Positions 1 through 53,551 of a DNA stretch of 53,551 nt are shown piece after piece; the first letter of the stretch is position 1; each line of letters opens with the position of its first letter. Under the pieces are notes generated by a model. It saw only the letters and a list, made by a program, of their open reading frames with translations, ran no database searches and was not told the DNA's origin. The translations under genes and the position numbers were made by a program. This DNA is from an uncultured Pedobacter sp. (GTDB taxonomy: Bacteria; Bacteroidota; Bacteroidia; Sphingobacteriales; Sphingobacteriaceae). The DNA lies in assembly GCA_946478755.1 (NCBI GenBank), contig CAMLDJ010000010.1:1-53551 (forward strand), written 5' to 3'.

Positions 1-7
1 CAATCAA

Positions 8-460
8 ATGAAAAATTTAAAACATCCATTACTTTTATTTACAATCCTTTTATCCCTGAGTTCATTCTCGCCAGTTGATAAAACATACGATTCAACAATA
101 GAAAGATTACCGATAAAATTTATCGAAAATGCCTATTCAACCGCATTAAAAAAAGCAAAAGCCGAACATAAATACATTTTTGTCGATGCTTATACAAGCT
201 GGTGCGGTCCATGCAAGCAGTTAAAAAAAACAACATTTAAAGACAGAGAGACGGCTGATTATTTCAATCAAAACTTTGTTAATCTTGCTGTTGATATGGA
301 AAAAGGGGAAGGATCTAATTTAGCTGCAAAATGGGAAGTACAAGAATATCCTACACTTTTGATTCTTGACTATGATGGAAAAGTACTGCATCGTTCAATA
401 GGTTACCTGGATGCCAAACAACTGATTGCTTTCGGTAAAAAGGCTTTAAAAAAAATGTAG
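8..460 (+). CDS. Thioredoxin-family protein, exported
   Basis: This 150-residue protein has a hydrophobic N-terminal stretch (about residues 7-20) that looks like a signal peptide, then a thioredoxin fold. The active site reads W65-C66-G67-P68-C69-K70, and the cis-proline is P115 in the YPT motif. Both cysteines are present, so it should be a working periplasmic thiol-disulfide reductase or oxidoreductase of the small thioredoxin-like group common in Bacteroidota. It lies at the left edge of the window, so its upstream neighbour is unknown. The ATG at position 8 is chosen because it immediately precedes the signal peptide. The partner protein cannot be told from sequence. Family assignment is strong; the exact role is inference. 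Confidence 0.85.
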   Translation: MKNLKHPLLLFTILLSLSSFSPVDKTYDSTIERLPIKFIENAYSTALKKAKAEHKYIFVDAYTSWCGPCKQLKKTTFKDRETADYFNQNFVNLAVDMEKGEGSNLAAKWEVQEYPTLLILDYDGKVLHRSIGYLDAKQLIAFGKKALKKM

Positions 461-803
461 CTTAAGCATTTGCAGGGACAAAATTCTACGTTTTTTGATG
501 TCCCTAGAAGTATCCGCTGTGAAATTGGATCAATACAGGTCAGAATTGATCTACCAGAAAATTCAATAGACTTAAAGCACCGCTTAATTATGTGAAATGG
601 CCGAGTGACTTTTTAAATAATCCTGACGTTTATGTTGTCAACTCCCGGAGTTATACAACAAGGATTGTCTTTTTCTTTTATATCAAGCTCACCCGGTCAA
701 TTCCTTGTAAAAAATATAGCCCTACCTGCCACATCTTTTTGGACAGCAGGTGAAGCGGCGGCTGCCGGTCATAGATAGGCTAAACATATTAATTTGGACA
801 AAC
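461..803. other. Intergenic stretch, no gene seen
   Basis: These 343 bases between the thioredoxin gene and the SDR gene have no convincing reading frame. A short inverted repeat (GGGACA/TGTCCC) lies near 475-505 but has no T-run, so I do not call it a terminator. One frame from about 618 to 776 is open without a stop but matches nothing I recognise. It may be decayed coding sequence. Confidence 0.5.
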
Positions 804-1592
804 ATGGAATTAAAAGACAAAAAAGTATTAATTACTGGCGGAAGTGCAGGGATAGGTAAAGCAATTATCACTCAGCTCGTGTTGCATGGAGTGCGGGATA
901 TTGCAGTTATTGGAAGAAAAAAGAAACCTTTAGAGACGCTACAAGCCGAGTTCAGCGACGTGAATATAGTTGCTATGCAGGCCAATGTTGCAGAAGCTGA
1001 AGATCTGGACAGAGTAGTTGCCGCTATATCACAGGCATGGGGAGAACTCGACATCCTCATTAATAGCGCTGGTGTGGTTAGTGCAGGGTTGGTCACTGAG
1101 TTGAGCGATGAAGATATTATTGGGCAGATCAATATCAACCTGACGGGCTTGATATTATTAACGAAAAAGACCTTACCTCTTTTGCAAAAAAGCAGTGAAG
1201 GAGCCATAATAAATATTTCATCCGGCTACGGTTACATTGCTATGCCTTTTTATAGTGTATATGCAGCAACAAAAGCGGCCGTAAGACAGTTTTCTGATGC
1301 AATGAGAAGGGAGCTTTACCAGTATCCACTTCATGTTATGACTGTTTATCCTTCAGCAACTGACACCGATATGATGAAGACAGCCTTAGTCGATAAAATG
1401 GACACCGCTGAAGATGTTGCTATCGCAACCATCACAGGCTTAATGCAGAAACAAATGAATGTCGTTATGGGCGGCGAAGAAAAAGACGACCAGATAAAAG
1501 TGAATTTCCTGGAGCCAGAAAAAGTTGATCAGATTGCAGCCGCTAGTTTTGAGGCACTAAGGACAAGAACAAAAAGCCATCGGTCTATGTAG
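804..1592 (+). CDS. Short-chain dehydrogenase/reductase (SDR)
   Basis: A 262-residue classical SDR. The cofactor motif TGGSAGIG is at residues 11-18, the structural NSAG at 86-89, catalytic serine at about 138-139, and the YxxxK pair is Y152 and K156. All catalytic positions are present, so it should be an NAD(P)-dependent oxidoreductase acting in the cytoplasm; the substrate is unknown. The frame is open further upstream to a GTG at 750, but the ATG at 804 starts directly before the first beta strand as in other SDRs, so I use it. A strong hairpin terminator follows. It stands alone as a single-gene unit. Confidence 0.88.
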   Translation: MELKDKKVLITGGSAGIGKAIITQLVLHGVRDIAVIGRKKKPLETLQAEFSDVNIVAMQANVAEAEDLDRVVAAISQAWGELDILINSAGVVSAGLVTELSDEDIIGQININLTGLILLTKKTLPLLQKSSEGAIINISSGYGYIAMPFYSVYAATKAAVRQFSDAMRRELYQYPLHVMTVYPSATDTDMMKTALVDKMDTAEDVAIATITGLMQKQMNVVMGGEEKDDQIKVNFLEPEKVDQIAAASFEALRTRTKSHRSM

Positions 1593-1603
1593 AACACTTT
1601 TAG

Positions 1604-1645
1604 CAAACTTCAGGCAATCTCAAGCCTGAAGTTTGTTAGTTTTTG
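1604..1645 (+). terminator. Rho-independent terminator after SDR
   Basis: A perfect 12-bp inverted repeat (arms 1604-1615 and 1624-1635, CAAACTTCAGGC and its complement) with an 8-nt loop is followed by a T-rich tract to about 1645. It begins 11 bases after the SDR stop codon, as expected for its terminator. Confidence 0.85.
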
Positions 1646-1823
1646 ATAATATCTGTTTAAACTGGTATACATGAGGGCAAAAAAAATAAAAAATAAATGG
1701 ACTCATGCCATATTTTCTATCGGTTGCTTGCGGCTAATTGGTTAATGGTTCGAATCGAATTTTGCGGAAATAACTTCCCAGAAAGGCACATGGTAAGAAC
1801 GTTCAATTCAAAATAACATCCAT

Positions 1824-2066
1824 TTGTCAGTTTGGCTCAAATATCCTGGCAAACTGCAACTGTCTGAAATGTCGTGCCAGCCCGAAATGTTGCTTTTTTG
1901 GATTACTAAAGCTCCTTTCTTCCTGTCCGCCGGGACGGAAGTGTACAAAAGGTATCTTCCAAAGGCAATTTTGAAGTTTTATGACACCGGTCATTTTGCA
2001 CTGGAAACAAATGTGAAGGAAATCGGCGCAGATACCCTAAATTTTCTGGCCACGATCCCTAAATAA
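1824..2066 (+). pseudogene. C-terminal remnant of an alpha/beta hydrolase
   Basis: The 80 codons read as the last part of a haloalkane-dehalogenase/epoxide-hydrolase-like alpha/beta hydrolase. The tail carries the catalytic-histidine region (DTGHFALET) and a preceding stretch matching the acid-containing strand (FFLSAG...YKRYLP). The usual WGKND acid motif is degraded (WITKAP), and the N-terminal two thirds, including the nucleophile elbow, are absent. It resembles the C-terminus of the intact hydrolase at 11221-12186 in this window, which has DAGHFAVEE at the same place. I call it a decayed fragment, not a functional small gene. Confidence 0.7.
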
Positions 2067-2091
2067 TTATCCTGCCAACAATCGGATGTAT

Positions 2092-2132
2092 GAGCACCCC
2101 GGATTTTGAGATTCGGGGCGCTCATTATTTTT
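2092..2132. terminator. Hairpin terminator between convergent units
   Basis: An inverted repeat GAGC-x-CCCCG / CGGGG-x-GCTC (2092-2123) is followed by ATTATTTTT. It lies between the hydrolase remnant and the convergent rclC-like gene and could stop transcription from both sides. Confidence 0.7.
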
Positions 2133-2145
2133 AGCCTATAAGACT

Positions 2146-2580
2146 TTATGCAGCATCGGCATCTTTTCGATGCATTCCGATCACTTGGAGAACAATAGCC
2201 AGGAACGCAATGTCCTTAACAACAAAAAAATCAGTTACGGGTAAACCGTCCATCTCTTTCCAGATGCCGGGTGTCGTGAAAATAAAGGTAAGCGTGGTCA
2301 GGAAAATAAGCACCCCCAGGTAGCCCCCGATCAATCCCATCCGCCTGTTGAAAAACGAGGCGATAAGAAGTATAGCGGTTATAAGTTCAAAGATTCCCAC
2401 AAAATTGGAAACCTGTTGCACACTTCCGATCTGGTACATCCAGCCCATTAAAAAGCTATGCTCGACGTAGGGTTTGATAGCTGCAGCTTCAGTTGGCGTA
2501 AATTTCAATATGCCTATCCATAATAGAACGATGATCGTTCCGATAACGCCGATGGCGTATCCTGTTTTTTTGATGTTCAT
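2146..2580 (-). CDS. DUF417 (YkgB/RclC-like) inner-membrane protein
   Basis: A 144-residue protein with about four hydrophobic segments. It matches the DUF417 family by the early WIGxLKFTPxEAxxIKPYVxxS signature (W21 onward) and the FxGxxELxTA and TTPGxW motifs. The best known member is E. coli RclC, part of the reactive-chlorine resistance operon. Its biochemical activity is not established. It lies 46 bases downstream of the msrB gene on the same strand, so the two are probably one transcript driven by the ECF-type promoter at 3139-3167. A methionine-sulfoxide reductase next to an RclC-like protein supports a role in oxidant stress. The family call is strong; the stress role is inference. 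Confidence 0.82.
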   Translation of the reverse strand: MNIKKTGYAIGVIGTIIVLLWIGILKFTPTEAAAIKPYVEHSFLMGWMYQIGSVQQVSNFVGIFELITAILLIASFFNRRMGLIGGYLGVLIFLTTLTFIFTTPGIWKEMDGLPVTDFFVVKDIAFLAIVLQVIGMHRKDADAA

Positions 2581-2626
2581 TTGAGTTTGTTTTAGTATTC
2601 TTTAAATCCGGTTTTTTTGTCTGATG

Positions 2627-3132
2627 TTATTGTCTGGATGGAATGAATTTCAAAGCGTAGAAATTCATACAATAGCGTTTTCCGGTCGGCGCCGGACCAT
2701 CGTCAAAAACGTGTCCCAAGTGCAAACCGGTGCTACGCTCGATCACCTCGTCACGCACCGTTCCAAATGAAGTATCTTTAACGATCATGATCGCTTTTTC
2801 ATCGATCGGTTCAAAAAAGCTGGGCCAACCTGTACCCGAATCGAACTTCGCCGAAGATGCGAACAAAGGCTTTCCAGTTGCAGCACTAACATAGATCCCT
2901 TTCCTATGGTTATCGTGATAAGGGTTCTTAAAAGGCCTTTCGGTTCCCTTCCCGACCATGATATCATAAGCTTCAGACGATAATATTTTCTTCCAGTAAC
3001 AGTCAGGCTTAGCAGCTGGAAAGGATCCGACAGTTGGCGCATGTGGCACTTTTGTGCTTTAATGTCGCCCTGACTACAAGCGGTCAGTGTTGCGAATAAA
3101 AGCGGAAATACGAATATATTTATCCTTCTCAT
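2627..3132 (-). CDS. msrB: Lipoprotein methionine-(R)-sulfoxide reductase MsrB, frameshifted near the 5' end
   Basis: The catalytic domain (2627-3049) is a complete MsrB: it has GTERPF, the FDSGTGWPSF motif, the HLGHVFDDGP motif and the resolving/catalytic region RYCMNFYALKF with the active-site cysteine. The zinc-binding CxxC pairs are absent, as in many MsrBs. In the adjacent frame, starting at ATG 3132, there is an intact lipoprotein signal peptide ending in LTAC. The two frames join if one A is added to the AAAA run at about 3050-3053; in the reductase frame there is a stop just upstream of GTG 3049. So the gene is either a one-base frameshift mutant or the run is misread. With the signal peptide it would repair oxidised methionines in the periplasm. 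A promoter of the local ECF type ends only a few bases before ATG 3132. Confidence 0.8.
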
Positions 3133-3138
3133 ATTTAG

Positions 3139-3167
3139 TTAGTCGTAACGGCCGCCATATCCTTACA
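3139..3167 (-). promoter_or_regulatory. ECF-type promoter of msrB-rclC unit
   Basis: Read on the minus strand, this is TGTAAGG (3161-3167), a 15-nt spacer, then CGACTAA (3139-3145). It is one of five sites in the window with identical spacing. The -10 box ends six bases before ATG 3132, so the mRNA would be leaderless or nearly so. Confidence 0.72.
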
Positions 3168-3311
3168 GCTGCTGGTGCATTTGATGGTCATTTCCAACGT
3201 AAAAAAACTGCAGCAATACCTATTGTCCTGCGGCCTTGATGTCCGGGTTGCATTAAAAAATCCCCTCTGCCGCGCTCCGGATCCCGGTCAGTCATTATCA
3301 ATGATAGGTTT

Positions 3312-4226
3312 CTACAGCGAGATCGTGTACTGGACGTTTATGACACCTTTGCGGGTAAGTCCGTCAGGTCTCACTTTACTCACGATGAAAGGAGTTGCAA
3401 GAAGCAGTTCCAGGCTATTGCCGTTTTTAAATCTTTTAGTGCCCACGATGCTGCCGTTCAGCGTAAAACCGTCTGAGCCTTCGATGATGTTGCGCTGTCC
3501 AAAACGGTCTTCGTAGGTATCTCTGCCTAAGTGATAAATACCTAGCAAGCTTGGCTTTAAGACAATAGCTGATGCCGGCAGTTGAATATAGTAACCAATG
3601 CGGCCCAGGACATCACTTTTTCGTTTAAAGTTATTTGTAGGTGCGAATTCGTTTGCGCGGAAATCGTTGTGTTCGTCGGGAAAGAAGGTGTTTTTATTCA
3701 CCTGTATAACCGGTACCTGTATCCCGGCATCAAACTCCCAGCTTTGGTTGACGATGTAATTAATACCACCTATGGCATCATAGGTACCGATACTGGCTTG
3801 GTAATCCAGCGGTAAGGGCTTGCCATCTTTGTTTTTATGTTTGCCGGCAGTAAGTGGCACCTTTACGCCGCCAATTATATTAATCGTACTGGCTGATTTA
3901 GTTCTCAGGGCGTAATTAAGCGTACCATAAATATCGCCTATGTCAAAGGCGCTGCCTAAAAACCCCGTCGCATAATTGGCAGTCAGTTTAGTTCGGAAGG
4001 ACAAACGTTCACTCAGTTTACTTCCATACTCTATATAAGCATTAGTAATGTTGGTCTGCTCGTAGCCGATGCCGTAATTCAGGCCGAAACTTAAGGTGTG
4101 CCTGGCTGAATCAGCCACATTGTTTTTGAGCACGCCAAGGCTACAGAAACCTGCGTCGCTGCAGCCCTGACCAAAAGTATAAGTTGTGCAAAGCAGGGCT
4201 ATACAAGAGAAATATATATTTTTCAT
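3312..4226 (-). CDS. Predicted outer-membrane beta-barrel protein
   Basis: A 304-residue protein with a signal peptide (cleavage near residue 19, TFGQ) and many alternating hydrophobic/aromatic strands, ending in a strand with a terminal hydrophobic residue (VQYTISL), as in outer-membrane barrels. I do not recognise a named family. It starts one base after the stop of the DM13 lipoprotein gene and is surely co-transcribed with it from the ECF-type promoter at 4679-4707. This points to an envelope function in the same stress regulon. It could be a channel or a structural barrel; no substrate can be read from the sequence. Confidence 0.7.
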   Translation of the reverse strand: MKNIYFSCIALLCTTYTFGQGCSDAGFCSLGVLKNNVADSARHTLSFGLNYGIGYEQTNITNAYIEYGSKLSERLSFRTKLTANYATGFLGSAFDIGDIYGTLNYALRTKSASTINIIGGVKVPLTAGKHKNKDGKPLPLDYQASIGTYDAIGGINYIVNQSWEFDAGIQVPVIQVNKNTFFPDEHNDFRANEFAPTNNFKRKSDVLGRIGYYIQLPASAIVLKPSLLGIYHLGRDTYEDRFGQRNIIEGSDGFTLNGSIVGTKRFKNGNSLELLLATPFIVSKVRPDGLTRKGVINVQYTISL

Positions 4227-4227
4227 A

Positions 4228-4653
4228 TTAATAGGTAAATTGAGTGTAACCGAATAAGTGACTGTATTGCTGGCAATAGATCAGTGCATAAGCATAATCC
4301 TGAACTTTGACATTATCCGGGATATCATATAGTTGATTCCCTTTTGTAGATTTTAGCGAACCCAAATTCACAAAATTGACCGGCCGCTGCTCCTTACTGA
4401 TATACACTTTAAGGTCGGGTCCATTGCTGCTGCTAAAATTTTCCAGTGCCAGTTGATATTTGCCGTTGGTTATATATATACGGGCTGTGCCGCTTACTGA
4501 ACCATATGGGCCGTTAATAAATCCGCTACTGTCGGTTTCAGGCTTGGACATCATCATGTCCACCCTTTCATTGAGCACTGCGGTCGGAGTGCTTTCTTTT
4601 TTGCAGCTGGCCATAAGTGCGATGATGGTGCTGAAATAAATGATTTTTTTCAT
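4228..4653 (-). CDS. DM13-domain lipoprotein
   Basis: A 141-residue lipoprotein (lipobox cysteine at C17, followed by KKE). The body matches the DM13 domain: GPDLKVYIS, LGxLKSTKGNQxYDIP and the conserved cysteine region IYCQQYSHLFG. DM13 domains have been proposed to take part in electron transfer; a defined activity is not established. The gene is the first of a two-gene unit with the beta-barrel. Its promoter shares a back-to-back region with that of the YHS gene on the opposite strand, so both units should respond together. Confidence 0.82.
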   Translation of the reverse strand: MKKIIYFSTIIALMASCKKESTPTAVLNERVDMMMSKPETDSSGFINGPYGSVSGTARIYITNGKYQLALENFSSSNGPDLKVYISKEQRPVNFVNLGSLKSTKGNQLYDIPDNVKVQDYAYALIYCQQYSHLFGYTQFTY

Positions 4654-4678
4654 GAGCTAATTGATTGTGGTTTGCTGG

Positions 4679-4707
4679 TTTGTCGGCAACCTGCTGATTT
4701 CCTTACA
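4679..4707 (-). promoter_or_regulatory. ECF-type promoter of DM13/beta-barrel unit
   Basis: Minus-strand TGTAAGG (4701-4707), 15-nt spacer, CGACAAA (4679-4685). It ends 26 bases before the DM13 start codon. Its -35 box is the left arm of a palindrome (CCTTACAA...TTGTAAGG) whose right arm is the -35 of the divergent YHS promoter. Confidence 0.75.
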
Positions 4708-4718
4708 AAAAAAAATAT

Positions 4719-4747
4719 TGTAAGGTTTTGCCCCCAGCTGCGACAAA
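4719..4747 (+). promoter_or_regulatory. ECF-type promoter of YHS operon
   Basis: Plus-strand TGTAAGG (4719-4725), 15-nt spacer, CGACAAA (4741-4747). The position rules out the upstream TTG at 4728 as the start of the YHS gene and supports ATG 4770, about 15 bases after the expected transcription start. Confidence 0.75.
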
Positions 4748-4769
4748 GCTGGTAAACACTCGGAAGACT

Positions 4770-5225
4770 ATGTATAAATACCTATTGCTTATCGTATTTA
4801 CAGCCTTGATCCTGAACTCAGCACGGGCTCAAAAAAAACAACTTAACCTGGATGATAAGGGCCTTGCGTTGGCAGGTTACGACCCGGTAGCGTATTTTAC
4901 GATGCAAAAAGCGGTCGAAGGGAAAAAAGAAATTACGTTGGTGCATGATGGCGTGACTTATCGTTTTGTCAGCAACCAGCACCGCAGTCTGTTTAAGGCC
5001 AACACCGCTAAATATTTACCGCAATATGGTGGTTGGTGTGCCTATGCCATGGGAGCCAGCGGCACCAAAGTAGCTGTTGACCCGGAGACTTTTAAGCTCG
5101 TAAGTGGCAAGCTTTACCTCTTTTACAACAAATTCCTTAACAATACCAAAAAATCCTGGGATAAAGACGAGAGCAGGCTGAAAACCAAAGCTGATATAAG
5201 TTGGGCCAGGTTCACTCAAAATTAG
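4770..5225 (+). CDS. YHS-domain protein, exported
   Basis: A protein of 151 residues with a signal peptide (about residues 3-21, ending SARAQ) and a YHS-type domain marked by LAGYDPVAYF, GVTYRFVSNQHRSLF and YGGWCAYAMG. The family is thought to bind metal and is often found beside DoxX and redox proteins. The start is set at ATG 4770, preceded by GGAAG, because the promoter at 4719-4747 lies over the longer open frame. It is the first gene of a tight rightward unit that continues with DoxX, DinB-like and NRDE/ATP-grasp genes. Role in oxidant stress is inferred from the promoter and neighbours. Confidence 0.8.
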   Translation: MYKYLLLIVFTALILNSARAQKKQLNLDDKGLALAGYDPVAYFTMQKAVEGKKEITLVHDGVTYRFVSNQHRSLFKANTAKYLPQYGGWCAYAMGASGTKVAVDPETFKLVSGKLYLFYNKFLNNTKKSWDKDESRLKTKADISWARFTQN

Positions 5226-5271
5226 AGAATAAACATAAAAACATATCTTTTTACACTAAAATCTCAATATC

Positions 5272-5673
5272 GTGACGACAAAAAACCTTGATATGCTAAC
5301 CTGGGGCCTCCGCCTGATAGCAGCCGGCATTATGCTGCAAACCCTTTTCTTCAAGTTTACAGCCGCGCCGGAATCTGTGTATATCTTTACCAAATTAGGG
5401 ATGGAGCCATATGGACGCATCGGCATCGGCTGCCTAGAACTGATCGCCTCCCTATTGATCCTGTTTCCCCGTACCACTATTTTAGGCGCGCTGCTAGGCA
5501 TAGGCATTATTGTGGGGGCTATCTTTTTTCACCTGACACAATTAGGCATCAATGTACAGAACGATGGTGGTAAACTTTTCATTTTGGCTTTAGTGACGTT
5601 AATCAGCTGCATGGCATTAGTGCCGCTCTTAAAAAAACAATTGTTCAACTATCTACCATTTACCAATCGCTGA
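5272..5673 (+). CDS. DoxX-family membrane protein
   Basis: A 133-residue protein with four hydrophobic segments (roughly residues 10-30, 45-65, 70-90, 100-125) and the FKFTAAPES and E-L-I-A-S-L features of the DoxX family. Family members are linked to redox or thiol stress in several bacteria, but the activity is not settled. Translation probably begins at GTG 5272; the alternative ATG is seven codons further in. It lies 46 bases after the YHS gene and 4 bases before the DinB-like gene, so it is part of the same operon. Confidence 0.78.
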   Translation: MTTKNLDMLTWGLRLIAAGIMLQTLFFKFTAAPESVYIFTKLGMEPYGRIGIGCLELIASLLILFPRTTILGALLGIGIIVGAIFFHLTQLGINVQNDGGKLFILALVTLISCMALVPLLKKQLFNYLPFTNR

Positions 5674-5677
5674 TCCT

Positions 5678-6178
5678 ATGCCGCTTAAAGAACCTATAAC
5701 CAATTTGCTAGAACAGCTACACGGTATTATCGGCGGGCTGACCAATACCGAATTTACACATCCGCTGACCATCTTATCCGGATCAACCATAGGTCAGCAT
5801 GGCCGTCATATACTGGAGTTTTATTTGGAACTCAATAAGGGTTATGCGATCGGGGAGGTTGATTATGACCGCCGCGAAAGAAACCACGCCGTAGAAAACG
5901 ATAAAGAGGTAGCGCAGCAATGTCTACGGGAAATTATCTGTAGTTTAGGGAAACCCGACCGGAAACTCGTGCTGGTGGTAAACTATGATGCTGAGGAATC
6001 TCAATCAATCCGAATACAAACCAATTACTACCGGGAACTTATCTACAACCTGGAGCATACCGTACATCATATGGCACTGATCAGAATAGGCATTGGTGCC
6101 ATCTCAGCAATAGAGATACCGGCCGGATTTGGCATCGCGGCATCCACGCTTAAATACAGGCAGGGATGTGCACCGTAA
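5678..6178 (+). CDS. DinB-superfamily protein
   Basis: A 166-residue helical-bundle protein of the DinB/YfiT type. The likely metal-binding histidines are in GQHGRHILEF (around residue 50) and in the later EHTVHHMA motif. Many members use a low-molecular-weight thiol or bind a divalent metal; the reaction here is unknown. It follows DoxX by 4 bases, and its last 13 bases overlap the start of the NRDE gene, so translation is probably coupled. The position within an oxidant-linked operon would fit thiol chemistry, but that is inference. Confidence 0.72.
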   Translation: MPLKEPITNLLEQLHGIIGGLTNTEFTHPLTILSGSTIGQHGRHILEFYLELNKGYAIGEVDYDRRERNHAVENDKEVAQQCLREIICSLGKPDRKLVLVVNYDAEESQSIRIQTNYYRELIYNLEHTVHHMALIRIGIGAISAIEIPAGFGIAASTLKYRQGCAP

Positions 6179-7848
6179 CTTATATACCGGCCAAGGAAGG
6201 CTTTTATCTGACTTCAAACCGGGATGAGCATCAAAATCGCGGTACGGCGATTTCGCCGGCTACTTATGGCAACTTGCTTTATCCCAAAGACCCCGATAAA
6301 AGCGGTAGCTGGATCGCTGCTAAGACAAATGGCGACGTGGCGGTACTATTGAACGGCGCTTTTGCCAAACACATCCAAAAGCCGTTTTATAAGAAAAGCC
6401 GCGGCTTACTACTGCTGGAAGTCATTGCAAACACTCACCCGGAACGGTATTTTGAAAGCGTTGATCTGCACGATATTGAGCCTTTTACCCTGGTGCTTTG
6501 CACAAAAGGGATGGTTTGTGAATGCCGCTGGGATGGAGCATATAAATACTCGGTTCAGCTTGATCCGCAACAGCCGCAAATATGGAGCTCTGCAACGCTT
6601 TACGATGAAATAAACCAAAGGGAAAAATTCAGCCGTTTTAAATCGGCGAATAAGAAGGACCGTGCAGCTGTAATTGATTTTCATCGGTCGGAATGCTTAA
6701 CGGGCCCTGTTAGCACCGTAAGCATCACACATATCCAGGTAAGTTATACCCAAGTGGATATGACATATGAGGATCTTAAAACCAACACAACACAGGCAAA
6801 GCAGTTGGATATAGTTAGGAAGGAAATTTCATGGTTGAATCTGCGCATTTTTTTGATAAAGCTTTTTAATTGGGAGTATTGGCCTTATTATGTTGTCTAT
6901 ACGCCTGTAATGTTCTATTGGTTTTGGCTCAGTATTAAGTCACGTGCCATTTTTTTCTTTAATACGGCTAACCCTGGCATGAAAAATGGCGGGTTCGCCA
7001 TGGATAGCAAGTATCAAATTTACACCCATATTCCGCAATATTGTCCAAAGACGATTCTGATTAAAGCTGGTACACCGGTGGCAAACATCAACGTTGCTTT
7101 GCCACTGATTGCCAAGCCTGATATCGGCCAACGTGGTTTGCAGGTGAAATTGTTAAAATCTCAGGAAGACCTCCAGACTTATGCAGCTAACAGTAAGGTA
7201 GATTTTTTACTGCAGGAATATATTGATTATCCTAAAGAAGCCGGGATATTTTATTACAGAATGCCGGGCAGTGATATTGTAAGCATCACTGGTATCGTTG
7301 GAAAGGAACTGATGAGTGTAACCGGCGACGGATGCTCCACTTTACAGGAGCTGTTGGCCAAAGAGCCGAGATATCTGCTGCAACTGCCAGCATTAGCCAA
7401 ATACGATTACCAGGCACTACAACGTATCATTCCCGCAGGCGAAATTGCCCTGCTGGCACCTTATGGCAATCATAGCCGCGGCGCAAAATTTATTGACCTT
7501 AGCGATCATCTGACCGACGAGCTGGTACAAAGTGTCCACGCGGTTTGCACACAGATCCCAGGCTTTTATTACGGTCGCTTAGATGTGAAGTACCATACCT
7601 GGCCGGAACTCTGTGCCGGTCAATTCAAGATCATGGAGGTAAATGGTGCTGCCAGCGAGCCGGCTCATATTTACGATCCTAAACATTCGATATTTTTTGC
7701 CTGGAAAGAGATCATCCGTCATTGGAGTATCTTATACCAGGTAAGTAAACAAAACCGCAGGGAGCGCGGACTGAGTTATATGTCCTACCGAGAAGGCATA
7801 GATATGATCAGACGGAACACGCGATACGTAAAGTCGGCCAATTCTTAA
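6166..7848 (+). CDS. NRDE (Tango2-like) domain fused to an ATP-grasp-like domain
   Basis: A 560-residue two-domain protein. Residues 1-215 are an NRDE/Tango2-type domain: it begins M-C-T-V, giving the conserved Cys2, and has the TSNRDE signature at about residues 17-22. From about residue 220 the protein is a different family: a hydrophobic YWPYYVVYTP...FYWFWLSIKSR segment, then a body that resembles ATP-grasp ligases such as D-Ala-D-Ala ligase relatives (QEYIDYPKEAG near 350 and KIMEVNGAASEP near 490 for the metal-binding E-x-N). The C-terminal part is usually a separate protein in related bacteria, as I remember it. The start is fixed by the conserved MCT and overlaps the DinB-like gene. 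The function of the fusion is unknown. Confidence 0.7.
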   Translation: MCTVTYIPAKEGFYLTSNRDEHQNRGTAISPATYGNLLYPKDPDKSGSWIAAKTNGDVAVLLNGAFAKHIQKPFYKKSRGLLLLEVIANTHPERYFESVDLHDIEPFTLVLCTKGMVCECRWDGAYKYSVQLDPQQPQIWSSATLYDEINQREKFSRFKSANKKDRAAVIDFHRSECLTGPVSTVSITHIQVSYTQVDMTYEDLKTNTTQAKQLDIVRKEISWLNLRIFLIKLFNWEYWPYYVVYTPVMFYWFWLSIKSRAIFFFNTANPGMKNGGFAMDSKYQIYTHIPQYCPKTILIKAGTPVANINVALPLIAKPDIGQRGLQVKLLKSQEDLQTYAANSKVDFLLQEYIDYPKEAGIFYYRMPGSDIVSITGIVGKELMSVTGDGCSTLQELLAKEPRYLLQLPALAKYDYQALQRIIPAGEIALLAPYGNHSRGAKFIDLSDHLTDELVQSVHAVCTQIPGFYYGRLDVKYHTWPELCAGQFKIMEVNGAASEPAHIYDPKHSIFFAWKEIIRHWSILYQVSKQNRRERGLSYMSYREGIDMIRRNTRYVKSANS

Positions 7849-7994
7849 CGCGAAGTTATAATGGGAAGTTTTAAAGGTCTTGACCAAGCGGTTCCGCAAG
7901 AGCAGCAACTCCAGACCTTTAACTGGGTTGTCAGAAGACTAATTAATTATTGTCTTTTACAGATTTTGTAGATAAATAAATTATTGTACATTTA

Positions 7995-8022
7995 CATTGA
8001 CTGACTAAACAGTCAGTCAATG
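7995..8022. promoter_or_regulatory. Palindromic operator of the TetR operon
   Basis: A perfect inverted repeat with 12-bp arms (CATTGACTGACT, 7995-8006, and its complement, 8011-8022) around AAAC. It ends seven bases before the SnoaL-like start codon, so a bound protein would block transcription or early elongation. The TetR-family gene two genes downstream is the natural candidate, giving negative autoregulation. Confidence 0.8.
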
Positions 8023-8029
8023 ATAAAAT

Positions 8030-8437
8030 ATGAAAACAAAAGAAATCGCAGAAAAGTATTTCAATGCAATGGTTGCTGGTAACTTCGATGAAATGTCCGA
8101 ATTAAAAACGCCTGATTATGTTTATTGGTGGAGCGGAGAGGGATCCTGGCCGTATGGAGGTTATCAATCACTAGAAAACCAGACAAAATTATGGGGCATC
8201 GTAGCAGAACGATTCCCGGCGGGAATGAAAATGACGCTTCGGTCTGTTACAGCAGACGAAGAGCGTGCAGCGCTTTATGTTCATATTCGGGGAACGCGAA
8301 AGGATGGCCGTATTTACGTAAACAATGTGATGTTGCTTCTTACCTTTAAAGACGGCTTAATTAGCGGGCTTTATGAATATTTGGATACCATTATGGTTAA
8401 TGAATTGTTCTGTGGCCGGATGGATGATATAAAGTAA
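8030..8437 (+). CDS. SnoaL/NTF2-like protein
   Basis: A 135-residue single-domain protein with the layout of SnoaL-like (NTF2 fold) proteins: an N-terminal helix AEKYFNAMVAGNFDEM, a central beta sheet and a C-terminal YEYLDT strand. Such proteins bind or transform small hydrophobic molecules; the ligand is unknown. It is the first gene of a three-gene unit with a TetR regulator (13 bases downstream) and an NAD-binding oxidoreductase, and lies directly behind the palindromic operator. A role in handling a small toxic or signalling molecule sensed by the TetR protein is plausible but not shown. Confidence 0.75.
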   Translation: MKTKEIAEKYFNAMVAGNFDEMSELKTPDYVYWWSGEGSWPYGGYQSLENQTKLWGIVAERFPAGMKMTLRSVTADEERAALYVHIRGTRKDGRIYVNNVMLLLTFKDGLISGLYEYLDTIMVNELFCGRMDDIK

Positions 8438-8450
8438 TCGCCAGGAACCT

Positions 8451-9014
8451 ATGGATAAAAGGGAAAAGTTACTTGAAACAGCGTTAGAATTGTTTGTTTC
8501 ACAAGGATTTAATGATACACCGACAAGTAAAATTGCAAAAGAGGCAGGGATAGCAACAGGGACTTTGTTCTATTTTTTCCCGACTAAAGATGACTTGATC
8601 GTTTCACTTTACTTAAAATTGAAGGGGCATGCGGCAGAAAGCATAAATGCTGCATTGGCGGAAGTTAAATCAACAAAAGCGATTATCCAGAGCTATTATG
8701 AAGAGTCGCTTAAATGGTCGCTCCGTAATCCCAGTGAGTTTTTGTTTCTGGCGCAGTTCTCCAATTCCCCCTATCTGAAAAAAGTCGGAGCTGATAAAAT
8801 TTCAGCGCAGATAACCCCCGTATTACAGCTTTTCAGTTCGGCTGTAGAGGAGCAAAAGATCGCCGATATTGATGTAAACTTATTGTATGCCTTGATCAGT
8901 AATCAGGTGTTTGGTGTAAATCAATACCTTTCATCAAACAAATTCACTAAAAAAGAACAGCACAGCATCATTCTAGATACATTCGCTATGTTTTGGAAAA
9001 TGATTGAACGCTGA
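8451..9014 (+). CDS. TetR/AcrR-family regulator
   Basis: A 187-residue protein with a TetR-type helix-turn-helix in residues 8-50 (ALELFVSQGF...TSKIAKEAGIATGTLFYFF), followed by an all-helical ligand domain. It is expected to be a repressor released by a small molecule. The 28-bp palindrome at 7995-8022 is the probable operator. The gene is second in its own operon. The ligand cannot be predicted. Confidence 0.9.
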   Translation: MDKREKLLETALELFVSQGFNDTPTSKIAKEAGIATGTLFYFFPTKDDLIVSLYLKLKGHAAESINAALAEVKSTKAIIQSYYEESLKWSLRNPSEFLFLAQFSNSPYLKKVGADKISAQITPVLQLFSSAVEEQKIADIDVNLLYALISNQVFGVNQYLSSNKFTKKEQHSIILDTFAMFWKMIER

Positions 9015-9028
9015 TATGTAATGGAATA

Positions 9029-9694
9029 ATGAAAATAATAATTACAGGAGCTACAGGGATGATCGGGGAAGGAATTTTGCTGGCCTCTCTTGATCATCCC
9101 GATATTACCGCAGTATTGATGGTAAATAGAAGAGCTTCTTCATTAAAACATCCCAAACTCTCTGAACTGATCGTAAAAGATTTTACAGATATGGCCGCCC
9201 AGAAAAACCAACTAACTGGCTATGATGGCTGTTTCTTTTGCGCGGGCATTAGTTCCTTTGGTATGAACGAGGATAAATACAACCAAATCACTTTTTATAC
9301 TACTATAATGTTTGCAAAGCAACTTGCTGGTTTCAATCCAGATATGGTTTTCTTTTACTTATCTGGAGTATATGCAGATAGTTCGGAAAATGGAAAAATA
9401 ATGTGGGCAAGGATTAAAGGCAAAACAGAGAACGCATTAAATAAGCTACATTTTAAAGTGGCTTACAGCTTTCGTCCAGGGTTTATTACTCCTTTGAAAA
9501 CACAAAAAAATGTAAGGTGGATTTATAAAGGACTTAAGCTTATTTATCCTTTTGTTTTTCCTAATCAAACCTTAACATATGATAAAATTGTAAGTGCTTT
9601 AATTCGAACGCTGACACTTGGATATCACAAAAATGTTTTAGAAATAAAAGATTTAAAATTTATTGCTAAACAGGCTATTTCCAATCCTTTTTAA
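9029..9694 (+). CDS. NAD(P)-binding epimerase/NmrA-like oxidoreductase
   Basis: A 221-residue Rossmann-fold protein with the cofactor motif GATGMIG at residues 7-13 and a FFCAGISS motif near residue 73. It looks like the atypical short epimerase/dehydratase group that lacks a full YxxxK site (the nearest equivalent is GVYADSS followed by K). The substrate is unknown. It begins 14 bases after the TetR gene and is the last gene of that operon. Its 3' end overlaps by 42 bases with the convergent molybdoenzyme remnant. Confidence 0.8.
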   Translation: MKIIITGATGMIGEGILLASLDHPDITAVLMVNRRASSLKHPKLSELIVKDFTDMAAQKNQLTGYDGCFFCAGISSFGMNEDKYNQITFYTTIMFAKQLAGFNPDMVFFYLSGVYADSSENGKIMWARIKGKTENALNKLHFKVAYSFRPGFITPLKTQKNVRWIYKGLKLIYPFVFPNQTLTYDKIVSALIRTLTLGYHKNVLEIKDLKFIAKQAISNPF

Positions 9695-10075
9695 ATTCTT
9701 AATTCCATATTTTACTGGTATGATTAGCCTTAAAGGGGCGCCGTGCTCGACTAATAAAGGCTTTCCGTTTTTCATAAGCCAGTATTGGCTGAGGGTGAAT
9801 GGCGCTCTCCATTTCCAGCCCCACATAGTATTGGCCATTGGGCGTTTCAAGTCCCATATATTTCTGTTTAAAACACCGTTTTCAGCCTTAATCGTTTCCT
9901 GCCTTTCCCTTAGCGTTCTGGCATCTCCGTTCCAGGAAAAGGGCAAGATGGAAAAAGACAAAATGAAAAAAATGAAAATGGATTCGGCCAAGCACAGTAA
10001 AATGACTAACGACAAGATGGTTATCAACAGGAATACAAATAATGGATGTATTCTATTGCGCAGGGAAAATTCCAT
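9653..10075 (-). pseudogene. Decayed sulfite-oxidase-family molybdoenzyme
   Basis: The minus-strand frame from ATG 10075 encodes a hydrophobic N-terminal segment (about residues 10-48) and ends with a clear piece of a molybdopterin-dependent oxidoreductase, NGKPLLVEHGAPLRL followed by a VKYGIKNLK motif. The part that should come just before lies in another frame: from 9863 down to about 9770 it reads YMGLETPNGQ and YYVGLEMESAIHPQ, typical of the same family. A 2-base loss near 9770 would explain the break. The stretch with the cofactor-binding cysteine is absent, and the C-terminus is cut where the oppositely oriented oxidoreductase gene ends. It lies 21 bases after the anti-sigma gene, so the intact ancestor was probably the third gene of the sigma operon. 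A functional small membrane protein cannot be fully excluded. Confidence 0.68.
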
Positions 10076-10096
10076 AGCCAATCTTTATTTTGCTGA

Positions 10097-10384
10097 TCAA
10101 TTTTTGTTCAGGCGGCTATTGATGCGTTTTTGCATCCGCTCTTTAAATTTTTCGTCCAGCTTCAGCGTATTGGAATCCGCATTCACCAGCTTCCTGGCCA
10201 TTTGGTTGATCACCGCGCTCTGCCGCATGAAAGTGACACAAATTGCACATCCGGTCAGGTGGATTTTTAGTTCCAGTTTCTCCCTTAACGTAATTTTGCC
10301 TATTTGCTGCTTCTCTATCAAATAGGTCGCCTTACGGCAGTTGTATGCAATCTTTTTTATTTCTGTTTCTGTTAGTTCTTTCAT
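10097..10384 (-). CDS. Zinc-finger anti-sigma factor
   Basis: A 95-residue soluble protein with an anti-sigma zinc-finger pattern: a first cysteine in NCRKATYLIEKQ (C16) and an H-x3-C-x2-C motif in HLTGCAIC (residues 42-49). This ZAS-type arrangement binds an ECF sigma factor and can be released by thiol oxidation. It has no membrane segment, so it should act in the cytoplasm. It starts 10 bases after the sigma gene and is co-transcribed with it. An oxidant signal sensed through the zinc cysteines would suit the genes carrying the shared promoter; that is inference. Confidence 0.85.
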   Translation of the reverse strand: MKELTETEIKKIAYNCRKATYLIEKQQIGKITLREKLELKIHLTGCAICVTFMRQSAVINQMARKLVNADSNTLKLDEKFKERMQKRINSRLNKN

Positions 10385-10394
10385 CTGTTCGTGC

Positions 10395-10994
10395 TTAAAT
10401 CCAGTTTTTTTGGAGGCATGACCTTAGGTTTACTTTAGCCCTGTGAATAATGACCCAAAAATTTGATGAGCTGATCTTGAGTTCACTGCAGATCAGCTCG
10501 GTGGTCTCTTCATCTATATGCTTCATAGAGAAAACTGATAGCCAGAGCGCAGGCAGCTTATCCATGCAAGCCTTCAATATTCTTTCAAACTCTTTATTTT
10601 CCAGCGCATCGGAGGTTTCTATGCCGAGCTTAGCCGGTCTGTGCTGATCATTCCAATGGCCATCGTTCTGGTCAAAAAAATCCTCGTCCGATCTTTCTAT
10701 ATCCGCTTGAATGATCTCTTTACTGAGTCCCGATGACCTGGAGCGGTAAACGTCAACGATTTTATTTTTTAAGATAGCCGTTAGCCAGGTTTTCTCAGAA
10801 CTCCTGCCTTCAAACTTTTCCCGGCGTTCCAGTGCTGCAAGGAAAGTTTCCTGCACCAGGTCCTGCGCCTGCTCCTGATCATTGATGCGGAAGACCGCAT
10901 AAGAGAAAAGATAGTCGGCATACTTGTTTACCCAACTGTGCGGGTCGATGGCATTTTTGTCAATAGTATCAAACTCAGGATCTTTTTGTAACAT
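10395..10994 (-). CDS. ECF sigma factor
   Basis: A 199-residue sigma-70 family protein of the ECF type. Region 2 is in residues 24-90 (DYLFSYAVFRINDQEQAQDLVQETF is split across it, with the DLVQETF core at about 45-51), and region 4 is in residues 140-190, with LPALWLSVFSMKHI and the recognition helix SSNFWVIIHRAKVNLR. No extra domains are present. Its own promoter (11059-11087) carries the sequence repeated upstream of four other units in the window, which indicates autoregulation and defines a probable regulon. The gene is followed directly by its zinc anti-sigma factor. Confidence 0.92.
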   Translation of the reverse strand: MLQKDPEFDTIDKNAIDPHSWVNKYADYLFSYAVFRINDQEQAQDLVQETFLAALERREKFEGRSSEKTWLTAILKNKIVDVYRSRSSGLSKEIIQADIERSDEDFFDQNDGHWNDQHRPAKLGIETSDALENKEFERILKACMDKLPALWLSVFSMKHIDEETTELICSELKISSSNFWVIIHRAKVNLRSCLQKNWI

Positions 10995-11058
10995 ATCTAA
11001 ATATAAGGTTCTGTTTGGTCATCTCATCCCACATTTCTGTCGCATTCTTTTTGACCCC

Positions 11059-11087
11059 TTAGTCGTAACAGCCCGTCAATCCTTACA
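11059..11087 (-). promoter_or_regulatory. ECF-type autoregulatory promoter of sigma operon
   Basis: Minus-strand TGTAAGG (11081-11087), 15-nt spacer, CGACTAA (11059-11065), about 65 bases upstream of the sigma start codon. It shares the GTTACGACTAA core with the msrB promoter. A second TGTAAGG in the opposite direction (11106-11112) forms a palindrome with it but has no recognisable -10. Confidence 0.78.
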
Positions 11088-11220
11088 AAGTATTTTGTAT
11101 TTTTTTGTAAGGAATTGACGCCGCTTTGCAATCGGAAAATTTTAGTGGGTGCTAAACTCTCGAGTGGCGCTCTGTGAGGTTTTTCATCGAGCCGTTTACC
11201 CGATTGATGCTGGTCTCTAC

Positions 11221-12186
11221 TTAGTTGTTCTTCAAGAAGTTCAGGATAAGTATGGCAACCTCTCTTCCTTTTTCTTCAACAGCAAAATGTCCTGCATCCA
11301 GTAAGTGTAATTCGGCATTTGGAAGATCTCTTAAATATGCTTTGGCCCCTTCTGAAATAAATTTCATATCCTTTTCACCCCATGCAATTAAAGTTTTTGG
11401 TTGATTATTTCTTAGCAGCTCTTGCCAATAGGGATAACTCAGCAAATTATTGTAATAGTCCTGAAATAATTGCACTTGAATTTTTTTATCAGCATCCGAC
11501 TGCAAAAAGTATAAATCATGAACCCATGCATCGGGTGATTGTATATCATACCTTGAGGAGTCAATATCAAATAAATATTGCTTGTTGATAATGGCTTCTT
11601 TTGACATCAAACCAAACAAAAAATCAATTTTAGATTTCGAGGAATCATCATGTGCGGATTTGAAGAACAATTGTCTATCAGCCGTGAGTCCCTCTAAATA
11701 AGCATTTGCATTTTGAACGATAAGATGAGTAATACGCTTAGGCTTCATAGCATACATTCTGTATCCTACAGGAGCACCAAAATCTTGCATATACATTACA
11801 TAGTCTTTAACTCCAATGCTGTCAAGTAGTGTGTTCGTAAAGTTGGCCAATGTATCAAATGTATACTTCACATTATTGGGATTAAGCCTGTCACTAAATC
11901 CTGACCCTATGTTGTCGGGCGCTATAACGTGGTACTGAGTTGCCAACATTGGAATAAGATTTCTATAGGTATGAGAAGATGATGGAAATCCATGTAGCAG
12001 AACAATCGTCGGTCTGTTTTTGTCTCCCGCTTCTCTATAAAACATGCGTAAACCTTTCACATACTGGTAGCGATAATTTGTTTGAGGTGGGAAATCATAT
12101 TTGGTAGATTGTGCTTTAACAGTTTTAATATTGCAAAAACCGATGATCAAGAAGAATATTATCATCAAAGGTGTTCTCATAATCAT
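11221..12186 (-). CDS. Alpha/beta hydrolase, exported, with Asp nucleophile
   Basis: A 321-residue alpha/beta hydrolase with a signal peptide (ending KTVKAQ at about residue 26). It has the oxyanion HGFPSSS motif, a nucleophile elbow QDFGAPVG whose nucleophile is aspartate as in haloalkane dehalogenases and epoxide hydrolases, an acid region WGEKD and the catalytic histidine in DAGHFA. The substrate is unknown. The frame is open upstream to 12327, but the ECF-type promoter at 12263-12291 lies inside that extension and the signal peptide starts at 12186 or 12180, so I use ATG 12186. A decayed paralogue is at 1824-2066. Confidence 0.85.
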   Translation of the reverse strand: MIMRTPLMIIFFLIIGFCNIKTVKAQSTKYDFPPQTNYRYQYVKGLRMFYREAGDKNRPTIVLLHGFPSSSHTYRNLIPMLATQYHVIAPDNIGSGFSDRLNPNNVKYTFDTLANFTNTLLDSIGVKDYVMYMQDFGAPVGYRMYAMKPKRITHLIVQNANAYLEGLTADRQLFFKSAHDDSSKSKIDFLFGLMSKEAIINKQYLFDIDSSRYDIQSPDAWVHDLYFLQSDADKKIQVQLFQDYYNNLLSYPYWQELLRNNQPKTLIAWGEKDMKFISEGAKAYLRDLPNAELHLLDAGHFAVEEKGREVAILILNFLKNN

Positions 12187-12262
12187 TAAATTTAGTTTAA
12201 AATGGGAGGCTTGGATGCTACACTTGCCGCCAATATTTAGGGCCAGCCAAATATTACATTGC

Positions 12263-12291
12263 TTAGTCGGGCGCTTAATGGAATCCTTACA
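12263..12291 (-). promoter_or_regulatory. ECF-type promoter of the hydrolase
   Basis: Minus-strand TGTAAGG (12285-12291), 15-nt spacer, CGACTAA (12263-12269), about 77 bases upstream of ATG 12186. It is the fifth copy of the shared promoter. Confidence 0.75.
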
Positions 12292-12436
12292 AAAAAAAGC
12301 AAAAAGCCTGTAAACCTTGTGTCTCAAATATGATATGCCCGGGCCGTCAAATCAATACTGATCAGCCCTTTGGGAACGATTTTTAATCTACTAACAGGAG
12401 GCTTCCTGACATTCGACGTATCCTGGTTAGATTTTG

Positions 12437-12945
12437 TTAACCGGTCAGCTTACAATCGCTATAAACCCGCTGTAAGATTTCGGGGAACCTTAAAGTTGCA
12501 GCGATCCAGGTTAATGCTTCGATCGCTGCCGGTAAAATAACATTTTGCCTATGCTGCAAATGTGCCGTGATAGTACGATAATCAGCAAACCTGGTGTCGA
12601 CCACTGTTTCCAGTATTTGAAGATCGTAATCAGTTCTTTCAAAAGAAGTGCCTTTTTGCTGTCCGATGATCTCCATAACAGGCTGATGGTCTAGCCTCGC
12701 ATCATACAGCCGTTGTGCGGATGTATGGCCCCAGCCCCCGAGGTTGCAATGCATACGCCCACTTCACCAGTGAACCTGGCATGTCCGCAGGCCATAAAAG
12801 CGGCCATCTCCTCATGACGGGGCTGTATAAAACGAATGGACTGGTTTCTGTTCATCGTACCCAGCAGTCCATTGATACCATCCCCAGTATAGCCGAATAT
12901 TTTCTCAATTGCCCAGGCGCTGTAGTATAAATCACTTACATTCAT
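12437..12945 (-). pseudogene. N-terminal remnant of a TPP-dependent enzyme
   Basis: From 12945 the frame reads as the start of a thiamine-pyrophosphate enzyme of the pyruvate oxidase/acetolactate synthase type: IFGYTGDGINGLLG, then RHEEMAAFMACGHA with the catalytic glutamate, then VCIATSGAGAIH. Near 12720 the reading shifts to another frame that continues the family (LYDARLDHQPV, IIGQQKGTS) and then becomes unrecognisable before stopping at 12437. The family is normally 550-600 residues, so only about a fifth remains. It is not functional. It lies just left of the polysaccharide locus, with its intact 5' end facing that locus. Confidence 0.75.
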
Positions 12946-13119
12946 CAGTCAATCCCGTTAACAGGTTTTTCAAAAGGTTCACTAAACTATTAACAGCTGA
13001 AATTGCATTTGGCTTTGTATTAAAACAACATCAAAGCGCACTATCATGTATGATGTTATCAGCAGGGTGAGTGGTTATTTCATGGCCTATTTTATATCAA
13101 TTCCAACCTTTCACTGATT

Positions 13120-14541
13120 TCATTTTTCAACTTTCCATTCTTTAGGGGCGACAAATCCTTTTTTACCCACATCGAAGTTAGCAACTTCTGCTGTGGCCTT
13201 AATCGCATTAAATGGTGCTAAATCTTTTTTTAATAATTGGTAAGTACTGGTGTATTGGTCTTTTACATCGTTCTTTTCACTAACATCCCTGTCGATTTGA
13301 AAAAGTACATCAGATTTTAGTTTCATGCCAGAATTTTGATCCAGTTTTTCCAATATTTTCCAATTCCTATTTACCAAAACGCCATCTCCCAAAAAGAGAT
13401 TACGATTGATAAAAGATTGCTTTTGTTTTAACACTGGAAGAACATTGATCCCGTCGAGCGGATTTTTGGGTTTTTCCATAACATCGGCAGCAGCCAAAAT
13501 CGTAGGAAAAACATCGACAAAACCTGTAACTTGCTCGCTTTTCCAGCCACCCTTAAAAACTTGTGGCCATCTTATAATCGCTGGAGCTCTAACACCACCT
13601 TCCCATTGGGTAAACTTAGATCCGCGTAAAATACCGCTTGAACCAGCCTCATTTGGTGCATAACCGTTATCACTTTGGAATAGTACGATGGTATTCTGAT
13701 CAATTTTGAGGTCGTTCAAGGTTTTTAATATTCTCCCAATATTAGCATCTAAATTACTGACCATAGCCGCATAGGTTTGTTGCTTGGTATTACCCCTTCC
13801 CTCATCGCCTTCTTTACCGCCATTCGGGAAACTTGGTTTGGTAGCATCGTAACCGAAACGCTTTAAATCATCCTCTTTGGCCTGCAGTGGACCGTGGGGT
13901 GCATTAAAAGCAATATAAAGGAAGAAAGGAGATTCTTTGTGATATGATCTGATGTTTTTAATAGCCTCATCAGCAATGAGATCAGTAGAATATCCGACAT
14001 CATAACTGGAATTAAAATCATTGTGCCAATCCAGTTCGCCCTCCCGCTTATGCGTAAAATAATCAATAGCACCATTTAAATGGCCATAAAAATGGGTAAA
14101 GCCCCTGTTTAGTGGGTGATATTTTAAGGAAACATGACCAAGATGCCATTTTCCGAGTATGGCCCTGTTTTTATAACCTGCTGCTTTAAGCATTTCTGGC
14201 AGAAAAACCTCATCGGTGCTCACCCCAAAATCAGACCAGGGAGGAATAACCGTTTTCCTTAATCCGAAACGATCCGGATATCTGCCAGTAAGCAAGCCAG
14301 CCCTTGTTGGCGAACAAACAGCTGCTGTATAAAATCTATTTAGTTCTACCCCTTGTTTTGCCAGTCGATCAATATTTGGCGTAGGGATGTTTCCACCATG
14401 ATAGCCTACATCTCCCCAACCCAAATCATCAACGAGAATAATGATGATATTTGGCTTTTTATTTGATTGTGCCATAGACTCTCTCAAGGAAAAGCCCAGT
14501 ACTGACAAAATAATAAGTGTACCTGCTAAATACTTTTTCAT
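13120..14541 (-). CDS. Sulfatase (S1 family), exported
   Basis: A 473-residue formylglycine-dependent sulfatase with a signal peptide (about residues 1-25, SMAQ). The calcium-binding DD is at residues 38-39, and the modification motif C76-S-P-T-R ends the conserved TAAVCSPTRAG block. GKWHLGH and the later SDNGY calcium motif are present. It should remove sulfate esters from a carbohydrate in the periplasm after Cys76 is converted to formylglycine. It is the last gene of the leftward polysaccharide block, 121 bases after the preceding sulfatase. The regiospecificity cannot be read from the sequence. Confidence 0.9.
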   Translation of the reverse strand: MKKYLAGTLIILSVLGFSLRESMAQSNKKPNIIIILVDDLGWGDVGYHGGNIPTPNIDRLAKQGVELNRFYTAAVCSPTRAGLLTGRYPDRFGLRKTVIPPWSDFGVSTDEVFLPEMLKAAGYKNRAILGKWHLGHVSLKYHPLNRGFTHFYGHLNGAIDYFTHKREGELDWHNDFNSSYDVGYSTDLIADEAIKNIRSYHKESPFFLYIAFNAPHGPLQAKEDDLKRFGYDATKPSFPNGGKEGDEGRGNTKQQTYAAMVSNLDANIGRILKTLNDLKIDQNTIVLFQSDNGYAPNEAGSSGILRGSKFTQWEGGVRAPAIIRWPQVFKGGWKSEQVTGFVDVFPTILAAADVMEKPKNPLDGINVLPVLKQKQSFINRNLFLGDGVLVNRNWKILEKLDQNSGMKLKSDVLFQIDRDVSEKNDVKDQYTSTYQLLKKDLAPFNAIKATAEVANFDVGKKGFVAPKEWKVEK

Positions 14542-14662
14542 TTTAAAGCTGTTATGGAATTAATGGGTTACTGCAGTAGGAAACCATCAAATAAAGTCAT
14601 CTGCTTGCATTTTTTAGTTTAGATACAAACAGGTGGGGTTTTAGATCGCTAAATCCTATTTA

Positions 14663-16360
14663 TTATTTTGAAGGTTTTGGAAGCACATGGTGTTTGCTTG
14701 CCCAATCGTCCCACATGGCACTCAAAGTTTTCACCTTATCAGGATATTGCGCTGCCAGATCATTCAACTCACTTTTATCAGTAGCCAGGTTATAAAGCTG
14801 CCATTTTTTGCTAGGTCCAGCTACAACAAGTTTCCAATCTGCCAAGCGGACATATTTGCTGCCTTCGTGCTCATTAAACAGTGCCTGATGTGATGCCGCT
14901 TTCTGACCAGAAAATACCCCAGCCAGGCTTACACCCTCCAAAGGTGTTATGGCGTTGCCATTAAATTCTTTTGGATAGCTTACACCAGCCATATCTATAA
15001 ATGTTGCCATAAAATCCATTACGTGGCCAACATGACCTGTTTTACTACCTTTGTTTTTAATGCCAGCTGGCCAGGATACGATCATTGGTGTATGAATACC
15101 GCCCTCCAAGGATTGTGATTTCCATAATCTGAATGGTGTATTGGCCACATTTGCCCAAGCCGGACCGATAGAAAAAAATGTGGTTTGTGCTCCGGGCATT
15201 ACCGTTTTATCTGTTGCATAAGAAATCTCCCGTCCATCACGGGTTTGGCCTGGCCTATCAAAGCCTGGTCCATATTTATCAGAAAGTTCTGCACTGGCAC
15301 CATTATCGCTCAAAAAAACGAATACGGTATTATTCATTTCCCCAGTTTCTTCCAAGGCTTTTATCACCCTTCCCAACCCCCTGTCCATACGATCGATCAT
15401 GGCTGCATGAACCGCCATTGCTCTTGCATCCCACTCTTTATTTGGATTATCTGCCCAACTTAGCTGAGCGGGATGACGAGGCGAAAGTTTAACTTTATTG
15501 GCATCAATTAAACCTAAACTGACCATTTTTTTGTATCTGTTTTCCCTGATCACCTCCCAACCCACTTTATAGGTATCTTTATATCTTTCAATATCTTCTT
15601 CAGGCGCTTGTATTGGCCAATGCGGCGCATTATGGGCGATATATAAGAAAAAAGGCTGATCTCCTTTACTAAACTCCCTGATGTATCCCGCAGCCTTATC
15701 GTTGATTGCATCAGTGTGGTAATAATTTTTTGGTACACTTGTAACCGGTTTATTGCCTTCTACCAAGCTAAAAGGGTCATAAAAATCTATCACGCCCCAA
15801 ATGGTTCCATAGAATTTTTCAAACCCGCGACTGGTTGGATATTGATCTGCAGGCGAAAACAACGGGTGCTTTGCCTGGTGGTTTAACCACTTCATTTGAT
15901 CGTCCTTATTTTGCTGGGTTATGGTATTAGATATATGCCACTTGCCAGCCATTGCAGTACGGTAACCAGATTGTTTAAGTACTTCGGCTATTGTTACGGT
16001 GTTTTTTCCCAGATATCCTCTATACCCAGTATCATTCTGAGGTGTAGTCATATCGCCTATACCCGCATCATGGTTATATAAACCACTTAATAAGGAAGCT
16101 CTGGTAGGGCAACATCTACTCACATTATAAAATTCGGTAAACTGCATACCCTGTTTAGCAATGCGATCTAAGTTTGGGGTATTGATTTCTCCACCATAGC
16201 ATCCCAAATCAGAGTAACCAAGATCATCAGCCATCACCAGTACAAAATTTGGTTTTTTGTGCGCTTTTTTTTGAGCAGACACATCTTTTGGTGATGCTAT
16301 CACAAAGCTAGCCAAAAGCCCAGAAACAACTAGCAAATTTTTATTAACGCTTATTTTCAT
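14663..16360 (-). CDS. Arylsulfatase-A-like sulfatase (S1 family), exported
   Basis: A 565-residue sulfatase with signal peptide (cleavage near residue 29, VSAQ). The calcium DD is at residues 45-46, and the modification motif is C83-C-P-T-R inside NVSRCCPTRAS. GKWHI and SDNGAS are present. The double-cysteine CCPTR form and the length resemble the arylsulfatase group also seen in the gene at 34667-36340 in this window, so the two are probably paralogues with related substrates. Co-transcribed with the GH-A glycosidase gene (29-base gap). It belongs to the leftward block of the sulfated-glycan locus. Confidence 0.9.
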   Translation of the reverse strand: MKISVNKNLLVVSGLLASFVIASPKDVSAQKKAHKKPNFVLVMADDLGYSDLGCYGGEINTPNLDRIAKQGMQFTEFYNVSRCCPTRASLLSGLYNHDAGIGDMTTPQNDTGYRGYLGKNTVTIAEVLKQSGYRTAMAGKWHISNTITQQNKDDQMKWLNHQAKHPLFSPADQYPTSRGFEKFYGTIWGVIDFYDPFSLVEGNKPVTSVPKNYYHTDAINDKAAGYIREFSKGDQPFFLYIAHNAPHWPIQAPEEDIERYKDTYKVGWEVIRENRYKKMVSLGLIDANKVKLSPRHPAQLSWADNPNKEWDARAMAVHAAMIDRMDRGLGRVIKALEETGEMNNTVFVFLSDNGASAELSDKYGPGFDRPGQTRDGREISYATDKTVMPGAQTTFFSIGPAWANVANTPFRLWKSQSLEGGIHTPMIVSWPAGIKNKGSKTGHVGHVMDFMATFIDMAGVSYPKEFNGNAITPLEGVSLAGVFSGQKAASHQALFNEHEGSKYVRLADWKLVVAGPSKKWQLYNLATDKSELNDLAAQYPDKVKTLSAMWDDWASKHHVLPKPSK

Positions 16361-16389
16361 CTTTCAAATAATATATGGAAAAATACTTT

Positions 16390-17586
16390 CTATCTTGTTC
16401 TCTGTGTTAATTCTTTAAAAATATCGATCTCTTTCTGATCGAAAGGGGTTCCATCTGTGCGATACAAATCATGAAACCAAAGTTTTGGTTCTGGAAAAGG
16501 TTCACCTGGTTTAACCACTTTACCTTCATCACGCTTTTGGTTAACACTGATATTCTTTCCGTTTTCTCTTCTGCTAAACCATGGCCAAACCGTACCGCTT
16601 TTACCAGAAACAAAACCCCAGTTTACTGCACCCACATTATATTTTTTTAGTATTGGTAAACAGCCCGCTACGCTACTTTCTTGTGTTCTGGCAAGCCATT
16701 CGGTCATAATAATCGGGCGTCCATCGGCTTGATAATTTTTGATTACACGCTCTAGCACTTCTGGTTTTTCGTAACTATGCACAGAGAGTACATCGGCATT
16801 TATTCTATTGATTTTGACATTCATTTCGCCTAAACTTCCTTTTGCAGTTCCGGTAATCGGTTGCGATGGATTAATTTCACGTGCCCAAAGCCAAGATTGA
16901 TATAGCAATTTATTCGATTTATCGCCGATACTTGATGCTTTATCTGCACCATCGAGATTATTCCCTCTCCCTGGTTCGTTATAAAGTTCCCACATCAAAA
17001 CTCTTTTATCATTTTTAAAATGTTTAATGGTTTCCTGCACATAACCTTTTAAGTTGGCAATCTCTTTTGGTGTAGCTTTATCTTCAGAAAACCTCAGCGC
17101 TAAATCCCTGGCAGGAGAATTTACCCAGCCCGAATTGTGGTAACCCGTTACGGGCAAAGGCTGCTCGCCAAGTGTTGGATTAGGGAAGTGACAATCATCA
17201 AAAAACACAAAAAATGGGGTGATCCGATGTTTAGCGGCTATGTTTAAAAACTCATCCATTCGCTTATAAAGACCAGCCTTATCTGATGCCCAAACCATAT
17301 CATGCAAAAATACCCGCATGGTGTTCATACCTGTTTCCTTCGCCCATCCAAATTCTTTATCAATTGTTTTCGGATCCCAGGTAGAAGCCTGCCACATCTC
17401 TATTTGGTTAATTGCTGTAGCGGGTAAATAATTGGCTCCAACCAGCCAAGGCTGCCTGGCATACCATTGGTTCGCTTTTTCTTTAGACCATTGTCCGTTT
17501 ACGGGCTTTGTGTAGTCAACTTCCTGCGCATTCAATTTCAGTGCGCAAATAAACAAGGCAAAAAAGCCTACTATAAAATGTTTCAT
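16390..17586 (-). CDS. GH-A clan glycoside hydrolase (cellulase/GH5-like), exported
   Basis: A 398-residue protein with a signal peptide (to about residue 20, KLNAQ) and a (beta/alpha)8 glycosidase body. The acid/base is E204 in MWELYNEPGRG and the nucleophile is E296 in IIMTEWLAR, the pattern of clan GH-A families such as GH5. The N-terminal WLVGANYLPATAINQIEMW block is typical of a group often labelled 1,4-beta-xylanase or cellulase in Bacteroidota, a label that need not reflect the true substrate. It is the only clear classical glycosidase in the leftward block and lies between sulfatase genes (29 and 9 bases away). It probably cleaves the sulfated or desulfated backbone or side chain. Confidence 0.8.
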   Translation of the reverse strand: MKHFIVGFFALFICALKLNAQEVDYTKPVNGQWSKEKANQWYARQPWLVGANYLPATAINQIEMWQASTWDPKTIDKEFGWAKETGMNTMRVFLHDMVWASDKAGLYKRMDEFLNIAAKHRITPFFVFFDDCHFPNPTLGEQPLPVTGYHNSGWVNSPARDLALRFSEDKATPKEIANLKGYVQETIKHFKNDKRVLMWELYNEPGRGNNLDGADKASSIGDKSNKLLYQSWLWAREINPSQPITGTAKGSLGEMNVKINRINADVLSVHSYEKPEVLERVIKNYQADGRPIIMTEWLARTQESSVAGCLPILKKYNVGAVNWGFVSGKSGTVWPWFSRRENGKNISVNQKRDEGKVVKPGEPFPEPKLWFHDLYRTDGTPFDQKEIDIFKELTQRTR

Positions 17587-17595
17587 ATCTTTTGA

Positions 17596-18957
17596 TTAGT
17601 TTTTGAGTTTAGGCAGCGACTTCCACCAGGCACTCAGTTCAGTTTTTAATTGATTGGTTATTTTAGCTTGTTTGGCGCTTAGCTCAGTAGTTTCATTTTT
17701 ATCTTTCACAATGTTATAAAGTTGCACATCCGAGCCATCACTATTCATCAGCAGTTTCCATTCTCCAGCGCGCACTGCCAGATTTGGACTTCTATTGGGT
17801 TTGGCAGGATATTTAAAGGCAATATCATTTCGGCCATACTCCCAAAACATATTTTTTTTCCTCAATGATGATTTTCCAGCGAAAACCTTACTTCGGTCTA
17901 ATCCATCGCCCTGATAGTTTGCAGGTAACTTTACCCCGGCCATATTGGCCAATGATGGCAAAAGATCTATCGCATTTACCTCCGAGCCTGCATCTATTTT
18001 TCCCTGGGGAATATGCCCTGGCCAACTTATTAAAAATGGCATTCTGGTTCCACCCTCATATAAAGAAAGTTTAGTACCCCTTAAACCGCCGGTTCGGCTT
18101 CCTTTAAAACTCGGTAACGGCCCATTATCGCTGGTGAAGATGATGATGGTATTTTTGTCTTCACCCATTTTTCGCAAACCATCCATCAATCTACCAACTT
18201 GTTTATCAAGCGCTTTCAATACCAATTTAAAAGCCTGTTCAGACTCATGACCCAATGGAAATTGGCCTGTATATTCATCTCCAACATTGGGTACCCATGG
18301 CGTATGAACATCATCTGGCCAAAGATTTACAAAACGGGGCTTATCTTTATTTTCTTTAAAGAACTGGAGTGTTTTATCAACAAAATATTTTGTTCTATCC
18401 CAACGCTTTATACTGTCTTTATCAGACCAGATCCAGTTTGTAGCAGTCAACAATGGGTCTGGCTCAGGACTTTCGTATGTACTTGCATGGGCATCGTAAC
18501 CATATTTTTCAAAAATCGGTGCATCTTTCACATCTCTTCCTCCACCCATGTGCCATTTGCCAAAATGACCAGTTGCATACCCTGCAGATTGGAAAATCCG
18601 GGCTATAGATGGTGCTTCAGGATTTAAGTAATCTGCTTGTTGTGCATTTTTATTGTGCTTTTTATTATCGAGATAAGTGCTAAAATTCCACCTTCCGGGG
18701 TACATACCCGTGAGCAGGCTAGTTCTGGATGGCGAACAAATTGGTGCACCACTATAATATTGGTTAAGCATTAAACCACTTTTAGCCAAACGATCTATGT
18801 TGGGTGTAAGCACAAAGTTTCCGCCAAAGGTGCTTACATCGCTAAAACCCATATCATCAACAAGAATGATAATGATATTTGGTTTTTTATTTTGAGCAAA
18901 AGCTGTATAGCTAAATACTAGGAAGCAAAAGGCAGATAATAACTTTAAATATTTCAT
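17596..18957 (-). CDS. Sulfatase (S1 family), exported
   Basis: A 453-residue sulfatase with a signal peptide ending at about residue 21 (TAFAQ). The calcium DD is at residues 34-35; the modification motif is C74-S-P-S-R; GKWHMGGG and TSDNGP follow. The serine in place of threonine in CxPxR is common. It sits between the GH-A gene and the next sulfatase, with gaps of 9 and 1 bases, showing one tight operon. The short length and the WPDDVHTPW motif suggest an endo- or exo-sulfatase of a subgroup different from its neighbours, but the exact subgroup cannot be fixed here. Confidence 0.9.
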   Translation of the reverse strand: MKYLKLLSAFCFLVFSYTAFAQNKKPNIIIILVDDMGFSDVSTFGGNFVLTPNIDRLAKSGLMLNQYYSGAPICSPSRTSLLTGMYPGRWNFSTYLDNKKHNKNAQQADYLNPEAPSIARIFQSAGYATGHFGKWHMGGGRDVKDAPIFEKYGYDAHASTYESPEPDPLLTATNWIWSDKDSIKRWDRTKYFVDKTLQFFKENKDKPRFVNLWPDDVHTPWVPNVGDEYTGQFPLGHESEQAFKLVLKALDKQVGRLMDGLRKMGEDKNTIIIFTSDNGPLPSFKGSRTGGLRGTKLSLYEGGTRMPFLISWPGHIPQGKIDAGSEVNAIDLLPSLANMAGVKLPANYQGDGLDRSKVFAGKSSLRKKNMFWEYGRNDIAFKYPAKPNRSPNLAVRAGEWKLLMNSDGSDVQLYNIVKDKNETTELSAKQAKITNQLKTELSAWWKSLPKLKN

Positions 18958-18958
18958 A

Positions 18959-20395
18959 TTAATCTTTTGGTTGATGTTTCGGCTGACGGTTCAGTGCGTC
19001 CATTTCTGTGGCCAGGCCTTTATCGTTTTGTTGTTTCATAAAAGCAGCCAATTTAGATGAAAGCTCACTTTTTATTGTTTTAAACTTTGGATCTGCTGCC
19101 AGGTTGTGCAGATTAAATGGATCTTTTATTACATCATATAGCTCTTCTTTTGGTCTCTTTTGGTAGGCAGTTGCCCGGGTTGGATTTTTCTCCATCCAAG
19201 ATTTGAACAATGCAGAATTGATAACTGTATTTTTGAAAACTCCTTCATAGTTCAAGTTCTCGATATAAAGGAAATTGATGCTTCTTACTGATCTCATGCC
19301 ATAAGCATTGCTGCCTTGAATAATTCCGCGGGTGGTATGCTCACCAAAAACATAATCTCTCTGATGATCGGTTTCGCCAAGCAGAACCTTCTCAAAACTA
19401 GCGCCATCAAAACCACTATTACCGTTTCCATCTTTAACGCCTGTATTTATTTTTGCAGGGTCGCCACCAGCTAAATCGATCATTGTTGGGGTAATATCGG
19501 CATATTGTAACATGGCTGGGTTGCGTGTTCCGGGTTTAATCTTCCCTGGCCAGCGCACAATAAACCCCGAACGAAGGCCTTGATCGTAAAGCGTCCATTT
19601 TGAAAATGGAAAAGAATTACCTTGCTCGGTTGCAAACATAATAACGGTGTTTTCCTGATCTCCGGATCGCTCTACAATATCTAAACAAACACCAACCAAA
19701 CTATCCAGGTAAGTAATTTCAGCAAAATATTTAGCCATTTGTTTACGGGTTAATTTGGTATCAACCATGTTTGGGTTCAGCTTAATCTTTTCTGGGTTGT
19801 ATGCCTGCTGATTGCCACGGTTCCAAGGCTCATGAGGTTGGTTACTTGCAAACATTAAAAAATAGGGCTTATTAGCCGATTTTTTGATGTAATCTTCAGC
19901 CTTTAAAAGATCAACATCTTTTCCCTGACCATTATCGCCATCTCTACCTCCCAAAAATTCAAATGGATAGGCAGATTCTGGTGCGTAGTGCTTTTTTCCA
20001 ATAATTGCAGTGCGATAGCCAAGCGCTTGAAGATAAGTAGGTAAAGTTTTAATTCCATCGTAGATCATTGTATGATTAGGGTAAGCTCCATTTCTTACAG
20101 GGCCTAAACCAGTTAGTAACGATTGCCTGGTTGGCGAACATACCGGAACCATATTGAACATATTATCCAGGCACACCCCTTCGCTAGCCAAACGTTTAAG
20201 GTTGGGTGTATACACCTGTTTACTTCCAAAAGGCGCTATATCGTACATCGTAAGATCATCAGCCATTATTAAGATAATATTTGGTTTTTGATCACCTTGT
20301 TTTGGCTTTTGATCCGCCATACTGAATGCAAGCATACTTAAAACAACCAAGGCCGGGCATACTCCCGTTATTAAAAGTTTAAGGAGGCTATTCAT
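18959..20395 (-). CDS. Sulfatase (S1 family), exported
   Basis: A 478-residue sulfatase. ATG 20395 is chosen because it follows the previous stop by one base and begins the signal peptide (about residues 5-27); the longer frame would overlap the previous gene. The calcium DD is at residues 46-47, and the modification motif is C86-S-P-T-R-Q. IGKKHYAP replaces the usual GKWH, and ATEQGNSFPFSKW replaces the SDNG motif. Both features recur in the adjacent gene at 20397-21776 and are typical of the N-sulfoglucosamine-sulfohydrolase-like branch. The two adjacent genes probably arose by duplication. Confidence 0.88.
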   Translation of the reverse strand: MNSLLKLLITGVCPALVVLSMLAFSMADQKPKQGDQKPNIILIMADDLTMYDIAPFGSKQVYTPNLKRLASEGVCLDNMFNMVPVCSPTRQSLLTGLGPVRNGAYPNHTMIYDGIKTLPTYLQALGYRTAIIGKKHYAPESAYPFEFLGGRDGDNGQGKDVDLLKAEDYIKKSANKPYFLMFASNQPHEPWNRGNQQAYNPEKIKLNPNMVDTKLTRKQMAKYFAEITYLDSLVGVCLDIVERSGDQENTVIMFATEQGNSFPFSKWTLYDQGLRSGFIVRWPGKIKPGTRNPAMLQYADITPTMIDLAGGDPAKINTGVKDGNGNSGFDGASFEKVLLGETDHQRDYVFGEHTTRGIIQGSNAYGMRSVRSINFLYIENLNYEGVFKNTVINSALFKSWMEKNPTRATAYQKRPKEELYDVIKDPFNLHNLAADPKFKTIKSELSSKLAAFMKQQNDKGLATEMDALNRQPKHQPKD

Positions 20396-20396
20396 A

Positions 20397-21776
20397 TTAA
20401 TTTTGTTTTGCATAAACCCGATCAACAGAAGCGCCATCATCGTGTTGTTGCTTCATCCAAGCTGTTAACGCCGTGCTGAAGGTATCAATTTGCTTTTTAT
20501 AAGCCGGATTTTTAGCCAGATTATTAAGTTCGTAAGGATCTTTATCAGTATCGTAAAATTCAATTGCTGGTCTGTTTTTGATGCGATTTACTAAAATTTT
20601 CGCTTCCTGATTTACTTCGGCTTTATCGTTCCATGATTTCCACACGCCTAAATCTCCAGGCCCATTATACCATTTTATAGCATAGGTTTTTTCGGGGCTT
20701 AGGTTTAATACGAGTTTATAACGTTCATTTCTAATGCTTCTCATTGGGTAAGCAGGTCCTTCCGGGATATTATTGTAAATGCCATAAGCGTATTTCCGAG
20801 CGGTTTTCGAGGTTGCTTTTAATACCGGGAGAAAACTTTTACCATCCAGCGAATCGATGGGCTTTCCGCCAGCGATATCAATTAGTGTTGGTGTAATATC
20901 CTCATATTGTATAATGGCATCAGTTACCTTATTGGGTTTAATTTGCTCAGGCCACCTCACAATCATCGAACTTTTTTGGCCGAGGTCCCAACAATTCCAC
21001 TTTCCACCGGCAAATTGAGGTCCTTGTTCGCCCAAAAACATAAAAATGGTGTTTTTATCCTGACCGGTTTTCTTCAACATGGCCATTACATCACCCACCT
21101 GATTGTCAAGGCGCCGGATCTCTGCCAAATAACTGCAATAAGCTTTTCGGGTTTCTTTAGTATCCACCATGCTTGGCGGCAAAATCAATTTATCTGCCTC
21201 AAATTCCGTTGGATCACCCTGATCCCAGGGTTTATGCGGATTGATACTCATGATGAAAAGACAAAAAGGTTTTTGAGGATTAGAAACGTATTTTTCAACA
21301 TCCTCCAATGTATATTCATCATTGCTTGAAACACAGCTTGGTTGGAAACCTGCTAAAATTTCAAACGGAAAACTTGTTCTTGGCCGTGTGCTATGGTCTT
21401 TTCCGGTTAATGCTACCTGATAGCCCAAATCGCCAAGATAATGGCCAATACTTTTCATATTCTTGTAAACAGGCTTATGATTTTGAAAGGAACCATGCCG
21501 CATGGGATAAAGGCCTGTAAAAAGTGATGCACGGGTAGGCACACACGTGGCATGAGAAGCATATATTTTGTTGAATTTCAAACCTTCGCCCGCAAGCTGG
21601 TCTATGTTTTTAGTCTGAATATTTTTTCCACCGTAACAGCTCAACTGCCTGCTATCCAAATCATCGGCCATAATGATCACCACATTTGGTCTGGCTTTCG
21701 GCGTAGATTGCGCCTTCGACTTTAAGGCAAGTAGGGAAAATACAACTAGGGTGATGCTAAAAATGATCTTTTTCAT
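20397..21776 (-). CDS. Sulfatase (S1 family), exported
   Basis: A 459-residue sulfatase with a signal peptide to about residue 22 (SKAQ). The calcium DD is at residues 39-40, the modification motif is C78-V-P-T-R, followed by TGKDHSTRP and LGEQGPQFAGGKW. The GKDH and EQG variants tie it to the N-sulfoglucosamine-sulfohydrolase-like branch and to the next gene. It is the first sulfatase after the SusC/SusD/DUF3823 genes. Its activity should be on a sugar bound by the upstream outer-membrane complex. Whether it removes O- or N-sulfate is not known. Confidence 0.88.
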   Translation of the reverse strand: MKKIIFSITLVVFSLLALKSKAQSTPKARPNVVIIMADDLDSRQLSCYGGKNIQTKNIDQLAGEGLKFNKIYASHATCVPTRASLFTGLYPMRHGSFQNHKPVYKNMKSIGHYLGDLGYQVALTGKDHSTRPRTSFPFEILAGFQPSCVSSNDEYTLEDVEKYVSNPQKPFCLFIMSINPHKPWDQGDPTEFEADKLILPPSMVDTKETRKAYCSYLAEIRRLDNQVGDVMAMLKKTGQDKNTIFMFLGEQGPQFAGGKWNCWDLGQKSSMIVRWPEQIKPNKVTDAIIQYEDITPTLIDIAGGKPIDSLDGKSFLPVLKATSKTARKYAYGIYNNIPEGPAYPMRSIRNERYKLVLNLSPEKTYAIKWYNGPGDLGVWKSWNDKAEVNQEAKILVNRIKNRPAIEFYDTDKDPYELNNLAKNPAYKKQIDTFSTALTAWMKQQHDDGASVDRVYAKQN

Positions 21777-21794
21777 AAGCTATCGTGTTTTTAA

Positions 21795-22487
21795 CTAAGA
21801 TTTTACGGGAAATACATTTGAATAAAGTAGCTCAGGCACACCTACCACTTTCACCGCAATCCGGGCATAAAGAAATGGCGTGGTTGTTAACGGAGAAACG
21901 GCCAGGTTTTGGCTAAGCAAAATGGGTTGCAATAAATTTAAGCCAGTTCCAACCTTGGTACTCAAAGGGTCGGTTGGATTGGGAACCAGTTTGGTCGGAT
22001 CATCAACAATTGTTGTTTTTCCTAATATAAGCGAGATACGCTCCAATTGTCTACCAGCTACATTATTAACCAACAAACAGGAAGATTTGACCACATTGTT
22101 TTCCACCACAAAGCTGACATTGTTAATAGAGAAATAAGGCCTAACCTGTACATCAATGGATGTACTGCCATTTACAGATACATCTATTGTGGTACTAGCA
22201 GCTTCCCATGGGCCATTACCCGCAACCTGCACCAATTTATAATCGCCATCGAATAACATCGACGAAAATGTTCCATCCTGCTTTACATTCACATTTATTG
22301 GTGTTACGGTCTCAAATCCTGGTTGGGTAAGTTGCAATACGCTGATGCCCTGTCGAATACCAACTGGTTTTCCCTCAAAAAGAATTCTTCCGTTTAATTC
22401 AGATTTTGGTGGTTCATAATTATCATACTCACAACTCGATAAGCCGATAGCTAAAAAAATAATAATACTATATATTAATTGTTTCAT
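21795..22487 (-). CDS. DUF3823-type lipoprotein (SusE/F-position glycan-binding candidate)
   Basis: A 230-residue lipoprotein (lipobox LSSC, cysteine at residue 19) made of beta-rich domains, with the NGRILFEGKPVGIRQG N-terminal signature of DUF3823. Such proteins follow SusC/SusD in many Bacteroidota polysaccharide loci and are thought to be surface glycan-binding proteins in the position of SusE/SusF. It lies 10 bases after susD and 18 before the first sulfatase. Binding of the glycan is inference from position. Confidence 0.8.
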   Translation of the reverse strand: MKQLIYSIIIFLAIGLSSCEYDNYEPPKSELNGRILFEGKPVGIRQGISVLQLTQPGFETVTPINVNVKQDGTFSSMLFDGDYKLVQVAGNGPWEAASTTIDVSVNGSTSIDVQVRPYFSINNVSFVVENNVVKSSCLLVNNVAGRQLERISLILGKTTIVDDPTKLVPNPTDPLSTKVGTGLNLLQPILLSQNLAVSPLTTTPFLYARIAVKVVGVPELLYSNVFPVKS

Positions 22488-22497
22488 ATCTAAAAAA

Positions 22498-24363
22498 TTA
22501 GTGATAAGGATTTCTTACGATTAAAGAGTTGGCATTAATTACATTTTGAGGGACCGAAGAATAATAGTTACCTAGCCTGAACAATCTTGGTTGGGTAAAT
22601 CTCGGAGCCACCCGTTTTACAAATACATATTTGTTGTGTTTTGTTGGGTCTGATGGCCTAACCACCCGGTATGGCCATAATGCATTAATTAATGTATTTG
22701 GAGCCTGCCTGTTTCCATTATAAACTTCATGGGCAATCCTCCAACGTTTTAAATCCCAGTAACGTTGCTCTTCAAATGCCATTTCCACTTGAAATTCTTT
22801 TCTGATAATATCATTGGTTAGTGTTTGCAGGCTATTTGCCGGAAAGCCTGCTCTTTCCCGTACCTGATTTACATATCCTAAAGCGTCAGAGGTCCTGCCA
22901 AGTTCGAAGGCAGCTTCAGTTGCATTGAGTAAAATGCCTCCAAACCGGTACCTGATCCACCAAATATCACTTCCTTGGCCAGATTGACCTGATCCAACCC
23001 TCGAATCGACATATTTACGCATGTAAAAACCTGTATTGGTAACATTTGCAGCATTAGGCAAGGGTCCATCGGCCGCAACCAAAATTCCGCCATCGGCAAA
23101 AACACTTCCCAAATCAGGCGAGGTACGCATCACATATTGGTTGGTTGCAGTGTTCCATTCCATCACGCCAGCCTGGATGTCGATCCGTTTGCCCCGAAAG
23201 GTAGATCCTGGGGTAATGATACTCCCAAACATGCGGTTGTCTTTACCTAAAAAAACATCCTCAGGTCGGGTATAATAAATGTAATCAGAACCGTTTGGCG
23301 TTTGAATTTTAAGAGCGCCATTGGTACCATCCAGATAGTCGAAAGCTTCAACCAAATTTAATGAAGGCGTTACTCCTGCTGCCCCTGTAGCATTTTCCCG
23401 CAGCGATCGCGGAATATTCTCTACCGTATAATCGTGATATTTTCCATCCAGGGTATAATCTTGAGCCCAAATCACTTCACGGTTATTCGTTTTTTTGGTA
23501 AACAGATCATAAAAATTTTGTGCCTTATCTGGATTCTCGTTATACAAAACAAATTGTTTGCTGTCTATGATCTCTTTTGATGCATCCAAAGATTTCTGGT
23601 AATATTCCTGAGCACGACTTGCCGGAATACCCACTTCAGCACCAGGCAAAACGATAGGATCCGTCATTAAATTATTATATTTTGCAATGGATGCTGCATA
23701 TAACATGGCCTGAGATTTCAAAGCCAGAACGGTCCACTTGTTGGCCCTGGTTTTGCTGCTTGCAGTTAAAGGTAGTTGATCTTTGATGGCATCCAACTCT
23801 GCGGCAATAAAATCATAAATACCTGCTTCAGTGCTTCTAGGTACTTTTAAGGCATCAACATCTGGCGATCCATCGTACTGAAAGGTGTTGGTAACCAGTG
23901 GTACGCCCCCCATGCTTCTTACAAGCAAAAAATAAATGTAAGCCCTGATAAATCGTCCCTCCGCCAACAAATGTTTTCGATCGGCATCTTGCATGGCAGC
24001 TGATTTATTGAGGTTTTCCAGAAAAAGGTTTATATCCCGAATCAGATCATAAGACCATAGCTGTTTATCGGTATAAGGATAGTTGACCCGCGTGTTACGG
24101 GCATTGTTAGCGCCAAGCCCACCAGACCACATTGCCTCTTCAAGATCGGTTGGAGATAATTTTCCTCCTTCTAATCCTCCGGTCGGTTGTAAACGATTAT
24201 AAATGTTCGCAAGTACAGATACTGCAAGTTTAGGATCACTCCACACCTGCTCATCCAGTAATACATCCGTAGGCTTACGGTCAAGAAATTTTTTGCATCC
24301 AGATATCTGAACCAAAGTGGCTGTGCAAAGGGTATATATGATTAGTTTTTTAAATTGTTTCAT
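22498..24363 (-). CDS. SusD/RagB-family outer-membrane lipoprotein
   Basis: A 621-residue SusD-like protein. The lipobox cysteine is C23 (QISGCKKFLDRKPTD), the classic SusD N-terminus, and the C-terminal SusD domain is present with FQVEMAFEEQRYWDLKRWR. It binds the glycan as the lid of the SusC channel on the cell surface. It starts 5 bases after the susC stop. At 621 residues it is longer than average. The C-terminus ends NPYH after a typical terminal helix-loop. Confidence 0.92.
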   Translation of the reverse strand: MKQFKKLIIYTLCTATLVQISGCKKFLDRKPTDVLLDEQVWSDPKLAVSVLANIYNRLQPTGGLEGGKLSPTDLEEAMWSGGLGANNARNTRVNYPYTDKQLWSYDLIRDINLFLENLNKSAAMQDADRKHLLAEGRFIRAYIYFLLVRSMGGVPLVTNTFQYDGSPDVDALKVPRSTEAGIYDFIAAELDAIKDQLPLTASSKTRANKWTVLALKSQAMLYAASIAKYNNLMTDPIVLPGAEVGIPASRAQEYYQKSLDASKEIIDSKQFVLYNENPDKAQNFYDLFTKKTNNREVIWAQDYTLDGKYHDYTVENIPRSLRENATGAAGVTPSLNLVEAFDYLDGTNGALKIQTPNGSDYIYYTRPEDVFLGKDNRMFGSIITPGSTFRGKRIDIQAGVMEWNTATNQYVMRTSPDLGSVFADGGILVAADGPLPNAANVTNTGFYMRKYVDSRVGSGQSGQGSDIWWIRYRFGGILLNATEAAFELGRTSDALGYVNQVRERAGFPANSLQTLTNDIIRKEFQVEMAFEEQRYWDLKRWRIAHEVYNGNRQAPNTLINALWPYRVVRPSDPTKHNKYVFVKRVAPRFTQPRLFRLGNYYSSVPQNVINANSLIVRNPYH

Positions 24364-24368
24364 TTTTT

Positions 24369-27300
24369 TTAGAAAGTTAAGTTGACACCTAAATTGTAAA
24401 CCCTGACAGATGGATATTCCAATCCTGTATTGAGCTGAGTCTCAGGATCAACACCAATATCTTTTAAATTATCTATTGAGAACAGGTTAAAGCCATTAGC
24501 GTAAATTCTAACTTTGCTAATCTTGGCACCTTTAAGCCATTTTTGCGGCAAATTATAGCCCAGCTGAACATTTCTCAACCTCAAATAGGAAGTATTTCTA
24601 AACCAGAAACTAGAAGCACGTTGATTGCTTTCATTATTGGATTTTTTTAATGCAGGATAAGTTCCTGGAATCCAAGGACTATTTACATCAAATATATTTT
24701 CTCGGTGCCAACGATCATTTAAAAGAAAATCAGGCGAGTTTGCATCATTTTGAAAAGGCAGTTTCAATTCTGCAGCACGGCCACGGCTTTGCATGGTGGC
24801 ACCGGCAAAGTTGAGCTGTACATCAAAACCTTTGTAAGCAAAAGAGCTGTTTAAGCCAAAATTTAGGTAAGGCAGGTTACTTTCGCTATACCCATTCGGT
24901 CTTTCATCCAGACCATCAATCACGCCATCATTGTTCTGATCTTTATAAATAAAATCACCTGGCAATAATGTTGTATTATTTTGGCCATCAATATCAACCG
25001 GATAATTTGCAATCTGCTCTTGAGATTGGAACTGCCCTATAAACTCATATCCCCAATTGATGCGGGCCCAACGATCTTCTATCGAATTTCGGTATCGATC
25101 AATAGAATTTCCAAATCGAGGTTTGTAAGTGTACACATTCCTTAACCTTGCCAGGGTAGCATTTATCCCAACGCTATACTCCAGCTCACCGCTTTTGCCC
25201 GAGTGGTTTAAGGCCATTTCAATTCCTAAAGTCCTGTTGGCATTTAAATTTTCGCTCGGTGCTGCAAAACCGACTTCAATAGGCAAAAGCACATCGTAGC
25301 GTGGTGCCGGTATACCGGTCAAATCTCTTCTAAAAACCTCTACAGAGCCGCCTAGCTTACCTTTCCACAAACTAAAATCGAGGGCGATGTTGGTAATGGC
25401 ACTTTTTACCCAGGTTAATCTGGTAACTGGAAGGCCTCTGGCGGCTATACCTGTGATCAACTGGCCATCTAAAAAAGCGTTCCCTGATCCAAAATTATAT
25501 CCCGGAAGATAGGCAAATGCGCCAACACCGTTATCTTCGCTACCGGTTTCCCCGTATGATGCCCTTAGTTTTAAATCTGTAATTACTTTTTGAATACCTT
25601 CTCCCTGCATAAATCCTGCTTTCGAAATTCTCCATCCACCAGATACAAAAGGGAATAACCCCCATCGTTGACCTACAGGAAAACGCCATGATCCGTCATA
25701 CCGCCCGCCAATTTCCAGCAAGTATTTGCTATCAAAATCGTAATTGGCACGAAAAATAAACCCAGCTCTAGCTTCTTCCGTTACGCGGTCGCTCACTGCC
25801 TGCAATTCATTAAAAAAGTTGATGATATCAATTTCATTACTTACTGGCTGAGATCGCACAAAGAATAACTTATCCACTCTTTCCTGAGTTTCCATGGCAG
25901 CGATGGCACTCACATTGTGCTTGCCAAAAGTACCGGCATAGTTTAGTTGGAGGCGAAGTACATTATCAATGATATAACCATTATCTCTGGATCGGTAAGG
26001 ATTTTGCTGGCCACCCGTAACATTGTAGGCGTTTGTTGCAGCATTATAGGTATAAGTTTTATAGGTTTTTTCGTAAGTATTACCCAATAAGTTATTATAG
26101 AAAAAGGAATACATCCCATTGGCCGTTAAGCCCTTAATTGGAGATTTATATTCGAGATCGAAAGTGGTTTGTAGTGTGCGTCTTTCTGTTTTATTGTAAC
26201 CTGAATATTCAAAAGTGGCATAATTGGTTGCAAAATTATTATTGGTAGCCGGATAGGCCGGATTTCCATTGGCATATGGCCCTTCAGTGGGCAGATTTCT
26301 AAATTGCCCCAACAAGGCGTTAAAATAATCATCTTCCCCTGGCAGACCAAGTAAATCCCGGATCTCAATCTTTCCATTGATTTTTATTCCGGCTTTTAAC
26401 CGTTGTCCGATTCTTGTTTCAATATTACTTTGTAAATTGGTCCGGTTAAAGTTATACCCTTCAAATACGGCATCTTGATCCATGCGGGAAAGCGAAAGGT
26501 AATAGCTTGTTTTCTGAGAACCTCCGGTAGTATTAAGGTTAATGTAAGATTGTGGAGCATAGTCTTTTATATAGGTAGACCAATCAAATCCCTCATAACC
26601 CGGAACGCCCTGCTGCCATTTATTTACTTCTTCCGGCGTCCAAACAGATGTACCGTTTTGGTTAATATCTGCCTCGGCAAGTGCCCTTACATAATCGCCT
26701 GCGCTGGCGGCTTTAGGAAAACGGAACAAACTTTGCAAACCATAATAGGCATTCACATTAATTTTATTTTCCTTATTAAAGCCGCCTTTTTTCGTTAATA
26801 CCAATACAACACCGTTTGAGGCCCTTAAACCATAAATGGCTGCAGCAGCATCTTTAAGGATGGAAAGGCTTTCAATATCTTCGGAATTTAAATTATTGAA
26901 CTGTTGCGCTCCAGATGGTACGCCGTCAATAACATATAGCGGATCGCCAAGGTTTCTAATCTGCAATCTTGCTTCTGCACCAGGCCGACCGTCTGGGGCC
27001 CTGGAAGTGACCCCTGCCACCTTACCAATTAAGGCCTGAGAAACCGTGGGTACTGGCGTTTCAGTTAACTCTGCTGAGTTTACCTTCGCTATGGATCCGG
27101 TTACACTGCTTCTTCGCTGTTCGCCATAACCTACCACAACCACCTCTGTTAAAGCCTCCGACGAGGTAATGAGTTTAACGTTAACCGTAGCTCTATTGCT
27201 TATACTAACCTCTTGGGAATTAAAACCCACATAGTTAAAAACCAGCACATCGTTACCATTGGCGGAAATGCTGTACCGGCCGTTGGCATCAGTAACAGCC

Positions 27301-27497
27301 TTTGTACTTTTGTTTTTCACTGTAATGGTAACAGCAGGGATAGAAATTCCTTGTTCATCTGTAACAGCACCCCGGATGGTTCCTTCTGTTTGTTGCCATA
27401 AAAGTGATTTTTTGTCTAGGCTCCCGTAATTTTTAATGGAGTATGCCGGCAAAACGCAAGCACAGAGCAGCCAAAAAACTGCAGATAATTTCAGCAT
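24369..27497 (-). CDS. SusC/RagA-family TonB-dependent transporter
   Basis: A 1042-residue outer-membrane protein. After a signal peptide (to about residue 20) comes a carboxypeptidase-D regulatory-like domain (about residues 38-115), then the TonB-box/plug junction EVVVVGYGEQRR near residue 118, the plug with the RNLGDPLYVIDGVP motif, and a 22-strand-type barrel ending in VYNLGVNLTF with the terminal phenylalanine. It imports oligosaccharides together with the SusD-like lipoprotein. It is the first gene of the leftward block, so its promoter region is 27498-27698, where I see repeated AGATGAT motifs that may be regulator sites. Confidence 0.94.
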   Translation of the reverse strand: MLKLSAVFWLLCACVLPAYSIKNYGSLDKKSLLWQQTEGTIRGAVTDEQGISIPAVTITVKNKSTKAVTDANGRYSISANGNDVLVFNYVGFNSQEVSISNRATVNVKLITSSEALTEVVVVGYGEQRRSSVTGSIAKVNSAELTETPVPTVSQALIGKVAGVTSRAPDGRPGAEARLQIRNLGDPLYVIDGVPSGAQQFNNLNSEDIESLSILKDAAAAIYGLRASNGVVLVLTKKGGFNKENKINVNAYYGLQSLFRFPKAASAGDYVRALAEADINQNGTSVWTPEEVNKWQQGVPGYEGFDWSTYIKDYAPQSYINLNTTGGSQKTSYYLSLSRMDQDAVFEGYNFNRTNLQSNIETRIGQRLKAGIKINGKIEIRDLLGLPGEDDYFNALLGQFRNLPTEGPYANGNPAYPATNNNFATNYATFEYSGYNKTERRTLQTTFDLEYKSPIKGLTANGMYSFFYNNLLGNTYEKTYKTYTYNAATNAYNVTGGQQNPYRSRDNGYIIDNVLRLQLNYAGTFGKHNVSAIAAMETQERVDKLFFVRSQPVSNEIDIINFFNELQAVSDRVTEEARAGFIFRANYDFDSKYLLEIGGRYDGSWRFPVGQRWGLFPFVSGGWRISKAGFMQGEGIQKVITDLKLRASYGETGSEDNGVGAFAYLPGYNFGSGNAFLDGQLITGIAARGLPVTRLTWVKSAITNIALDFSLWKGKLGGSVEVFRRDLTGIPAPRYDVLLPIEVGFAAPSENLNANRTLGIEMALNHSGKSGELEYSVGINATLARLRNVYTYKPRFGNSIDRYRNSIEDRWARINWGYEFIGQFQSQEQIANYPVDIDGQNNTTLLPGDFIYKDQNNDGVIDGLDERPNGYSESNLPYLNFGLNSSFAYKGFDVQLNFAGATMQSRGRAAELKLPFQNDANSPDFLLNDRWHRENIFDVNSPWIPGTYPALKKSNNESNQRASSFWFRNTSYLRLRNVQLGYNLPQKWLKGAKISKVRIYANGFNLFSIDNLKDIGVDPETQLNTGLEYPSVRVYNLGVNLTF

Positions 27498-27523
27498 AGT
27501 TGAGTTATATTTGGTTATTAATT

Positions 27524-27658
27524 AGATGATTTTAATCATCTACTTTACTAAATCGATTTGTTTAAGAGAAATGACAGTTTATCATTCCCTATATCACTAA
27601 CAGATGATACGAATTTAGTATTAAAGGAAAGTCGATTTTATTCAATCTTTAGATGATT
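27524..27658. promoter_or_regulatory. AGATGAT repeats upstream of susC
   Basis: The 201-base gap between susC and its regulator has an 18-bp palindrome (AGATGATT-TT-AATCATCT, 27524-27541) and two further AGATGAT copies in the same direction at 27602-27608 and 27651-27658. These are candidate binding sites for the REC-AraC response regulator encoded next door. The remaining gap sequence is A+T-rich with no gene. Confidence 0.45.
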
Positions 27659-27698
27659 TATCTCAAAATAAATCAGCAGATTAGGTGCTTGGAACCTA

Positions 27699-28478
27699 TT
27701 AATTATTGGCTTTAAATTTATCGCGTAAAGCAGTAATGTAATCTATAGGCGATTGTTTAAAATAGCGCTGGAAGCTTCTGCCAAAAACAGTCTGTGATTT
27801 ATAGCCGACAATCTGAGCAATTTCAAAAATTTTATGGTTGTTTTCAGCCATTAATTGCACTGCTCTGTTTAACCTGGCCTGAGTAACCAAATCCTTCACC
27901 GGAACATCCAGCAGCTGCTTAATTCGCCTGTAGAGCGTAGGGCGACTCATGTGCATATGCATTGCCAAATCATCGATATCAAAATCGCTATTGCTTAAAT
28001 TCTTAAGAATATATTGATCTAATTTTTTTAGAAAATCATTGTCTGATTGTGATCGCTCCTCGAAATGAAGGTGGCTAAAAGGATCCTGAAGAACGTGATT
28101 TCTAACATTTGATCTGTTTTTGAGCAGATTATCTACCTGCACCAATACCAAATCATAAGAAAATGGTTTTTCGATGTAGGCATCTGCACCATGCCTTAAA
28201 CCCTCAATCTTTGCTGTAAAAGTATTTTTTGCAGTAAGCAAAATGATGGGAATATGGGCGTATTCGGGGTTTGACTTAATTTTCTCGCACAATTCAAAAC
28301 CATCAAGGCCCACCATCATCACATCACTGATAATCAAATGAATAGCGTGCTGTCGCAGTACCTCCAGTGCTTTAAAACCATCTTCAGCCGTAATTACCGT
28401 ATAATGCTCACCAAGTACTTCAGACATGAACTGTAAAAGATCTTTTTCATCATCAATAAGCAGTATAGTATGCGGCAT
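27699..28478 (-). CDS. Response regulator, REC plus AraC-type HTH
   Basis: A 259-residue protein using ATG 28478. Residues 1-120 are a receiver domain with acidic residues D9-D10, the phosphoacceptor D52 (IISDVMM) and the conserved lysine in EKPF. Residues 155-255 are an AraC-type double helix-turn-helix ending in GRSFQRYFKQSPIDYI. This is the output half of a hybrid two-component system, here a separate gene 13 bases downstream of the sensor kinase. It should activate the susC block and perhaps the divergent sulfatase/FGE block. The frame is open to a TTG at 28505, which I reject as the start. Confidence 0.9.
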   Translation of the reverse strand: MPHTILLIDDEKDLLQFMSEVLGEHYTVITAEDGFKALEVLRQHAIHLIISDVMMVGLDGFELCEKIKSNPEYAHIPIILLTAKNTFTAKIEGLRHGADAYIEKPFSYDLVLVQVDNLLKNRSNVRNHVLQDPFSHLHFEERSQSDNDFLKKLDQYILKNLSNSDFDIDDLAMHMHMSRPTLYRRIKQLLDVPVKDLVTQARLNRAVQLMAENNHKIFEIAQIVGYKSQTVFGRSFQRYFKQSPIDYITALRDKFKANN

Positions 28479-28491
28479 TTTCTTAAATTGG

Positions 28492-31400
28492 TTAGCTAAT
28501 ATCAAGTTTTACCTTTTGATTTACGGGTAAGATTAATTCAAATATATTCATTTCATCATGTTGGATCAATAATAATTTTCCATCATGCAGTTCTGCCAAA
28601 TGTTTGGCCAGCGCAAGGCCAATGCCAGATCCAGGGATATTTTTTTGATGATCGATTCGGTAAAACGGTTCGAATATCTTTTGCCGGTATTCAGGCTCAA
28701 TTAGATGCCCATCATTTTCAACCCTTATCGCGAAACGCTGCTTACCGGCCTGACTGCAGAGCCTCAAACTCATTTTAATGTTTTTTTCAGAATACTTGAT
28801 CGCGTTGGAAAGCAGATTACTGATTATTTTTGTGCAGGCCTCCTGATCTACATAAGCATTTAAGTTTCTTTTGGGTAGTACTAAATCCAATTGCAGCTTT
28901 CGCGCTGCGAGCTCAAGCGAGAAAATATCAATTTGATCTACAATGAGTTTGTTGAGGGGTACCCGCTCGAAATTCAATGCAAAATGATATTCCTCGGTTT
29001 TTCTGAAATCAAGCATTTGCGTAGTGAGCATGATGAGTCTGTGAATGTTCTTTTTAACAAGCTGGAGATTTCTTTCCACAATAGAAACATCATCAATCTT
29101 GTTCAAAGCCCAATCAATTGGACCTTTAACCAGGGTTAGCGGGGTTTGTATCTCATGAGCTATATTGGTAAAAAACTCAATTTTGGAATGATAGATCTCT
29201 TTTTCCTTCTTTAACGCAAAAAGCTGGTGCTTGCGCTGGTTTTTGACCTCGATAGACCTGTGGTAAAAATAGATCACTAGAAAAATGGATGAAACCAATA
29301 ATACGCTGTAAATGACATAGGCAGCAGTAGATTTCCAAAAGGGCGGCGAAATTTTAATAAAAAGTACCCTTTCAGGGGTTTGCCACAAGCCGATATTACT
29401 TCTGGCCTTAATTGCAAATCGATATTCGCCAGGAGCGAGATTGGTAAAATAGGCCTTTCTATTGCTGTTGATCTGCGTCCAGCGATCGGTCAGTCCTAAA
29501 AGCCGGTACTGATAGCGGATCAGGTCTGGTGCAGCATAATCAAGAGCTGCAAACTCTATATCGAAAGTAGACTGATCATACTCCAGCTCAATGGAGTCAA
29601 CTGAAAGTACGTTTTTCTTGATTTCGTTTGCGTTTTCCTGAGCGCTGTTGCTGCTAATATGTAGCGAGGTAATGTAGACGGGCGGTATTGGTGTCTGTTT
29701 CCGCAACGAATCCGGATGAAAGGCAATCAATCCCTTAACAGATCCAAAGTACATTTTGCCATTCGGGTCTTTATAAGCGGAATTGTAATTAAACTGATCT
29801 GTTAACAGTCCGTTAGACTTAGAGTAAACCTTAAATTTTTCTGTTTTAATATTGAAACAGATTAGCCCTTTTAAACTACTGATCCAAAGATTCTGATGGT
29901 CATCTTCCAATATCCGAAAAAGGTTATTGGTTGGAAAACCATTTTTGGTACCATACCTTTTAAATGTCTTGCGGTCCTTTGCCATCTTGATCAGCCCCCC
30001 ACCTTCTGTACAAAACCAAATATGCTGTTGGCTATCCTCATAGATACCTTGAATAAGATTCTCTGTCGACTGCAGGTTGCGGCTATCCTTAAACCTGATA
30101 TTTCCATAAGTCCCTGTTTTAGGGTTATAAAAAAAGGTTCCATTGGCCAGGCTTCCAGTATATATTGTCCCGAGGTGATCTTCTGCTATTGCGAAAACGT
30201 ATGAATTTTGAGGAATTTGAGGTATGGAAATAAGTTTTTTTTGCTGTGGAGAATAGGAATATAAACCCGCCCCCGTTGTACCGATAAGGATCTCATCTGT
30301 TTTTGTCTTAGCGATAGACATGACGAATGCTTTTGCCGGCCCTGATGGGTGCCTGAGATCCTGAAAGCGTTTGAGCAGTTTGCCCGTCCGCTTGTCCAGA
30401 ATCTCCAGCCCCTGTAAAAATGGCCCCGCGAATACCCGGTTATCATTAACTAACAAACCGTGAATGTTGGGGTACGAAAGATCTGAGGGAATTTTTCCAT
30501 TGGAGAATTGACTAAATGATTTAGTTACAGGATCAAACCTATTGATCCCCGCGTCTTCAGTTCCGATCCATATGTTCTGATCCTGATCACCGCAAATTTC
30601 CCTTACCGCATTTCCCGAAATTGAATTTACGGCGTTAATTGGAAAATATTTTTCAAAAGCATTATTTTCTGTCGATAAATGATTGATCCCGCCAAAAAAG
30701 GTACCGGCCCAGATTCCTCCCCTTTTATCCTGAATTAAACAATAGACGGCGTTATCGCTCAGAGAATAATAATCACCGTTTTTTTTCTCGATACTTTTAT
30801 AGGTATCCTTGCTGAGATCATAGATATAAATGCCCCGCTCTGTTGCCAACCAACAATCACCGTTTGATAAGACTTTCATGTCCCTCACGAAAACAATCGT
30901 TCCATCGACATTTTTTGTAAGTAGTGCTTTAGTAACGCCATTTTTCAAATCATATTTATACAAACCATGGGTTGTTGCAATCAGTACGTATCCATTCATG
31001 GGTAAAATCCTGGTAATGGGCCAGGCTACATTCGTCTTAAATTCGGTTTTTACAGCACTTAAATTGAAATTCTTATCGCCAATCTGAAGTGTTTTAACAA
31101 CTCCTCTTGCGGTTCCGATCCACAACATGCCATTTTTATCGACCTCAGTAACTGTAGCCCCAATATTCGTATTAAAATACTTTCCGCTCGATGGCCGATA
31201 AGTATAAATTCTTCCGTTTGCGGCCAGCCAAAGGTTGTTCTTATCATCGTGTGTGATGCTTCCAACATGGCCAAAAGGTAATTGTGCCCGCTTGATCTGC
31301 TCTGAGGGTAAATCAAGAAAGAATAACCCGTTTAGCGTACCAATCCACAGCTTACCAGATTGATCCTCTTTTAGTGTGGTGATTGAGTTTTCTCCCGAGC

Positions 31401-31635
31401 GCCTTTCCGCAAAAGAGAAATCTTTGAAATAATATCCATCAAAGCGGTTAAGACCTCCTTTCGTACCAATCCAAATGAAGCCTTTGTGGTCTTGCATAAT
31501 CGCCGTTACCGTGTTGTGCAACAGGCCATCATCCACCTGGTAGTTCTGAAAATAATACGATTGCGCTTGAGAAACAAGGGTACTTAGCAACAAAACGGTA
31601 ATAAAATAAAATCGTTTAAACATATTATCTACCAT
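28492..31635 (-). CDS. Propeller-type sensor histidine kinase
   Basis: A 1047-residue sensor. A signal peptide (to about residue 24) is followed by two seven-bladed-propeller regions made of repeated IWIGT or LWIGT units (about residues 28-640), a Y_Y_Y domain (about 660-755), one transmembrane segment (about 768-790), a HisKA domain with phosphoacceptor H827 in the HEIQTPL box and an HATPase domain (N box NLLSNAIKYS, G box GSGIGLALAKH). Unlike a classical hybrid two-component system it stops after the ATPase domain. The periplasmic propellers are expected to bind an oligosaccharide of the target glycan. An alternative start is the ATG four codons later. Confidence 0.92.
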   Translation of the reverse strand: MVDNMFKRFYFITVLLLSTLVSQAQSYYFQNYQVDDGLLHNTVTAIMQDHKGFIWIGTKGGLNRFDGYYFKDFSFAERRSGENSITTLKEDQSGKLWIGTLNGLFFLDLPSEQIKRAQLPFGHVGSITHDDKNNLWLAANGRIYTYRPSSGKYFNTNIGATVTEVDKNGMLWIGTARGVVKTLQIGDKNFNLSAVKTEFKTNVAWPITRILPMNGYVLIATTHGLYKYDLKNGVTKALLTKNVDGTIVFVRDMKVLSNGDCWLATERGIYIYDLSKDTYKSIEKKNGDYYSLSDNAVYCLIQDKRGGIWAGTFFGGINHLSTENNAFEKYFPINAVNSISGNAVREICGDQDQNIWIGTEDAGINRFDPVTKSFSQFSNGKIPSDLSYPNIHGLLVNDNRVFAGPFLQGLEILDKRTGKLLKRFQDLRHPSGPAKAFVMSIAKTKTDEILIGTTGAGLYSYSPQQKKLISIPQIPQNSYVFAIAEDHLGTIYTGSLANGTFFYNPKTGTYGNIRFKDSRNLQSTENLIQGIYEDSQQHIWFCTEGGGLIKMAKDRKTFKRYGTKNGFPTNNLFRILEDDHQNLWISSLKGLICFNIKTEKFKVYSKSNGLLTDQFNYNSAYKDPNGKMYFGSVKGLIAFHPDSLRKQTPIPPVYITSLHISSNSAQENANEIKKNVLSVDSIELEYDQSTFDIEFAALDYAAPDLIRYQYRLLGLTDRWTQINSNRKAYFTNLAPGEYRFAIKARSNIGLWQTPERVLFIKISPPFWKSTAAYVIYSVLLVSSIFLVIYFYHRSIEVKNQRKHQLFALKKEKEIYHSKIEFFTNIAHEIQTPLTLVKGPIDWALNKIDDVSIVERNLQLVKKNIHRLIMLTTQMLDFRKTEEYHFALNFERVPLNKLIVDQIDIFSLELAARKLQLDLVLPKRNLNAYVDQEACTKIISNLLSNAIKYSEKNIKMSLRLCSQAGKQRFAIRVENDGHLIEPEYRQKIFEPFYRIDHQKNIPGSGIGLALAKHLAELHDGKLLLIQHDEMNIFELILPVNQKVKLDIS

Positions 31636-32170
31636 TTATTTAATACCAATAAGTTGATCATAATATTTGGTTAACAAGCCTGATATGCACTGATGTAAAT
31701 TAAAAAAATCCTGTTTTTTTAATGGAGGTAGCTATTCAACTTAAATCAACACGTTTGTAATGGGCATTGATCTTTTTAATTGGTCCATAGATTAAAGCCT
31801 TCCATACAATGATAGTAATAGTAAATTATTTTCTGAACAAAGACTTTCTTCCATTCCTATAAATGAGACAAATAGGCCAAATATTGATCAAAAACGTTCA
31901 GACCGTTTGATTTAATTTGTAACGAGCGGCTTCGGCTCAAAATAAAAGAACCAAATATAAATTTATGAACAGTCCTTGAGGTCACATTTCATCACCTTAA
32001 GGTACAACTAAATCACACACATGTTTCCGGATCTTCTGCAATTTTTAAGGCGAACTGAACATCGGGTATCCCAAATTTAGAAACCGTTCAGTTTAAAAGA
32101 GAATTAAACTAAAAATTACTACATCAACAGAACGCTAATCACACTGATCAAACAACAAAGGAAAAACACT
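31636..32170. other. Divergent intergenic region, regulatory
   Basis: These 535 bases separate the leftward regulator gene from the rightward enzyme/sulfatase/FGE block. No gene is seen. Near the rightward start is a perfect 8-bp inverted repeat, AACTGAAC (32053-32060) and GTTCAGTT (32086-32093), and a further CGTTCAG at 31895-31901 within AAACG-N7-CGTTT. These are candidate operator sites for the rightward block. None of them matches the AGATGAT motif near susC. Confidence 0.4.
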
Positions 32171-34627
32171 ATGTACAAACAACTACTTTCAATCTTGCTG
32201 TTATGGACTATATCTGTAAATGCCCAGGTATCCAAAGCACCTTCATATCCATTAATTACCCACGATCCTTATTTCAGTATCTGGTCTAATACAGACGCAC
32301 TAACCGGGTCTATAACCCGCCACTGGACAGGTACTGAGCAATCATTAATGGGTATTATTACGGTAGATGGTAAACCTTACAGATTTTTAGGCAATACAGA
32401 ACCTGTTTATAAAACGATTACCAAAAGTAAAATTTTTACTTATACAGAGACTGCACCAAATGGTAACTGGCAGGCGAGAGATTATGCAGCAGACAACTGG
32501 AAAACCGGAAATGCGCCATTTGGAAATAAGTATACAAATCCTGGGATTGCTTGGAATACCAAAGAACTTTGGGCAAGAAGCACCTTCGATATTACAGCTG
32601 AAGATAAGGAATCGCTTTTCCTAAAAATCAACCACGATGATAACATTGAAGTATACATCAATGGTATACAGGTATTTAAAAAAAAGGGATATACTGGGTA
32701 TACTGAAAATGAGTTCATCTACATTGCTTTAAATTCTGAGGCCAAAAGTACGTTGCAAAAAGGTAAAAACACACTTGCCATACACATAGCCAATACGAGA
32801 GGCGCCCAATGGCTGGATGCAGAATTGGTATCTAAATTACCAGAAGCTACACCTATCGATATTGCACAACAGCAAAATGTAAACATTGCTGCAACGCAAA
32901 CCGATTACCAATTCAAAGCAGGCGTGGTTGATTTAAAAGTTACCTTTACCTCTCCTTTATTATTAGAGGATCTGGCACTCTTATCCAGACCTGTTTCGTA
33001 TGTTACTTTTGATGTAAAAACAAACGACGGTAAATCACATTCAGCAGAGGTGATTTTTTCAGCATCATCAAACATTGCAGTAAACACCAAAACGCAGCAA
33101 GTAAAGGCAGAAAAATTAAAATCGTCTACATTATCGATACTCAAAGCTGGTACTGTAGCACAGCCCATACTCGGTAAAAAAGGAGATAATTTAAGGATCG
33201 ATTGGGGATATCTTTACGTTGCGGCTCCAATATCAAATTTGCTATCTCAGTACCTTGTTGCATCTCAATCTGGTGATAAAGGAGTGCGGAACCAAACCAA
33301 TTCTCCATCATCTTTAATTGGTAACTCTTTATCCTTAAACACCAAAATCTCTTTTGGGAAAGTAGATAAAACGATTAAATCTCAGTACTTAATGATTGGT
33401 TATGATGACATTGAATCTGTACAGTATTTTGGCAAGAACTTAAAGCCCTATTGGAATAGAAACGGTAAACAAACCATTAATAATCAACTGAAACTGGCTG
33501 CAGATCAATATCAGGAAATTATAAAAAAATGCAATGCTTTCGATAAAAAAATTTACGAAGACGCCTTAAGTGCTGGTGGCAAAAAATATGCCGAGCTTTG
33601 TGTTTTGGGTTACAGACAAGCCATATCGGCACATAAGCTTGTAGAGAGTCCTGATGGCGATTTACTTTTCATGTCTAAAGAAAATTTCAGTAATGGCTCT
33701 ATCTATACTGTTGATGTAACTTACCCTTCGGCGCCACTATTCCTTGCTTATAATCCCGAATTGGCCAAGGGCTTGTTAAACGGAATTTTTTATTATAGCG
33801 AAAGCGGAAAATGGCCTAAGCCTTTCCCTGCACATGATTTAGGCACCTATCCCTTAGCTAATGGACAAACCTATGGAGAAGATATGCCTGTAGAAGAATC
33901 GGGTAATATGGTTATTTTGGCTGCTGCTGTGGCACAAGTGGAAGGCAACGCAAACTATGCCAAAAAACACTGGAAATCTTTGGGCATTTGGGCAGATTAC
34001 CTGAGCAAAGAAGGCTTCGACCCAGGTAACCAACTTTGTACAGATGATTTTGCAGGGCATTTGGCCAGAAATTCAAATTTATCAGTTAAAGCAATAGTAG
34101 CTTTAGGTTGTTACGGCAAGCTTGCTGCACAGCTTGGTGAAATTGCTATTGCAGAAAAATATACAAAAATGGCTAAGGATATGGCGCTGAAGTGGATGGA
34201 GATGGCAAAAGATGGCGATCATTATGCACTAACCTTTGATAAGAAAGGTACCTGGAGCCAGAAATATAATTTGGTTTGGGATAAATTGCTAAATCTTAAC
34301 CTTTTTCCAGTTGAGGTTTATCAAACTGAAGTTAAATATTACCTCACTAAACAAAATAGCTATGGGCTTCCTTTGGATAGCAGAAAAACTTATACAAAAT
34401 CTGATTGGATTTTATGGACAGCCGTATTAGCCAACAATAATCAAGATTTTCAGGCCTTTATAGATCCTGTTTATAAATATGCAATGGAAACATCTTCAAG
34501 AGTACCGCTTAGCGATTGGCACGAAACCATCACCGGAAAACAGGTTGGTTTCCAGGCACGTAGTGTGGTTGGTGGTTACTTTATAAAAGTACTTGAACAA
34601 AAATTAAAAAAACATTCATCTTTTTAA
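32171..34627 (+). CDS. DUF4965/glutaminase-A-like enzyme with inserted jelly-roll domain, exported
   Basis: An 818-residue protein with a signal peptide (to about residue 19, VNAQ). The N-terminal LITHDPYFSIWSNTD signature and the later EDMPVEESGNMVILAAA and LSVKAIVALGCYGKLA motifs are those of the DUF4964/DUF5127/DUF4965/DUF1793 family related to fungal glutaminase A. The (alpha/alpha) barrel-like C-terminal half suggests a carbohydrate-active fold. Between about residues 93 and 225 there is an inserted beta-sandwich (WKTGNAPFG, HDDNIEVYINGIQVFKKKG) similar to GH2-type sugar-binding domains. The activity is unknown. It heads the rightward block with a sulfatase and the formylglycine-generating enzyme. 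Confidence 0.82.
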   Translation: MYKQLLSILLLWTISVNAQVSKAPSYPLITHDPYFSIWSNTDALTGSITRHWTGTEQSLMGIITVDGKPYRFLGNTEPVYKTITKSKIFTYTETAPNGNWQARDYAADNWKTGNAPFGNKYTNPGIAWNTKELWARSTFDITAEDKESLFLKINHDDNIEVYINGIQVFKKKGYTGYTENEFIYIALNSEAKSTLQKGKNTLAIHIANTRGAQWLDAELVSKLPEATPIDIAQQQNVNIAATQTDYQFKAGVVDLKVTFTSPLLLEDLALLSRPVSYVTFDVKTNDGKSHSAEVIFSASSNIAVNTKTQQVKAEKLKSSTLSILKAGTVAQPILGKKGDNLRIDWGYLYVAAPISNLLSQYLVASQSGDKGVRNQTNSPSSLIGNSLSLNTKISFGKVDKTIKSQYLMIGYDDIESVQYFGKNLKPYWNRNGKQTINNQLKLAADQYQEIIKKCNAFDKKIYEDALSAGGKKYAELCVLGYRQAISAHKLVESPDGDLLFMSKENFSNGSIYTVDVTYPSAPLFLAYNPELAKGLLNGIFYYSESGKWPKPFPAHDLGTYPLANGQTYGEDMPVEESGNMVILAAAVAQVEGNANYAKKHWKSLGIWADYLSKEGFDPGNQLCTDDFAGHLARNSNLSVKAIVALGCYGKLAAQLGEIAIAEKYTKMAKDMALKWMEMAKDGDHYALTFDKKGTWSQKYNLVWDKLLNLNLFPVEVYQTEVKYYLTKQNSYGLPLDSRKTYTKSDWILWTAVLANNNQDFQAFIDPVYKYAMETSSRVPLSDWHETITGKQVGFQARSVVGGYFIKVLEQKLKKHSSF

Positions 34628-34666
34628 AACGCTACCTGCTAGCAATTTAATTTTAAACGTTTAATA

Positions 34667-36340
34667 ATGATGAGGTACATTACAAAATTATCAATTGCTT
34701 TTGCCACAGTGGTAACTTTATTTATTACCGGGGCATCTTTTACAACTTCCAATTCTGTTAAAAAAAGATTAAAAATAGATAAGGCACCAAACATCCTGGT
34801 TATCCTTGCCGATGATATGGGTTATTCGGATATAGGCTGCTATGGTGGTGAGGTGTCTACACCAAACCTGGATCGCCTGGCATCAAATGGATTACGCTTT
34901 AGGCAATTCTATAACGGGGCAAGGTGTTGCCCAACAAGAGCCTCACTAATGACAGGCCTTTATCCTCACCAGGCAGGTATTGGCCACATGACAAATGACC
35001 CCGAAGACAGCACCGCCTACCAAATGAATTTACCAGGTTACCAAGGTGCTTTGAATAACAAATGTATAACCATTGCCGAAGTTTTGAAAAATACAGGCTA
35101 CCAAACGTTTATGTCTGGAAAGTGGCATCTTGGATATAGTGGATCCCAAAGGTGGCCATTGCAAAGGGGCTTTGATAGATATTACGGCATTCTTGCAGGC
35201 GCAACGAATTACTTTGAACCCACCGGATCAAGAGGACTAACATTTATGAATGAGCAAGTAAAACCAGATGGAGATAACTTTTACCTTACCGATGCCATTA
35301 CCGATAATGCCATTAGTTTTATGGAGCAGAGCAGTCGAAAACCAAATGCTCCATTTTTTATGTACCTCGCGTACACTAGTCCGCATTGGCCTTTGCAAGC
35401 CTTTAAAAAGGATATTGACCGATATAGGGGTAAATATAAAATAGGATGGAAAAAGTTGAGAGAAGAGCGCTACAACAGAATGAAAAGGATGGGCGTAATT
35501 CTTCCAGTGGCGAATTTAACGGATGAAGATGGTGCAGACTGGGATAAACTAACGCCAGAGAAAAAAGATGAAATGGATTTCAGGATGTCGATCTACGCTG
35601 CTCAAATTGACAGGATGGATCAAAATATTGGACGAATAATTAAAATGTTAGAGAAGGCTGGAGAACTGGACAATACTTTAATCCTTTTCTTGGCGGATAA
35701 TGGAGCCTGTGCCGAAGGGGGGCAATTAGGTGGTGGCCTGAAAGAAAATCTGGGATCCAAACGTGGCTATTTACTCAGTTACGGGCAATCGTGGGCGAAT
35801 GTTTCCAATACACCATTTAAAAAATATAAGCATTGGGTAAATGAGGGTGGAATTAGTACCCCTCTAATCGTACATTATCCAAAAGGCATCTCTAGTGCAA
35901 CAAAAGGAAAATTTACTGATCAATATGGTTTTCTTCCAGATATTATGGCAACGATCGTAGACATTTCCGGCGCAAAATATCCAACTCAGTTTAAGGGGAA
36001 TTCAATTTTACCCATGGAAGGAAAAAGCCTGATGCCAATTATCCAAGGGAATGAAAAATCGGTTCATGAAGAGCCTATTTTTTGGGAACACGAAGGCAAT
36101 GCAGCTGTAAGGCATGGCAATTTTAAACTCGTTTGCGAATATGAAGCAGGAAAACCAAAAAAATGGCAACTTTACGATTTACTGAAAGACAGATCAGAAA
36201 CAAATGATCTTGCAAGTACTATACCAGATAAAGTGGTAACTATGTCTGCTGCCTACGAGAAATGGGCCTTGAGAGCTGGAGTAGAATCTTTTGACAAAAT
36301 TAGAGGTATAATGGCTGCAAGGCAGAAAAAAAATAATTAA
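34667..36340 (+). CDS. Arylsulfatase-A-like sulfatase (S1 family), exported
   Basis: A 557-residue sulfatase. It has a hydrophobic signal segment (about residues 7-24), the calcium DD at residues 49-50, and the modification motif C87-C-P-T-R in GARCCPTRAS. GKWHLGYSG and ADNGAC follow. The CCPTR form and the layout match the gene at 14663-16360. It is 39 bases downstream of the DUF4965 gene and 19 bases before the FGE-like gene, forming a rightward unit. The start could be the second ATG at 34670. It is the sixth sulfatase of the locus. Confidence 0.9.
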   Translation: MMRYITKLSIAFATVVTLFITGASFTTSNSVKKRLKIDKAPNILVILADDMGYSDIGCYGGEVSTPNLDRLASNGLRFRQFYNGARCCPTRASLMTGLYPHQAGIGHMTNDPEDSTAYQMNLPGYQGALNNKCITIAEVLKNTGYQTFMSGKWHLGYSGSQRWPLQRGFDRYYGILAGATNYFEPTGSRGLTFMNEQVKPDGDNFYLTDAITDNAISFMEQSSRKPNAPFFMYLAYTSPHWPLQAFKKDIDRYRGKYKIGWKKLREERYNRMKRMGVILPVANLTDEDGADWDKLTPEKKDEMDFRMSIYAAQIDRMDQNIGRIIKMLEKAGELDNTLILFLADNGACAEGGQLGGGLKENLGSKRGYLLSYGQSWANVSNTPFKKYKHWVNEGGISTPLIVHYPKGISSATKGKFTDQYGFLPDIMATIVDISGAKYPTQFKGNSILPMEGKSLMPIIQGNEKSVHEEPIFWEHEGNAAVRHGNFKLVCEYEAGKPKKWQLYDLLKDRSETNDLASTIPDKVVTMSAAYEKWALRAGVESFDKIRGIMAARQKKNN

Positions 36341-36359
36341 TAACTCCTGAAAAATATAA

Positions 36360-37472
36360 ATGAATAAGAAGATTTTAATTTTAATCAGTTTTATTATTTG
36401 GCTTGGCTGTTATTCATGCAAGCCAAAATCCAAAACGCCAGAAAAACATGTTACCGATATAACATCGTGTCACAGCAATTTACCAAGTCGGTATGGTGTA
36501 AAAACCGCTGGATCTAGTGATACGATATTTTCTTCTAAAAATACCAGCAAAGCAGGCATGAGATGGATTGAAGGCGGAATCTTTACGATGGGTTCAAAAT
36601 CTGCAGGGGGAAGGAATGATGAATATCCGGCTCATAAAGTGAAATTGGATGGATTTTGGATGGACGAAAAAGAAGTAACCAATGCCCAGTTTGCAGCCTT
36701 TGTAAAGGTAACTGGTTACAAAACTATGGCCGAAAGGAAACCTGATTGGGAAGAATTGAAAAAACAACTACCAAAAGGAACACCAAAACCAGCTGATTAC
36801 CTGCTTGTTGCAGCTTCGTTAACATTTACCCCACCCAGCCAACCCGTTAGGTTGGATAATTACACTGCATGGTGGAGCTGGACACCGGGAGCCAACTGGA
36901 AGCATCCGCAAGGACCGGGTAGTAATTTACAAGGAAAGGAAAACTACCCTGTGGTTCACGTTTCTTGGGAAGATGCAGCAGCCTATGCCAAATGGGCGGG
37001 AAAACGCTTACCAACAGAAGCTGAATGGGAATATGCAGCTAAAGCCGGGAAGGATAAAAAATATGCTTGGGGCGATGAAGATGTTGAAGCGGGTAAGCCA
37101 AAAGCCAATACCTGGCAAGGAAATTTTCCAAACAATGATACCGCATGGGATGGTTTCAAAGGCCTCGCTCCTACTGCGAATTTTAAGCCAAATGCTTTTG
37201 GATTGTATGACATGGCTGGTAACGTTTGGGAATGGGTAGCTGATTGGTACACTCCGGATTATTACAGCCAATTTCAGGGAACGGTTGCTAATAACCCTAA
37301 AGGACCTCATAAAAGTTTCGATCCAGAAGAGCCAAACACGAGTAAAAGAGTAACCAGAGGTGGTTCGTTTATGTGTCATGCATCTTATTGTGAAGGTTAT
37401 CGAACAACATCAAGGATGAAGTCTTCGCCCGATACAGGCTTGGAAAATACTGGATTTAGATGTGCTAAATAG
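36360..37472 (+). CDS. Formylglycine-generating enzyme (SUMF1-type), lipoprotein
   Basis: A 370-residue FGE-type protein. It has a short hydrophobic leader with lipobox-like cysteines (C17 or C20), then an FGE-sulfatase domain from about residue 66: WIEGGIFTMGS, DEKEVTNAQF, RLPTEAEWEYAA, LYDMAGNVWEWVADW and the C-terminal RGGSFMCHASYC (C339 and C344), then GFRCAK. Both cysteines match the copper-binding catalytic pair of true FGEs, which convert the sulfatase cysteine to formylglycine. Related proteins without this pair have other roles. It directly follows a sulfatase gene, so it probably matures the six exported sulfatases of this locus, in the periplasm if the leader is cleaved as drawn. 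Confidence 0.88.
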   Translation: MNKKILILISFIIWLGCYSCKPKSKTPEKHVTDITSCHSNLPSRYGVKTAGSSDTIFSSKNTSKAGMRWIEGGIFTMGSKSAGGRNDEYPAHKVKLDGFWMDEKEVTNAQFAAFVKVTGYKTMAERKPDWEELKKQLPKGTPKPADYLLVAASLTFTPPSQPVRLDNYTAWWSWTPGANWKHPQGPGSNLQGKENYPVVHVSWEDAAAYAKWAGKRLPTEAEWEYAAKAGKDKKYAWGDEDVEAGKPKANTWQGNFPNNDTAWDGFKGLAPTANFKPNAFGLYDMAGNVWEWVADWYTPDYYSQFQGTVANNPKGPHKSFDPEEPNTSKRVTRGGSFMCHASYCEGYRTTSRMKSSPDTGLENTGFRCAK

Positions 37473-37500
37473 ATTAAAAAGCATCAATACAGCTTTATTA

Positions 37501-37812
37501 TTAAGATACATATTTAGCAAAACCTAACAATTTCTTTCCAATCCCATGTCCAAAATATTTAGGGTGTAAAAAGAGCATTTCAACTTTTCTTTCGGCAACG
37601 CCGATAAAACCTATTACAGTATTTTCGTATACCGAACAAAAAACTTGAAAGTCATTAAAATTTATATTAGTTACTAATTCTTTAATTTCTTCAAAATCAG
37701 TTGGGGACAAAAAGTTGTGTGTAACAAGAACAGATTTTCCCCAAATTGCCAAAACTTCTTGCCGATACTATTCATTATAGGGATATATTGTAAAATTGTC
37801 TTCGTACATCAT
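37501..37812 (-). pseudogene. Broken GNAT acetyltransferase
   Basis: From ATG 37812 the frame reads MYEDNFTIYPYNE, then hits a TAG at 37768-37770, then continues in frame as a GNAT N-terminal half: WGKSVLVTHNFLS, VIGFIGV and MLFLHPKYFGHGIGKKLL (the acetyl-CoA loop). It stops at 37501, about 50 residues short of the usual family length. The C-terminal deletion is exactly on the side facing the polysaccharide locus. It therefore has two lesions and should be inactive. Confidence 0.78.
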
Positions 37813-37824
37813 ATTGTTTAATTT

Positions 37825-40800
37825 TTATCTAGCAGCTTGCTTCAAAGGCTTTATCCTTTCAAATAAATCGGTTATCATATGTTGTTTAGAATCCGGAGCT
37901 ACGCCGCGAAAATACTGAATGAGTTCTATTGTTGTAGCATAGCGATTTAACTTTTTCTGCTTGTTAAAAGAGCGCCAATCGTTTAGAAAATGTTGTAATG
38001 CTTTGTTTACTTTCGCTTCCCCAATTTGTTGCTGCAATTGATACATCGCAACTGCTCCTTTGTTGTAGTAGATGTGTTCTTCATTTTCAACCAAGGCCAG
38101 CGGCAGTTCTTTTTTGCCTGACTTTAACTTAGCTTGGTTATATTCATCCGACTGGAACTTCAAAAATTGCTGCACTTTTTTATCCGAATATTTTTCTTTC
38201 AATACCATGATAGCTGAATATTGCGCCAATGTTTCCAAAATCATATTTTGTCCCTGTACATTTGCAGCTTCCAGTTGTAAACCCCACCATTGGTGCGACA
38301 CTTCATGTGCTGTAATATAAAACGCCATATCCACATCTTTTTGATCATCAATATCCATCACAAAACCGAGTGCTTCCGAAAAAGGAATAATACCTGGCAG
38401 CGATTGGGCAAAGGCCCGATATCTCGGAAATTCTACAATACGCAGCCGGCCATATTGGTAAGGACTGAAATTTTTGCTATAGTAACCCAAAGACATTTTC
38501 ATAGATTCCATCATACGATTGAGGTTGTATTCATGTCCTTTTTGGTAATAGATCTCCAAATCAACAGGTTTATTTGTGGTATTTCCTAAAGGGATGCAAG
38601 TATCTCTCATCACTTTATAATCAGCCGATACTATGGGATAAAAATTAATGATTTGTTGATTGGTTTTGTAATGAAAATAATTACGACCATTAGTGTTCCA
38701 TTTTGCTGCTAAATTTCCGGAAGTGAGCGCTGTTTGTGGCGCTGCTGTACTGATTACAATATCTAAGTTAATACCATCCGAATCACTTCCGCTACGTGCA
38801 TTTGTCAATTCTCTTACATCATTACGCTTGGCTTTTTGCTTTCGTGGTAACAGTTCAAAATCTTTTCTATCGTCTTCTTCTTGCAGTTCATATTTTTTTT
38901 GATAACCAAAACTCGGCAACACCGCATTGTCAAAAAAAGTACCGTTAGCAACTACATCTATATCAGAATTATCAGCTTCAAAACCCTTTGGTTGTAAGCT
39001 TTGTTTAAAATTCATTTTTAGTGTTTTACCCGGAGCTAAGGCTTGGTCCAACTGGTAAATGGTATAATGGTATTTTTCATATTTTTTGTATGTTGTTGCT
39101 CGGCGATTAAAGCTTACATCTGTTAATGTTATATTTGATTCTAATAGTTTTTGCACATGAATTTGCCGAATAGGATCTGGAGATGTATTGGTAAGCAGAT
39201 ATTCACCTTTAATTTGATAGGCTCTCTTTGAAGGAAACAAATCAATTTTTAGGTTGACAGCTGTAATTTTAGGCTGTGAGATGTATTCAAACTGCTTCAA
39301 CGTCTTTTCGTAACCAGCTCTAAAACCGGTTTGCTCACCCTTCGTCCAAAATTCATTTAACACATTAGTATTGTAAAAAATGTAACTTCCAATACTGATG
39401 AAGAGCGTTAGACAAACTAAACTGAAACCCCTCAATGGTTTTCCTATTTGCTTTAGTCCGCTTGTCCATCGTTTACTCAACCTCGTTTCGCTTCCTTTTG
39501 CCATCAAAACACTCGCAAAAATTAAGAGCAGCACACCAAACAAAACCCAATAAATTTTTACCCAAAGGTAGGCTGTTAAGAAGTGACCATATCCATTCAT
39601 ATCAGAATAACTAGCCAGCGCCCGCCCGCCAAAGTTAAGTAACGCATGTTCTAAACCAAATACGCCGATAGCTACGTTGATGATGGCAAAGGCGATGGTG
39701 GCGAGCATCCCCATAAATTTGTTGCCCGTAAGTGCCTGAAAGAAAATGGCTGCAAAAGTGTAAAGTGCCAAAAATGGAAATAGCTCTAAGAAAAAACCGA
39801 AGAAATAGACATCCAATTCGTAACGATAATAGCCGTTTAATGTTTGAAAGAGAATGCCAGCAACAATGAGCGAAAGCATCACAATGGCATAAATAAGCAG
39901 TAACCCCAGAAATCTGCTGCTCAGATTAACAAAACTAGAGAGCGGTGTAGCATCATGAATAAGGTTAAATTTTATGTCCTTTTCCTTCCATATGATTTCG
40001 CCAGCATAAAATACCAAAATAATCATGAAGAAATAAATAGACATCTCCCGCAACTCTTCGATAATGAAATATGTAGTTGGGTAACTATCTACACCATAAG
40101 AAGTGCCCAAACTTACCGAATTGACTAAAATAACGATGAAACAGCACAAAATAATCGCCCAAAAAGAAATGAGCTTAAGAATAGATAAACTATGAAACCA
40201 AGCGTTAAGCAATAGCTGAATGAACTTTGCTTTCATATCATAAACAGGTGTAACTGAGGGTAGGCGTTTCGTAAATATAACCGCTGTGGTTTTAACTTTT
40301 TGTAGTTGCTTTTTATGAGAAACCTTTTCATTGCTAACTATCAATTTAAACTTGATGTAGCCAATCGCCAAAGCCAAAATACCCAAGCCTAGCCAGAAAA
40401 ATTTGTTAAACAGCATAATCCCCGAAACGGGAATAAGCAGAGTATTTCTATCCGTTATACCCCAACCTTTAGTTGCTTTAGTTAAGGTAGTGAGCGAAAA
40501 CGGATCCAATAAGGCCTGAAAGGTTTCATTTGTAATCCCTTTGGTAATCATAAACAATACAAAAATGACCACACCCTGTGCATACACCACCATCAAATTT
40601 TTAGTGAGTGCACCAGTGGTAAAAAATACAGCAGCACCAAAAAATAATGTAGGCAAAACCACCCAAATAAAGGGCTGCATGTAATTGATGAACTCAAAAG
40701 GCAAAAACTCGTTTGGCTTGTTCCAAGGCAGAAATTCTCCGATCATCATGCCCCAAAGCACAGCACTAAAAATAAAAATTAATACAACAAAAGATCCTAA

Positions 40801-41112
40801 GAAACGGCCCAACAGGTAATCTCTTTTAGCGATTGGATTTACATAAATTAGTGAAGTAACATCATACTGAAAATCACGCAGTACCGGAACCCCCATAATC
40901 ATCGAAGCAATAATCATCGATAATCCGGTAATTGCAGCCATCGTTTTAGCAATCACAAGTGGCGCATTCTTTTTTACCAATCCTAAATCTATGCCCTGAA
41001 AAACAAACTCCACGCCTACTGCCGAGAACAAAAATAGCAGCAGAAAGAAGAAATAAGTTTCCGGTCGCCTTAATCGGTATTTAATTTCGAAGATGAAAAA
41101 TTCGTAGAACAT
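37825..41112 (-). CDS. ABC permease fused to an M1-type aminopeptidase domain
   Basis: A 1095-residue membrane protein. The first 580 residues carry about twelve hydrophobic segments in two sets, typical of an ABC-2 type permease. A periplasmic C-terminal domain of M1 metallopeptidase type follows, with zinc motif H936-E-V-S-H940 and the downstream glutamate in ETLAQYS. The zinc ligands are present, so the peptidase should be active. Such fusions are common in Bacteroidota; the substrate is not known. It begins 11 bases after the ABC ATPase gene, so the two form one exporter. It is divergent from a LytS/LytTR pair that probably controls it. Confidence 0.9.
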   Translation of the reverse strand: MFYEFFIFEIKYRLRRPETYFFFLLLFLFSAVGVEFVFQGIDLGLVKKNAPLVIAKTMAAITGLSMIIASMIMGVPVLRDFQYDVTSLIYVNPIAKRDYLLGRFLGSFVVLIFIFSAVLWGMMIGEFLPWNKPNEFLPFEFINYMQPFIWVVLPTLFFGAAVFFTTGALTKNLMVVYAQGVVIFVLFMITKGITNETFQALLDPFSLTTLTKATKGWGITDRNTLLIPVSGIMLFNKFFWLGLGILALAIGYIKFKLIVSNEKVSHKKQLQKVKTTAVIFTKRLPSVTPVYDMKAKFIQLLLNAWFHSLSILKLISFWAIILCCFIVILVNSVSLGTSYGVDSYPTTYFIIEELREMSIYFFMIILVFYAGEIIWKEKDIKFNLIHDATPLSSFVNLSSRFLGLLLIYAIVMLSLIVAGILFQTLNGYYRYELDVYFFGFFLELFPFLALYTFAAIFFQALTGNKFMGMLATIAFAIINVAIGVFGLEHALLNFGGRALASYSDMNGYGHFLTAYLWVKIYWVLFGVLLLIFASVLMAKGSETRLSKRWTSGLKQIGKPLRGFSLVCLTLFISIGSYIFYNTNVLNEFWTKGEQTGFRAGYEKTLKQFEYISQPKITAVNLKIDLFPSKRAYQIKGEYLLTNTSPDPIRQIHVQKLLESNITLTDVSFNRRATTYKKYEKYHYTIYQLDQALAPGKTLKMNFKQSLQPKGFEADNSDIDVVANGTFFDNAVLPSFGYQKKYELQEEDDRKDFELLPRKQKAKRNDVRELTNARSGSDSDGINLDIVISTAAPQTALTSGNLAAKWNTNGRNYFHYKTNQQIINFYPIVSADYKVMRDTCIPLGNTTNKPVDLEIYYQKGHEYNLNRMMESMKMSLGYYSKNFSPYQYGRLRIVEFPRYRAFAQSLPGIIPFSEALGFVMDIDDQKDVDMAFYITAHEVSHQWWGLQLEAANVQGQNMILETLAQYSAIMVLKEKYSDKKVQQFLKFQSDEYNQAKLKSGKKELPLALVENEEHIYYNKGAVAMYQLQQQIGEAKVNKALQHFLNDWRSFNKQKKLNRYATTIELIQYFRGVAPDSKQHMITDLFERIKPLKQAAR

Positions 41113-41123
41113 AAGTATATTGG

Positions 41124-41996
41124 TTAACCGTTAAAAATTTGAGACATATAAACATCTTCCAAGTTCGCTTCAATAAGTTTGAAGCCATGGCCCGGATGAG
41201 TGTCACTCAGCACATGAACTATCTGGTTTCCTAAATACAGTCGATCACTGATCACCTGGTATTCTTTTTTGTATTGTTCTAATTCGTTTTTATGTATCAT
41301 TTTCTCATACAATCTCCCCTTCAAGTTTTCCATAATTTGTACGGGATTGCCCTGAACAAGTACCTTTCCTTTGTTAATAATGGCCATCCGAGAGCACAGT
41401 TCTTTCACATCATCAACAATATGTGTAGAGAGAATAACGATGGTGTTTTCGCCTACCTCACTCAATAGATTGTAAAAACGGTTGCGTTCTACCGGGTCTA
41501 ATCCTGCTGTTGGCTCATCTACTATCAGTAACCTGGGGTTGTTTAGCAATGCCTGGGCAATGCCAAAACGCTGTTTCATCCCTCCGGAAAACCCACCCAA
41601 TTTTTGTTTTCGCACTTCATGCAGGTTTACTTTATGAAGTAGCGCCTTTACAATTTCTTTACGCTCTTTGTTATTTATAATTCCTTTCAGCACCGCTAAA
41701 TGATCCAATAATAGCTCAGCAGATAATGCCGGAAAAACGCCAAATTGCTGTGGCAGATAACCTAATACCTTACGCAATTCGTTAGGCTGTGCTAAAACAT
41801 CAAGATTCCCCAACTGCATACTGCCAGAATCAGCTGCCTGTAAAGTAGCTATAGTACGCATCAAGGTAGATTTACCTGCGCCATTTGGCCCCAGCAAGCC
41901 ATACATCCCTATGGGTATTTGCAATGATATATCTTGAAGCGCTTTTATGCCGTTTTGGTATGTTTTAGAAAGATTGCTAATGATGAGTTCTTGCAT
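41124..41996 (-). CDS. ABC transporter ATP-binding protein
   Basis: A 290-residue ATPase with Walker A GPNGAGKST (residues 36-44), the signature LGGFSGGMKQR (about 134-144) and Walker B LLIVDEPTAGLDP (about 155-167). A C-terminal extension after the ATPase core is typical of the CcmA/natural-antibiotic-type exporters. It powers the neighbouring permease-aminopeptidase fusion. Its promoter lies in the 202-base gap shared with the divergent LytS gene. Confidence 0.93.
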   Translation of the reverse strand: MQELIISNLSKTYQNGIKALQDISLQIPIGMYGLLGPNGAGKSTLMRTIATLQAADSGSMQLGNLDVLAQPNELRKVLGYLPQQFGVFPALSAELLLDHLAVLKGIINNKERKEIVKALLHKVNLHEVRKQKLGGFSGGMKQRFGIAQALLNNPRLLIVDEPTAGLDPVERNRFYNLLSEVGENTIVILSTHIVDDVKELCSRMAIINKGKVLVQGNPVQIMENLKGRLYEKMIHKNELEQYKKEYQVISDRLYLGNQIVHVLSDTHPGHGFKLIEANLEDVYMSQIFNG

Positions 41997-42198
41997 AATT
42001 GATTAAATTTTAAGCCAATATTATGCGCAATAAAATGGATAAAAAAACAACTGGGATAGATGAATGACGTGGAGGTTTGAATGGCCAGTACCGAGGGATA
42101 AAAGCACTTTGACACTACCCTCAATACGTTCATCACGTTGCTGGGTATGTCTGTAACAATTCATTAATACCGCCTAAATTATTATGTAGTTTTGTGAC

Positions 42199-42990
42199 AT
42201 GACTTTACGCCAAAAACTATTTAATAAACAATTTATTAAAAGGCTAGTGCCTTACTTTTTCATCGTTGCCACACTGTTAATTGTGGTGTTTAATGATTTT
42301 TTTGGAAAAGAAGAAGATTATCACATCTACATTCTACTGTTTTTCATATCGATGATTGTCTGGATGATCCGCTGGTTAGTTATTCAGATCAAATATATTC
42401 TCCGGCTTAAAAAAGATAAAACCCAAGCCGAATTAATGCACCTGAAAAGTCAGGTTAATCCGCACTTTTTTTTCAATACTTTAAATAATTTGTACGGATT
42501 GGTAGAACTGAACCCTGCTAAAGCACAACAGTTAATCCTTAAACTATCGGACATGATGCGCTACAGCATTTACGAAGGACAAAAGGATTGGGTTAGCCTG
42601 GCGGATGAAATTACCTATCTTGAAAACTACATGGATTTGCATAAAATGAGGTATCACAAGACTATTGATATTCGCTTTAATGTAGATGTAGAAGACCCGA
42701 GCATTAAAATTATGCCATTGTTACTGATTATTATGGTTGAAAATGCCTTTAAGCATGGGGTAGAAAAACTTAGAAAAGGTGCATTTGTTTACATTCGTTT
42801 AAAAGCTACCTTAAAGCATGTCGATTTTGAAATTGAAAATAATTTTGATACCGAGGAGCAGTCTTCCAGTGGAGGTATTGGTTTGAATAATTTGAAAAAA
42901 CGATTAGAATTGGTTTATTTGAACAAACATGAATTAGAAATAGCTACCCATGCAGCTATTTATAAAATTAGCTTGAAACTTACTTTATGA
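42199..42990 (+). CDS. LytS-like sensor histidine kinase
   Basis: A 263-residue histidine kinase with two transmembrane segments (about residues 14-32 and 43-65) and a HisKA_5-type domain with phosphoacceptor H89 in QVNPHFFFNTLNNLYGL. The ATPase domain has the N box VENAFKHG and the G box GGIGLNNLKKRL. It overlaps the LytTR gene by 4 bases (ATGA). With almost no extracellular sensor it may sense membrane state or a partner such as the neighbouring ABC exporter. Confidence 0.92.
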   Translation: MTLRQKLFNKQFIKRLVPYFFIVATLLIVVFNDFFGKEEDYHIYILLFFISMIVWMIRWLVIQIKYILRLKKDKTQAELMHLKSQVNPHFFFNTLNNLYGLVELNPAKAQQLILKLSDMMRYSIYEGQKDWVSLADEITYLENYMDLHKMRYHKTIDIRFNVDVEDPSIKIMPLLLIIMVENAFKHGVEKLRKGAFVYIRLKATLKHVDFEIENNFDTEEQSSSGGIGLNNLKKRLELVYLNKHELEIATHAAIYKISLKLTL

Positions 42991-43694
42991 GTACGAGATA
43001 CATGATAGTGGATGACGAATCGATTGCTCACGAGATCATCAAAAAATATTGCTCGCTATTGCCCAATATGCAATTGATGCAAGACTGTTACGACGCCATT
43101 GAAGCCATCGAGTACCTCAATAATAATGCAGTAGATTTAATTTTTCTTGACCTGAATATGCCGAAATTGCAAGGCTTCGATTTTTTAAAAACACTGCCCA
43201 ATCTGCCAAAGGTAATTGTAACCACTGCCTACAAAGAACATGCTTTAGAAGGTTATGAGTTAAACATTGTTGATTACCTGCTCAAACCATTTTCGTTCGA
43301 ACGTTTTTTGAAGGCTGTTAACAAGGCACGGGCCGATACTCCCAAAACACTATCCAACACTCAAAATGCTGTCAGCGATGCAAAACAGGAAAGAATTTTT
43401 CTCCGTTCAGATAATAAACACATACAAATTATAATTGATGATATCTTGTTTATAGAATCTTCGGGCAACTATGTTAAAATTGTGCTCAAAGAAGAAATCA
43501 TTACTACGCGTGGAAAACTAGCTTACATCTCGGAACTTATGCCTATTGATAGTTTTGTTCAGGTACACAGATCTTTTATGGTGGTTCCAAAACACATCAA
43601 GAGTATAGAGGGAAATCAGCTATTTATTGATAACTATACAGTACCCATTGGAAAACTCTTTAAAATACAGGTAGATATTCTTTTAAAAAAATAA
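42987..43694 (+). CDS. LytTR-family response regulator
   Basis: A 235-residue regulator. Residues 1-120 are a receiver domain with the acidic pair D9-D10 and phosphoacceptor D55 in LIFLDLNMP. Residues 135-235 are a LytTR DNA-binding domain (FLRSDNKHIQI, VQVHRSFMV). It is translationally coupled to the sensor gene. The divergent ABC operon is the nearest likely target, from position alone. Confidence 0.93.
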   Translation: MSTRYMIVDDESIAHEIIKKYCSLLPNMQLMQDCYDAIEAIEYLNNNAVDLIFLDLNMPKLQGFDFLKTLPNLPKVIVTTAYKEHALEGYELNIVDYLLKPFSFERFLKAVNKARADTPKTLSNTQNAVSDAKQERIFLRSDNKHIQIIIDDILFIESSGNYVKIVLKEEIITTRGKLAYISELMPIDSFVQVHRSFMVVPKHIKSIEGNQLFIDNYTVPIGKLFKIQVDILLKK

Positions 43695-43706
43695 GGCTTA
43701 AGCCTT
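43693..43706 (-). terminator. Short hairpin terminator of DUF1801 unit
   Basis: The palindrome AAGGC-TTAA-GCCTT straddles the convergent gene ends. On the minus strand it is followed by a run of seven T, so it should end the leftward DUF1801 transcript; on the plus strand the T-run is weak. Confidence 0.5.
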
Positions 43707-44069
43707 GGTTTTAATGATGCCCATCCGGTATAGGTCCAATGCTTGTTGTAAAATACTTTCAATTGTACGTATGGGTAAATCTATATGGGGATTAATTCTG
43801 AAAATCTTCATTCGAGAGCGCTCGCCTTTTTCCAATTCGGGGTGGTCAAGAAATTTCCCTTCTACCAAAAGCAGGTAAGGTTCGTCCGTTTTTTTATCTG
43901 TCCACAAATAGCAAAGCATTTTTTTCCTATAACAGAAGCAGGGCATACCCCACTTCTGCGTTTCAAAAATATTTGTATCCTGATTAAGAATAATATTGCG
44001 TAATGCAAGTAAACAACCCTTATGTGGCTCCTCTTTATCCAGATAAAAGTTATGAAGTTGATCCATCAT
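43698..44069 (-). CDS. DUF1801-family protein
   Basis: A 123-residue protein with the DUF1801 pattern: an early helix, then a KWGMPCFCYRKKMLCYLW block and PYLLLVEGKFLDHPEL. Family members are small cytoplasmic proteins with no settled biochemical function. It lies 6 bases after the GyrI-like gene and ends 3 bases from the LytTR gene on the other strand. Confidence 0.8.
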   Translation of the reverse strand: MMDQLHNFYLDKEEPHKGCLLALRNIILNQDTNIFETQKWGMPCFCYRKKMLCYLWTDKKTDEPYLLLVEGKFLDHPELEKGERSRMKIFRINPHIDLPIRTIESILQQALDLYRMGIIKTKA

Positions 44070-44075
44070 CTTTCT

Positions 44076-44534
44076 CTATTTTACTGCAATCAAAAAATCT
44101 ATCTCTGCTACTGTTGGGTTTTGTGCTTTCTCACCAAACACTTCAAAGTCGGCAGTGAATACCCTTTCCAAATTCATTTGCCAAATTTCCAACCATTTAT
44201 TGATAATCAACCCTTTCATTAAATCTCCCTTAGCAGATAGTTTTATATAGTTTCCACCGTTAAACGATCTGCCCACCATTCCCTCAGGTACAGTTTCTAA
44301 GTTAGCTACTTTGCAACCCAATATGGTAGTACAAGGCTTTGTATGGTCACTTTCGTAATCTGTATATATCGAATATACGGTGTTGTCAATTTTGTTTGGA
44401 ATTGCCTCCAAAATTTTGTCATTCATAAATCTGCGCCACAAATCTGCAATATCTTTTCCAGCCTGGTTGTTTTCATTCGTTGTTCTTACCGAAATGCCGA
44501 TTATTTTAAAAGGCTCAATGTCTATTCTGTCCAT
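44076..44534 (-). CDS. GyrI-like/AraC effector-binding domain protein
   Basis: A 152-residue stand-alone effector-binding domain (GyrI/BmrR type). It starts with the IIGISVRTTNEN strand, has a YSIYTDYESD core with the conserved acidic residue after the strand, and ends with ...VAEIDFLIAVK. Such domains bind hydrophobic or cationic compounds. It is located between a WYL regulator gene (52 bases upstream) and the DUF1801 gene and is probably in the same unit. Confidence 0.83.
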   Translation of the reverse strand: MDRIDIEPFKIIGISVRTTNENNQAGKDIADLWRRFMNDKILEAIPNKIDNTVYSIYTDYESDHTKPCTTILGCKVANLETVPEGMVGRSFNGGNYIKLSAKGDLMKGLIINKWLEIWQMNLERVFTADFEVFGEKAQNPTVAEIDFLIAVK

Positions 44535-44586
44535 TTTTAAACTATATTTTGTTAAGCCACGAAATTAAAAATGGATAGAGACAACC

Positions 44587-45309
44587 CTATGTCAGGGGTT
44601 GCAAAGAATATTTTTCTTTACAGATTTCAAAATATTCTTGCAAGGTCATTTGATGTGGTTCAAACTTTTCGTTAAGTATCGTAAAATTTTGAATTCTATC
44701 TAAGCGAAAAGACCTGAAATCTTTTCTTAACAGGCAAAAAGCAATGAGTAACCAATTTTCTTGTGTGCTGTAAACAGCAAAAGGTTCAATGGTTCTTTCA
44801 GTTGTTTGGCAAGTATCAGACGAATTATATCTTATTTTGATCAGGTTAAAATTTGTCAAAGCCAGTTGGATTGCTGACAAATAATCGCTTGTTCGGTTGT
44901 TGCCTGAGTTTTGCCTGAATACGATTCGGTTGGAAAGCCAGTTTACTTTGTCTTTGGTGTTGTTGCGTAAAACAGATTTTATTTTGTTAATTGCTTCTGA
45001 ATATTCTTTTACAAAAGAAGCGTCTTTATTTTTTAGGATCAGTTGTTCAGCCGTAATCAATGCGTTGGCTTCGCTTTCGGTAAACATTACTGGCGGAATT
45101 CGATAACCTTCCATTAAGGTGTAGCCTTTACCCTCGTCTGTTAAAATAGGAACGCCAGCATGCTGCAATGCTTTGATGTCTCGATAAATTGTCCTGACAC
45201 TTACCGAAAATTTGTTGGCCAATTCCGAAGCTGTCAAAAGTCGTTTCGTTTGCAATTGGATCAGAATTGCAGTCAGCCTTGAAAGTCGTTTAGTGTCATT
45301 CTCTATCAT
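44587..45309 (-). CDS. HTH plus WYL-domain transcription regulator (YafY type)
   Basis: A 240-residue regulator with an N-terminal winged helix-turn-helix (LLTASELANKFSVSVRTIYRDIKAL, listed here in pieces, at residues 20-45) and a WYL-type C-terminal domain (residues 140-225). The WYL signature itself is altered to NWLLIAFC. Such proteins bind nucleic acid or small ligands and often control neighbouring genes. It is the first gene of the leftward unit with the GyrI-like and DUF1801 genes. Confidence 0.87.
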   Translation of the reverse strand: MIENDTKRLSRLTAILIQLQTKRLLTASELANKFSVSVRTIYRDIKALQHAGVPILTDEGKGYTLMEGYRIPPVMFTESEANALITAEQLILKNKDASFVKEYSEAINKIKSVLRNNTKDKVNWLSNRIVFRQNSGNNRTSDYLSAIQLALTNFNLIKIRYNSSDTCQTTERTIEPFAVYSTQENWLLIAFCLLRKDFRSFRLDRIQNFTILNEKFEPHQMTLQEYFEICKEKYSLQPLT

Positions 45310-45576
45310 TGTTTGATAATTAAATCTCTTCCATCATAAACTTTATCAGATTCAAATTTACATAATAAATGCGCTAATAATTTATAGGAAAACGCAAACA
45401 ACAGTCTCTCAAAGCCAGAAAATCCAAGTTTTGTCTAGTATCAAATTAGATTCACACTATAAAAATGAATAGAAACTGAGGTTTTATAAACAGACATTAG
45501 ACAAATTGCCCCACATCAAATAGTTAATGTAGAACCCAAAAATGCCGGCTACCAGATCCGCAGCGATCGAAAAGAA

Positions 45577-45600
45577 ATGGGCGCCCATAACGGCGCCCAT
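45577..45600 (-). terminator. Terminator of the giant lectin-like gene
   Basis: A perfect 9-bp inverted repeat ATGGGCGCC (45577-45585) and GGCGCCCAT (45592-45600) with a 6-nt loop lies 24 bases past the stop of the leftward gene and is followed on the minus strand by a T-rich tract (TTTCTTTTC). Confidence 0.75.
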
Positions 45601-45623
45601 AGCATTTTATGCATCACAGGCCT

Positions 45624-48600
45624 TTACACAGCCGTAATGGAGACGTAGATGAAGGCTAAGCCTGAGGTTCCGTACTGTATCCTGATATGGCAGCTAAAGG
45701 GAGCTGTCTGGCTAAAGTTACTGATGGAATAAGTCGGGGCCGGGATATCCGAAGTAGTTTTATATGCCTGCTGATTTGTCGAGTTCGAGATATCGAAGCT
45801 GGTCACGGCCTGGCCACCAGCAGTGATGTTTACTCCCGGTGAGCCTTCTGTTGACATTGCGTTGGCCCAGTAATTTTTTGCCGTGTCACCGCTGGTCAAC
45901 TGATCGATAAAAGCAAAGGAGCCGCCCGCAATTTGCACCGATCCGTAGGGTGCAACGCCAATGGCTGTCCCTTGATGGACCTGGTAACTGCTTGCTGCAA
46001 GATAAGACAGGCTTGTTGTCACATCAAGGGCCACGTTGGTGAAATTCTCGATTATGATCAGGCTTGACGCTGCCTGTGGCACTGAATCTTCATTTTCCCC
46101 TACTGCAAGCAGTCCCTGGTACTCGGTGGCCAGCGCCCAGCCATTGATGCCGGTAAAGAATGCATCCCCACTCGCGCCGCTTGCCCACACCAGATTCATC
46201 AACTGTTCACTCAGGTTTACCCCGGTATAGCCGTTCTGGGTGCCGTCAGCATTATTGATGTACAGGGTCGGACCGTTCCACCCTGCATGAAGTGGTGGGT
46301 TTACATAGTTACAATGCATGGTCGCATTGATCTTGAAGTCCGGGTTGGCTGGCAACAACGCTTTCAGCACGCCCTGGCTATAAATCACAAGCATTTGATC
46401 GGTATCCATGGCAGCCATGGTCGAGGGCCAGAAAAGCGAGGACATGCCACCATAACCGCGGCACATCTCGAAGACCGCCTGCAGTTTATAAGCATCGCCC
46501 AGGATCAACGCCTCAATCCTTCCCAGTGCATTGCCCAGTTCCTCGAACTCATCAAGCAGCCCCTGCTGGAGCTCTGCTACAGTCATTTCATAGTTGTAGA
46601 TGTTCTGCTCATAAGTATGCAGCTTGGTCATATCGGCTTGGGTATTACTGGTCAGGTAGCTCTGGCCGCTGGTAAAGCCTGCGGCTATGACGTTGGCAAA
46701 ACAGGGAAGCACGTTTTTGACCACAAAGCCTGCACCCTTTATTTCGCCCATCCCGGCGCCGGCCAGGTTCATGCCCGTATAAAGAATGCCTTCTACAAGG
46801 TCCCATATCCAGCTTTTACTCTTTTTGCGTGGCGGCACTTTCGTATTTATTGGATCGGTAAAAGCGCAATTGGTAACCAGTTCTGCCAGCATCATATCCT
46901 GGGCCTGACTAAGGGAAAGGTACAGCGTTGTTGCCTGCTGAAAAAGCAGTTGTACAGAGATCACGGCCGTAATTTCCTTCTGCAGCTGCATGGCAACATC
47001 CTGTAGTATCGGGATGTCGGCCGCTGTCATTTCGAAATTTTTCGGTTTTATCTTACCCGTCACAAGTCCAACAGCGATCATATTGATTTCGGTCTGGTAA
47101 CTGCTCATTGGTGCCGTTAGGTTCTGGTATTGGGGCCTAATGCCGCCGGGGAGCCCCAGCTCACTACATAGATAATCATAGGCTTTCTGCTCATCCTGCG
47201 TTCCGGTACTGAAAGCTACAGCGGGCTGTTGAAGTACAACCTGTAACGCCCTACCCGGAGAAAAATCCCAGACCTGGCCCGGGCTTACCGCACCTGACTG
47301 TATGGAAGTGGTCGTGATACTATAGGATAAAGCCGGTGGCGATGAAGGCGCAGGGACAGTAAGCGCTTTGCCATTACACTGGTTAATGATCAGCCCTTGG
47401 TTGGTTACCGTCCACAGCTGGAACGACTGGGCACCCGGCTGTCGCCGGTAGACTACGATATTATCCGTAAATACCGGGCTTTCGGTTGTGCCCCCGGTGC
47501 CAAGCTCCAGGGACAGCACAAGTTCATCATTAACGTTGCTGACCAGATAGCCGGGGAACTCATAAGTCCACATCGAGTAAGTACTGTTATCCGGTATGGA
47601 CTGGCCACTGACCTGGACGACACCGGACTCCGCCTTCTCTGCGAGCGTGAGGTAAAGGCCATTGTTTCCGGCATATGCCCAGTTGCCAATTGTAGTAGAT
47701 TCCCCAAAAGGCATTGCCTGTGAACTGATATACCATAGTTCGTTCGCCGTATAAGTTTGCGATTGCGATGGCATGTCCTGCAGGGCCGCATTGTTCAGTA
47801 TCTGGCTGCAACCAACACTTTCAATCGTTCCCGCGATGATTTTTTCCGCTTTGCCGTTTACCATAACCGTATTAAACTGCGAATAGCCGGTAAACCATCT
47901 TTGGTTTGTATTGTCCGCATCGATCAGGGCAACACCAATGCCTTTGTTCTGGCCCAGGGCGGTGAGCGCCAAATTGGGGTTGGTTGCACTCACGATAAAA
48001 CCATCAATCGTCTTGCGCCAGAGCTGGTATATCGCTGCCTGGCCCGTGGGCGTTGTCAGCCCTCCCACAGGAGCTGCAAGGGTAATATTTCCGTCTGTGG
48101 TCACACTCAATAGCGCACTTAAAGGCCCGCTTAGCCCATAAGCTGAATTTCCGATCGTAAACCAGAGCCCCTGTGGCTGATAGGGCATCGGAACCCAGGT
48201 CTCGTTTCTCGCAGTAATGAATCCGTATGTAATAAGATTAGCACCTGCGGAGGCATTGCCTCCGTTCTGTACATTAAGATAAAAGTTATTCCCTGATGTT
48301 CCGTTGGCGAGCATACCGTTGGACATCAGGTACCACTGCTGGTTGAAACCAGTGTCTCCCACGGCCTGAATCGTAACGTTGTGGCCGTTATCGGTCTCCG
48401 AAAGGCACATGGAAAGATCAAGGCCGCTTACAATGGTACCGTTAGGTGTCATCTTCCATAACTGTGCGGCAGCGCCGGCCAGTATGGGTTCAATCACCAC
48501 AGCGGTGCCTGCTCCTCCTGTACTCTTCGAAACTGTCATTACATACTCCGAACGGTCATTTGCATTGTTGGGCATCTCTGTTTTCAGGTAGAACCAATCT

Positions 48601-49550
48601 CCGTTGAGGATAGGTGCTGCAGCGCTTAAGCTCCAGTATTCGTTATTGCCATTGGTCTGCGGATAGGTGATGACTGTAGTTCCCGGAGCAGGTGTCCCGC
48701 CACCATCTACATTGAGGTAAACATTGCCACTGCTAAGGCAGGCGTAAATTTGCCCTCCATCCAGATACCAGGTTTGCTCAACGCTTGGCGTCTGGGTGCT
48801 GCTGTCAAATGCCTGCAAGGTCACCTGGCCACTACCAGAACTGTTTGCCGTGAGTATGGAACCGCTGCCGTTGGCCGGGCTAATCGTCCCGTTTCCGTTG
48901 ATCGTCCAGATCTGACTGTTGTTGCCTGGCTCGAACTGGTCAATCACCACACCGCTATTGTTGGCCAGCACATAAGGGTTGGCCTGCCCGTTTCCCCATC
49001 CACTTAATACTGTCTGGATGTAAAAGTTGAGCCCGGCCGCCACCTGGGGAGTAACCGGGATCAGATACCAGATTTCATTGTCCTGAAAAGCGTATGGGGC
49101 CGTACTCTGTTTGGAAGCACAATAGGTGATCACGCTGGTTCCTGCAGTTGTATTAGCAGCTGTAAGGTTAAGGTAAACCGTGCCGATACTCATCTGGACG
49201 TAAAACTGTCCATCCTCAAGCGTCCATTTCTGTGCATTGGTAAGCGTGCCACTGATCGGCTCAAGGGTAACCGCTTCAGTGCTGGTTAGGCTTGTACTGT
49301 TTGCGGTCATCACCAAGGAGGTATCAGCCACAAGGTTTATGCTCTGGTTATCTTGGAGCTGCCAGATCTGGGCCGGGTTGCCAGGGCTCCAGCGCTGTAT
49401 AACTAGCCCCTTGGAGGTTGCGGTTACAACGTTCTTCGGCAGGTTATTCAAAGGACTGGCACCGTCTACGGCGGTCTGGATGTAAAACTGGTTGCCAGGC
49501 AGAAAACTCGGCGTGGCCGAGCTTTGGTTGTTGTTGTTTGTTTCGGACAT
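45624..49550 (-). CDS. Giant lectin-repeat protein with helical, toxin-like middle and beta C-terminus
   Basis: A protein of 1308 residues from ATG 49550 (an ATG at 49634 would add 28 residues with a hydrophobic stretch). Residues about 15-765 are six or so copies of a ricin-type beta-trefoil-like unit, each with FYIQT or FYLKT, QIW or QLW, QxWYLxDGQ and YLNVxxGG...ITY motifs. Residues about 765-1060 are mostly helical, with a glycine-rich hydrophobic stretch at about 917-965 (AGAGMG, VIAAGF) and a coiled region. Residues about 1150-1308 are beta-rich (SLIIIENFTNVALDV). No known toxin catalytic motif is visible. It is an orphan, flanked by a terminator and a recombinase remnant. Sampled G+C is far above its neighbours (34 of 60 at 46741-46800), so transfer is likely. 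Confidence 0.72.
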   Translation of the reverse strand: MSETNNNNQSSATPSFLPGNQFYIQTAVDGASPLNNLPKNVVTATSKGLVIQRWSPGNPAQIWQLQDNQSINLVADTSLVMTANSTSLTSTEAVTLEPISGTLTNAQKWTLEDGQFYVQMSIGTVYLNLTAANTTAGTSVITYCASKQSTAPYAFQDNEIWYLIPVTPQVAAGLNFYIQTVLSGWGNGQANPYVLANNSGVVIDQFEPGNNSQIWTINGNGTISPANGSGSILTANSSGSGQVTLQAFDSSTQTPSVEQTWYLDGGQIYACLSSGNVYLNVDGGGTPAPGTTVITYPQTNGNNEYWSLSAAAPILNGDWFYLKTEMPNNANDRSEYVMTVSKSTGGAGTAVVIEPILAGAAAQLWKMTPNGTIVSGLDLSMCLSETDNGHNVTIQAVGDTGFNQQWYLMSNGMLANGTSGNNFYLNVQNGGNASAGANLITYGFITARNETWVPMPYQPQGLWFTIGNSAYGLSGPLSALLSVTTDGNITLAAPVGGLTTPTGQAAIYQLWRKTIDGFIVSATNPNLALTALGQNKGIGVALIDADNTNQRWFTGYSQFNTVMVNGKAEKIIAGTIESVGCSQILNNAALQDMPSQSQTYTANELWYISSQAMPFGESTTIGNWAYAGNNGLYLTLAEKAESGVVQVSGQSIPDNSTYSMWTYEFPGYLVSNVNDELVLSLELGTGGTTESPVFTDNIVVYRRQPGAQSFQLWTVTNQGLIINQCNGKALTVPAPSSPPALSYSITTTSIQSGAVSPGQVWDFSPGRALQVVLQQPAVAFSTGTQDEQKAYDYLCSELGLPGGIRPQYQNLTAPMSSYQTEINMIAVGLVTGKIKPKNFEMTAADIPILQDVAMQLQKEITAVISVQLLFQQATTLYLSLSQAQDMMLAELVTNCAFTDPINTKVPPRKKSKSWIWDLVEGILYTGMNLAGAGMGEIKGAGFVVKNVLPCFANVIAAGFTSGQSYLTSNTQADMTKLHTYEQNIYNYEMTVAELQQGLLDEFEELGNALGRIEALILGDAYKLQAVFEMCRGYGGMSSLFWPSTMAAMDTDQMLVIYSQGVLKALLPANPDFKINATMHCNYVNPPLHAGWNGPTLYINNADGTQNGYTGVNLSEQLMNLVWASGASGDAFFTGINGWALATEYQGLLAVGENEDSVPQAASSLIIIENFTNVALDVTTSLSYLAASSYQVHQGTAIGVAPYGSVQIAGGSFAFIDQLTSGDTAKNYWANAMSTEGSPGVNITAGGQAVTSFDISNSTNQQAYKTTSDIPAPTYSISNFSQTAPFSCHIRIQYGTSGLAFIYVSITAV

Positions 49551-49748
49551 GTTTTCGGGATTGGAGAATGATTTATAAAAATAAGCACGGCACAGACATA
49601 TCGCAATAATAATACATGCAACCATTTTAGCCATTTTCCCAAAACTGCACCGCTGTTATCTGTTCACTGCCGCAGTTGGAGATTTTGACAAGTAAATTCA
49701 GGACGGCTCACACCTTTGGACATTCCTGCGGCCTTTCTGGCAGGGACC

Positions 49749-50155
49749 ATACTTAACACGATCTTCGAATTAGATAATAGCATAGAGGCTGTAGAGTTTA
49801 GAGCAATCAAAAACGAGTGCAGTGAGAAATCTCAATTATTGAATCTAAACTATCCGAACTCAACACAAACAATAAGACCATCCTGAATATCAGACCAATT
49901 GCCGAGCGCGCTATTAAAAACCTAACGGATCTTGATTTATTTCATGAAAATTCCAGCGTTGAAGGGAAAAGATGCCTAGTTAGCTGCCTTTTTCCTGAAA
50001 AAATGGATGCGATGGAGATCGATATCGAACACTTTTGGCCAACGAAAGGATCAAGGCTTTTAGAGCAACATCGAGAGGCGTCAGGGATATTAAGTCTTTC
50101 TTATTCAGATTATCGAAAATATATGCCTAAAGAATCCCCTAACTTTTCCACTTGA
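49749..50155 (+). pseudogene. C-terminal remnant of a serine recombinase
   Basis: A decayed reading frame resembling the C-terminal part of large serine recombinases found in Bacteroidota. From 49767 one frame reads ELDNSIEAVEFRAIKNEC; near 49829 the frame shifts by one (one A missing in the AAA run) and continues as IESKLSELNTNNK, then AIKNLTDLDLFHENSS and LFPEKM, to a TGA at 50153-50155. The catalytic N-terminal domain is absent. It lies just upstream of the giant lectin-like gene, and both may have come with one mobile element. The family call is from remembered patterns, so it is moderate. Confidence 0.6.
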
Positions 50156-50198
50156 CCCCTATCTGCATGATAAACAAGAAATTAGATAGCAAGAAAAA

Positions 50199-50230
50199 GG
50201 GGCAAAAGATTATTAAAAATCTCTTGCCCC
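50199..50230 (-). terminator. Hairpin with T-run on the minus strand
   Basis: Arms GGGGCAAAAGAT (50199-50210) and ATCTCTTGCCCC (50219-50230) pair with one mismatch. On the minus strand a run of five T follows. No minus-strand gene ends here, so it may be a relic of the mobile element or a barrier to read-through. The rest of 49551-50439 outside the recombinase remnant contains no gene I can see. Confidence 0.4.
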
Positions 50231-50439
50231 GTTACGGGTCAGTGACGGTGCGTAATTCGAACCATTTTGTGGAAGAATTGATTGAAATAGGCAGTTTTTC
50301 AAAAATTTCAGAAAAATAAGTCTTAAGGAAAATAAATCTTCGAAACTCATTAAGGACTAAGTAATAACATATGTTTATTTCTAAAAATATAAATCAGTAT
50401 AGTAAACATATATTATATCTTTGGTTGTAAAATTAAAAG

Positions 50440-51684
50440 ATGGAAATAAAGTTTATCGGGCAAGGACTGGATCCTGAAAGTGATATAACAGCTGGGAATT
50501 TTATCATTGATTCATTAGAAAGTGAAAAGTACAGCTCATTTAATGCGTTTGTTGCTTTTGTCAGTACAGGTGGGCTAAAAAACATAATTGATGAAATGAT
50601 TGCCTTTAAAGAAGCAGGCGGAGTAATTAAATTGTATTTGGGTGTAAACTTAAATGCTACTTCAAAGGAAGCTTTAGAAAAATTACTTGAACACGAAATT
50701 GAGTCTTATGTTGTTTACTCACCAAACAACATTATTTACCACCCAAAAATTTTTGCTTTTGAAGGCGATGAAACTACAAGAGCAATAATCGGTTCTTCCA
50801 ACCTAACAGAAAGCGGTTTGTTTCAAAACATAGAGGCTTCTGTTTGTGTTGACTTTGAAAGTGATGATGAAAACGGTGGTGAGTTCTTAGCAGACATTTA
50901 CGACCACTTTAACGCAATAATAAATCAAGAGCACCCTAGCTGTCAACTTCTTACTCCAGAGGTTTTAGAAATTCTTATTGAAAGCAATGTTGTTCTGCCT
51001 GAAGCTGCAAGTAGAGCCAAAAGCAATAAGATAAATAAGGAATTCGGTCAAAAAGAAACCAAAGTAAATACAAGGCTTCTGGAACTATTTGGTAAAGTAA
51101 AAGCAAAACGACCACCAAAAGGTTATAGAAAGATTGTAGTTAAGAAGGAACTTGTTGCGGAAGAAGAGACCAACCTAGTAAATATTGTTGACGAAACGAC
51201 AGAACTTACAGCAGGTTCTATGTGGATTGAAACTGGACAAATGACTGGCGGTTCGAGAAATATTCTTGACCTTTCAAAGAGTGGCAGACTTAATGGCACA
51301 AATAAATTTGGTAGTGTTGAATATTTTGGAATTAATCCTTCAGAATATGATTCTACAAAAGATATTGATATTATTTTTGGGGGGGAAACTTATTCTGGTA
51401 ATACTATTTTCTATCCTGTCGGAGAAAGAAGAAATGGAACTTGGAGAATACGTTTAAACGGTGAAACGGCAGAAGGCGAAAAATTGACAACATTTTCAAT
51501 TCCGAGTCTTGGACAAAATGGTGGCTTTCAACAAAAGATTTTGCTATTTACCAAGATTGATGAAACTAACTTCCGACTTGAAATATTGGAGCAGGAAGAT
51601 ATGCCAAGGCTTATTGATAACTCAGCCGACTGGGCTAAAGGAGGCAGTGGCAACGGCAGGGCTTACGGTATAATTGCCGAGTAA
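50440..51684 (+). CDS. PLD-type restriction endonuclease (NgoFVII/BfiI-like)
   Basis: A 414-residue protein. Residues 25-140 are a phospholipase-D-type nuclease domain with a single HxK motif, H101-P-K103 (YHPKIFAFEG), and the S120-N121 of GSSNLTESG, the NgoFVII/BfiI pattern in which two subunits form one active site. The C-terminal part (about 260-405) has the SMWIETGQMTGGSRN signature of that family and is probably the DNA-recognition domain. It is convergent with the adenine methyltransferase and overlaps it by 63 bases, so the two form a restriction-modification pair. A DISARM-type DrmC is an alternative, but the C-terminal signature favours the restriction enzyme. An A+T-rich promoter with TATCTTTG lies just upstream. 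Confidence 0.8.
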   Translation: MEIKFIGQGLDPESDITAGNFIIDSLESEKYSSFNAFVAFVSTGGLKNIIDEMIAFKEAGGVIKLYLGVNLNATSKEALEKLLEHEIESYVVYSPNNIIYHPKIFAFEGDETTRAIIGSSNLTESGLFQNIEASVCVDFESDDENGGEFLADIYDHFNAIINQEHPSCQLLTPEVLEILIESNVVLPEAASRAKSNKINKEFGQKETKVNTRLLELFGKVKAKRPPKGYRKIVVKKELVAEEETNLVNIVDETTELTAGSMWIETGQMTGGSRNILDLSKSGRLNGTNKFGSVEYFGINPSEYDSTKDIDIIFGGETYSGNTIFYPVGERRNGTWRIRLNGETAEGEKLTTFSIPSLGQNGGFQQKILLFTKIDETNFRLEILEQEDMPRLIDNSADWAKGGSGNGRAYGIIAE

Positions 51685-53551
51685 TATTTGCAGTTCTCTT
51701 TTAAACCAACTCAAATCTGCTTTTGAATATTGCTTGCCGAATTCAGTAAGCACAAGTTCAACTTCGTCATCAGTCAACTTGTAGAGAGCCATAAAAAGCA
51801 AATCAATTTTTCTGATAGTTTCACATTTGCTTTCGCTTCTAATTTTATTTTGCATTTCCAAATTTTGAAAGAGAGAATTCAAACGAACATCATTTCTTAA
51901 AAGAGAAAATACAAGCAACGAAATATGATGTTTAATGGTGGATTCGCAACCATTAAAATTTATTTTGTTTGTGGTTTGCTCAATGTTCGGAACAGGCATT
52001 TGATTAATTACTGATTGAGTTAAATCAATTCCACTTAATTTTTTCTTCAAGAAAAAATCAAACACCACTGAATTAAAAAGCCCTGACAAATAAAGCAAGT
52101 CATTTTGATTCGTAGTTAAGAACTGAACCGATTGTGATGCAGGGATAAATGGTAATACGGTTGCAATGCAAGTTCGTGTGTTAGTTGCGGAAGTCAAACT
52201 TCTCCAAGCCAACATAAATTTTTCAGAATGATTTTTTGATAGTTGAATCCACTTTTCAACATTGATAAAGAATCTTGATTCAGGATAATAATTTGCAATC
52301 TCTTTTTTTGCTTCTTCAATATTCACCGAAGAAGATTTGTTTCCATATCGCAAATTATCTGCTACTCCATTGAATCCTGAAAACTTTCCGTCAAACTGAT
52401 TGAAGAATTTCCCTTCATAGATCGGAACATTATCTTCTGATTTTTTCTTTGTGATAAACTCTGCATGACTTGTAAGGTGAACGATTCTTCCGAATCTCAC
52501 ATTCTCATAAACATTTTTGAAAAATGGAAAGTCATAAGAAACTCTTAAAAGGAAATCTGCTTCTCTTTTGTTCGAGAAATTCGGAAGCATTCCAGTAAAA
52601 GGATTTAGCACCTTCAAACTATCGTATGACAATTCAATTTCTGATTTTGCTTTTTCAATTTCCGAAACTTCATTGAGGTTCATTGAAACATGGAACTTTT
52701 CAGACTTGGAATTACCCAACAGCAAAAAACAAAACCGTTCTCTGCTATCAATATTGAAAATCTTTTTGCGGTTGATGAAATCATAAATCGCAACAACGAA
52801 ATTTTCTCTTGTAAGATACTTGAAAAGATTCTGATTCACTTGACTTGTTACGATTGCACTTTTCAAAACCAAACCGACAACACCTCTTTTCGTTTTCAAC
52901 TTCACAGCAGCATCAGTAAACAAAGCATAAGTATTCAACTCACCATTGTTTGACAATGTGAAAAAAGAATTCTTCTTTAAATCCGATTTAGCTTTTTCAA
53001 TTTCAAGTTTGAACTCTTTTGAATATTCAGCTAATTTAATATTGCTCAATTCTGTTTCTACAATCTCATTTGTTCTACTTGACTTAAAATGATTTTCAGC
53101 AATAGCATTTGAGTAGAGAGCATAAAACTTTTTTTCCTCAAACCTTATTTTCTCCCAAGGTGGATTTCCTAAAACAACATCATAGTCTTTCAGTTTGTCC
53201 TTGCTCAAACTGAGTTGCTCATGGTAAATAAATCCACTTGAAAAAACTTCAACCTTTTTAGATTCATCTATTGCAAAATCGGACTGCAATAAGAAGTTTG
53301 CATGAATGAATTTTTCATTCAGTGATTTATAGAGTAACGGTTGCTTAATCTTCAAAAGCAAATTCAGCTTTGCTACTTCCAAAGCCAAGCAATCCACATC
53401 AAAGGCAGAAATATTTAAAGCAATTGCTTTCAGCAATTCCAATTTATCTTCTTCCCCAATGTTCCAGTTAGCAAGCAGGTTTTCAAAGTAGTCAACGACT
53501 GCAATTATGAAATTGCCACCACCGCAAGAGAAATCAGCAAAACTTATTGTA
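51622..53551 (-). CDS. N6-adenine DNA methyltransferase (Eco57I type), 5' part outside the window
   Basis: A partial gene of at least 642 codons open to the right edge. The SAM-binding motif is at the edge (FADFSCGGGNF, about 53500-53540), and the catalytic N-P-P-W motif is in DVVLGNPPWEKI (near 53150). A long C-terminal region for target recognition follows (MPVPN near 51990). It should modify adenine to protect the genome from the paired endonuclease. The reading frame is open through TTG 53442 to the window edge, so the true start lies outside. The region is very A+T-rich (15 G+C of 60 at 52261-52320), unlike the rest of the window. Confidence 0.88.
   Translation of the reverse strand, partial: TISFADFSCGGGNFIIAVVDYFENLLANWNIGEEDKLELLKAIALNISAFDVDCLALEVAKLNLLLKIKQPLLYKSLNEKFIHANFLLQSDFAIDESKKVEVFSSGFIYHEQLSLSKDKLKDYDVVLGNPPWEKIRFEEKKFYALYSNAIAENHFKSSRTNEIVETELSNIKLAEYSKEFKLEIEKAKSDLKKNSFFTLSNNGELNTYALFTDAAVKLKTKRGVVGLVLKSAIVTSQVNQNLFKYLTRENFVVAIYDFINRKKIFNIDSRERFCFLLLGNSKSEKFHVSMNLNEVSEIEKAKSEIELSYDSLKVLNPFTGMLPNFSNKREADFLLRVSYDFPFFKNVYENVRFGRIVHLTSHAEFITKKKSEDNVPIYEGKFFNQFDGKFSGFNGVADNLRYGNKSSSVNIEEAKKEIANYYPESRFFINVEKWIQLSKNHSEKFMLAWRSLTSATNTRTCIATVLPFIPASQSVQFLTTNQNDLLYLSGLFNSVVFDFFLKKKLSGIDLTQSVINQMPVPNIEQTTNKINFNGCESTIKHHISLLVFSLLRNDVRLNSLFQNLEMQNKIRSESKCETIRKIDLLFMALYKLTDDEVELVLTEFGKQYSKADLSWFKRELQILLGNYTVSPAVATASFSPVG

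Follow-up and report, generated by a model that had tools for sequence, protein, structure and literature searches.

The stretch of Pedobacter sp. DNA analysed here (53,551 nucleotides, hereafter the window) carries several copies of one spaced motif around the genes for an ECF sigma factor and a zinc anti-sigma, which raises the question of what reads these copies and to what end. From the kinship of the sigma, the architecture of the anti-sigma and the promoter, we consider it probable that five sites are promoters of the sigma encoded at 10395-10994, and that this sigma, held by the zinc anti-sigma, governs an envelope methionine-oxidation defence regulon forming a Bacteroidota branch of the Neisseria SigE type. 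In this soil bacterium, the system would probably be a self-controlled switch that turns on the repair of oxidised envelope methionine.

Motif sites and target operons in the window

A pattern search of the whole window for TGTAAGG-N15-CGACWAA returned exactly five matches, the number given in an earlier note on this DNA. The motif was present in none of 100 dinucleotide shuffles of the window, its first-order Markov expectation there being 0.0006. Allowing up to three mismatches raised the count to 13, with an average of 7.4 expected by chance; the eight inexact matches all have three mismatches and are at chance level. With a weight matrix built from 184 motif sites of 80 related loci, the five exact sites took the top ranks (41.5, 40.7, 33.4, 33.3 and 17.8 bits), the next match scoring 2.6 bits. 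Spacer sequences differ from site to site, and an A occupies motif index 35 in 144 of the 189 sites in the related loci and the window, which places the likely transcript start 9-10 bases past CGAC and not 6-8 bases past it, as first proposed.

All five sites point at the genes that the earlier note had named. The window's best site (4719-4747, + strand, 41.5 bits; predicted transcript start about 4754) precedes the YHS-DoxX-DinB-NRDE operon, whose first product is a YHS-domain protein (4770-5225, +; NF041384, 132.5 bits) of a family that comes first after 6 sites in the loci and the window. Its start is taken as ATG 4770 because the alternative TTG 4728 falls within the promoter. Next come a DoxX-like membrane protein (5272-5673, +; PF13564, E 2.1e-7) and a 166-aa protein (5678-6178, +) that had been called DinB-like; its family is present in 4 sources, the protein itself has no Pfam match, and a relative (L059) reaches 21.9 bits for DinB, just under the cut-off of 23. 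The last product (560 aa; 6166-7848, +) combines a TANGO2/NRDE domain (PF05742, E 6.1e-12) with a C-terminal part that may be an ATP-grasp, residues 291-354 giving a weak NF009402 match. The site at 4679-4707 (-) serves a DM13-domain protein (4228-4653, -; PF10517, E 7.2e-16) and, behind it, a 304-aa protein (3312-4226, -) previously described as a barrel, for which Pfam and NCBIfam searches returned no match.

The site at 3139-3167 (-) precedes msrB-DUF417, with a predicted transcript start at or adjoining ATG 3132. This ATG begins a lipoprotein-type signal peptide (identified by eye) in a frame different from that of the MsrB domain (2627-3049, -; TIGR00357, 166.5 bits), so that msrB reads as frame-disrupted. 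The DUF417 membrane protein (2146-2580, -; PF04224, E 3.8e-34) had been labelled RclC-like, which holds distantly, at the level of DUF417, and not for the RclC equivalog (NF040476, 68.1 bits, below the cut-off of 275). An alpha/beta hydrolase (11221-12186, -; PF00561, E 1.6e-26), a motif target in the window only among the target clusters compared, follows the site at 12263-12291 (-); its start is ATG 12186, as transcription is predicted to begin downstream of TTG 12327. The remaining site (11059-11087, -, 40.7 bits; predicted transcript start about 11052) lies before the sigma/anti-sigma operon itself and would provide autoregulation.

The sigma factor, its anti-sigma and the motif in related genomes

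The 199-aa sigma (10395-10994, -) shares 99% identity with a protein of Pedobacter kyonggii and has TIGR02943 as its best NCBIfam match (161.9 bits versus a cut-off of 162.2), a family on which gonococcal SigE scores 284 bits; the two sigmas share 38.6% identity over 86% of the window protein. The 95-aa anti-sigma (10097-10384, -; NF052368 antisigmaE, 44.1 bits versus a cut-off of 50) carries the ZAS motif C16-X25-H42-X3-C46-X2-C49, whose ligands are invariant and identically spaced in all 57 aligned proteins (56 loci and the window). It is predicted to be soluble, its hydropathy maximum over 19 residues being 1.3, with no strongly hydrophobic helix, and its Pfam search gave no DUF1109/NrsF match. 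The kinship of the sigma with Neisseria SigE and the zinc ligands of the anti-sigma are both plain at the level of sequence.

Across 81 sources (80 related loci and the window), the N15 spacing yielded 189 sites in 78 sources, and any other spacing tested at most two. At 62 of these sites, the gene that follows first is that of the sigma. In 151 genomes from this family, motif and sigma occur together in 29, the motif alone in 7, the sigma alone in 6 and neither in 109 (Fisher p about 1e-18); by our own count, 80 of the 87 motif sites and 7 of 22 matches of the reversed control pattern fall in the 29 genomes with both. Fourteen of the 87 site rows have no assigned gene, 9 of them in sigma-bearing genomes. 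Within 60 fetched regions, msrB was the first gene at 13 sites, 12 of which sit in regions without a sigma match, indicating that the motif also acts in trans. Across the phylum (247 genomes), the motif as a whole was not enriched (22 matches versus 41 for the reversed control, own counts), enrichment being limited to the 37 sigma-bearing genomes (18 versus 7). The enrichment in related genomes that the earlier note had set as its check is borne out within the family, with fixed spacing and 29 of 151 genomes holding both elements. Judged from the DNA itself, the promoter, its fixed spacing, its sites before the sigma gene and unlinked msrB genes, and its within-family co-occurrence with the sigma are established. 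The ECF sigma regulon originally proposed is supported: a single type of promoter common to its operons, one copy of it directed at the sigma operon itself, a zinc anti-sigma, and envelope genes concerned with methionine sulfoxide and oxidants.

Nine of 20 further sigma loci from Bacteroidota carry TGTAAGG-N15-CGTC in place of the CGAC form; this CGTC form in some other Bacteroidota members, against the CGAC core of the window and its clade, is new here. Three CGTC sites precede a Neisseria-like Cys-repeat peptide operon, and in three sister-branch loci, as in Neisseria, the Cys-repeat peptide comes with an MNIO enzyme and a DUF2063 protein. Residues 72 (T versus mostly F/Y/R) and 82 (mostly V versus H/Y) of sigma region 2 loosely track the CGAC/CGTC core, and one genome (G098) encodes a pair of paralogous sigmas, the first next to CGAC sites and the second next to CGTC sites. 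We tentatively propose that this one sigma family kept its -35 and N15 while the clade of the window exchanged a CGTC -10 core for CGAC, and that the payload secreted in that part of the family is a Met/Lys-rich sink for oxidants, unmodified and converging on MrpX of ECF16, as against the MNIO-associated Cys-repeat peptide of Neisseria and some CGTC relatives; in G098, it is as if the switch insulated two regulons in one cell.

Targets in relatives and the proposed switch

Among the 78 site-bearing sources, the regulon includes a Met-rich peptide in 28 (27 by clustering and L018 by eye), an MsrP-like/cytochrome b pair in 24 and MsrB in 11, with at least one of the three in 46; behind the sites covered in the other 32, a set that takes in only a minority of the distal sites of their genomes, no Met-rich peptide, MsrP-like protein or MsrB was found. 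Further targets are DUF1223 and AhpC-like proteins, together with some lacking a clear methionine link (a 434-aa lipoprotein-like family, SDR, NRDE and the hydrolase). Against the MXKDX family TIGR02953 (cut-off 41 bits), one of three peptides tested scored 10.1 bits and the other two were unlisted; an MsrP-like cluster representative (L028) reached 84.4 bits on the MsrP equivalog NF003767 (cut-off 207), its best NCBIfam match.

The window retains a C-terminal remnant of an MsrP-like molybdoenzyme (9655-9860, -, boundaries approximate; PRK05363 MsrP, E 1.2e-5), which over 48 aa shares about 67% identity with the MsrP-like proteins encoded elsewhere. Adjoining it is what remains of a gene for a secreted Met/Lys-rich peptide (9861-10033, +, boundaries approximate), which resembles the Met-rich peptides from the related loci (best E 4e-8, composition correction and low-complexity filter off) and has no adjoining ATG, GTG or TTG start and no promoter motif. 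Two of the most telling target genes of the window are remnants, and its msrB is frame-disrupted.

We infer that the five sites are read by the ECF sigma, which the small soluble zinc anti-sigma would keep inactive. Hypohalous acids, other oxidants or electrophiles would probably oxidise the zinc-binding cysteines, upon which the zinc would leave and free the sigma to amplify its own operon and then activate, in joint expression of the five operons, envelope proteins that absorb or reverse methionine oxidation (MsrB, DUF417, DoxX-like, YHS and DM13). In relatives, the Met/Lys-rich secreted peptide would be a sacrificial sink that the cytochrome b561/MsrP-like pair could re-reduce. With such a system, an envelope switch for oxidant repair known from Proteobacteria would reach a second phylum, under a promoter that can be sought by sequence. 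Envelope families that have received little study (DUF1223, YHS, DM13, DUF417 and the Met/Lys-rich peptides) would gain a function open to testing, and nature would supply a promoter switch of a single base together with candidate residues for its specificity.

Alternative readings and known systems

The same regulator and promoter could respond to a thiophilic metal such as copper, in which case the Met-rich peptide would bind Cu(I) and not act as an oxidant sink. The methionines of the peptides lie mostly 5 or 3 residues apart (111 and 73 gaps), a spacing compatible with Met-type copper binding. The Cys-repeat peptide operons of the three sister-branch loci and Neisseria also favour copper, since copper binding is described both for MNIO-modified peptides that carry EGKCG motifs and for bufferins (PMC12636315). 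We nevertheless regard this reading as unlikely: the MsrB, MsrP-like and AhpC-like targets indicate oxidant repair, all 27 Met-rich peptides lack Cys from residue 29 onward, and no copper exporter or oxidase was noticed among the named target clusters.

Membership in the SigF/NrsF (ECF16) reactive-chlorine system is highly improbable. The resemblance noted earlier holds for the targets, the relatives' Met-rich peptide and MsrP-like pair matching the payload described there (PMC8315932, PMC4623255), and the promoter outlines are alike (TGTAAC-N17-CGAA versus TGTAAG-N16-CGAC), but it finds no support for the regulator, as the anti-sigma is a soluble ZAS protein with no NrsF match and the sigma falls with TIGR02943 and Neisseria SigE, the comparison with ECF16 sigmas drawing on their published description. 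We give equally little credence to the motif being the binding site of another conserved regulator, or a locally duplicated repeat, and no sigma promoter. Several sites are indeed clustered and divergent, but the spacer sequences vary, sites recur before msrB away from the sigma gene, the layout and start-site adenine fit the known SigE promoter, and motif presence tracks the sigma gene within the family.

An oxidant-responsive branch of the SigE type remains our preferred reading. Streptomyces SigR, paired with RsrA, controls a cytoplasmic thiol regulon and belongs to another sigma group. RsrA has the ZAS ligand spacing in common with the window protein, C-X25-H-X3-C-X2-C being the spacing given for both NMB2145 and RsrA (PMC2893595). 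Neisseria SigE (NMB2144) is a TIGR02943 sigma, the family that the window sigma matches best, just under the cut-off, and NMB2145 is, like the window protein, a ZAS anti-sigma of identical ligand spacing. Of the published neisserial consensus (GTMAGBWTT, spacer 12-13, CGTCTAAH, conserved A six bases further), the -35 and spacer are matched by GTAAGGWTT-N12-CGACTAA with A at index 35, whereas the -10 core differs (CGTC there, CGAC here and throughout the window's clade). As described, autoregulation and an msr target (msrAB in Neisseria) are common to both, and DoxX lies in the neisserial sigma operon (PMC7907618); control of msr genes and of itself by the window system is judged by promoter position only. 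The gonococcal locus (L141, read in its sigma region only) has the Cys-repeat peptide with MNIO enzyme where the window's relatives have the Met/Lys-rich peptide and cytochrome b/MsrP-like pair. In meningococci, sigma expression is reported as unchanged by oxidants, yet the anti-sigma cysteines are essential (PMC2893595), so that the inducing signal may not be simple oxidation. Haemophilus influenzae RpoE2/HrsE, placed nearest Neisseria SigE, is described as likewise having a ZAS anti-sigma and msrAB and DoxX targets, its other targets differing, and its expression as raised by HOCl and H2O2 (PMC7907618). Finally, SigF/NrsF-YedYZ-MrpX of perchlorate reducers and Brucella BcrS/AbcS-BcrXQP (ECF16) put a secreted Met-rich peptide and an enzyme of MsrP type under the control of a single ECF sigma, as do the window's relatives (PMC4623255, PMC8315932); they differ in their (T/C)GTAAC-N17-CGAA promoter (PMC8315932) from the five window sites and, as described for BcrS, in a six-helix DUF1109/NrsF anti-sigma and another sigma group, against the 95-aa soluble ZAS protein of the window. 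The comparison suggests that sacrificial Met-rich peptides have been recruited by two different sigma/anti-sigma types.

Distribution of the promoter motif

The five copies of TGTAAGG-N15-CGACWAA that the earlier note had placed between positions 3139 and 12291 were borne out by an exact search, which returned five matches in the 53,551 bases of the window and none in 100 shuffles, against an expected number of 0.0006 under a Markov model; matches with three mismatches were at chance level. The sites precede msrB-DUF417, DM13 with a 304-aa gene, the YHS operon, the sigma/anti-sigma pair (10395..10994 and 10097..10384, both on the minus strand) and a hydrolase gene. Related loci were collected by a contig scan with the window sigma, which shares 99% identity with a protein of Pedobacter kyonggii, as the query, and the best 80 of 129, mostly from Pedobacter, Mucilaginibacter and Chitinophagaceae, were retained. 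When TGTAAGG-Nk-CGAC was counted at k from 6 to 25 across these loci and the window, k=15 gave 189 matches in 78 of the 81 sources, and the remaining 19 spacings gave 8 together, with at most 2 each. The resulting logo widened the motif to TGTAAGG-WTT-N12-CGAC-T-AA with an A-rich upstream stretch, and index 35, an A in 144 of the 189 sites from the 81 sources, is the probable transcript start. Leaderless msrB was rejected as a general rule: of six msrB genes that come first behind a site, three begin no more than 5 bases from the predicted transcript start, and few genes of the other families do so.

Whole genomes reached through the loci (n = 10) carried 1 to 5 sites each. A broader test covered 151 genomes from the family of Pedobacter insulae (G001), using the CGACNAA form and sigma matches with E up to 1e-35, scored over at most 21 candidates per genome, so that a sigma could escape. 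The motif was found in 36 genomes and the sigma in 35 (both in 29, motif only in 7, sigma only in 6, neither in 109), with a Fisher p-value of about 1e-18 that is overstated, the genomes being related. The enrichment in related genomes on which the earlier note had staked its proposal was present within the family, as 80 of the 87 sites fell in the 29 genomes with both motif and sigma, compared to 7 of the 22 matches of the reversed control pattern. Sixty regions were taken, comprising all family sites except that of G001, one site in duplicate (L082 and L140) and a few site-free sigma regions. A first gene was assigned at 73 of the 87 site rows, namely sigma (23), MsrB (13), DUF1223 (12), a Met-rich peptide (11), AhpC-like (4), a 434-aa family (3) and others (7); nine of the 14 rows without an assigned gene are in sigma genomes. 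For 12 of the 13 first-gene MsrB cases the region had no sigma match, and one of these (L136) belongs to a genome without a sigma match. Among the seven motif-only genomes, the site precedes a more distant sigma-like gene in G026 and MsrB in G154, and no gene was assigned to it in the remaining five.

Across 247 Bacteroidota genomes, 37 of which had a strong sigma (117 bits or more with TIGR02943), the CGAC motif occurred in 15, comprising 11 of the 37 and 4 of the 210 others. Matches numbered 22 against 41 for the reversed control overall, and 18 against 7 in the 37 sigma genomes; six of the 11 CGAC sigma genomes (G160, G164, G169, G174, G181 and G203) may hold chance matches.

Target genes and remnants in the window

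Target families were named from blast clusters and counted as the sources, out of 81, whose operons contain them. Besides sigma (65) and anti-sigma (56), these were AhpC-like (32), DUF1223 (29), a Met/Lys-rich peptide (27), MsrP-like (24), cytochrome b561 (24), the 434-aa family (12), MsrB (11), a 169-aa family (11), DUF417 (8), YHS (6) and DoxX (6). Pfam or NCBIfam confirmed the representatives of DUF1223, AhpC/Redoxin, cytochrome b561, DoxX, MsrB (SelR) and MsrP-like (Oxidored_molyb, 98 bits, with MsrP as the best NCBIfam match but under its cut-off); the DinB representative was slightly under cut-off. Equivalog membership in RclC, MsrP and MXKDX was rejected, the scores being under the cut-offs. 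Two working labels, Spondin-like for the 434-aa family and sulfox169, are without Pfam support. The MsrP-like enzyme and cytochrome b were co-present in 24 of 24 sources, and the Met-rich peptide accompanied the MsrP-like enzyme in 14 (from a Met-rich set of 28, with L018 added by eye). A hydrophobic N-terminus is common to all 27 clustered Met-rich peptides, which are Cys-free from residue 29 on and contain about 18% Met and 29% Lys there. The YHS-DoxX-DinB-NRDE set of the window is also present in L059, in L080 (lacking YHS) and, with DM13 in front, in L087.

The decayed sulfite-oxidase-family protein of the earlier note was indeed decayed, but not a single gene. The minus strand within 9653-10081 encodes a C-terminal portion of an MsrP-like enzyme, with about 67% identity to relatives over 48 residues, and the plus strand beside it has a fragment of a Met/Lys-rich peptide gene, compared with composition correction and low-complexity filter off, which makes its E-value optimistic. 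The decayed protein is therefore what is left of two genes, both of which belong to the regulon in other loci. No promoter motif was found before either remnant in the window. In the window msrB, the promoter leads into a signal peptide whose frame differs from that of the MsrB domain; an intact relative occurs in L056.

Several neighboring genes are also recorded. Short frames at 12437-12945 (minus strand), one with PF02776 (thiamine-pyrophosphate-enzyme N-terminal) at 12691-12945, look like what is left of a degraded TPP enzyme gene. Two adjoining sulfatase-like genes, recognized by eye from translations, lie beside the regulon region at 13120-16360 (minus strand). A thioredoxin-like gene (8-460, plus strand) and an SDR gene (750-1592, plus strand) belong to families that follow the motif in a small number of other loci; no exact motif precedes the SDR gene, and the upstream region of the thioredoxin-like gene is beyond the window.

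Sister loci with a CGTC core and the sigma tree

The phylum-wide search for the CGTC core is weak, because it is inflated by a coding match that lies within the sigma gene: 22 of 247 genomes were positive (14 in the 37 strong-sigma set and 8 outside), with 25 matches, many of them this coding match, against 51 for the reversed control. An initial CGTC count in other Bacteroidota, inflated in the same manner, was discarded. Of the 26 sigma genomes in which the CGAC motif was absent, 20 supplied their sigma regions as sister loci, with sigma-gene matches excluded. Outside the sigma gene, TGTAAGG-Nk-CGTC gave nine matches at k=15, in nine of the 20 loci, and none at any of the fifteen further spacings between 8 and 23; the other 11 loci had neither core. 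These sites precede Cys-repeat-peptide/MNIO/DUF2063/DoxX operons (L146, L148 and L149, with Pfam for L148 only), genes with a CcdA-like start, assigned by eye, and AhpC-like similarity (L145 and L150), YHS (L152 and L156), MsrB (L154) and a DoxX-like gene (L160). The operons of L146, L148 and L149, behind a TIGR02943 sigma, hold the same kinds of genes as in Neisseria. Genome G098 has two sigmas, one (L103) beside CGAC sites and the other (L137) beside CGTC sites. L138 shows three TGTAAGG-N15-CGTC sites in less than 4 kb, and the genes behind them, one of 750 aa, match no target cluster. A Sphingopyxis plasmid (L142) carries three TGTAAG-N16-CGACCA sites (2570, 4790 and 8508, plus strand) around a sigma with 36% identity. 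Two of these sites lie a short way upstream of FAD-dependent oxidoreductase genes; the promoter type may extend to Alphaproteobacteria.

The sigma tree had 72 rows, namely the window, 38 of the remaining 96 CGAC rows and every non-CGAC row. Placing the four labels (CGAC, CGTC, both, none) on this tree took 11 changes, compared to 29.4 on shuffling (0/200 as low). The main CGAC clade (support 98/91) has 44 rows, of which 38 are CGAC, 3 none, 2 both and 1 CGTC; its sister is a CGTC pair, and L131 is the one CGAC row outside the clade. Several of the tree's deep branches are long or open. At sigma residue 72, 92 of 97 CGAC rows and 2 of 12 CGTC rows have T; at residue 82, 68 of 97 CGAC rows have V and 10 of 12 CGTC rows have H or Y. 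Exceptions are L126 (CGTC; T72, I82), L156 (CGTC; T72) and L131 (CGAC; I72, Y82), and kinship alone could explain the pattern.

Regulator and comparison with known systems

The zinc ligands of the anti-sigma, C16-X25-H42-X3-C46-X2-C49, were invariant in 57 of 57 sequences, and no strongly hydrophobic helix was found in this protein. Excerpts of Hopman et al. (PMC2893595) place the ligands of the meningococcal NMB2145 at Cys4, His30, Cys34 and Cys37, with equal spacing in RsrA, and describe the neisserial SigE promoter as GTMAGBWTT, a spacer of 12-13 and CGTCTAAH, followed six bases later by a conserved A. Kinship was tested with L141, a chromosome-sized gonococcal record that is catalogued as a plasmid. 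Its sigma is 38.6% identical to that of the window, scores 284 bits with TIGR02943, and lies downstream of DoxX, a Cys-repeat peptide and a PF05114 MNIO gene and upstream of a ZAS gene. The record NZ_CP119142.1 has a PLSDB label as a Neisseria gonorrhoeae plasmid, yet its 2.17 Mb is chromosome size.

Oxidation of the zinc anti-sigma would release the sigma, which would read the promoter of its own operon as well as promoters of envelope genes whose products would absorb or repair methionine oxidation. This signal and protective role is the best reading, by analogy with work on Neisseria, Haemophilus and ECF16 systems. Haemophilus RpoE2/HrsE, described as nearest to Neisseria SigE, is raised by HOCl and H2O2 and targets msrAB and a DoxX operon (PMC7907618, in excerpt). 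The chief warning against an oxidation signal comes from meningococci, where expression was unchanged by oxidants according to the excerpted PMC2893595, and the best rival would center the regulon on copper. For the methionine-protective reading, the ECF16 parallels are Brucella BcrS, with a six-helix anti-sigma and a Met-rich MXKDX peptide plus MsrQP as target (PMC8315932, in excerpt), and the perchlorate reducers, for which part of PMC4623255 names sigF/nrsF along with yedYZ and mrpX.

No publication on this regulon in Bacteroidota was among the literature matches listed, and the ECF reclassification may catalogue the sigma group. The likeness to SigF/NrsF that had been proposed did not hold as membership, both the anti-sigma and the promoter speaking against it. 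The regulon instead probably has a regulator of the Neisseria SigE type, with a -10 core shifted in the clade of the window and a payload that converges on that of ECF16 systems.
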